A DNA stretch of 64,000 nucleotides from Apostichopus japonicus. Taxonomy: Eukaryota > Echinodermata > Holothuroidea > Aspidochirotida > Stichopodidae. The stretch is taken from assembly GCF_037975245.1 (NCBI RefSeq), contig NC_092567.1, forward strand, positions 20,149,376 through 20,213,375, in the 5' to 3' direction. Shown piece by piece: positions 1 through 64,000 of the stretch. Each line of letters begins with the position of its first letter. The stretch's first letter is position 1. The notes below the pieces were generated by a model. That model saw only the letters and a list, made by a program, of their open reading frames with translations, did not search any database and was not told where the DNA came from. The position numbers were made by a program, and so were the translations under genes.

Positions 1-3000
1 AAAATTTAACCAAACCTGGTGGTGGTGATTTGATTGCACTGAGGGTTCCGTCTCTATGAATTTTAACATCTGATCCAGGTAGGTGGAGAAGATTCTGACC
101 GGCCATGATGCTACTGAGGAGGTCTACAGGACTTGATGCTGGCTCTACGGGCTTTACCAACCTAGGACTAGAGACCAAAAATGAATAATATTGTCATATA
201 CATGAAGCTTAAACAACATAGGACTAGAGACCAGAATAACTCTGTCAAATAAACGACAAACCTACCTTGACAAATGTTTTCTTTTATCAAATTAACTATC
301 AGAGTAGGAATAAATTGAAGTGTATATCCGAAAGTTAATGCATTTCTATGAACACAAGACATTTTTTGGCTCACGTATATCCTTCACAAACAAAACCTTT
401 ACTACGGTCTTTGTGCAGCAAACGTGGGGAAAATTGAGGGCTTTAATAATGCCGCAAAAACTCACACTGGGTAAAACGGTCAGTTATCCAAGGTAACATA
501 TTTACTGACATCACATTTCAATCTTTTTTAGGTTGCAAAAAAGGGCTTCAACAAAGTTAATAGAAAGTCCAACTTGGTGCTGGGAACAATAAACAGCAAA
601 TAAAGCACACCAAACATGAAAAGAGACAGAACTTTACACGTTGATGCAAATTTAAGGAATCTCTCATGCTTCTTCGTGTATCTTTCTACTCGCATGTTTC
701 AGCACATCTATTTTTAACAACAACATTTTGCAAGACTATCTTGTGACACAATACAGAAAATTACAGTCAAATAAATCAAAGTTAGATTCCCTCTGTTTTT
801 TTTTGGGCTCCAGAATATTTCTCTCATTTCAGTATTTCACTTTATCACAATTTCTTGTGCTGATAAGTGCTGCTTTGAATATTAACACACAGGGCGTATG
901 ATCACTTAGCCAGTCCATAATTGACAAATATCATCCATATTGCAAATAGATATTTTGGTATGTTACACTTACCCTCTCAATACTGAAGAAATTCTGGGTA
1001 CTGCAACAGGACCAGCCTCATCCCTGGAGAGAGAGAAGAAAATGGTTAACAAGGTTGTCAAAATTTGACACAGACACACAAAACATTCATAGTATCCAGA
1101 AAGAAAGCAAGTAAACAATACATGAAGCTTCCTTAAAAATTTTCCTCAAAATAATCTAGATATTTATTCTGCTCTCACATGAACCCCTTGATACCCATCC
1201 TGACAGCCCAAGATATTTTGCTCAATACTAGCACTATAAGGTCTATCCTTCCCCTTCATGAGATCTTATTTTCAAGAAATGAAAACCCCCCAAAAACAAA
1301 AAACTAAAATACTCACCCAATGTCCTCTAGAGCGTACTGGTCTCCTCGCAGGGAGAGCGGCGTCAGTCCTATGCGAGATCGGAGGGCACCCAGGGAGTTG
1401 TCGTACGATCCACCTTTGCGTGCAGGAATCACACTCCCGCCTCTTGGTTTGCAGAGACCTAATTTTCCTGCCAGTCTAGCTTTTGGCGTTATGGGCAAGA
1501 CCGACTTGGCTGTTCGGGCTTTCTTCCTGCCGCCCTTTCGTCTCCTCGTTTTCCTCTTCCTCTTTCGAGTTGTTTTCCTCTTGCTCCCCTTTCCTTTGGT
1601 GGTTTTTGTGGTCTTCCTCTTTGTGGTTTTTCTTTTCTTCTTCGGCCCCGGTTTGCGTCTTCTCTTCCTGGTGACCTTTCTGACCGTCTTCTTGCGTGCG
1701 GGAGGAGCGACGTTTGGCATGGCCGAGGAACTGACCTGCAACGGTTCCAAGGAGAAACAATACAGTTGGTACAAAGCGATCAGTTGTGTCTAATTCAATA
1801 CCACAGAATAAGTTTCATGAACAATCTCGGTTTTGTTATTCATGCACTTTAAAATGACGATACAAGAATGACAGTGGAATGAAAGAGTAACTCAAGCCCA
1901 AAACCTGGGAGCAGCATGGATGACATCATCTGTAAGCTAACAATTTTCTCATCTCCTAGAACTAGTATCAATAATTGCGATATATTGTAAGACCCAACTT
2001 CCCAAACAAGTTTCCTTGGCAACTCATGTTCTGGTTTCTCCAGACTCAGTCACAACACATAAATTTCTATAGGCTTAAAATCACCCAATAAACACTCCTT
2101 GGAGATTCATAATTGATTGCTGCACATTAGCATGAAAAAGTTTGTGAACAATGGCACCTTTGTGTGTCAATGAGGAAATTTACTGTCCGTTTGCCATTGG
2201 AAAGATTTACTGATCATATTATTTTTCTTTCCGCTGCACAGCTTGTGACCTAAAATAAAAACGTTTTTGGGGTTGCAAACCATTGTTTAAGAAGCGTGAC
2301 TGTATGACGACATCTAGTCTCCTACGTATATGTAAATTTAAATTCCTAGATGAATCATGAAAAGTTCTTAGTTTTCACAGCCGAAGGAAGTACCTTCTCA
2401 TGACTTCAAAATATTAATTAATAAACATAAACCATCAAGACCATGCTGTTGCCAACCTCCGTCATGCTGCTTTTTGTGAGCACTTACAGGTCTTACATAA
2501 GACTCACCGATGGTGTTTCTGTTAGCAGAATAGCTCTCCTAGCTTCATGCACCCTCCTGCGGACTCTTTCAGTGATGCTGGTACGAGCCACATAACGGGG
2601 GATGTCCCTCCTAAGGTTGCTAAAGTATTCTCCTTCATCGTCACTGCTCTCATCTGACACTGAAGCACAGAGATGATCATCAATCCATTAGTGTTGTTTT
2701 GTGATTCAAATTTTTCACGATTTTTATATCAGAATTTTGTAAGTTCTGATGGACACATGATAACTATTATCTTGTGCCTCTTGGCCAAGCACCATTTTAC
2801 AGTAAATGACACTAACAATCCACTTATCCTGAGCTGTTTCTTTAATTCCATGTTTTCCCTCCGCTGCTGCTAATCAGTTTGAAACGTTCATCAAACAGAA
2901 AACGTTTTTCTTCATACTTTCATTACACAGCAAGCTTAATACAGGCTTTACCTCTGTCAGTGACTCTATTATATATTTGCTTACTTAGTTGATTAACACA

Positions 3001-6000
3001 GCAAATTAAAGCCCATGGTTGATTTCAGCATTTCGGTTGTTTTATTAAGAGTACCCAACATGTATGTTCTACTTCTCTGTAAATTCAATAATGTAATCAA
3101 CAAAACATTTCAGTGCAAATGACTTGTAGTTACTTTCACAGCATTCCTTGCACTAGAAGTAGCAATCAGACTAATCTAGTTGACACATCTACCAAAACAG
3201 GCAAATCTTCAGGTATTAGCAGCTCGGAGGCAGTATGGATGCCAATACCTAGCAAATCACCAAGAACTTTATTCATCTCTCAAGACAAATTAAAATGTGG
3301 CAGTTGCATTGCCTCAAGAAGTACGGTATTGCATGATACTACATGTGATGCAGTATTTCTTGGGTTAGGGTTAGAATTTTCCCTAGGGGTTCCCGGTCCA
3401 GAAGATACGTCATTCAATTGGGCTGTATCATGCATGATGACATTGCTCGACATATTAAACTGTGTACAAAACGGTTCTCTTGAGAAATGCTGTCACGTAA
3501 GGATTGGCTGAAAATTATGGTGTACTCATGAATATTTATGAAGTGAAGTCATATGACACATCCAACCGATTTCAACTTTGTGTGGTGAAGTCAGACTTAC
3601 CCTGGTGAGTGGGGGCGCAATTTGGACAGAACCATTCTTCGACGGGGATGGACTCCAGGGGAGGCTCAAGGCATTCGCAATGGTAGCCTTGGTTGCAACC
3701 ATCACACAAGAGAAGGCGGTCTTCATGGTTACTGTGACCGCACATCTAAAAGTATAGATCAAGAGAGATGACTTGCATACATGTCTTTGAAAAGTTTAAA
3801 TTTATTGATATGATGAGACCAGAGCATCTCTTCAAAGTACTATCTTCCTGCTGCAAGACAAGTTGACAAAATGTATCGTTTATAATAATAATAATAAAAA
3901 TAATAAATGCAAATTTATATAGCGCCAATGTCCAGAGGAAAACTAAGACTCAGTGGCGCTAGTGCTCAGGGAAGGCAGACAAAAATAGATAAGTTTTGAG
4001 TCTGTTTTTGAAAATGTTAACGTTGGGTGCCGACTTGATGTGCAGTGGAAGTGAGTTCCAAAGAGTAGGAGCGGCATAAGAAAACGATCTGAAGCTGATT
4101 ATCTGGTAAACCATATAGAAGCGAGTTGGCATAATCCATAATTCATTTATGATGTTTGGATTGAGTTATTCTCTACTCTCATCATCTCATCCTCTCTCCC
4201 TCTCCTCCTTCACCTAAGGTTATTACATCATTATTTCATTCTTTATGTTAACTCCTGTTCATACCAGATGCAGATCCAGGATTTTGAATAGGACTGAGGT
4301 TATTGAAGCAAACTGCCACTATCTGAGGATTCCTCCATGAATTCAAAATTAATGCCAAAATGGTACATTCCGAGGCATATCGAGGCTATGAACTTATGCA
4401 TATAGTTAGTTCTACATGTGCTAACATCACTTACAATAATAAAATATGACCAAATGAGTCCTGACCTGCATTTGAGGTCTTCCATTATCTGAATTTTTGA
4501 TTTTTGTTTCCAGTCAGAACAATTTTCCAGTGCTTACACTAGTACTGCCCTCTCATATCATGATGCATCAATGCACTCTTACTAACCATACTAGCAGTTC
4601 CTTACCTTTAAAAGATAGAAACATCATATTTATTCTGCTCAAAACTGTTATTGCAAGTGCTTTGAAGCATGACATGAAAGTACCTAATAGGAAAGAATTT
4701 GTCCGAATCAGGTGTTCTCATGCCTTTAGTCTTTCGTACAAATGCAAAATGGTTAAGTGCTGAGATACTGAAAGTTCATTTTATATTTAACTATACATGA
4801 CATAGCAACTTAGAAAGTTTGCCCTTTAAGACCCAAACTGAAAACAGGAACTTTGCATTGATATTTTGCACAGTTTTTTGGTGCAAAAACTCCATATATC
4901 CATATTTTAAGAAGTTTGTATTTTATCGTTTTACCTCACAGAAGGTTAGATCATCTTCAGGTATGGGGTCTTCCGCTTTCTTCTTGTCCACTTTGATTGT
5001 CCTCACGACTTCACCGCCGACAGAGTTCTTTACGAGGATACATTCAAAGAAACTCCGATCGACCGGACACGTGGTTACGTTCTGGAAGTGAAGAGAGCAG
5101 AAATGGACAGAACTTACAAGTTTGTTCAGATAACACACTTAGTTGCAGAATATAAAGCAAGATTTCCTTTGCTTTCCGTACTAATAAAATGAAGTTTTGA
5201 GTACTAGCCCTTGTTTTCTTCATTCGCCAAAATATTTTGCATCTAGTGCATGTTCAAGACGATGAGATACTGACTATATTTGTCCGGACCCGAGGCCTGA
5301 CCTTACAATTTTTTGATGATTCAGACCTAGAATTTCACAATTAAGCGACTGGCGACATAATGCAAGCCCTTAAAAAAAATTGACCGGCTAAAATAAAGTT
5401 CCCACTAGCATTATCCTAAATTACCGTACACATCAGTTACTTTACAGGCTATGGGAACTGCTCAATAAATATTTACTGATGATAAGTAGTAACACATAGC
5501 TCCTATAAGGTACCAAAACTCAAGCCATTTCTTTGACTGATAATTGTCAATACTTATCGTGTGGCCTGTGACTGCACCTAGACATGTATATCAAACTGGC
5601 ATTGTTTTGTGTTGTCCACTGACTGTGCTACTTACCACCTCTGATGGCAATATTTGGGGGCGAAAGGGAAAAATGCTATGGATACTTTTTGCATACAGAA
5701 TAAATTGCCAAAGTTACTAGAGGAATGAAACAACCAATTGATCTCAGAGAATAAATTATCTGGTATCACATCGCTAAATCCTATGCAAAATGCATGGAAT
5801 AATTTACCCAGTATAGCACCAGAAAATGCTATGCAAAATGGAAATTGCTATTCAAGTCCAAAGATGTGTAGAAAGTTTTTTTTTTTATTAAACAGGAAGT
5901 GTGTAGAGAGCGTGGTGGCCAATTGGCTAAGGCGTCGGACTCGTGATCCAAGGATTGCTGGCTCGATTCCTGCGTAGTTCATTGCGTTGTGTCCCTGGGC

Positions 6001-8633
6001 AAGATGCTTTATCTCACTTGCATCTCTCCAACCAGGGGTTAAATGGGTACCTGTGAGGTAACTTGTCATTGGGCGCAGTATAGAACTGCTGCCGACTGAA
6101 GGGATTGTCTCTGGGACAGATTATCATTGACCAGGGGTAATATAACGTCCGTAAAGCGCTTTGAGACTTATCGCTGGTACAAAGCGCTATATAAAAAGCA
6201 AATATTAAAATATTATTAAAGAGTACTTTTTCGTTAAGGGACAAAATTCTGAGCCTTCAACAATACAAAATCTGAACACTAAATTATTCCCTGTGATCAG
6301 TTGGTTGAGGTTCTACGCTTGCATCATTTCAGCAAATGAAGATTCAACCAGCAAAATTTAACTTGTCTAATATCAATCCCGAGTCATTTTGTAAAATTAA
6401 TATATACGACACATTAAAAATGAATCTTGTAAACAACTTCAGAAAAATTGTGAACTGAGAAGTATAATTTTGTCATCGATACAAGATGGATTTATTCCCG
6501 GATGATCCTGGGCATCTTTTAGAATGAGAGGAAATTCGGATATGCCACTTACCTTCGCCCATTCTTGGAGACAATCCAAGCAAAAAGTGTGATCGCAGCT
6601 CTCTGGGACACCAATGTCGTTATCTCTGAATTGTAACAAGCATATTGGACACTTGTCAGAGTCATCGTCAGACTCACTCTCCGAGACTTCTTCACCAACG
6701 TCACCATCTTTCCTGCCCTCCTCCTCCTCATCTTGACCCTCACTTTCCTCCTCATCATCCTCATCATCCTCATCCTCTTCTTCCTCATCTCCATCATCTT
6801 CACAACAAAATAAAAATTGAAATGACAAATGGATATTATTTCTTTGCCTGAAAAAAGTGCCTTAGAACCAACTGTTAATGTCATGCATTTCTCGATTACT
6901 GAATAAATTAGTGATCACATTTTGTATTTATAAAAGTTTATGGAGTTTTACTAAAATATATAAAGGAAAAAAAATAAATAAAAATAATATCCAAAAATAA
7001 AAGAAATAATAGCCAAAAAAATATTTTAAAAAAATAAAGAAATAATATCCAAAAAATATATATAAAGAACAGTGTTCAAATTACTTTGCAATTTGCTAAA
7101 TCATTCTCTTATATAGCTGTTTGTTTTCTTTACTTTTGAAACATAGCAAAATCTTGTTGAAAAATTGATTTCCTTGTTTGATTGCAGATGTGACAAGATT
7201 AGTTGTCAAAACAAATTGATGCAAAATATATGATCTGACACAGAAAATACTATAGGAATTCAACAGGCAATTGCACCATTGATGGCATCTGAAAAGTTAT
7301 TATTTGTGCCACTGTACTTTTAAGTTACTCCCATGCCTCCAACCTCCCCACGCCCCCATCCCCCACAGCCAAATTTGCTAACACCGCCGATAGCACATAT
7401 GCTATGAACGGTTTAAAAGTAACCTCAAGCACCGTTGTCACATAGTGAAATATGTTAGTAATATAAATACATATATGAATACAAACCTTCATCAAAACCA
7501 TCTTCGCTACTTGCTTCCTCTGATGAGTCCTGGTCATCCCCCCGCCCCCATCCCCCACAGCCAAATTTGCTAACACCGCCGATAGCACATATGCTATGAA
7601 CGGTTTACAAGTAACCTCAAGCACCGTTGTTACATAGTGAAATATGTTAGTAATATAAATACATATATGAATACAAACCTTCATCAAAACCATCTTCGCT
7701 ACTTGCTTCCTCTGATGAGTCCTGGTCATCTGTCTGGGCAATTTCTCCTTCTACCGGTTCGTTCTCTTCGTCAAAGATACTTTTTTCTCCCCCACCTCCA
7801 TTTTCCATATTGGGAGGCATTAGCCCAATAAGGCTCTGTAGATTAAGTATATACACAAGTCAGACAGATGTTAAGATAATTTGCTTGCTCTTACATGTTA
7901 CCATTAATTGGTATTCTACCAAAAAAAAAAAATGTTTCTGTAGATAAATAAAATTTCAATGCAGTTGCTGAATTTCACTCTGATGTTTTTAACTGAACAT
8001 CTAGAAATCTTGAAAGTGTTTCTTTTCATACAGAATCCCAATTCCTCTATTTAAGGCTAAATCCTAAATGTGATAACAATATCAACAATAGTCCTACTTG
8101 TTACACTGATTTTAGGCCTAGGCTAGCCTAACAATAGGTCTAACTAAGCCTAGCCTTGTATAAACCCAACCTTGGCAGACCCGTACTTCAGCAACTGTAT
8201 TAAATGTCAAATAAAAGTCGCTTGTTGCAAACAATTAACTTGATCACAAATTGCCCAATCGCATAGAAATACGATAGGGCTAGCCATAGCCTTTGGCCAG
8301 CATCATGAACAGATTCGATAACATTAGGCCGATAATTAATAAGTACACAACAGTAAAGATGTGAACGTTAGGCAGTCCAGTGGCAAACCCAGTGTAGAAA
8401 GAATTGCCCCAAAGGGAAAAGCGTCTTAAACAGTTATAGGCAACCAAACAAACATAAAGTCACAAAACCTAGAACAAAAATTGATCATGTTACTGAAAAT
8501 TCTTCCTTACGTTACATTTCCCGACGGAACAGCAAAATCAGTTAGTCTTCGTAACTTTTCTACTAACGTATATCCTAATCCTATCCATAGGCCTAGGTAC
8601 CTTTGAAGCAGTTTCTCTGACTGTCAATCCCAT
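1..8633 (-). CDS. PHRF1: PHRF1-like PHD and RING finger protein (nine coding exons, 3' end outside window)
   Basis: Exons on the minus strand: 8633-8601, 7835-7679, 6797-6553, 5081-4935, 3745-3601, 2659-2508, 1735-1317, 1023-973 and 161 to beyond base 1; all junctions are GT-AG and phases agree. About 503 residues are in the window. An acidic N-terminus (about 65-112) precedes a RING finger with ligands C113, C116, C131, H133, C136, C139, C150; the last position reads CPVD, so Asp replaces the final Cys. A PHD finger follows (C193, C196, C208, C211, H216, C219, C234, C237). Exon 7 has a Lys/Arg-rich tract (about 305-375) and a GLCKPRGG motif; exon 9 carries HRDGTLSA. This order matches PHRF1, known as a RING E3 ligase that binds RNA polymerase II through a C-terminal SRI domain, which would lie off the left edge. 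The start in exon 1 ([11 protein letters not shown]) is inferred from phase; an in-exon Met at residue 21 of exon 1+2 is the alternative. Confidence 0.9.
3885..4115 (-). mobile_element. 3' fragment of a non-LTR retroelement (LINE/SINE tail) in a PHRF1 intron
   Basis: Read on the minus strand, the stretch ends with GGCGCTATATAAATTTGC followed by a run of ATT units, the kind of 3' tail left by invertebrate CR1/L2-type LINEs and SINEs that use them. Similar tails recur near 41870, 6165-6220 and 60150. No coding sequence remains. Confidence 0.6.
4585..4715 (+). repeat. Dispersed repeat, copy 1 (second copy at 27745-27850)
   Basis: This intronic stretch and 27745-27850 share a diverged block containing GATAGAAACAT, TACTGCTC/TTCTGCTC and AAGTGCTTTGAAGCA followed by GACATGAAA. 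It lies in a PHRF1 intron here and in the last KRR1 intron there. The family is not recognised. Confidence 0.55.
5908..6220 (+). mobile_element. tRNA-derived SINE in a PHRF1 intron
   Basis: The head resembles a tRNA gene: A-box-like TGGCCAATTGGCTAAGG near 5916 and B-box-like GGCTCGATTCC near 5960. A unique body follows, then a 3' end with AAAGCGCTATATAAAAAGC and an A/T-rich tail. The tail matches the LINE-type tails elsewhere in the window, suggesting mobilisation by a CR1/L2-like LINE. It is antisense to PHRF1. Confidence 0.75.
7351..7730 (-). repeat. Tandem duplication including part of PHRF1 exon 2
   Basis: Two near-identical copies of about 190 bp lie head to tail at 7351-7542 and 7543-7730. 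Each holds the last 52 bases of PHRF1 exon 2, its splice donor and about 136 bases of the following intron. Only a few substitutions separate them, so the duplication looks recent. The copy at 7543-7730 is contiguous with the true exon; the other carries a pseudo-exon fragment with an intact donor but no good acceptor. Confidence 0.9.
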
Positions 8634-8639
8634 CAAACC

Positions 8640-8750
8640 TTGCGCAGTTCCTTTAAAAACTGATGGGGTAATCAGTTATCACAAATTGCGACAAGGCGAT
8701 TATTTGAGGCCATTTTGTGTCCTATGCACGTTTCGGTGGTATATAATTTT
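8640..8750 (-). promoter_or_regulatory. Possible PHRF1 promoter and 5' UTR
   Basis: Upstream of the inferred PHRF1 start the minus strand has a TATA-like AATTATATACC at about 8747-8737 and a YY1-like CAAAATGGCC about 30 bases further down. The ATG inside that second motif opens only a 12-codon frame, so it is more likely a transcription-start element than the start codon. No transcript evidence is available. Confidence 0.3.
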
Positions 8751-11170
8751 GAGTAAAAGAAGAACGGAACACACTGAATAGGAAAGAGTTTGAAGTTATA
8801 AAAGAGGATCAAAATCCAAGAATTCTGTGGAAATTTTCATTCATTATCTAATTGCTATTTCAAAATATCTTCAGCTGAGTTTGTAAATTTTGAAACTTGA
8901 ATCAAACAAGTGTGATGTCATACAAAATACACAACTACACAAATTGTTTGTTTTCTTCAAACTGTCAGTTTTCTAGTTTATGTTCTCTTGTACAATTATA
9001 ACATATGGTGTTTTTTAATCTTGCATGAAACCATGTTTTAAGTTTGCAACTACTGTTTTAATTTTGTATGAAACCATATTTATTCAAAGGTGAAAACAAT
9101 AACTTTAAAACAACAAAAATCAAAACAACTATGTTTTTGGGGTGCATCTGAGATCATATTTGCTTGTTCTACAAGAGTGATTCAAAACAATGTCACATTT
9201 CATTTGGAAAACCACGCCATGTAAGATTTAGTCACACCAATATGCATACGTATATGGCAAGCCATATGTGCAATAATTCAATAAACCGAGTTTATCGCCG
9301 TTAAACTCAGTTTATCGCTCGATAAACCGAGTTTATCGAATTGGAACTATGTTTTTCGATCGAAAAGCATAGTTCCTCAAGAAAATTTGATAAACTGAGT
9401 TTAAACTGACTCAAAAAACTTAGATTATCGATTAAGAGACCTCTGCTTTTCGCGCGATAAACTGAGTTTATCTCGAAAAACACTGTTATCCAGTCGATAA
9501 ACTCAGTTTATCGATCGAAAAACAGAGTTTATCGGCGATAAACTCGGTTTATCGAATTATTGCACATGTGGCTTGCCATATACGTGCCACTGGCTTGTAT
9601 ATTAGCCCTGCCGCAGGCTGTCAGGCTGACAAGGGATAAGTGATTTTTGTGTGTGGCATGAGGTGGGGTGTGGAGAGGGTGACGGGTACGAACTAGTCTG
9701 TGCTGTACGGATTGGGTGAGACAGATTACACGTGTGGCTCGAATAACTCTTAGAAAAGTCAGCGAAAAAAAGTGTGCGTGGGGTATGCCGGTGTTCATCC
9801 CGGAAATTATAATATGAGAAAACCTGTTCAATGACCTTCTGTGTTTTGTTGACTTTATATAAACTTCGGAGTCTCTAAACTATTAAAAAATAATGTGCGT
9901 GTCGTTCTTTATGTAATACACTAAACTAATCTATGATTGTAAATGAATCGAACATATAACACAATCTGCCCAGTAGGTCGATCCACTTCTCTGGAATTTC
10001 GACAGCAACGAAAAAGATATAAAAAGACATATAACCGAAGTTCAATTAATTGTTTGATATAGTGAAGCCATCTATGGAACGCTTGCACATGCGCACAACC
10101 AAAACTTATTACACGTGATTAATATAACATATATGCATCACGATCGATAGGTACCCTTCGTGAAATTACATTGAGGCCCGCCTGCCAACTATATGGCCCT
10201 GAAAGATTCAGGTAACCCATTGTGGATTTGCGCGTAAACCACGTTACATGTGACTAACACGTTGGCCTTACGCTACAGCGCGTAACAAAGAAGATCCATT
10301 TAATCCTGTTTACAGCAGTACTAGTCATCTTATGTCTTCAATTGAGACTACTCATGCGTGACACTTATACATCATCAACCGGATGGTTTCCGGCCCTTTG
10401 AAAAGAACAAAGAACGGAATTCAAAGGATACTGTACATCGGTACCGTACCTTGGACCGCGAATTTACATTCTCATGTATGCATGCCTACGTGGTACTTTA
10501 TGATGAAAGAAGAAGTAAGCAAATCGGAAATCACATGAACTACTCAGACTAAAGTTTATTGAATAGTCGATCAGTTTACATGAACACCACCACTAGATTG
10601 GACACAGTTAAATGTGCACATTATTTGAGACTACAAATGGTCAGGAGTACAAGTGCGCCCATAATCCATATTAAATTCTTTTTTAGTCCGGCTGTTTTCG
10701 GTTGAGTGTTACATTGATTTCAAATATTACTTTTGTCTTCGACATAAGTTATACCAGGCCTCTCTATACTAGGTCTGATTTTTTTATCGTAGAATTTCAG
10801 GCATAGCACGTTTGTGGCAGTCAAGGTGAACCTCCAATTCAATCCTTCACCTCTTTGTTTTCACTTTTGAGGAAAGAAACATATCTTTCTCTCTATTCAC
10901 TTGATTCACGACTTTTCGTTTGTGCAATTTTTGGAAGGGGCGTGTCAAAGCGTATGTTGTTTGTTTACCTGTTTACGGACTTCGCGTTGCTACGAAAACC
11001 ATCGTCTGCTGTCAATCAAAGTGCTAGTGATTTCGTGGAAATGGTTTTGCCTTACTACTACTACCATAGAATGTACTAGACGCAATATCATTAACATATA
11101 GGACTCGTTAGTACGTTACACGTACATATTTATCCTAAGCTTGAGTTGTGAAACGTATATTCTACACATT
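8751..11170. other. Intergenic region between divergent PHRF1 and RFESD
   Basis: Apart from the foldback element at 9248-9585, this stretch holds only short chance reading frames without splice-consistent partners. The RFESD promoter should lie near its right end, but no TATA box or other core motif stands out. Confidence 0.6.
9248..9585. mobile_element. Foldback (MITE-like) element made of palindromic repeats
   Basis: About 50-bp terminal inverted repeats start with ACGTATATGGCAAGCC and continue through GTGCAATAATTC; the two arms differ at only a few bases. The interior is built from at least six copies of the near-palindrome GATAAACTGAGTTTATC or its CGAG/CTCAG variants (around 9281, 9302, 9321, 9389, 9456, 9496, 9537) and a 34-bp near-perfect palindrome at 9343-9376 centred on TTCGATCGAA. 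There is no coding capacity and no clear target-site duplication. It lies between the divergent PHRF1 and RFESD genes. Confidence 0.8.
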
Positions 11171-14100
11171 ATGAAGCTTAAATCAGAAAACAACCATGAA
11201 TTCAACGTAGACCAAATGGACGAGAAAGACGAACTGATGTACTTCAAAGTGGACAATTTGCGGATTAATGGTAATTCATAGTCTGAGCGTTTGTTCGGTT
11301 CTTTGAGGTTACGATCGTGAACAACATTTGTTTATATAACTATTACGTTAGCCTACGCCTAATGTTAGATTTTACTTGAAAGTCCTGTGTTACTGTTACT
11401 AGTGTTAGTCTAGTTAGAACCTACAGCAGGCCTAAGCAATAACTTAGTCAGACGTAGACAAGTTGTTAACTTCTAGCTGTGGCAGAGTGTTTCGCTACAG
11501 TAAGTGACTGGCAGAGTGTTTTGCTATGTCAGTAAGGGACTATTATCTTACATAATTAACATTATTTTATATGTATATTCATGGTGGTGGAACTGGGTGA
11601 AATCTGAAGTGTACAGCATCGATTTGATCTTCAAAGCACATGACAGTTCCTTGATTCAGTTACAAAGTTGAAAACTGTACGAGAAGAGTTAGGGATTTGA
11701 TCAGTAAGAAGCATAACAGTTTGCATCCTCTAAAACTATAACTTTATTGAAACTGCATTTTTTGTTTCCTCTTGCTGTATTTTCTTCAAAAAGGTAGGAA
11801 ACATTGTGGGTACCCCATTTTTTGTCTTAGTCAATACTATGTAATTAGTATGTGAGTGACACTTCAACTTCAACTGCACCCATCATTAGAAGGGAATGGC
11901 TGACCAGTTTTCATCCAGCTCATGTTTTCCCTTCCCTTTTTCCTTCCAACTGCAGATAATGTCAACTAAATACTCTCAAGATTGTATTTTGTTTTTCTTA
12001 TCTCCCTTCTTTCTTCTTTTTCCTTCTGAACTCCTTAACCTCCATTGCCACCCTCTCATTTTCATAAGTCCTTTTCATTTCCAGTGGTCAAACCTTTAAT
12101 TACTTGTTACACTTCAATCTCACTGACCATTGTCCTGTCTAATTGCAGCCTATTCACTGTTCAGTCTACACATTAACCTGTCTGTCCCCCGTGTCTTTTC
12201 CATTTTTGTGTTTCAGCCTGCCTCCAAAGAAGATCCTGCTAGGATTAAGCCCTCATCTTCATCTTTAATAACTTGTTTATAGTACTGATTATTGCAGTAG
12301 ATAAGTGGTTTATTAACCGTTTATACTCTGCCCGAAAAAATGGTCAATGTGTCACATAACCAGTGCTTTTTTTAATCCAACCATCTAATATATGCCCATG
12401 TATTATTCAAACTGTAGGATTTACTGGTATTGGGAATTAAAGTTTTGTGAAGCTCAAATGTTAGGAAGCATACAAATGGTTCATTCAAATGCCCAGCCAA
12501 ATGATTGGATTAAAACTAGCATGTTGTGAAGCCTTCATATAAGCAAGAGTGTAGCTCAACCAGTGTTCGACTTATGGCCAAAACATTGCATAGCAACAAA
12601 TTTCGACAATTGCTATACAATATTTTTGTTGCATAGCAGTTCCCCAATATTGAATAGCAGTTTTGAAATTACCACAAAACGGACCAAATGTTGGCGATCA
12701 ATGTATTAACTAGAAAATGTTTGTTTATTATTATTATTTATACTAGTGTTGCTACTATAAAAGTTTTCAATATCGGTATCGGCCGATATTTGCAATATCG
12801 GCAGCATATCGGTATCGGTAAAATTTTGCCTAATTGCCGATAACAGCAAACCGATATTGAACTTTTCTTTTTAACAGCAGAGCTACCTGTACTTATTTAT
12901 ACTTGCAATGATTTGTTAATCTGCCCAAGACGATCCATTTCTTTAGCGTCAGTTAAACTCAGATTCATTTTCGATTAATATCCATGGAAACCTGACTCTC
13001 CGTAACATCTAAAAACACGTCTACGGCGCGCGAATATATCCAATGACCTTCGTGAACCTTGGCCTACACACAGCATTAGTGCAGCATATATACACTGTAC
13101 TAACCATTCATTTCCTCAAAGGCCTCCATGAAAACCTTGAACATGATGCATACAGTAACTGCACAATTCAGCAGTGTTGGAAAACCTTGTTCAATTTCCC
13201 GCGAACACACTGCCGATTTCCCGCCGGTGTTCGCCTGCCTAGCACGCGTAACGTGCGAGCATAAAAGCGTGGTGTCCAGGGGCCCGTCTTAGGGCTATGG
13301 TGGGGTCATGGGGTAGAACCCCTCGTGGGGATCCTGGGGGCGAAAGCCCCCGAAAATTGTTGTCATTTTTTGCGATGTCTGGCGATGAAAAAATTCGCAG
13401 TTGAGGATGCAAAATACCGACAACTTTTTTTATTTAAATTGTCACGAAACTGATGAAAATTTTAAAATGACATGTTAAAGTAGCTATATTATGTTATAAA
13501 ATGAAAAGAGCTTTAATCTATCTTTCAATCTTTAAAAAGTGCAACTTACAATACTACCGATATTATGAAACAAACAACGTTCAGCAAAGCCCCGTTTCTA
13601 GACTGCCTAACAATGAATAGCGTGCACTATGCGTACATTTTTACAACTGCAGTGTTTAACCTTATACCCAACTACTGTACCACGGTACATGTGCTGCGAA
13701 ATTGCCCAGGTACCTTCCCAACAACTGTGAGCTCATCCCCTGTGTAACACCTGTTTGTTAACATATTTTTGGCACGTTGCCAGGGAACCTTTTAGTTACG
13801 TGAGATCCGTAACCGCCGAGGTGGTTAGGCTATTTGCTTTACACTTAACTATGGTAGGATATTATTTTTTCAGGTTTTTTTTTTTTCACTATACGGTCAA
13901 GTGAATAAATTGTACATTGAGTATAAACTCAATAAATTATAACTTCTACATTGTGATCGACAGTTCGTAAGTTAAGGTTTGAGAGTTTGCTCCCAAATCT
14001 GACTAGGAATTTGTATCGCACAAATCGGCACAATGTGCGATGCTGATTTGGAAACGTCTCGCAAGTTTGTCGTTTTGGATCGCATTTTGCGATGCGATAC

Positions 14101-15417
14101 CGGAAAAATCGAACACTGAGCTCAACATCTGATAAATTTCTCAATTACAGAGGAATGTGAAGGTACTGCATTCGACATCCTTGCATCGAGGTGTTGAAAT
14201 GTTGTTTTCAGTCCCAAAGCCATTCCCTTTTCACAGCCAAGAAATACCAAATACGTGGAAGTCTCTGATCATCAGCAAATTCTCCAGTTGTGCTTAGCAT
14301 AATTTTTGTGGAATGGTTGTTTGGTAAAGCTAAAATGCATTTATCTATGTTTCATTCCTCTTATTAATTTCTAGATCTCTTTGATTGGTCTAACGACTAT
14401 GTGAGGTCTGACTCCAGTCCAAAGGTCCAGCCCAGGAGAAAGCGTGAAACTACAGGAAGAAAGTTAAAAACTGGCCGTGCTGTGAAAGTGAACGGTGAAG
14501 AGGTGGCGTTGTTTAGACTTGGGGAGGAAGTTTTTGCAGTGAAAGAAAAATGTCCTCATCAAGGTGAATAATAGATTAAGATAGACCTGCCAAATCTATA
14601 ATTAGTAAAACTGTGTGAACTATTACAGATAGCCGAACATTTCTTTACTTTCTACCATAGTTGGGTGGAGCGGGAGGGAAGGGGTTTAAATGTGTATGCC
14701 ACAATGGCAATCAGTGTCTCATAAGAATCTCCAGAAGAACACCCTGCAATAATGTAATGAGATACAGTAGAACCTCCATCAAAGTGCTTTGGAAAATGTT
14801 TGGCAGAATAGATCACAGTAGTGATCACCCTCAACCTCCTTCCTCAATGTTTCAGTTTTGCAACCCATGGATGAATGTTTTTGTTTTGTTATAAGATGAG
14901 GTTAGAACCTTATTCCACTTGCCTGCTGATTGTTTCTTTTGTCCTGTTGTACTGACTCCAGTGAGATCTATTGTTTTTAATCTATTTACTAGAGAAATAC
15001 TTAAACTCAGTGCTTTTCAAACTTAAAATCGTACAACAACTTCACATTCCTGTTTTGTAAAGATGTTAAATTTCCACAGTTTCAGTCTTTCAAGAACATT
15101 TGTAAACACATAAAAAACATTTAAAAGTTGTTTGTTCATACTGTCAAGGTTCTTTCTGGGTTTTTTCTCTCTCTCTTTCAATTGTAGGTGGTCCTCTCCA
15201 TCTAGGTGACATCGAAGTCCTGCCAGATAGGTCCCTGTGCGTGCGTTGTCCTTGGCACCATTGGTGCGTAGACCTAGCTAGCGGTCGTGTCCGTAGACCA
15301 AGCGGTAGGACGCAGACCACGAACGTCTACATGACGAAAGTCACAACCGATGGCAACATTTTTGTCGGTTTCAAACATTTCTCCGATCAGTATTTCCAAT
15401 CTCAGTGTGAATTTTAA
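11171..15417 (+). CDS. RFESD: Rieske [2Fe-2S] domain-containing protein (RFESD-like)
   Basis: Three exons, 11171-11270, 14375-14563 and 15188-15417, join in phase 1 at both GT-AG junctions and give 172 residues ending at TAA. The Rieske cluster ligands are both present: CPH at residues 93-95 followed by QGG, and CPWH at 117-120. The cluster is therefore predicted to be intact, bound by two Cys and two His. The size is close to vertebrate RFESD (about 157 aa), a small soluble Rieske protein of unclear function resembling Rieske ferredoxins. The N-terminal 35 residues are hydrophilic and acidic, with no signal peptide or membrane segment. The start is the first ATG of an open exon just upstream of a consensus donor. 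Intron 1 (about 3.1 kb) contains repeats. Confidence 0.92.
11271..14374 (+). other. RFESD intron 1 with repeat debris
   Basis: Just after the donor lies a tract rich in TAG/CCTA words (11340-11450). Around 12230-12262 is a fragment sharing AAGAAGATCCTGCTAG with the hairpin repeat near 59.7 kb. At 12755-12860 short repeats of ATCGGTATCGGCCGATAT occur, and 13270-13370 has a GC-richer piece with CCCCTCGTGGGG and GGGGGCGAAAGCCCCC hairpins typical of degraded transposons. No gene is seen. Confidence 0.5.
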
Positions 15418-18400
15418 TATACGGTTTACATATTTAACCTTTTTTATTATTGGAATATGATATTTCTGCAACAGCTGTTTACATTTATATCACCTGATAG
15501 CCTTGTTTTAGCCATTAAATACAGCTAAATGGAAGCAATGTGGGTTGTTACAGTACTTTGGTTGATATTGTATCAATCTAACAACACTTGTTGGGAGCCT
15601 TATTTGCATATGACCGGTGTAATGTTCTTTACTGTTGAGAAGCATTACCAGCAAAAACCATCTACTCTGGTCAATGGCAACTGAATATAGTTTTGACTGG
15701 ATGTCATGATAGTTATTCCGATAAATTTGTGGGAAAGTGATATAACGTATGAAAAAAGGTACAGGTGTATGCATTAATAATTGTGGTAAATTATTTGTAC
15801 ATAAGAATCTTTAAGTTAGAAAGTGCAATAATGAGTGTTTTTAATATATAAGTATATCAATTCAAATTGGACTGGGGAGAAAGGAAATGTTAAGTATGTA
15901 AAATGTAAACATTTTTAATAGCATTTTTCAATGCGTTGACCAGATTATTTATTTCCTTCTATATGCAGTAAGGAGTAGAGTTCATTTCATTGTTCTGTGT
16001 CAGTGAGTACCCAGTCATCAAACTGGTTTCATCATGATTCGGGAGGTATATTTTTAGATTTATAAGCAATGGGAAACCAACTTAATAATGGCAGTACAGA
16101 GTGCAACAGATGACTTGGCACCATCTCACACAAAATGCTGAAGATGTCATCCCAGAAATTGGAAATGACAAGTGGTAAATGGGTTACAGTCATTTGCCCA
16201 TCTGAAAAGAATTTGAAAATGAAAGGGATGGATTCTGATCTCATCAAAATCACTGCTCGCAGCAAAAGCAAAACACGTACAAAAAGCATAGGTGACTGTG
16301 GAAAGTATCCATCGTTCTGCAGGCTTGGAACACCAAGCGTAGAACCGGAAACCAATACATAGGCCACTTGTTATGAAGTGTACAGACACAAAACTAAGCA
16401 ATGTTCCAATGGATTAAATTAGTGCTGTCTTTTTGCATAGCAGGTGTGTGGGTTATGAATGCTTTTTGTCAGGAAAAGTGTTGAAAAAAAATTAAAGGAT
16501 TCCTGTGCAAACTATGCTGTATGTCTTAGCCAGTTAAACCAGCATCTTGGTGTAGATGCTATGAGACTAATTCCTACTTTAACTACTCTGCCATGAAACT
16601 GCAGTCACTTCGTCCTTGACGAGGTTACTTGGGCAACCAATTTAAGAAGGCTGAAATGAAATGAATAAGGGCTCTTCTGTTTTAAACTCTTAAGTATGTA
16701 AGACTTAGCCACTGTTCATTCGGTGGGGACTTATGTACAGTTTCTAAAATTTAAATTATTTATGTTATTTATTTTATTCAAGTTTACTTTTATCTTATAC
16801 ACTGAGAAAGACATTTTCTAATTTCCGTCCGTTTGGTTGAGAAGTTGAAGGATCATCTTCTTCTTTTTTTCTACAGTGTAAATAAAGGCCGGGAAACCAA
16901 AGAACACTGTAACAACTTGCCAAAATTTACCAACACTTGTAACATATTTAGGGTTTTTAGATTTTACTAGTAATTTATACAGAACAGGCTGTTTTTTATA
17001 TTGTTTATATTTTGTAAGATAGTTTTCAACAGATTATGTAACATGTTTGATTTTCAAAGTTTTTCACATTCTACAGTTTTGAACATTTTATTCAGTGAGG
17101 TTAAAGGTATGAACACTTAGCAACAAAAGAAAAGATAATCCTTTGACAGTCTGTTGATTTTCTTAAATTTTGTAGTCATTTAATCATATTTTGGATCACA
17201 TACCCATTTTGTTAAATCGCATTGGTTTTTGTTCTTAACCACAGATGTTCTGTTTCATGCACATGTTTTCATTTTTAGAACAAAATTACAAAGAACTGTT
17301 AACCAAAGAAATTTGAAAAGCAGTATTTTTTATAGATCATAGTGTAAATTGTTGACTTTAAATACAAAATTTTTTATTGTGATTATCAAAAACTTACTTT
17401 CCTGTCATTTTTTACATTTTGTGCGTGTATGTTCAGACTTTATTATCCTAGAAATGTGAGTCCAAAGGGGTCTGTCACTACTACTTCTTCACAGTTCAGA
17501 GAAAGTTGGAAACATTAATTTAATTATTTTCATTTTTTGTTGTGTTTAATTTAATGTATTAAAAAACAAAATTTGATTTATATAAATCTTCAAATCACTG
17601 GCTAGCCAGGCGAACATGAAATGCAAAATTCACTGGTATATACCCCCACGCAGTCCTCTAGGCATATAGAATTTCTTAGCAGATTCTGTTGTTGCAAACA
17701 ATTTTTCAGAACTGCACACATGAAAAAGCAGAGCCCATGAATTTATCACATACTATTAACCAAGATTTCATTACAGGGGCGTAGCGAGCGGGGGGGTGTG
17801 GGGGGTGTCACACCCCCAATAATTTGGTCGCTGTCGGCAAATTTTGGGTCTGTCGGCAAAAGGAGAAAAGGTGAAGAGAGCGGAAGGGGAAGAAAGAAGG
17901 AAAGCTGAATAGAGAAAAGGAGAACGGGAGCTTTTTCCGTGCCAGTGTGAACGCCGTGAAAATTTAAACTAGGAAATATGAGATAAACAGAAAGTAAACA
18001 GTTTCCGTTCCTATAGTGGCACTATGACATCACAGATTTACAAAATGACTGCTCCACGACACGACCTTTATCCTAGGATATCTCGCAAACTGATTAAACC
18101 TTTCCCTAGCTGATTGAGGGAACTGTTCTTCGCGAATATCTCGGTCATATACGCTTAAGATAATGGTTGGGTATAAAGCAAGCTCAGATGATAAGTTATA
18201 GGCCTACTCAAACCTAGAAACTTCTTTTTTTTAATATGAAGACTCTGTCTGGACTTTTTTTTAAATTGTGTCTCTTCTGATGTCACGAAGTCTGGAAATC
18301 TAAATTACTTAATTATCTGTGTGAAGCAATACCGGTATATAACTTGAATTGACTGAGGCATATTCTGTTATGGGTAGGTGCCTATCATCTAAACAATAAG

Positions 18401-19657
18401 CTGTCCAACTTGACAAGGACGCGACAATCATCGCAGTAAAACGTGTTGGTTGATATGGTTAATTTTATTTCAATGTTGACTCTGTGTCAGGAATCAAGGA
18501 CATATTTCAGAATATGTGTGACTGTAATATGAAACACGGGTGAAGGATTGCCTGTCATAACTTTCCTTCCTCATCAAAATTTAAAAATCATATAAATAGT
18601 CATGCTAAGAAACGTTCGACCGAAATTATGGCTAGTTTCATATTGGTACTAGATATCACGGCTTATCATTTACGTAGCACCACTGTCAAATTTTGCATGA
18701 ACTGACATTTTAATTCGTCACTGCCCGATAGAGTACAGAGTGACTGAACTTTTCAACTGACCATATCCTACCCATCATATATATAGCTAATGCTTTGGTA
18801 GGCCCGTTGATACCCACATCTTCCGTTCGGACTACTTTTCCCCCATCCCCCAAGGGGGTCACCGTCTGTGTACAAGAAGTTCGCAAGTTACTGAATACGA
18901 CTTTTGTACACCTACTTAAATTGTCGGTACCTCTCCTTAAATTGCTGGTACCCCTCCAACCCAGAGTGCCTAGCTACGAGCTTGTGCTTTGGCCTACCAT
19001 GGTACTTGCAAATGTTCATGTCACAACCAGAATTAACACAACAATCACTATCGTCATGGGGTGGGGGGGGGGGGGTGGTGGAGATCTGCTACGCCATGGT
19101 TTGCCCTCTTGTCTATCGCTTTTCATTCGACTGTTTTTGATGTGATGCTTCGGTAACGTTTAGTATTTATGCAGCAACGAGAATTACCCTTTTGGCACTC
19201 CATAGGTATCTGCCAGCAAAATTAGTCCTTATCGTGCAAGAAACTGTTCGAATGGAGTTTTTCATGTGGTTTAACTTGAAATATTTTGTCTGTTTATAAG
19301 TAAGTATGTAATGGATGTATTGTTTCCAAAGAACTAGTCCACCAACATATTATAGCACCAACAGAAATAAAGCACACACATGTATTGCGAGTATTGGAAA
19401 CACGTTATTTCTTATGATAATGGTTTATCGCATGTACCTATTCTGCGATAATTTCAGCTATACAAGTTACTGTACAGTAATCTTAATTCTTATTAACACA
19501 GTAACAATTAACAGTATATCCTTTTGTGGATCACCTCTGCATTCTCCTGATAACATTTAAATTCGATTCATCACTCACTTAAGCCAGAAAGGTACTTAAC
19601 TAATGAAAAGACAGACAGGCAAAATGTTAATTCGAAAACTCACAAAATGGGGGGTAC
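15418..19657 (+). other. RFESD 3' UTR and intergenic region
   Basis: The first part is AT-rich and probably includes the RFESD 3' UTR; a candidate poly(A) signal AATAAA lies at about 16880. From about 17775 there is a G-rich dispersed-repeat start (GGGGCGTAGCGAGCGGG). G-homopolymers follow near 19060. Open frames on both strands around 16030-16400 have no recognisable product. Confidence 0.5.
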
Positions 19658-27977
<8,320 letters not shown>

Positions 27978-30430
27978 CCACTAGTCGGCAAGGCGTAACA
28001 GACTCCCAGGACCCCTGTCACAGCTGGGGAGGCAGGGGAGGGGTTGGTGGTGGCCCCCCAATAAGTCACACAGTCACCAGTGGTTATAACAGAGTGTTCA
28101 CTTCAGAAGGAATGTTATCGACTGATTATGAACAGCAAGGGTTGGATGCTACCAGCAGTCAACGGAAGGCAAGACCATGTGTGCAAACTTGGAAGGCACT
28201 CATTTCTTGACTTCAGCAAGTAGGTTTACAGCGATTCTACACTTACCTGTCTCTCTACAACTGTTATGCACTCTCATTTTACCGTGTCTAGCGTGACCTG
28301 GTGACGTTTCACTAGCACTCTCCTCCAACATCTGGTCCATTTTGAAGTACCACACTCCCTTCACCACCACAAGTCTCTGGTGCCTGTTTTCTTGGACAAA
28401 TTTCCAAATTCTTGGATGAATTTATTTGTAGAGGGTTACAGAGGACTTAAAGAGTAGACTTCACATCAGCCGATAGGTCAGTTGTGACCATTTTGAACTC
28501 GTTTTAACTGTATGTCAATTTCATTGATCAATTTTGTCCAGAAAAAATAGTAGAATGTCTCTGAATTTAAACTTCCAGGCCAGGGCCCACACTGCTTTAC
28601 AGGTGGAAGTGTTTAGCCGATAATCGCAATCAAAAATAATCTCAAACAGGGCTGATGAGATTTAATGTTGGAAAGGCTGCATTGCTTTTACCCTTTCAAA
28701 GTTATCACTGAGAGAGGTGCTATAGTTGTTGCCAGTAGCAGATTCAGGATTTCTGTGGAGAGGGGGGGCCTGGAGACAAATATCATTCTGTAGATTTCAA
28801 AATTATAACGGAAAGCTTACTCACTTTTTTCCCCACTATGTACCTTGTTTTGAGCAAAACTATGTTTAAAGATAAGTCTTAGTGACAAAATATTTCAGGT
28901 CAGCTATTTTAGTCGATTGTGGTAAATTGTTGATTCTATAACATTAAGAGTACAGTCGTTGCACCAACAAGATTATATTTTAAATATAAAAGGATGACTC
29001 TTGATATTTTATAATCCTAGTACCTAACAATGTTTCTATTGCTATTCCAATATGGAAGATATCCAGCTGTAAACTTAAAATATATGGAATGCTCCTTTAA
29101 GGCTAAATAGATGCAATGTCAGCTCCTCAGTACAGATATCAATGTGTATGTCAATTCATTGTTTTATTAATTCTTGTAAGCGAACCAAAATACATTCTTT
29201 TAACTTCAGATGAACCACAGAGCACCCTTGGATGACATTTGAGACAATTTGTCTTTGATAAAATTATAATGCATTCTAAACATTTTCATTGAGGCCATAA
29301 AAGACTTCCATTTTCCTGTTCACATTCGTGTTTCATCTGAGTAACTGAAATTATGTGCCGTGTGATAGACTTAGTAGACAAGCCACTTTAACTGATGAGC
29401 CTCAGATGGTTAAAGGGTCATGTTGTAAAAAAAAATAATAATAATATTAGTGGTTTAGAAATATAACCTAGACTGGTAGCAATGTCTTATTTTAGTGATC
29501 TTCAACATGTCAAAGGTCATTTCATATGATTGATACTAATGCAATCAAGTGTCTGGGGTAACAGAAGGTTTGCAATTTGAATGGTATCGGTAAATACTTG
29601 AAATTAAAACCATAATTTATGTGAAGTTCAATGAGGGTGTCTTAGTTTAGTCAATTTCAGTCATATTTTGATTACTGCTCTCTTTTCATTTTAAACAACT
29701 AAAGGCAGAAAAGACTGCTTGAAAGGAGAAACAAGAACGAATAAAGAAGTACAATAAACATAAATGTTGTCTTTTGTGTTGAATCAACTGATTAAGCTCT
29801 TTAGATTTCCCACCACCATCATGAGCAGGGGGTAGGAAGCTTCCAAAAAATTGGGAGCACAACATCAGAGGGGCACTTTCTCATTCCACAACCACCACTT
29901 GTTATGCTATAAACCGATACACACCAGCTATATCACTTAAATATATATATGATGTTTTAGTATGCTATCAATACTATTTATTGAGATTATTTAATGTTAA
30001 CAGTGCTACAAAAAGGTATGGGATGCCAGTTTCAAAATAGCATGTACAGTCTAAAAATAAATAAATAAATAAATAAAATATTAAAATTAACAAAGGCTTA
30101 AGATATCCAAAAGACAGTGCTTCATCAAAGGGTCACTTTTTATTTGCTAGTAGGGCACATTTGCTATTTTGGTAAACAGTGGCTGCTCCTAACCCCTTGA
30201 TCATGGGCATCAAGGGCCCTCTATAATATCTTCATAACTTCCCTGAAAATGAGAAAACGTTATGCTGTTCCCTATCTATCCCGTTGGCCCCTTATGGACC
30301 ATGGGCCTCAGAGCTATAATCCATAATAAACCACTCATAAGGCCCGATCACTTTCCACTGGAGCCAATACTACTAGCAAAGAAGCGTTATAAAGGTGTAC
30401 ACCCCTGACCTACATTTTATTTAATTTTTC
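27978..30430 (+). other. KRR1 3' UTR and intergenic region
   Basis: Candidate poly(A) signals lie at about 29741-29756 (GAATAAAG and CAATAAAC), which could end the KRR1 transcript if its 3' UTR is long. A dispersed-repeat start with a G run is at about 28735. The 132-codon frame at 27812-28210 overlaps the last KRR1 exon in another frame and looks like chance. Confidence 0.45.
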
Positions 30431-31490
30431 GCTCAGCTGAAAGCTTTCAGTTGAGCTATAGTGATTCTGTTGAAATTAAATCACTTTTTAGCCACCGTGT
30501 TTGCATGACTGTCATTTTGCATTCGATTTGGCTGAAATTTCGCCAGTGGTATGTGTGAGTTACGTGTTCATACATGCAATCATATTTTAGAAAATTTGAG
30601 GTCACGAGAGGTCATTTCTGAAAACTTAAAAAATGCTACACCTAGAGCGATTGTCCAATACTGCTGAAATGTGGATATAATGTTTGAATGGTGGTGAACC
30701 AAAGATGTTCAGGAAAAATATTTTCGTCATGTGAGGGCCCAAAATAGGGCCTTCTGTAGAGTTTTCAGTTAAAATGAAATGTGGGCCTCAAATCAAATGC
30801 AATGATCATGAAATTTGTTTTTCAACGTTTTAGTATTCATGAAAAGTATGCGCTTTTTGTGAGTAGCAAAATGTCTTCCATTCTTAATTTTGCCGTCATT
30901 TTGGGAATTAATTCCACCCTTGGGAGACTTGATCAAGTCAAATATTTACTTGTTATTCAGGCTCCCTAGTTATTTTGATGTCATTCTCTGTAAAAGGACT
31001 ACTTGGCAGATTTGTCATTTGAACTTTTCCACAGTTTGTTTGTGGAATATAACATGGGAGAATGACTTATATCGTTGCAGCCGACTCCGATTTCTCTGTT
31101 GTACGTGGATCGTAAACAAATTGCAGGTCGTTCTATTATTGCATCTGTGCAATTTTCGTGAGCAAGTTTGGGTCAGCACAATTCAAACGTGATATCCACA
31201 ACATGTTACCACATTTAGTAGAGGAACACTTTCTTTACATTTTCGTTCTTTTATTGCATGAATGAAAAATACGAAGGCCCCCCCCCCGGCCCCCCGCCTC
31301 CTACGCCTATGCCCATATCTCTAAAAGTGTATCATTGGCAACCCTTGTACTTGTAATGTAGGTTGCCCTTATTAGATAGGGGCCTTATTGTTTTAAAAAA
31401 ATGGATAAACTGCTCTGAAATATTGCCAATCAAAACAAATTCTCAAATAGAAGCTTAGCTGAGCTTCTGCAGCCTTGCTGCACCTGTGTG
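30431..31490 (+). mobile_element. Non-autonomous repeat element with palindromic ends
   Basis: The left end carries the 20-bp palindrome CAGCTGAAAGCTTTCAGTTG and the right end AGAAGCTTAGCTGAGCTTCT followed by GCAGCCTTGCTGCACC. The left 170 bases recur, inverted and diverged, at 32465-32651 inside the intron of the neighbouring unknown gene. There is no coding sequence. It ends about 65 bases beyond the stop codon of that gene. Confidence 0.55.
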
Positions 31491-31555
31491 TGTGTGGGAT
31501 TTTTTTATACCGATTTGGGCGATATGACCAAATTCGATCCATTCTTTAAAACTGT

Positions 31556-32887
31556 TTAAATACACGGATACCGCAAACCAATTCTAGCAATAACTTCGCG
31601 ACTCTCCGTCGCTAAAAGGCGTACGGGCTCGTCGTCACTTAGGCACATCAACTTTCGAAAACCGGGAGTGACGTTGATTACTTCAATAGTTGCGTCACAA
31701 GCATGTTGGTCGGATGTTCTCCATGGTAACTGGCAAATATTAGGAGCAGATCTTGAAACTTCGCATTTAATAGCTCTCACGGTAGAGCAGAAGTGGTTGT
31801 CGTAATGATCATGGTCATCGCATACCTCGAAGTTGGGTTCAGGCAAACCGAATTGCAAATCCACTTCTAAAAATTCTTCCGCCTCATGACGGACGAGAGA
31901 AGTTACCGGCTTGCATGGGTTATTGTTGCGTTGAAACTTGACTAACATCTCATCAGTGCCGTTACGCAGAAATAAAATAGTGTCGTTCAACGTGAGTTCG
32001 TCTACTGGAAGATACGGAATGATTAAATTTGGTTTATCTATTTGCTTATTATGTCGATCGTAAAGAATACCGAGAGCTAAGGAATACTGAGGAAGGCCGC
32101 CACGTGGCTTGTCCGTAAGAAGTGGTATAGCAAAGGTCACACCGCTTTCTTCGTTAGAGAGGCAAGGATCTGTCTCATCCAAGAAATCTGTGAAAACGGA
32201 TTCACCAGCACTGAAATAGATCACGTGCTCGTTTGCCTTCAAAATATTGGGAAATGCCGGTTTCTCGGGGAGAAATAATCGAGGTCCTTTCAACATGAAG
32301 AGAAGAAACGAAAGAAAAAGTTACATGTCGACAATTATCAGAAAAATGGTGGTTGCAGGTTAGCTATCGGAGATTGTTAAAATAAAGATAGCTTAATTAC
32401 TCGTAAACACATGCCAATATTTTTTTTTAAACATGGTGAGTGGCCTATATAAACTATCATGATCGCGTGTATGAAAACTTTAACTCACACAAACCACTGA
32501 CGAAATTTCAGCCAAATCGAATACAAAATAACGAACTGACGGCATGCATTCAAACACGGTGGCCAAAAAAAGTGACAGATTTTCTACAGCCTATTCGCAG
32601 GATCTCTATATACCGTAGCCTACCTTAGTTGAAAGCTTTCAGCTCAGCTATAACATTAGTATATACTTACGATGACACGAGCCGGATACGTTTGCGTAAT
32701 AAAACTCATCCAATATTTGTTGTACGGTTTCGCGATTCACGATAACGTACATAGAAATCCCAGTCCATGACTGGTTGACAAGCTTCTCTATGACAATTCC
32801 TCTCACCCAAGGACTCAACAAAATAAATACCACGAGCAAAAACTTAGTTCCTTTAATTATTAGAATTAACGTTATAATGATTAGCAT
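31556..32887 (-). CDS. Unrecognised secreted or type II membrane protein, Cys-rich
   Basis: Exon 1 is 32887-32671 and exon 2 is 32286-31556, joined in phase 1 by a GTAAGT donor and a pyrimidine-rich AG acceptor, giving 315 residues. An in-frame TAG lies just upstream of the ATG. Residues 2-28 are strongly hydrophobic with one basic break (K12, K15), so a signal peptide or signal anchor is likely. Five N-glycosylation sequons are visible (N38 QS, N66 VS, then NDT, NGT and NVT). There are ten cysteines, nine of them from exon 2, which fits disulfide bonding outside the cytosol, plus a His/Asp-rich CDDHDHYDNHFC segment that could bind metal. I do not recognise the family. It is the only minus-strand gene between KRR1 and MTPN and sits between inverted copies of a repeat. 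The two-exon fit makes it a credible real gene. Confidence 0.65.
32465..32651 (-). repeat. Inverted partial copy of the 30.4-kb repeat, inside an intron
   Basis: Reverse-complemented, it matches 30431-30600: the shared blocks are GCTGAAAGCTTTCA, GCCACCGTGTTTG and ATTCGATTTGGCTGAAATTTC. It occupies the second half of the unknown gene's only intron and ends about 20 bases from the splice donor. Confidence 0.75.
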
Positions 32888-33499
32888 ATAGGCGTTCTAT
32901 TGAGAACTCGTAAGAGACCATTTATTTTATGTTTACCGCGGCAGACGACACAGTCAGCATATACTGTGTATAGGTACCCGTAGCAATTTTCGTCATATAT
33001 ATCTAGAACAAGACACGGGTAATTACCTCTCTCAAATTATCGCCATTTATTATTTCTCTTGGAGACTGCACGGAAAGCGATACGGCATATTAAGGTTTAT
33101 GCAGGCAAGTTAAACTTAATCATTCGTTGTTTTGGAAATCCGGCTGAATGTAATTGACTAATGCTGAATTTCGTTCTAGTTAACTATTAGTTGAACAACA
33201 GATAATCATGACATCCAAGAGAAATAACGTCAAATCGGTCGGGATTTGACGGTGTCGTATACCCGAGCTCCACGGGGAGGGGAACTGCGGGGGTTGGGGG
33301 TTATATCTTAAAGCTTAGGCTATAGGGGAAAAACCCGGATAGCGGAGTTAAGAACCTGCTGACCAAATTAATATATGGAAATAATTACGGAGCAAACTTG
33401 AGATGGTCTAAATAAACGAACCGTAAATTTTTACTATATTAAATATACGTATAGTGTCATCTTCAGTCAGTCACCTCTCGTGGTATCCAGCAGGCACAA

Positions 33500-33566
<67 letters not shown>

Positions 33567-33910
33567 ATATATATATATAGATATAGATATATTCACACAT
33601 ACATACATATATCCAAGTATTTGCGGTACAACCGACAAAACGTCCTGCAGCGTTAGTTTAGATGTGATGACATTGTTAGAACGTTTCTACTTACTTTATC
33701 AGCGGCGTATCATAGAGAGCATTAGGGCACAGGTGCGGCAATGGAAATTTACCACCCCCCCCCCGCCCACTCCAACACACCCTCAAAGAACTGCCGATAT
33801 TCTTGCAAGCCTAGCCATGATTAGGGCCTGGGTGAGCTTTATTTTAATGTATATTTGGGCACCCTCCTATAGACATAACAGGCAAGTCCATGATGGAGGA
33901 GCCATGAATT
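32888..33910. other. Intergenic region with CA/TA microsatellite
   Basis: It should hold the promoter of the unknown minus-strand gene near 32900-33000. A compound microsatellite (CA)n(TA)n with TATG interruptions spans about 33496-33600. Nothing else is recognisable. Confidence 0.5.
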
Positions 33911-34277
33911 AATAATAATAAATAATAATAATAATAATGGGGACTTGAGTGTCCTCCTGTTTTTCTACTAAGCTAAATTAAAAATCAGCAGTTATTTTTA
34001 CGACGCTTTAGCAACCCCAATTGTGGGAGAAATCCGCAACAGCTTCATGATGGATTACAACTAACACGCCGGATGGCTTCCAATTCAACATTAGAACTCA
34101 AATTTGGAATCTTTTCAATTTGTAGAGGTTATTTCAGATGGGACAAACCGTAAATTTGCTCTTGGATGAATATCTCCACCTTACTATGACTCGGTCGGGT
34201 ATCGAACCCGGAACCTCCCGATTTTCTAAGCCTCATTTGCTTCAAATGCCACCGCCTTTATCCACTCGGCCATGCAC
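33911..34277 (-). mobile_element. tRNA-derived SINE, minus strand
   Basis: On the minus strand the head reads like a class II tRNA (Ser/Leu type): A box TGGCCGAGTGGATAAAGG, then an anticodon-arm-like region, then B box GGGTTCGATACCCG, all within 34277-34190. A unique body follows and the element ends in a run of ATT units at 33911-33940. The long tail and body rule out a functional tRNA gene. Confidence 0.75.
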
Positions 34278-34892
34278 AGCACCGTAAATTGTAACCTATA
34301 CCGGGCAGATGACTATACATGTGTGGACACTACTACGCAGTGCTTGTAACTTATAACTCTTATTCATACTTTTGAGCGCTCGGTTGGCGTTTATGTCCTC
34401 TAGTAGGATGTTTGTTAACTTAACCCATTCAGATTCAGATTCTTCTGAATGAATGTAAGAGAATACGTGACTGAACAGAGTTTTAATTACCCTGACGGAC
34501 AATCGACTGGTACAATAAGGGAGGGGCCATGGACCGGTCCCTATAGTCTATACCAACCCTCTCACCTTCGCCCCATACCCCCCCCCCCCACACACACACA
34601 ACCCTCCCCTTGCGCGCGTAAATGATCGCTGCGGCGATACAGGGTACGTCCACTTCGAGAAAGATAGTCATAGAACTTTACTAGCCAGCTCGTTCAAGTT
34701 CATTTTGCTACATAATTGTTTTGGTCGTGCGCGCTCTACTTCCGGGGTCAGAGTTGCAATCATTGTTGTACACGTTCAGGGCTGTTCCAGTACGTATGGT
34801 ACTTGCTTGTGAGTAAAGGTACAGAAGGCCTGTTATCTGCCTCACTGCAAACTGCAACCAAACTATAAATCTGAAAAAGAAGAAGAAAAAAC

Positions 34893-37800
34893 ATGGCAGA
34901 AAGTTTGGTGTGGGCCGTGAAAAATGGAGACTTGGATGCACTCAAAAGTCAAGCTGAGGTAATTTGTAAATTAGTGTCAGACACATTATAGGCTGGAAAA
35001 TTAATAACTTTTCATGTTGCATGACAATGGTGTTAATAGTTAGGCCTACTGTAGACTGTAGTGTAGGCTTATTACTAACCTAGCTATTCCTAGGCTCATC
35101 ACTATCAATGCCACAAGTAACGTAAAGTTAGGTTACAGTTCCAACAGGTCTAAGCTAATCATGTGTTCGGCTAACTGCAGGCATATGCAAGGAGGAAATG
35201 ATGTACTGTTGACATCCAGGCATTTCATTACTGTCCGCAGTTTGTAGCGACACAAACAAAACGTCACTTGCAAGCAACAGAAAGTTAACTTTTTCAGATG
35301 GCCGCATGCTGTTTGGGGCGAATCTTTAATGCCTTTAATTGTAGACCTACATAAGTCTGTATGACTAAAGCACACGCCATGTTGTGGTAGTGGACTCTGT
35401 GATTCTATGTTAGACTTCTGCAACTTTTCAGATAGTGGCCACCATTTGGCATGTACTTTCTATCATTGTCATGAACCATTTTTTCATCCATGGATTGTAA
35501 GTACTTTGCTCAAACTTAGAGCATACATTCCAAAAGAATATTATTAAGGAGAAAATAATATTTTCATTTTACAAACCCAGATATATCTTTGCAATGTCAG
35601 CCACTCTATTCAGGTACAATTATATACTGTTCCCTAATGTCACCACCCCACCTTCCCATGTTCCCCAATTGTATTTCCAGGGACAAACTAAAACGAATGA
35701 CAGCGAATGACCGAATGACAATTGACTTTGTACAGGGTTAATTATCATTTGCGAATGACACCGAATGACAACGAAGGACAGTATTGAGAAGAGATAGAAT
35801 GATTAACGGAGTGGAGTAAATGCGGTTATTGGTTTTCTGCGCAAAAATGATTGGAGGAAAATCGCATATAACGTGGTTGCAGGGTTTTGGTGTAATTTAC
35901 GGATAGAAACCACAGGGAAAGTTTTTGTGTGAGAATGCGCTTGAGTGCTGTGCTTTTTACCTCTGTACTGTAGATTTATATAGAAAGATAACTGAAGCCG
36001 TTTCAAGATTATAGTATTGTTAGTTTCTAACAATTAATATCGGAAAAATATACCCACGAAGTCTGAACTGTGATTTCCGGTTGAAGCAAATGTCTGTGCT
36101 GTCATTACTGTCATTCGTTTTAGTCAACGCATTGTTTTAGTGTGTACAACATATTGTCATTCGTTATGTGTAACGCAATTGTCATTCGTTTTAGTAACAC
36201 CCGTATTTCCAGATAAAGAAGCCATGGGACTCTTGGTTTTACCACCTTATATCCTTCTGCACATCTAAAAGGTCACTGATTGTTTTTTTTGTTTGACCGT
36301 CGTTATTTTTCAACATTGAGAAAATTGAATAACATATATGGTTGTACATTAATGTATTAATGAAAGCAATGCTTTTGATGGTATCAATTAGTTTTTTTTG
36401 GGGGGGGGGAATGTTTGACAATTATTGACCATCATTTAAATCTCTTGCATATTTGACGCTCAGTTTTGACAAACTTTAAATAAGATGCACATGGCTCCAA
36501 TTAATTTGCATAGCTATCCAATAATCCAGATTTTTTTTATGATCACTCAAAGTTTTTAAAAACGATATCTGAAAATTTTCAAGATATTTTCATAAAAGCT
36601 TGAAAACTTGAGAGCCTTTGAATGGTTTGATCTTGATCTAGGAAGATGGTCGATAACAGATCTTGAGCTATTTCCGTGGAATTCCAGAATTGAAAGAAAG
36701 ATCCATGTGTATTTATTACCCCCAAAAATAATACTTCCACCACGGTAACCGTGTTGTACCTTTCAGCATGCCGGTATCAACAGTCTTTACAAGGAACAGC
36801 TTTTCTTTACCAGTGCTACACGTAGCATCGCTACGAAAGAACCGAATACTCTCCTCTGTGTTTTTAACGATGAGTGGATCTCTTGCTTGTTTACATTATA
36901 AGTTCGATTGCTTTTTTAAGCTCTCAATTTAGTAAAACATGCTTCACAATTTCCTCATGAATGTACACATATGTGCAAAAGTAGCTGCATTTGTCACATT
37001 TACCCGATGATTTTGACAAATCTACGTAAATGTTCTAAACTCACTGATATACAAACTACGTATCTTTAAACCGCAGGCGTCCGGTTTCGATGTGAATGCA
37101 CAAGTGTTACAGGGTAGAGCGCTAATACATATTGCTGCCGACTACGGTCAAGCTGATGTCATTACGTTCCTCATTTCCAAAGGAGCTGAAGTCAATGTGA
37201 GTATATTTTGCCAAAACTTTTTTCGGCCCAAATTTACACAATGGCTTCCTGAGGTAGTTTCATATTACTTGCTAGAAAATAGACTTTTCTTTTGGAATTG
37301 CTATGTCATCAAAATTTTTGAAGTAAACATGATTTGAAGTACAGTACAGGCAGACAATCCTTATTTAATTTGTCTTACTGATATTAAATTTACACGATGA
37401 TTGCAATTCTTGGTTTCATTTTCAAACTAGTCTCGTTAACTTTGTTCAACAATGTTCACCAATCTTGTGTATTACCCAAACTACTGTTAAGTAATATTGC
37501 TGTTGATCACCCTAAGAAAACCCTACCCGATTTTCTTTCTCTGAGTTTTGCTTTTAAAATTCAAATATTGGTTTGTTGAGCGAGAATTCGATGATATTCT
37601 CAACATTTAGGTGGTAATGAAAACTTTTCCTGGTCATTGACAGTTTATCAATCACTTTTTAAAGGAATAGCAGATAATTTCAACTTTTTGTTTTTAAACT
37701 GTTATTGGGCTGTGGAGGTGGTTGGCAGGGGGAGGGGTGGAGGGGGTAGGAGAAGAAGGCAGTCAGTTCTATAATTTTTGAAAGGTATTTATCCCAGTGA

Positions 37801-40800
37801 AGCTACTTGATTTTCTCACTGGTCAAAATCTTTGAGGAGGACAGCCTGCGCACTTCGTAGATGGTTAAAGAAAAAGTTCATTAGCATTTATAGTGTGGTA
37901 TCCGAGCGTAAGAAATGAGACTGTAGATAGTACAAGAAACACAACATGTGGAGTACACAAGATGGAAAATCTATTTGTGTGTTTGTACCAACTGGACGAT
38001 AGCATACAATGCAACAATGAATTCAACTTGGTATAATGGGAATTCAACACTGTGACAAATAGTACAGCATGTTATGGCATTAAAGTTGTAGACACACATG
38101 GCATTGTTTCAAAATGATTTTTTGAGGATTGCCTGCTGCCCTTTGACAATTTTGTTGACTATAATTATTATTTTTGTTATCAAATTTCCTTCTTGTAAAT
38201 GGTAATGTATGAAATTTCTTTTGCATAATTGAGCTAAATATTCAAGTCCAGAACTGAATATGTGTAGGTATATACTTAACATAGTCATATTTCATCGTCA
38301 TAGAGTTTTTCAGCCTAAACGTGGTCTTAAAGTGACGATACTGAACTTTGAGGAGTTAATTTAGACTCTATTTGCCTTGTGTTTCCCATCATTGATGCAG
38401 ATTCACTGCCCGAATTATTTAGTTCTCCTATCTTGTCTTGCAATTTCGAAGTCTGTGAATATTGTGTAGACCTTATCACATATATACTATGGTTACTGTG
38501 TAAAAGACAAAAAGACAAACAAAAAGCCATGCTTGTACACATTGTTGTCACTTGTTCATTCATATTGCATAGCATTTTTGTAATTTGATACGGGATAAAT
38601 TAATTCCACGATTGATACTAGTGACAACTGTGTATGGATCTATATATATATATATATATTATATATATATATATGCTGACAAAGATAAAGGGCTACAGGT
38701 GCTTTCATAAGATGTGTACGTGTAACCTGTTGAGCCCTTTAAGATAAATGCTAGGTCAGTTTTAAACTTGAGCTCCGCAATGTTTATTTTATACCACGTA
38801 TTCCTTCCTGCGTTGGCATTAAAGACTATAATTGGCTTGTTTTTTTTTCCATACTCTTAACTCATTGAATATGTCTTGATCTTTCTTCCTTGTTATCTTT
38901 AACAAAGTTAGAACTTTTGTTTGGAGATTGAACTTAGATGGAGAATGCTTCTTGTGATAGTCAGAATGGCTATTTTTGATTGGAAAATGTAGGAGGCAGG
39001 AAAAAATAACAAAAATGATTTGAATAATTCAGTTATGTCTGGATCTCCACAGACATAAAGGATAAAGCAATTTGTCTAGAGAATTGGACACTAAACTACA
39101 GATCTATGAGTACTAGCTCTTCTTTCAGTGCATGATCACTGCAAGTAACAGTGGGAATAAATGTTAAGAACAATTATGTGTATGTATATTCAAAATAAAA
39201 TAAAACTGTTAGCAAACTGCTTATCCAGTAGAGAGCCTGTGAAAGAGAATGTGTAAAAGTAAGTTGGCCTTCTTCAAAGGCTATATGACAAGTAACAGTA
39301 CCATGAAGGACAAAAACACGCACAGAATACAGACAGGTTAATGAGCATGGTGAACACAGAGAGATAGATGTAAGGGATTAGTAGACAAGGGATGGAGAGA
39401 AGAAAGAAAGAAACCAACAGGGGAAGAGGAGAGGTAGGAGATATAGGAGAGGTGGAGGGACAAAGAGAGGATTAAGGGAAGGGGGTAGGGAATACACTAG
39501 AGAAAGACAAAGACAGAAAGATGTGGAGAAAAAAGGGTGGAAGAGAGCTATGAAAAGAGGAGTGATATATATAGTATAATAGTAAATTGTATATATTCAG
39601 CGCTAAGTACTGTGTTCAGTACTGAAATGCGAACATAGAGTAGGTCACCAGGGGGATTAATTTATCCGGTATCGCATCCCAAAATGCTATGGAAAATGGT
39701 CAAAATAGCTAGATTAGTTCAGAGATGTATATATATAGCAGTTTGATTTTTCAATTGTAATTTCATTAGGGACAAACTTCAGAGACTTCAAAAAGTGGTA
39801 CACAACATTTGAAAACTAAATTAAATTCCCCATTTGTTTCCTGTTCCAGATTGACATTCTATCATTTTCAAAATTTCCAAAATCGTAAGAAATCGGTAAG
39901 CCTCAGACATACTGTGCATAGTCTAACAGTATCGAATAGCCAGTACTAGAAGCTATTTGTGCCTAACATACTGTATTCATATCACAAGTTTCTTCGCCCT
40001 ATTTCTGCAATTCTGTTACTGGATACGTCGTGCTATCGTATCCCTAGTCTCAGATGCTATTAACCTGTCGTCTTTTGTTTCCTGGATACTGCTTTCAGTT
40101 TCCCGGTTAGCGATAAGAAACTATCTTCACAACACAAGGAATTAATGTCTAACAGATAGATTAATTAGATTTATTGCCAGATGGATCGTAAAAATTCATG
40201 ACAGTACGTGCAGTATCCTTAGTGAATAGTCACTCAGTTAATACTGTATGTATATGCAGTTTCTTCCTTGTGTCGTGGAGCTCAAAAGTTTTCTTTGCAC
40301 TTGGCAACGTTCGGTTTGGTATGTTGTAGTATCCATGTTACTTTACATAGTTATACAGTTATTTAAGGTTATATATTTTTAACAAAGTTCATGGCTTCCA
40401 AAACGTGGGATAGAGAGTACTATAAAATTAAAACCAAATGAAAACACCCTCGGTCCAAAACCCAGATGGATAGTTCCTTGAGTGGCTGGGATGTAAGAGT
40501 TTTGAATACATTCTGGTGAGGTGGGAGAATGTCGGAGCTTTACCACTGGACTTGAGAATATGAGAGTGAAAATACAAAGGTCTTCAGGTATGATTCAGAC
40601 TGAACTCAAAATAAAAGTTGAGGCTTCTGGGGGTCATCGTCAGGTGCGAGGTGTAAAGCGTCAAGGGGGTGGGGGTGGGGAGAGATGGGAGAAGTGTTGC
40701 GCGGGTTGAAGTGTGTCTGGTGGGGCCAATGCAGCTGATAAATTGTCGAGCATCTGTCATTTAACATGCTGTAGAATGTGCAGCTTGTAGTAAAATTTAG

Positions 40801-42554
40801 AAAGTTTGCTGCATCTAGTAAATTCCAATGTATTTGTACGGTACAGTTCATGCCAGCCCAATCTTCCAGAGGTTAGGAGAGGATGAATTTCGGGTGTCCG
40901 TAGGGACCAGTGCAGTGGAAAATTGTCTGGCATTCATCATGTGACCAGCCTTTGGGGTATCTTTGCGGTCATTTAAACCTGGTTCTATCCGATACAACTT
41001 CCAGTGTGTGAGCTTGCCAAACTTTTGTGGCCCCAAGCAGGTCTTCTGGTGGTTCTTCTGGGGGTGTCTCACTCAGCCACATCTAAGGTTGATAGCGCAC
41101 GCACAAGTTTTACGAGTTCGTCATTTTAAATCTTGTTTTTCTCACCTTTTACTTGTTGCTACAGTGTGCAGACAAACATGGCATCACTCCATTGTTAGCT
41201 GCTATTTGGGAAGGACACGAGACCTGCGTTAGTCTATTGTTATCAAAGGTGAGTACGAACAATTTTCCATAATTTCACAAAATTATCCAAGTGACAGCAT
41301 GATATTTTAAAAGACATCATACATTGTGCAGAGCATTCTATTCTGAAATGTTTGCAAATTCAACTTTTATGACTTTAACGAAGGATCTAGTCTTAAATTA
41401 TGTGACCGGCCCCTTGACGAAGGAAATTAAGTAATATTAATTAAAATGATTTCACTTCAGGGAATAGGTTCGTCAGGTATCAGCATTGGCTTAATAACGA
41501 TATACAAAAGATGCATCGCAGTTTGCATCCACTGACTGTTTTGTGTAATTTCATAAGTAGCAATTTAATACAAGATAAAACACTCGCAAAGAACAGCTAT
41601 GTACACCAAATCGTGCAGGCGAAATTGTTCCACGTTTTGTTTGAAAGGTGGTAACACCTTATTAATTTTTACCTCTGTTTGTCAGTCCGTCTCCTTCTCC
41701 CTACTGCTGCTCCTTTTAAGGCTAAAATTGAGTATAATGTCAGCTCCACATTGCAGGCGAAAATGTTAACCTCATATTTATCCATTATTTTGTTAAATTC
41801 AAATAACTCTTATCAGAAACATTTATGTTTCATATTAGTAGCAGAGGACCCTGGGATGCTATTATTATTTATTATTATTACTATGTATTTGATAGAGCGC
41901 TATACAGAAACAAATATAAACTACACAATAAAAACAAACACTAATCCTAAACACAAGCAATAAATACAAACATTTTCTCTGCAGTAAATAAGTAATAAAT
42001 AAATAAAGAAATAGTAAATAAATATTCATCACCATTTATTCAAGGCAAAGTTTTATTGCATTTTCAATTGTGTCATTTTAATAATGCCATAAAAGTGTTA
42101 TTTTTTTCCTATTGAGTTTTTGTTTATTGTTGTGTGTTTGTTTCTGGTTGCATCTGAGGATCTGAACTACTTGCTTGTGTGTTAGACTATTAAAATTGTC
42201 CGGTCGCTTAGAATTCTAATGAGCCTCGGGTACATGTGTAAAATGGTAATCGCTCAAAAATTGATGGTTATTAGTACAGAAATACAACCTGCACTGACAG
42301 CAGGTAAATGTGTTGTAATGGTTTGCAACATATGAAACATAAAATTTTGCATCTGATATGTCAATCATTCATGGTTTTTCACCAAAGGGAGGGGGGAGAG
42401 GGGGGTGGTTATTGTGTCCCCTACAGATGTCTCAACCGATTAGTCTTTCTTTCTTTTAATCAAACAGGGAGCAGATAAGAGCGGCAAGGCACCGAGCGGA
42501 GAGTCATACTTAGATTGTGCAGAGAAGGAAAGCATAAAGCAACTTCTTAGATGA
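34893..42554 (+). CDS. MTPN: Myotrophin (ankyrin-repeat actin-capping regulator)
   Basis: Four exons, 34893-34958, 37077-37196, 41165-41248 and 42468-42554, in phase 0 with GT-AG borders, encode exactly 118 residues, the same length as vertebrate myotrophin. The protein is almost entirely ankyrin repeat: an N-terminal [18 protein letters not shown] helix pair, a repeat with [18 protein letters not shown], one with [20 protein letters not shown], and a C-terminal capping repeat ending IKQLLR. Myotrophin (V-1) is a small cytosolic protein that sequesters actin capping protein and so permits barbed-end growth; a role with NF-kappaB has also been reported. Introns are large (2.1, 4.0 and 1.2 kb) and hold a MITE and other repeats. 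I am confident of every exon. Confidence 0.96.
35680..36202. mobile_element. Mutator-type MITE in MTPN intron 1
   Basis: A perfect 9-bp direct repeat, GTATTTCCA, flanks the element (35671-35679 and 36203-36211). The ends are inverted: GGGACAAACTAAAACGAATG on the left, and GGGTGTTACTAAAACGAATG as the complement of the right. Several internal copies of CGAATGACA occur near both ends. A 9-bp duplication and GGG-starting ends fit a Mutator-like (MULE) element; that class is inference. It is 523 bp long without coding capacity. Confidence 0.85.
37197..41164 (+). other. MTPN intron 2 with dispersed repeats
   Basis: Contents include a TA microsatellite (38641-38674), a purine-rich GA tract (about 39355-39560), a copy of the repeat also at 59530-59608 (39191-39270), and at about 39650-39730 a diverged copy of the 5728-5870 repeat (TTATCCGGTATCGCATCC, AAAATGCTATGGAAAATGG). 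No gene is seen. Confidence 0.55.
41865..41930. mobile_element. LINE-type 3' tail fragment in MTPN intron 3
   Basis: A TTATTATT run adjoins GAGCGCTATACAGAAA, resembling the GCGCTATATAAA tails elsewhere in the window. The fragment is too short to classify. Confidence 0.35.
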
Positions 42555-45500
42555 TTTCTTTCTCTGGCTTCCGTATATTTGCAAGTCGGGTGCAAATTCC
42601 AATATATTTTGGTCCTTTTTTTTTCTTTACCCTTTTTGTTTTACAACTCCGCAAAGAGGTAGAGCTTCTTTCAGCCTGCTACATACGTAGGTCTTTTTTA
42701 ATTGGGAATAAGATTTTGTATCTGACGTTTCCTCTTTGTTTTATTTTGTCCTGTCGACATTCGGGTTATGTTATATTAGTATGCAAACTGCATTTAAAAA
42801 AGACGACAATTACAATTAAATTCCTGATTGTCAGATTACCTTAAAGGTGGTGTATATTTGAACTATTATGAAGCAATTTTTTTTTTTTTTATGAATAAAT
42901 TATAGTTTAGTTACAGCTTTGCAAGTAAAGGCTTCTTTCTAGCTGGAAAAAAATAGAACGTAGAAATTTCCTGAAAATGTTGAGAATGAGTTCTTGAAAA
43001 CTCCAATGACGGGACATTATAAGTTTCTAGAATGTGAATACAAAAGGTGTTTTTTTTTGTCTTAGTGAATCTCAACTACAAAACTTATGGTTTAAAAAAC
43101 CTGCAGATAATAATTCCATACCACAGGCTCAGAGCTTTGCCTTCAATGCAACTTGATTCTTTTTAATTTATGCAAATTTATTCATCTATCTCAAACTGTT
43201 CATCGTCAGTTCGCCCAGAAATCTTTGATGCAGTGTTGGCTTGTCATTTACCCATGCAATGAAATTGTGCAGGACATGTAGCATTATGTTGCTCTGTATG
43301 TATTGTATGGTAACTTCACTGATTTAGTGAGGAATATGTGCTTTAATGTTTCAAGAAAGGGAGGAAGAGGGGGAGGGAAGGGGGTTGGGAATCACTTAAA
43401 AAGTTATACATGATATATATGGTAAAATTCAAATAGTATGAAAATATTAGTCAAAAAGTATTATGTTTTATTAAAGTCCATAGTAGTGATCCATCTCCCA
43501 AAAGGAGTGACAGTTGCTTCAGGGAGAAAACCTCTAAGATGGAGGAAACACTGCCTTGCTAGTAGGATGGGGTGTGGTGGGGGGGGGGGCAGGGGGAATC
43601 GAAGACCCTGGTCATTTTAGAAAGGAGTGTACTAGATGTGGTTGAAGGATTGGCTGAGACATGAGTGGCTTCAATATAACTAATACCTTTGGATTTCTGC
43701 GATTAATTGATTGTATTTAAAGAAGGGTTTTCTCTGGTTTAGGAATACCTTGTCATGCCTTGGGGGTGGGGGTCTAATTTGAAGGGTGTGCTCCTCACCC
43801 TTTGTGGGAAAACCTGATTTTGAATGGTATATATATGAAAATGGTTATAGACTATTTTGGAGTCACAGTTAACCATAATTTGAATCCTACAGTTAAACTG
43901 TTGTCATCATTGTGAAGGTAAAGGTTCCAACAGTTGTGAGTTTTTCTCTGTACGATGGCTTTGAAGGATGATGAAGAAAGAAAGTGTGTGTTAAAAAAGG
44001 GGCTTTGTGGTGTTCAGTGTCTGCTTATGCTTAAAAGTATATATTTTTTATAGCATCGAAAACCACTCAAGTAACAAATCATGTTGGATAAGCTCGGTAA
44101 AGTGCAGCATTTCACAAATAGATTGATGAAATTACAGTGAAGTTAGTTTTGAAGAAAACAAACATATCCTTCATATCCAACAAAAAATTCATGTTCTTCA
44201 AAATTAATTTGTCGACAGTTTATCGTCAAAATTATTGATTGCATGATCGACTGATATCAAATTCACTGTGAAAAGTTGGATTATGAGGAAATGATGTAGA
44301 AATATTGATGAGCATGCTAATATGATATGTAGGTAATGAATTATTCATTAGCAAGTAAAGAAACTTTTTGCTGACATTTGTTAAACTTGACAACGAGAAC
44401 AAGTTAATACATGTCGGAGATTTTCAGATATCAGTTTCACTCTATCAGTGAGGTTGTCTTGAGAGAGGTATTTTGTACGGCAAGAAATTACAAACTCGTC
44501 TGGACTTCCTGGAATAAGGAAAATAGTTTTTTTGGTGGTTTGCATGGTAACTTAGCATTGTTTTATTCCAAATCCAGACATGTATTCTATTGTTTATTAT
44601 TGAATTTTTTGCTTTAATTATTGTATTTTTCGAACAGTAAATGGAGTCGATATTTGACCGGGTTCTTGCAAATTACCTTCCCTCTTTATGATCCAATCTT
44701 GTTTTGAATTATTTTGTTTTTCTTTAATTAATTTCCCTAAACCTTTCCAGGGTGAATCGACGGTCGCGCGACACTCGGTATATTCGGTTGACTTTTGTCT
44801 CCGAACGTCCAAGGAATCTCTGACCGACAACTCTGAACATACTACCAGACAGCATTTCATTTCAACTTTAAAAAATGTTGAGAAAAATCTTGTAAGGCAG
44901 TAAGATTTATTTCAAGTTGCAATCAAAAGTCGCATCGAATATCGATGAGATATTTTTTGGGGTCTAGTACAGTTTAACGAGTGGTGCCGGAATATATGCA
45001 ATGACATTTTTTGTTATATCGGTAATTATGGTTAGTGAATTGGCATCAGAGATAATGGAGAATGGAAAGAATTTGAGTTAACGTTTACAGTTTCGATATT
45101 AAAACAAAACAGGCAGGAAGTGAGGTAGGGTGGGGGGGGGGGGGTGGGGTAGGTGTTGCATGACTCGACAAAACAGTGACAGTGAAGTTTAGTTTGAAAG
45201 AGAACGTTTCTGTCATATCCAACTGAAGGCCAATCTCAAAATTTCATGCTTGTCAAAATCTATGTCAACAGTTTCCCTGATGCTCATTTGCATAAGCAAA
45301 TGACAAAAGTGGATTTAACTCTTCAAATGAGTGTTATTTCATTGAGAAATGTGATGGTTGAATGAAAAATGGAGAATTTTGTTGTTGTTGTTGAGCAATT
45401 CAGTCAGTAATACTTTTAAAACTTGCCTAAATTCCAGGACGTATATTGGACGTATTAAATATTGATAACGTACAGGACGTATTAAATATTGATAACATTT

Positions 45501-48500
45501 ATCAGAAATGATGTTGATGAAGATTAAATGAAGAAAAAAGAGAAAAAAAAGGCAAACTTAAGGAAAGAAAGATTTTGTAGAATAGTATTTACATATCATG
45601 GAATAGAATGCTTGCGTTAACCTATCATGATGTACTCCATCTAAAACTAAGTTGCTTCAATGTCAAAGTGATATGGTAAATAACTTTTTGTATACATATT
45701 ACTTCAAAATTTCTTACTTTCTTTTGTATTTAGTCATCGATGGTAATTTGGAAAAAATATAACTCTTAAAAAGAAAGCTAAAAGATTTGTTTGTGTCAAT
45801 TAGTAGTCACTGACTCCCAGATGTGAAGGAAAGAAACTGCAGCTTCCATAATGATAAACTGAAATTGAGGGGGTGAGGTGGAAATCCTATTCCTAACCAT
45901 AGGGATACCTGGTCTAGGAAACTAACCCTTGGGGATCCTATCTGTGGGGAAGGGACCCGTGGGGAAGTCCACCTGCGGTACAAATGCCTCGAAAATGAAG
46001 GTAATATGAAATTTGCTCTGTGTTAATTAGTAGTCACTGACTACATATGGGAAGGAAAGAAATTGCTTCCATAATGATAAACTGAAACTGAGGGGGTGAG
46101 GTGGAAATCCTATTCCTAACCATAGGGATACCTGGTCTAGGAAACTAACCCTTGGGGATCTTATTTGTGGGGAAGGGACCCGTGGGGAAGTCCACCTGCG
46201 GTACAAATGCCTCGAAAATGAAGGTAATATGAAATTTGCTCTGTGTTAATTAGTAGTCACTGACTACATATGGGAAGGAAAGAAATTGCTTCCATAATGA
46301 TAAACTGAAACTGAGGGGGTGAGGTGGAAATCCTATTCCTAACCATAGGGATACCTGGTCTAGGGAAACTAACCCTTGGGGATCTTATCTGTGGGGAAGG
46401 GACCCGTGGGGAAGTCCACCTGCGGTACAAATGCCTCGAAAATGAAGGTAATATGAAATTTGCACTTTTCATTTTAAAAGTTCTAATGTTGGGTGCCACT
46501 TTGAAGATGCTACCAGTCAAAAGATTCTTTCTCGAAAAAATTCTTTCTCGAAATTTTGACTTTTTTTTTAAATTTGACTTGTTTTTCTTGCCAATGGCTC
46601 GACACTTCTAATCTTTCTCTCGGAATTAAACTTTTTGTCGGTTGCGTTCGACTTTCTTTACCGTTCCTTTTCGATAGAGAAATCCTCCCGCAGGGACAAT
46701 TCAAAACTTTGATTGTCTGCAAGGGAGGATTAATATAGTTTGTAAGCCAAAGTACGTTGGATAAGCCTACCCATGTAGCATGGGCAAATACAGGTTTTTG
46801 CTACAACTTGGGCTTGAGAGCCATGCATTTTATAGTCACGGTCCACCGGTCACTTCGCCCGAAGCCCAATTGTTCTCATACTTGGTCGGTTTCCTGGGGT
46901 AAAATGAGTAAACAAACCGGCTTGTTAAGTTAAAAGTCTGCAACGCAAAATAGCTTTCTACACCCTTCCACATATTGTTAATTTTGTGCATCATGTACAG
47001 CAAATTGTTTCACGTCTGTTGGCATTAAGCTGGAAAGGAGAAAACATTATCCTTTCATATTATCGATAGGATAATGTTCTTAGAAAGATTTAATGCTGTA
47101 TAATGAAGGAATCGCATGAATGAAATAAAAAATTCTCTCATATATGATTTATATTGACTATTCTACTGTTTTATTATGACAACAGCGTGTGTTTGAGTCA
47201 CTAATATCATCATAACGCTAAATTGGTGTGTTACATTACAGTACATACTGGTTCCAAAGGCGTCCAAAAATCCTGGAAGTTGTACTGTAAGCAGATCGTT
47301 ATCGATTGCCCCATAACTTCGACTCGGAATTATCCAGTTTTACACAGATAATATTTTCTGAGGCTATGTGTCGTTAACATTTGGATAGGTCACAATCCAG
47401 AAAACAAGGTACTGACGCCAAAGCCAACGTTAGTTAGGGCTGGTCCACAAACCTGTTGTTAGGCCTAACGACAAGGCCTTACATAACATGGCCTAGGCTA
47501 AAGTCCAAATGAGTTAGGCTAGGCCAAGGCTTAAATTAGTACAAGTAGCCGCTTAGGTTAGGTCAAAGTTAATATTACACTAGTACCAGTAGCATAACAC
47601 AAGCATGAATGGGAGCCTATTAGTCTATCCTTTCGTTAGGAAAAAGGCCAGTGTTACTCTGTGGTTATGTTAGGCCTAAGGAAACTGACCAACTCGATTT
47701 GAAGTGCTTTTTGAGACAACAATATATTGTATCTCCTCTATGGGGACTTCCGGTCATGATCTCAGTGTGAGATTTAAGAGCTGCAGGGTATTCTGCAATT
47801 TAGCAAAGACATTGAACAAAGCCTTGTCATTCCATTTTGGGATGACGGTAGCACTAGTACTAGTAGCATGCATGTGTTTCATTGATAGCCTTATTAAGCT
47901 AAGTTATATCCTGCTATGAAAGAGCCACTGTTACTGTTAGATTCTGCCACAGTTAGTTTCCGCCCTAGTTTGGTAGGTGCTTTCCACCATTGGAGAAAGC
48001 AACTTTATGAAGCCTATGGCATAAACCACTGTTTTGATAGGTATGGAACATTGTTTATTTGTTGGAATTACAAACAAGAGTAATGTAGGCCTTACCTCGA
48101 TCAGTCCAAGGCTAGAGATATGTTAAAAGAGAAAGTATACCTTGACTGCATCATTTAGGCCTTTATATATATATTTTTATTATTTGGATGGAAATATCTT
48201 CACATCAATTTAAGATATCTTAAAATAACCTACAGCAGGCCAACATTCATTTCACACACATTTATTGAACCATATCTTTGCTCTTTGTTAATGGTTATAA
48301 ACTTTGATTACCTTGGTACACCCTTTCCATTAACAAGAGAGATCATAAGTTGTGCAAATGCTTTCTATGTTGACTTGTTTTATTATTCCCCACAATGACA
48401 GTAACCTAAGTAATTAATTAGATATGTTTCTGACCATTAAAAATACTGTTGTCAGTCCAGGCTGCAGTTCCTAAGAAAACAAATAAAAAACCTCATTAGG

Positions 48501-48713
48501 AAGGCCAAAGACATTGTAATGGTCTTAACAATGTATTGTAGCAGTACAAAGTTGGTTAGAATAAATGTCATTGACTCTCATCTGTTGATTATATTCAAAG
48601 TTAATAGAACATATTTTGGTTGAGTTATTATGTGTCAGGTTAAAATGTGTAGAAACTGTGGTTAATGGGCATACATGTCTGTAATGAACTTTGCAATGAT
48701 GTAATCCCATCAG
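42555..48713. other. Intergenic region between MTPN and the DHHC gene
   Basis: It holds the MTPN 3' UTR (candidate AATAAA at 42893), G-runs near 43580 and 45135, a 225-bp tandem array at 45799-46463, and from about 47430 to 47690 a tract dense in TAGGCC words that probably marks the first intron of the DHHC gene. No splice-consistent coding exons were found. Confidence 0.5.
45799..46463 (+). repeat. 225-bp tandem repeat, about three copies
   Basis: Units start with AATTAGTAGTCACTGACT at 45799, 46025 and 46249 and differ at few positions. Each contains CCTAACCATAGGGATACCTG and GGGACCCGTGGGGAAGTCCA. Copies 2 and 3 are more alike than either is to copy 1, pointing to stepwise duplication. Confidence 0.92.
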
Positions 48714-51700
48714 ATGGAGGCTGGCATGAAGCCATATCCGACGCAGCCTGACACCAGCGAAGATCACATATACAGCCTTGCACATGGCGGTGGTCACGGC
48801 CATTCCCATGGAGACGGTCACGGCCATTCCCATGGTGACGGTCACGGCCATTCCCACGGCGGTGGTCACGGCCATTCCCATGGTGGTGTACCCTGCAGTG
48901 GCCACGGGGATCAAGGCCATGGTAAAGGAACCCATTCAGAGAGTGACATGATGGACCATAAATTGGCGCTTCCATTGCCACCTGGATTTGAACCAAGCCC
49001 CAGGACCCATGATATCGTCAAGGCAACGCAGTACGGCTTAATAGACCAAGTGAAGGAAGTCATCGAGGATGGGTTTGATGTTAATCAGCCCGACCTTGAG
49101 AATGTGACCTTACTACACTGGGCGGCCATAAACAACAGACTGGATATTGCTAGGTATTATAACTACACTTTTTGTGGGTTTTTTTTATACTTAATTCTGT
49201 CTTTCTTCTTTGTATATATAACAGATGTAAAATATTTGGTCGCAAAATATATATGGAGCAAAACTTAGAAATCGTGTATGATACTGTTGGAGCAGACAAA
49301 ATTAATAAGAAGCAAAATTGGAGGGGATAAATGCAACAACTGTAGGCTTAGCAACCAAACATAAAACATTTATTTGACAAAAGCAAGGAACTTCATGGGC
49401 ACCATGGGCAGCAGTTTTTGAGCTTTAAACTTTGTCATACTGTGCCAAGATTCTGTGTTCAATCGCTATACAAAATCATCCCTGCATTTAAATTAAAATT
49501 TAGTCCCTTTGGCATACATTCACATTGTACTGTGCCCGACCAGTTAATCTTTTCCTCTTCACCACAAGTTTACAGGTCGTGTACACAGAAGGCAAAAATA
49601 CCGGCAATGACTCCTTTCTATCCATTTCGTCATTTCTTTTCAAAGGTACTTCATCTCAAAGGGTGCCATTATAGAGAAGCTAGGAGGTGACCTCAGTTCC
49701 ACCCCACTTCACTGGGCGGTCAGACAGGGTCATTTGCCGATGGTCGTTCTCCTGATGCAGTACGGGGCGGATCCTTCCATTCGGGATGGGGAAGGTTACA
49801 GCTGTATTCACATAGCTGCTCAATTTGCACACACTGCAGTTGTGGCTTACTTAATCGCTAAGGGACAGGTGAGAAAATCGATAACCCCCCCCCCCCCAGT
49901 CTTGGCTGTTTCTGATGTCCAGTAATCGAACCATAACAGGTGTTCAGAGGATAGTTTAGTGTTCAAACTTTGTGTAGCAGTTTTAAAGATTTTGAATTTT
50001 GTCTCTGATAAAATGCTTACATTCCTATGTACCAAAACTGCTAGACATATCTGCACTTGTGTAGCTATCTGACCTTTTACATACAGGAAATTTTCCAATG
50101 CGATGCCAGATAAAATGGTCCCTGAGGTGTCTCTATGTGAGATTGTCACTGTGCTTCCCCTCTTGCTTTCTTGGAGGGGGGAGGTGGGGGGGGGTTTCTT
50201 TCTGGAAATTAGACAAGTAGACAACTGTATTGTTGAGAACAGTCTGTAAGGAGTGTGTTTGGTAATAAACAACCATATATGATTGCCTACAGGACTCTAC
50301 AGAAATAGAACAACTGTGGCACAAAAAAACATTAGCTAAAAAAAAAAAAAATCCTTTTTTGTTGAACGTTGTCAGAGACCAGGTACACATGCGAAAATTT
50401 AGCGTGTCTTTCTCTTCCTGAGAATCCTGGACTTGACATCACCATCCTACTGTGCCATTACCCTACAGTGTAAACAAAAAATATGAATCATATGAGACAT
50501 TTGATCTTAGATACAGGAGCTAAAAAGATAGAAATATAAATTATTAAAATTTGTCCCTGCAACAGGAATGTTTGTCTGTTTTAGCAAGTGTCAGATTGTA
50601 CTGTTGTTTGTAACACGCTGTAAAGCCAAGCACAAATTGTGTCCTTTTGTTTTAATTAACAGTTCATTGTTGCTGATAATATTTTTTTTGCTTCCATATT
50701 GACAGGATCCTAACATGGCTGATGCTAATGGAATGACACCACTGATGTGGGCTGCGTACAAGACCTTTGCGTGAGTGTTTCCAATTGGCATGGTTATTAA
50801 AAGTACACGATATGTTGAAATCTCATTATGATTAGCTCAGATCGAAATGTAGCAACGCATTTAGAAATAGCTGTCTTTGTAAATTTATATGAAAATATCG
50901 TTGAGGGTTATTCTCTGAAGCTTGGAGACAGTTACAATGCCTAATAAACTATCTGTTTTTTTTTCGTTTTTTTTACTAATATTTTGTCAATATTTAGCAT
51001 CCTTCTAGCCAGTTTTACCCATTTCTAGAGTGATAAATATCTGTGTGCGTAACTTTTGTGTGCGTGCGTATCGTTTTGTGGTGCATTTATCACTTACCAC
51101 AATGCAGTATTAAAACTGGTCTGAAACTTATTTAAATTAATTAGTTAATTGATTATGTAAATTATGTATCTTTGTGTAAATATTTGATGTAAATAGGCTG
51201 TCACTGATGAGCTGAAATCATAATAATCAGTTTTGCTTTTTAAAGGAACATTCCAGAGGTTGAGCAAAAATTGAGCTGAATATCTGGAAAACCAATCTAC
51301 TCTAGCTATGGAAACATTGCTATTACCCAAATGTTTTCTCTCGGTTCATGACGTGTCGAGACTAACATTCTGCATGATGTGTCACCCCTACAACTTGTCT
51401 CGTTTTTTTTTCTACTACAGGATCGATCCTACGAGACTCCTTCTTACTCTCGGAGCCAGTCCAAATATCCAGGATTCTAAATTTTTAAACGGTCCTCTTC
51501 ACTGGGCTGTCGTTACCAACAATACTGCATCTTTGAAGTGTCTCTTGAAGGCTGGAGCTGATACCTATATGGAAAATAAACTGGTGAGTCTTTATACATT
51601 GTAGCTGTTGCATAAGCGGGGGGGGGGGGGAGGGGGGAGGGGAGAGGAGGTGGATCTCTCTTTGTTGGTATATATCTAGTCATCGAATGGTGAATTTCAC

Positions 51701-54700
51701 CTGAAGATCCTTCCCCTGCTACTTTTCCAGGTGGTATCAAATGTAGGTGGGATGTGATTTCTAGTTAAAACGATATGAAAAGATACTGTGGCTTCTGACT
51801 GGTTATCCCCTCCCCTCAAGTAAAACAAACGGCTAGCTATGGAATCATCACCAGCTGGGGGCTGTAGAGCGCAGGACTGAGGTTACTGGGTTGAATTCAG
51901 TTCTAGGCCTAACTTTCATTTCAGAGCTACAGTAGTCCTGCTGGTCAGCTTAGACCCCCATTAACCATGGGCGGCAAGTCTTGTTCATGTTCATTCACTC
52001 CTCATCACCTGTATTGCTCTCTTTACCGCTACCCATGTCTTGGCCCCTCCCCCGTCCACTCGCACCTCAATATTGAAACGTATATATGTTGGAGTTGAAC
52101 CCACAGCAGTATGTTGTACTAAAGCCGACACCTGCTTACCGATGGCAAGCACACAAATCTGTGGCTTCTAAATATTCTTTGGCCTCTTTACTCATGATAT
52201 CTTTGTATTTTTACTAATTTATCAAATATGGCAACTTTGTAATTGTCGTTGTTTACTCTCGTCCAGAAACAAACACCTCTAGACCTCGCATCCATGAGGA
52301 AGAACGGCTTCCTGATCATGAAACTGAAAGAACATAGAGGCGAGACCGTTCAACAAGCCGGTAATTCACTGCTCAACAGACTGAAACAAAACAAAGTAAG
52401 TTTGTAAAATCAGTCTATTTGCTAAACTTTGTTTTATTTTTGATGTAATGATAAATGCCAAACATTGATCAGTACTTTGGTCTTTTAAATGCAAAAAAAT
52501 CATCTGATGGCTTCAGGAAGTAGTTTATCTAATATCAGCGTGGAGAAAGGTAGGAATAGCAAGTTTGTGGACAAAGGGTTAGAATATTTAGTATTCTTTG
52601 GTAAAAGAGAGAGAGAGAGAGAAAAGAAAGGGGGGCCTGAAGCCTTGTTAGTGCCCAAAAAGTAAAGAATTATGTATCATCATTTTCATTAATATACGTA
52701 AAGAAGACGAAGGCTTCAAAGAGGACCCTGGTGAAGTAAAAGTCCTTAGCGACCAAACTAGCTCTCAACACCACTGTTTGTAGATAATATGCTGATTATC
52801 CATGCCAAACACGAGGTAGAAATATGAAAAATAAGCTGAAGCAAGGGAAGATACTTTTCAATCTTGACAGCAGAGCACCAAATAATTTTGAAAGTGATAC
52901 ACAGAACTTATTCTCCATCTCATCGGGATAAATCGATAGAACCGAGGCTCTCTTGGTGAAAACAAAATTTGTGTAACATATCGTTATGTGCCAGTTGTGT
53001 GGCAGTTTTATTCTCATATGGTGGGGAGTGGGTGGTGTACTTTATAGGTACTGATCACCCAATCCTTGACCGAGAGGTGTTTTTCTGCAAATCTGGATGC
53101 CCAAACTGTTCTGAATCTCTGGATGCTTTCAGTTTAGGTCATGTATAGTGCACACCTGCCACCGCACCGCTTAGGTGTGCTTCTGGGGTGAGGGGCCAGC
53201 AACCCCCCACCCGTCAGTAATTCCTAAGCTGCTGTGAACCACTGATTAGCCCATGTGGATTTCTCTTATAGTGCCTCACAGCCTTTATTAGCTCTTGACT
53301 TATGTCAATCTTCATGGGCTATTGTTCACTCTAGCTTTTATATAAAAAATAAAAAAAATCAGTTAAAACCTTATCGGGGCAATCCTCGGTTAGGTTGTAG
53401 ATGCACGATTTCCTCTCTCCCTGGCTGTCATTTCAACTTCTATCAAAGCCTCATAACGATATCGCCTCTCTTCCTCCTCCTCTCCTCCCGTCTTTCTACC
53501 AGGTCCTCAGGAGACGGATTGCCTCTGTGATGCCGTTCATGATCTTATTCTTCGTCGGTTTCATTCCCTCTCTCGATCTGTCCCTCATGATCCGAATACT
53601 GTTGCTCTGTTTTACCTACTTAGGCCTCTACATGGTTGGAAAGTAAGTCACCGTAAGGCACATGTAATGGAATGGTGTAGTGGTGGTCAGCTTAAGGCCG
53701 GTGCAATGGAATGGTGTAGCAGCGGTCACCGTAAGGCTGTAATGGAATGGTGTAGTGGTGGTCAGCTTAAAGCCGATGTATTGGAATGGTGTAGTGGTGG
53801 TCAGCTTAAGGCCGATGTAATGGAATGGTGTAGCGGTGGTCACCATAAGGCTGATGGAATGAAATGGTGTAGCAGTGGTCACCGTAAGGCTGATGCAATG
53901 GAATTGTGTAGCGGTGGTCACCATAAGGCTGATGTATTGGAATGGTGTAGCAGTGGTCACCATAAGGCTGATGTAATGGAATGGTGTAGTGGTGGTTACC
54001 GTAAGGCCGATGTAATGGAATGGTGTAGTGGTGGTCACCGTAAGGCTGATGTAATGGAATGGTGTAGTGGTGGTCAGCTTAACACCGATGTAATGGAATG
54101 GTGTTGTGGTGGTCACCGTAAGGCTGATGTAATGGAATGGTGTAGCAGCGGTCAGCTTTAGGCCAATGTAATGGAATGGTGTAGCAGCGGTCACAGTAAG
54201 GCCGATGTAATGGAATGGTCTAGCAGCGGTCACAGTAAGGCCGATGTAATGGAATGGTGTGGTGGTGGTCACAGTAAGGCCGATGTAATGGAATGGTGTA
54301 GCAGTGGTCACCGTAAGGCCGATGTAACGGAATGGTGTAATGGTGGTCAGCTTAAGTTGGAAGGAGCGAGTTAAATGGAGACAAAAATCGCAACCAGCAT
54401 CATAGTTCTGTGTGATAGAGATAGCTGTATGTATATAGGCCTACATTGTACCTTAACAAGGGGTATCGCGACGGCAATGGTGTAAGGTGTATCAAACAAC
54501 TGGGTTGAAAAGTTAACTACAGTCTGTGTAGCTTGGCAGCAAACAAAGAAATTGGAGAAATCACTTTGGTGACGTCCTCTGTGGAAGATAAGAAGTCATA
54601 ATCCAGGCTGGCAACAAATCGTACATTACAGCACGCATGCAGGCACACACACACGCACTACAACTCATAGTAGAACTACATATAGGCTGATTGGTATTAG

Positions 54701-57700
54701 TTGCAATCTGAATAGCTTTAATCTGATTGGACAATCAAGAAACATCCCACTCCGACACATTTATCATACAAAAAAGTGAGATATTATTTCAATTTTGTGT
54801 GTATTGTATTGCATCGCATCGCATACATGTAGTTTGAACGGTCTCTTACATTGCACACTTTTTATGGTATTGTGTTTCATCTGCTCGTGTCGCGTAGCAC
54901 ATCGTGTGAGCAGGGCCTTACTTCTTTAATAGCTGTGTCTTATATTTCTTGGATTTGACAATTTATGACAGAGTTATAGTATTTCTTGTTCTCATCATTT
55001 TTTGTTTTCCTTCTCATTCAGGAACATTATGGACACACATGCAGTCGAAATTCTTCCAATTTCTCTTGGACTCAGTACCAAACTTTGTCTCTATTCAACA
55101 TTTTTTTACATACTGTGGCCTCATATCCTTTTTATATATAACAGAAAAAAAATAAAATATAAATAATAAGGATCAAATTTCAGTCTCTGGTATGTACACT
55201 TTTAAGAAAGGAAACACCTCCCCTCCCCCCCCCCCAAAAAAAATAAAGATACTATTTGTGTACTGGGTTTTACCAAATGTAACATCCTAAACTTGAAAGC
55301 CATTACTGATGAACTTTTACCAAGTTAAAATACATGTAATATGACAATTGCAATATATACATTTGTTTTTCATTTTGGGGGTAGAAAATTGGCTTTTTCT
55401 GCATAACATTCAGGCGTATAAAATACCATATTCCGTCAACAACGATCGTTTATGGGAATTGTCGTATTTTACTTGTAAAGGGCAAGCAAGCTTTCGGTTT
55501 GAACAAGATTTGAATGAGTCAACTCTGGGGTTAGAAGCCCTGTGCTTACCTGTATATTCTTAGGGTCACAGGGATTGTAAAACCCTAAGGGTCACTGCTT
55601 CCAGTCCCATTATCATATAAAAAGAGTTGTTTTGCTCGTCTAAATTTGGTTACATATTTTCAGGTGTGTTTTCGATAGTGGATTTTTTAAGTGATATTTT
55701 ATTGTCTGTGAACGAGTGGACTTTAACTCACGTCACACATGTTGACTGCATCAAACAGATTGTCTTCCTCTGCTCGTCCTTCATGATGTTACTGTCGTTT
55801 TACAAATGTTGGAAAGGAGATCCAGGGATCATCAAATGTTCTGAAGACGACCGAAAGAGGGTGAGTAAATCAACATTCGTTCATTCAGTGATGTGGGGTT
55901 GGGTGCTAGTGGAGGGGACAGATGGGTTGTCAGATATTTGAAGAAACATTATTTTAGGCCACAAAAGATGGTTTTTCTTCTTTTGATTTGTGTATGGCCA
56001 ATGATGAGCTCCCCTGATGTGTTGGGCAGTGTGCTTGACTCCCTTGTCCAGCCATTTTAATTTATTTGCCATATATGTAAGGTTTTTTGTTTTTTTTCAA
56101 GAAAATAAAACCAAATATAGCAAAGTAGCAATGTACCCTCCAAAAAGTCTTTGTGTACAGTACGGCAATATATTCACCAAAGCAAGGAGAAACTTGTCGT
56201 AGTGTTGAGTGAAGGTACTTGTAAAGTGTTTTTTTTCCAGTAGGTATGTTGGGCATGTTGATGTTGCTATATTACTGATACTTCAGCTCTGACAGTTGTT
56301 GTGTTGGAATGTCAGAATTGTAACACTACGGATGGATAGTTTATCAATTGGGAGGATGTTGTCGTTCCTTAGATCCACCCCCTTCCAGAAACGCAGCTCT
56401 TTGGTGGGTTGGTCGCAAGATTTTTCTCCAGGGGTTGGAATCAATTTCGTCGGCAGTGTTTTCTGAGTTTGTCGACAGAGGTCGATGAAACTATTTGATC
56501 AACCCATCAATTCCAGAGTCCCAGCTAAGCTTTCGAATATTTCAAACATCGATTCTGAATAGTGGGGGAGGGGAGGGGGTGTGGGGGGTCTGGTTGATTG
56601 TGGCTCAGTCCTCTTGGAAGATGGAAGGTCACGGGTCATGCAGGCTTAAAGTTTGCTGGTCCGGCCGCCGCAGATCATGCATTGTAATCTAATCAGTAAA
56701 TTTCTTTGTCCCTAAAATTTGTGTTTTTTCTGACTATGATTTTGTTTGTACTACTTACAGAGGCGTTTTGTCAGAAAAATTATTCCTTTTCTTCTTTCAT
56801 AAAGTTGTGGAAGTGGATATGGGTAGGGAAAGATTAGGGATTTCCAAAACCCTTCTCAATGAAACTTTAGACTAATATTTCCTTTTCTTATATTCTTCAA
56901 GCAGACCATCATCGAGTTAGCGGAAACATCGACGCTGGAGTTAGACAGATTCTGTACCACCTGTCTGATTCGTAAACCCGTTCGTTCCAAACACTGTTCT
57001 CAATGCGACCGCTGTGTGGCCAAGTTTGACCACCACTGCCCCTGGGTGGACAACTGTATCGGTGAGACATACCGCTTTATTCGTTCTACCTTTTGCCGGT
57101 AATTTCTGTTGCATATGTGTGCTGTTTTTGACTGAACCCTGCCATTCTTGTGGTAAGAGGAACCTGAAGCATAGTCTGGGATACTGTCGCGTCCGTCCCG
57201 GTACGGGAAGGCAGATTTCGATGGTCACGTGGAAGGGACGACACGAATAACGTAAATTATCAGTGCAACAGAGATATATAATGATTTCGTTCTATTTATT
57301 TTGCAGGATTGATTAGATTAAATATGTTGAAACCTATATAATTTGGGGTAATAATATGTTTAACGTGCCTTTCACACACGGAGACCTTACACGGTAAAGG
57401 TTAACAGTAAGACTGAAATGTCTTACAAAACTGCCATACACGAGGTAAAAGACATGATACTTTCACCCAATCATAACTAAATGTTTCTGTCACAAGACAG
57501 CAGCAGCCAATCACACTCTTGATTTAATTCCTGGAAATCATTTAAGGGACGTACATCTGCATCTATTAAATATACATGTGGGTTCACGACACTATAAGTG
57601 TTTGACCTAACAGATACTAAGGTCATTTCATTGGCATAATGTAACTCTGAGACAAACTTAATGCATTCACCTAAACACTGGCTCTGGAAAACAGTTTTAC

Positions 57701-60700
57701 CCAAATTCAGGTGTGGAGAGGGTGGGGTGGGGAGGGGGTGGGGTATTTGGACCAGTTCAGCAATTGTTTTACTTTTTATCATGTTCATCTCTGTGTGAAG
57801 GCTTTGGTTAAACAAGTCCATCATTGAATCAAACTCAGGACAGTCAAGATGGAAGGTGATTGACAATCGTTTGGTTTCAGTTTAAAATGATTATTATCGG
57901 TTTATTTCTTTGACTTTTGTACAGACGTCATTATTTTTAAAAAAGGAATTCAAAGTGAAAATTTTCACCGTAGATTTGGGCATTATCATCTCTCAGTAAT
58001 TTTGGTTCATGATAACATCAATCACAGTCGTGGGTGTATGTGTGGTGGTGTTTGGGGAAATGAGAGAGAGTGGAGGGGGATGGGGGGTAAGGGGCATAGA
58101 GGAGGGTAGAAGTAATTGTGCTTTGATTGTTTTTACTAATGCCTTCATCTTTTCTCCCATGGTGTCTTTGACAGCGGGTGTAGGTTCTCTCCTGAGCTGT
58201 AAAAAATATACTCATAATTTCCATTTTTCTTCTTCTTTGTTATCAGGTTCCGGCAATCATATGTGGTTTATCTTTTATCTGACATTTCTGCCTCCCTGCC
58301 TCGCGATCTGCATCAATGGCATGTTGCACTGTAAGTCGGGTTGCCTCCTTTCAGATAGTGTTAAAAGTGTTAGTTGTTTTCATTTGATACTTGTAGCTTC
58401 CTATTTTATAAATTGTTTGAAAATATAGTACTGACATAAAAATGAAACAGAACCTTTTTATTTGGAATCTATATTGTGAGCATAAATCTGGGAGTATGGT
58501 ACACAAAGCAATGAGATGATAAGGGTATCTTAGAAGGTAATATTGCTGATTTACTACACATAAACAAGGCATTTGAAATAATCAAAATTGTGTTGTCTTT
58601 TGACATTTACTGACAGGAACCTTTAATGTCATAACACATTGTGTGAAAGACTCCTCCTCCTCCTGCTCCTCCTCCTGCTCCTCCTCCTGCTCCTCCTCCT
58701 CCTACCCCTCCCCTCCCCCTCCCTGCTCCTCCTCTCCCCGCCTCCTCCCCCTCCCCCTCCCCTCCTCCTCCTCTCCCCTCCCAATCCCCCTCCTCCCCTC
58801 CTACTCCTCCCCTCCTCCTCCTGCTTCTTCTACTCCTCCAACCTCTCATCCTCCTCTTCCCCTTCCTCCTCCTCCCCCTCCTATGCCCCACCTCCCCCTC
58901 CTCTCCCTCCTCCTCCTTCTACCCCTCCACCCCCTCACCCTCCATGCTGTATGCAAGTCCCCCCCCCAACTTTTTCCACTTTGACATGCCAAACATAAAT
59001 TGACCTCTCGAGTAATTATTTTGACCTGCTGTCATCTTCAGTGCTACTACTGGCTAGTGCAGGCTGTCTGTATGTGGCTTGTGCAGGCTGGCTAGCTGTC
59101 TGTCTGTATCTGTGTACATGTGATTGTGAAGTTAATTACACAGAAACGGAAAACAAAAAACATAAGCCAACTGAAATTGACAGTTGCAATTTCCTACGTT
59201 ACACTAACAGTTTCTTTTTCAAGGTTTGTACTTCCTGTACGAGTCGAACATATGTTTCCGTCATGTCCATTGCAATTAGTAGTGTAGATTGTATTTCATG
59301 TTAGTGAAGGCATGGGTATGGCATTGATTGCAGTCAATGTTAAGACGTGAAAATATCTGTCTTTATTACATCCCTTTGTTCATGTCAGGGTTAAAAAAAA
59401 AAAATTATGTAGCCTGTCTGGGTCTGTATAGTCAGTAGCAATTCTAAATTGGATTCGGAAGATTTGATTAGATTAACCGACAAGGAAACAAGATTTATCT
59501 TAAATCATCACACGTTTATACTTTAAATTAAAATAAAATAAAACTGTTAGCAAACTGCTTATCCACTAGAGAGCCTGTGTAAGAGAATGTGTAAAAGTAA
59601 GTTGGCCTGACGTCCTAGCAGGATCTTCTTCAAAGGCTAAAAACAGCCTTTGAAGAAGCCTTTTTTTTAGCCTTGTTTTTTTAGCCTTTGAAGAAGATCC
59701 TGCTAGAATCAAAGTCAGGCCAACTTACTTTTACACATATACTTTAAATTGAGAGAAATAGCTGTTGATCAAACCTTCCATGTCATTTTTCCTAGATTGG
59801 TCGGATGTTTGCCACACGACCTTCGAGGTGGACGGTTTCTGGATCTATCTCGGCCAGGTGACCACCTGTTCCCCGTGGACCTTCTGGATGTTCCTCAACG
59901 CCATCGCTCACATCACTTGGGTCTTGGCTCTCTTGCTTAGTCAACTTTTCCAGGTAATCATATAAGTTATAATATAAAAGGAGACTACAAACCCAAAACA
60001 ATCATTATCGGTTTTATGTGATAAGAGACAAGTGTCACAAACAATCTCTGCCAATTTGCTGAGAAAATATCTCATTCGGTTTCAAATCAGCTCTCAAAAC
60101 GTATCTTTTCACCAAAGCATATATGTTATATCTGTTATTATTATGCTAAGCGCTACGAAAATTATTTCATAATTTGTTTGGCGCTATATAAAAATGATGT
60201 ATTATTATTATTATTATTCCGGTTGAGAGATATCACAGAATTTTATAATTCCACAGAACACCACGCTGAAGACTTGATCAAGTCTAAATCTCACGTCGTC
60301 GTATCACATGTGCTTCATATTTTGACATTTTGTTTTCGTTGTCTTTATTTAAATTTTATATTCTCCTACTTGAGATGGGTTTAGCAATTTCTGCTGAAAT
60401 CTAAAATATTGAACCTTCTTGACATGACCTAATGGCTGCATCGGTTACAGTTTCGTTACTAGACATTTCACTTTGACAAATATTGAAAGATTAAAAAACC
60501 AAAGAGAAAGTAAATGTTTCAGATGCTCATGGCACTATGACATTACAGATTTAACAGATTTAGGAAAGGATAAATTCTCGACACGACTCTTTTAAACTAC
60601 GATATCCCTACGACTCTTCTTGGCTGTTGGGGATGCGGGGAGTGGGGGGGGGGTTGTTCCCAAAGATCTCTGTCATATAAGCCATATGGTTTGGTTTGTG

Positions 60701-61891
60701 TGTCCTTTTCAACATTTTCCTTCTGGGTCGTAATTTGCTCCTGTTCAGGGTTGTAATTTTCCTCCTCCTATTCATGTGGTATTCACACAGTTCCAGAGTA
60801 CAAATAATAATGAAGTATAGAAAGAATACTTAATCATCCTTAGCCAGATTATGAAAAGAACCAAAAAATAAAAACAAATAGCATAGTATTCTCTTTGTGA
60901 TCAAGCAATAGACCAGTGCTGCATTGGTTATTTTAAATAACAGGTTTTCTCAAAGTGCCCACATGGTGAACGTGAGGAAACTATGGGTTGCTATGGTGAA
61001 CGTCTTTTGCCATTGACAAAATCTAAATAGGAGAGAACTGGCAGGTGAAAATCCACCCAACTCTAATTAGAAGGTGTCGTGAAATTTTGGTACGTTCTGA
61101 TGACACCTTCCCGCATTCCCTTTCATGAGGGATTATGATTCACCCGCCGCCTCCTCCTCCCACCCCGACCCCCTCCTCCACCCCCCACCCCGACCCCCTC
61201 CATCCTAACAAGTTTCTCTTTTGTTTGCCTGTAGGTCCTCGTGCTCGGTGTGACTACCAACGAGAGAATGAACCAGACCAGGTATATCAAACAGCACAAG
61301 GACGACGTCCATCAGAAAGGAAAGACCCCTTACAAGTGAGTAGTAGTAGTACCACGGAAAAGAGGGTCGGTGAACGAGCAAAGCGGTTCTAGATCCTTGT
61401 AAATATTATCAAGTAGCTCAGCCTTTTTGAGCCGATTTTGATATTTGGTTGATATTTGCGATATGAAAATGACCCAACTGTTCTTTTTCACAATTGATTT
61501 TTTTTTAATAAAGAGAAGATAGTGTGTGGATGATTAAAATGCTAATCGGGTAATCTTTTAACGGCGCTTCATCTTTCCGCTTGACAGCGGAGCGACGTCT
61601 CGTATCCACGGGCCGTGACCAAAAAAAATTCAAAGAACGGTGTAACTAGAATTAAGTGGTAAACAAGCATCATTCTGAATTCAAATGCCTCTTGTCTCGT
61701 TTTCTCTTTTGCTTGCGGCGTTTAGCCGAGGGTTAATCAAGAACTGTGCCGACTTCTTCCAGTGCGGTTGCTTCGGACTCGTCCGACCCCTGAGAGTCGA
61801 CTGGACCCATCAGTTCACCACCGACCTCACTAACAACGGAGTGTCCAATTTCGTGAGCTCCTCGAGCAGAGAGAATTATCAGTTTGTGTGA
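48714..61891 (+). CDS. ZDHHC17: Ankyrin-repeat DHHC palmitoyltransferase (ZDHHC17/ZDHHC13-like) with His-rich N-terminus
   Basis: Exons: 48714-49153, 49646-49868, 50706-50770, 51421-51583, 52267-52395, 53503-53642, 55022-55122, 55664-55860, 56905-57061, 58247-58330, 59796-59953, 61235-61335, 61726-61891; phases agree throughout, 707 residues. Residues 24-58 hold 13 His in GHGHSHG units. Ankyrin repeats follow (about 100-330), then six predicted membrane segments. The zinc-binding DHHC domain starts at C503; DHHC is 528-531 with catalytic C531. The family S-palmitoylates proteins at the Golgi and vesicles and recruits substrates through its ankyrin repeats. DHHC, rather than the DQHC I recall for ZDHHC13, favours ZDHHC17, but [11 protein letters not shown] near the end is ZDHHC13-like, so this may be the single invertebrate counterpart of both. 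All introns are GT-AG except intron 7. An acceptor-like CCCATCAG directly before the ATG suggests an upstream 5' UTR exon. Confidence 0.93.
53654..54362 (+). repeat. 39-bp minisatellite at the start of DHHC-gene intron 6
   Basis: About 18 units of 39 bp (one of 36) follow the pattern TGGAATGGTGTAGTGGTGGT then CACCGTAAGGC or CAGCTTAAGGC. Unit lengths are multiples of three, so long frames are open on both strands (plus 53667-54161 and 54171-54374; minus 54311-53628). The array begins within about 12 bases of the exon 6 donor, and the intron's own first bases (GTCACCGTAAGGC) resemble the unit. It is probably non-coding. Confidence 0.95.
55123..55663 (+). other. Probable U12-type AT-AG intron 7 of the DHHC gene
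   Basis: The exon before it ends in phase 1 at a site followed by ATATCCTTTTT, which matches the U12 donor consensus ATATCCTT. No GT donor after the third membrane segment keeps the frame; the in-phase GT sites upstream would delete that segment. The acceptor is TTTTCAG at 55663, also phase 1. A good U12 branch site (TCCTTAAC) is not visible; GTCTAAAT about 19 bases upstream is the weak best match. Confidence 0.5.
57062..58246 (+). other. DHHC-gene intron 9
   Basis: It holds a 129-codon minus-strand frame (57866-57477) of mixed composition with no recognisable domain, interrupted by a Pro/His-rich stretch from a purine-rich tract. It may be a relic of a mobile element or chance. Confidence 0.3.
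58650..58975 (+). repeat. CTCCTC polypyrimidine tract in DHHC-gene intron 10
   Basis: Over 300 bases are almost pure C and T, based on CTCCTC, giving overlapping low-complexity frames of Leu/Pro/Ser on one strand and Gly/Arg/Glu on the other. These are not genes. Mirror-like purine/pyrimidine stretches of this sort can form triplex DNA. Confidence 0.95.
59530..59736. repeat. Dispersed repeat with long hairpin
   Basis: The left part (59530-59608) matches 39191-39270, including ACTGTTAGCAAACTGCTTAT. Arms at 59589-59650 and about 59680-59736 are inverted copies: GTGTAAAAGTAAGTTGGCCT with AGGCCAACTTACTTTTACAC, and GGATCTTCTTCAAAGGCT with AGCCTTTGAAGAAGATCC. A third short AGCCTTTGAAGAAG lies in the loop. 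Confidence 0.85.
60080..60217 (+). mobile_element. 3' end of a CR1/L2-like LINE in DHHC-gene intron 11
   Basis: A short stretch near 60088 translates as [12 protein letters not shown], resembling the C-terminal end of non-LTR retrotransposon reverse-transcriptase ORFs. It is followed by GGCGCTATATAAAAATG and an ATT run at 60195-60217. Only the tail remains. Confidence 0.55.
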
Positions 61892-64000
61892 TGCTGACCC
61901 GTGAGGGGGACCCCGGTGCGATCTTCGAATGGAGCGTCCGGACGGTGTGAGACCGGACAGTTTGACAGACGGAGATTCCTACCAGGAAGTGTAGTAGCCT
62001 CCTTCAGGAGTCAAATGACCTCAAGGTCAGCTGTTTTATGACATACTAAAGTTAAGGCATTTGAAAGTGGCATTGAACTGAAAAATCTTTACCGTGTAGA
62101 ATTTTCATACCAGATATTGTGAACGCATTGGTTTCTTCTTTTAGAAAACATAGGAGAACCATCGGTTAATGTCTAAAGGGTGAAATATAGGTCGAAACAG
62201 TTACGTATTGAAGTTTTGAGTAGCAGTTAGTGATGTGTGAAGAACATGTCGGTCCCTTCCGTTGTTATGTGAGGCTCTTTAATGCTTGAATCATTACTTT
62301 AAAAGTCTGTACCAAACCAGAATGCACTGCCTTTAAGGGGTTTTTACTTTTGACCATGTAGTGAGTGACAGAGTAGGTTGAGGGGTCAAGGGACCAAGTC
62401 TATCTCAAATACCCAGATGTGACAGAAGCCATTGTAGACTTGGTTTGGGAGGTGCCAGTGAGGGGGGCTGGGGGAGGAGGGTGCACAGTGAGTTTCAAAG
62501 AATCAAAGTGGTGGCAGCAGATAAGGTAGAATTCTGGATTTGAAAAGGAAATTATAAACATGTCTTACAACAAAAAATGTTTTGCTTGCAAGAGTGACTT
62601 TTTTAAATTCACTTCTAAAAATGGTCTGTCCCTCTCCTTTCTACCTCCTCCTCCTTCCCCACCCCCTCCTCCGTATCCCTCAACAGTTATTTGCGCCGTA
62701 GCATTCGTTCCTGGTCCTGCTGGCTGAGAGGGAAGTCAATTGTTTTGTGCAATATCTGTCTCAGGACACTTCATTTTCTCATTCAAACTTTCATGTTGAA
62801 TTTAAATGTCCTCTTTCTGGAATTTTCTGTCTGGAGAGTTTAAGGTAGATGCAGAGGCTTTTTTATTGGTTCAGCCCCCAATCTTTATGCATGCTTTTGT
62901 TCTGTTACTGAAGTATAACAACAACCATACAAATTTATTCATGTGACACAGGGAAATGTGATGGGGAGATGATATGTGATGCCACCAGCAAGGACTCTCT
63001 CGTATCTGTTTGTTTGATTATATAGTGGTAGGGATTAGGCTAATCACATCTGATTAGGCTAATCACATCTGATTAGGCTAATCACATCTTGATATTTTAA
63101 CACCGATTCCAGTTGTGAACATAACAAACCAAATATGTTAGGTGCGAAACCTTTGGATGTCTATTCCTTATGTGGCTTTATAAAGTGTTATGTTACAGTC
63201 TCCAACCTTTTTTCCAAAAAAATGTTTTATTTCAATCTCAACAAGGATTGCAAAGTAGTACAAATGACATTGAGAGATGCACAACTGGGCTTCCTTTTAT
63301 GTTCTTATTTACGCAGCAGTTCTGGGCTTTAATCTGTAGTACCCCGATGCCTCTGTGGTGTACATACATGCGTCTGACCACAAATGACAGGTATTTTTCA
63401 GACTGAAAGGGGGCACAGAAAGGGGCACTTAGCAGTGGATACCCTGTTTTATTTCCAGTTTAATCCCATTTGTGACCACCTGAACTTTTTCAAGAATGAA
63501 AATAATAAGCAAACTCGATTCCAACTCTTGATATGTGTGGGACAAACCGAAAGCTGTCTTTAAGGGTTGTTAAAGTTTTTTGTGCTTCATTCGGGCCTTT
63601 TTTAAAATTTTTTTTTCGTAACTTGTTCTATAATCCTGCATTTTGGAATTTTGAAAATGTTGTTAAATTTCTTTTATACAATTCTTTTTTAAAGTTAGAA
63701 ATAGAAAAGGAAAAGATAAATTTGTTTTGCCTATACTGTATTTTGATTCAATTGTATTGAGTGATTGGGTCTAAATCCGATTCCAGCGAGAATAAAAAAA
63801 ATATTCTTAAGTTTTTAAGTAAATTCAGAAAAAAAATTAGTCTGGTGGCCTTCCTTTTATGTGCTGTGTCTTTATATTTGATTGTTAGTGTATATTCAGA
63901 ATGAAATTGAAGAAAAGTTTGGAATGGAAATAATTGAGATGAAACTTTTTTTTTTTTTTTTATTAATACTAGTGTCTGTAAATAATCCTCCATGATCATG
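61892..64000 (+). other. DHHC-gene 3' UTR and downstream region
   Basis: No further exons are seen. Candidate poly(A) signal GAATAAAA lies at about 63791. An exact triple 19-bp repeat is at 63033-63089. Short open frames near 63135-63760 look like chance. Confidence 0.45.
63033..63089 (+). repeat. Three exact 19-bp tandem repeats
   Basis: The unit GATTAGGCTAATCACATCT is repeated three times without change; its core GATTAGGCTAATC is almost palindromic and resembles paired TAAT/GATTA homeodomain-type sites. Confidence 0.95.

Follow-up and report, generated by a model that had tools for sequence, protein, structure and literature searches.

Intron 7 of a ZDHHC17/13-type palmitoyltransferase gene is, on the evidence of its sequence, very probably a canonical AT-AC intron of the U12 type, the class removed by the minor spliceosome (our probability for this reading is roughly 0.92). 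The gene lies in a 64-kb stretch of DNA, analysed as a whole and referred to here as the window. A first-pass annotation had proposed, for a DHHC palmitoyltransferase gene at this location, an intron of the U12 type whose donor begins with AT, and that proposal is upheld in position and phase. The same annotation had the intron ending in AG rather than AC, found its branch site poor, and took it for a rare AT-AG intron or one in transition. The first two of these features arise from the choice of what is most probably the wrong 3' end: an in-phase AC at 55738 (context ACTTTAACTCACGTCACAC/ATG), 75 bases downstream of the AG at 55663 and with a 7/9 branch site 12 nt upstream, had been overlooked. 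With its branch site, phase 1 and a near-human spacing of the encoded protein, AC 55738 leaves the AT-AG or transitional interpretation without support. Once the AC end is adopted the claimed AT-AG rarity falls away, and intron 7 becomes an ordinary member of a rare and well-known minor-spliceosome class.

Table 1. Positions of the features discussed, in window coordinates
Feature	Position	Strand	Basis
RING finger, neighbouring exon	6442-6861	-	
KRR1 KH domains, neighbouring exons	20278-22367	+	
Ankyrin repeats, neighbouring exons	37017-41269	+	
ZDHHC17/13-type ankyrin-repeat DHHC palmitoyltransferase gene, coding part	48714..61891	+	open frame across 13 exons
Exon 7, third membrane segment, ends in phase 1	55022..55122	+	frame, splice inspection
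U12-type 5' splice site ATATCCTTTTT	55123..55133	+	9/9 vs RTATCCTTT
Intron 7 (AT-AC, 616 nt), very probably U12-type	55123..55738	+	
AG acceptor proposed earlier, rejected as main 3' end	55662..55663	+	
Candidate branch site ACTTTAACT, branch A 55726 (or 55725)	55720..55728	+	7/9 vs TCCTTAACT
AC 3' end of intron 7	55737..55738	+	phase, branch site, protein spacing
Exon 8, fourth membrane segment and DPG motif	55739..55860	+	

The gene and its protein

The coding gene is apparently complete in the window, with 13 exons, delimited by eye from reading frame and splice consensus. Intron 7 is the one exception among its 12 introns; the other 11 are GT-AG. The protein is 682 residues long if intron 7 ends at 55738, and 707 if it ends at 55663. 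Ankyrin repeats are followed by a DHHC domain carrying the DHHC motif, the arrangement by which a ZDHHC17/13 palmitoyltransferase is recognised. Family and structure searches, both run only with the protein model in which intron 7 ends in AC, found Pfam Ank and DHHC domains and a match to the ankyrin domain of human HIP14/ZDHHC17 (3eu9; E 4.9e-94). When the C-terminal half was compared with solved structures, eight of the nine sequences listed were DHHC enzymes. The alignments to the ZDHHC5 structure and to two DHHC20 structures start at query position 96 at the earliest, with membrane segments 3 and 4 outside them; the match to the ERF2 structure spans positions 67-186 of the C-terminal half.

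Repeats occur both within and upstream of the gene. Near the N-terminus a 24-bp repeat (4.4 copies, 48783-48888) encodes a His/Gly-rich stretch (GHGHSHGD/G). Intron 6 contains a minisatellite (53647-54356) in which a 39-bp unit recurs about 18 times; 39 is divisible by 3, and long open frames run through much of the array on both strands. An imperfect inverted repeat in intron 10 (59590-59740; gtaagttggcctgac...gtcaggccaacttac) was spotted by eye, as was a repeated unit of about 220 bp at 46000-46460, upstream of the gene, which also shows as three similar minus-strand frames and is absent from the list of a tandem-repeat scan that started at 46000. The acceptor of exon 9 is a tandem one of the NAGNAG type (CAAGCAG, 56898-56904); either AG keeps phase 0, so that one additional residue is possible.

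The donor site of intron 7

Exon 7 begins at 55022 (TTCAG/GAACATT) and its frame stays open as far as a stop codon whose last base is 55166. As had been claimed, it reads open to ATATCCTTTTT, which begins exactly at 55123 and agrees at all nine positions with RTATCCTTT, conforming to the U12-type AT-AC 5' splice site ATATCCTTT; phase 1 at this boundary is in agreement with exon 8. The 11-mer has no second exact copy on either strand of the window. RTATCCTTT was found three times in the 64-kb window against 1.85 expected by chance, and this near-chance count means that the motif on its own is no proof of a splice site. Within the final 66 nt available for the end of exon 7 (55102-55167), the motif turned up in a fraction of 0.0018 of 20,000 dinucleotide shuffles (this fraction and those given below are guides only, because thresholds were set after the sequence had been read).

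The 3' end and branch site

The candidate branch site ACTTTAACT contains the core CTTTAAC and departs at two of nine positions from the U12 consensus TCCTTAACT, as printed in PMC2846911. Its A at 55726 lies 12 nt from the last base of the intron (13 nt for A 55725), within the 11-13 nt that PMC3584512 gives as the optimum; the same paper describes a distinct polypyrimidine tract as absent from U12-type introns. Such a tract is lacking at AC 55738, where pyrimidines fill 12 of the preceding 20 positions, whereas each of the 11 other introns of the gene, all GT-AG, has 15-18 of them over the same length.

Nine AC or AG ends in 55500-55829 are in phase with an open frame, and only 55738 combines a 7/9 branch match with the optimal distance. 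The end at 55756 shares ACTTTAACT, but at 30 nt, and the remaining seven reach at most 5 or 6 of 9. (In-phase ends from 55756 onward were rejected because they would remove part of membrane segment 4 or of the DPG region. AC 55736 has the same branch site at 10 nt, but is out of phase.) Of 4000 shuffled sequences, a fraction of 0.01425 contained an AC end within 55663-55760 that was in phase and had a branch site of this quality 11-13 nt upstream; with looser settings (a 7/9 site at 10-14 nt anywhere in 55134-55820) the fractions were 0.1084 of 5000 in phase and 0.2802 in any phase, to be read with the same reservation as the donor shuffles. The gene's 11 GT-AG introns served as a control: with the A required to be in place at 10-14 nt, none reaches 7/9 and the best is 6/9 (intron 4). 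When the A is not required to be in place, intron 8, also GT-AG, has a 7/9 9-mer (TCCTTTTCT) at 18 nt.

Spacing between ankyrin repeats and DHHC motif

The two possible ends of intron 7 predict different lengths of protein between the ankyrin repeats and the DHHC cysteine, which can be compared with human ZDHHC17. The alignment to 3eu9 ends, on the window side, at R321, which pairs with position 233 of the chain. Five human ZDHHC17 residues named in PMC9800311 (Y67, E89, N100, D122 and W130) all fall on the right letters of the 3eu9 chain at an offset of 48, so that chain position 233 corresponds to human R281. The DHHC cysteine is C467 according to PMC7657471 (C467A also appears in PMC11277750), and R281 and C467 together put the human spacing at 186. 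In the window protein the distance from the last aligned ankyrin R to the DHHC cysteine is 185 if intron 7 ends in AC and 210 if it ends in AG, a comparison that assumes the stretch from ankyrin repeats to DHHC motif to hold no other, compensating change of length. In structural terms, the AG end would lengthen the connection of membrane segment 3 to segment 4 by 25 residues. The spacing is the strongest single argument for the AC end, and it is independent of splice-site scoring. Nor does it draw on the junction alignments described next, because R281 comes from the 3eu9 alignment and C467 from PMC7657471.

Hydropathy does not separate the two protein models; each has four membrane peaks before the DHHC part. 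As secondary evidence, junction alignments to presumed human ZDHHC17 and ZDHHC13 sequences gave 444 vs 422 and 326 vs 311, favouring the AC end, and they place the difference between the two models at the intron 7 junction.

Alternative readings

Ending the intron at AG 55663 (that is, a U12-type AT-AG intron at 55123-55663, rare or in transition to the U2 type) would also give phase 1 and an open frame, and TTTTC precedes this AG; because 55664-55738 is itself open, frame alone cannot exclude it. On the other side, no branch-like 9-mer at 5-40 nt upstream matches at better than 5/9, and 12 pyrimidines in the preceding 20 nt make AG 55663 a poor U2 end too. The 25 residues that it would add after membrane segment 3 and ahead of segment 4 also count against it, as does the AT-AG combination itself, which is disfavoured according to PMC3584512. 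An AT-AG intron is accordingly very improbable. (A genuine AT-AG form would represent a rare intermediate step of intron conversion; the evidence points against this.) Use of both 3' ends, AC 55738 mainly and AG 55663 partly, overlaps with the best reading and draws on the common phase and open frame of the two ends, and on the description, in PMC3584512, of U12 3' end choice as error-prone. According to the same paper, U12 introns seem to undergo almost no alternative splicing, and the lack of a good branch site for AG 55663 weighs here as well; partial use of the AG is thus quite unlikely, and just as unlikely is the stronger proposal that the minor spliceosome uses AC 55738 and AG 55663 as regulated alternative 3' ends. 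Were both ends used, the enzyme would come in two forms, one of them with 25 more residues in the loop that links membrane segment 3 to segment 4.

A different kind of alternative retains the U2 spliceosome, with another donor for exon 7 or with an additional exon inside 55123-55738. A GT at 55115, near the end of exon 7, invites this reading, and it bears on the earlier statement that 55123 is the only boundary to keep the third membrane segment. That statement was slightly overstated in that GT 55115 keeps most of the segment; yet GT 55115 is a poor donor. From 55030 to the exon 7 stop there are six GT or GC sites (four GT, two GC), none of which matches the U2 donor at better than 4/9, versus 5-8/9 in the gene's 11 GT donors, and the donor at 55123 stands after this check for an upstream GT. 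An extra exon is unneeded, because exons 7 and 8 as joined give the human spacing within one residue. A U2-type donor or an added exon is the least probable of the readings considered. The AT-AC intron of the U12 type, ending at 55738, is the reading preferred here.

Proposed splicing and its consequences

The sequence itself shows the donor, the match and distance of the branch site, the phase, the open frame and the spacing in the protein; we infer that transcripts use AC 55738 and that the minor spliceosome removes intron 7. Following the mechanism known for this class, the U11 snRNP, with the U11-48K protein, would recognise ATATCCTTTTT, and U12 snRNA would pair with ACTTTAACT, bulging A 55726 or 55725. 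The AC 12-13 nt downstream of the branch A would then be used as the 3' end, with the junction ...TGG CCT C/AT GTT GAC... joined in phase 1. Read in this way, intron 7 is one further AT-AC minor intron of the ordinary kind to be catalogued. Gene finders and readers that admit no 3' end other than AG may misplace exon 8 and make the protein 25 residues too long.

Other features of the window

A second U12-like pair is found on the plus strand at 19516-19612, where ATATCCTTTTG is followed by an AC 97 nt on, with TACTTAACT (an 8/9 branch match) 13 nt upstream of that AC. A KRR1-like reading frame starts about 1 kb downstream of this pair, which overlaps none of the coding exons recognised and could mark an intron of a 5' UTR; with eight AC sites of this kind over the two strands of the window, the pairing may well be fortuitous. 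The ankyrin repeats at 37017-41269 are presumably myotrophin-like. A 254-codon open frame on the minus strand (31559-32320) has no Pfam match at E 0.001, and Rfam gives no match within the window at gathering score, the minor-spliceosome RNAs U11, U12, U4atac and U6atac included.

Comparison with known introns and ZDHHC genes

Searches for relatives in prokaryote contigs returned three stretches that matched a pattern, none of them confirmed, and viral contigs yielded none. Among the papers searched, none named a U12-type or minor intron in ZDHHC17 or linked the minor spliceosome with ZDHHC13, which is not proof that none is known.

With the AT-AC U12-type introns collected in U12DB, IAOD and SpliceRack, intron 7 shares the donor ATATCCTTT, a CTTTAAC-type branch site 12-13 nt from the AC, the absence of a polypyrimidine tract, phase 1, and a setting among the GT-AG introns of a single gene. 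The only difference found is in the branch site, at the two positions where it departs from TCCTTAACT. In PMC7367187 the share of AT-AC among human U12 introns is put at 26% (IAOD table), and a bias of U12 introns away from phase 0 is described.

The protein can be set beside its presumed relatives in the same way. It carries a His/Gly-rich repeat near its N-terminus (48783-48888), which may set it apart from ZDHHC17 and ZDHHC13. Its likeness to ZDHHC13 (HIP14L) is presumed. With ZDHHC17 (HIP14) it shares the ankyrin repeats, the DHHC domain and, to within one residue, the spacing between them, 185 residues against 186.
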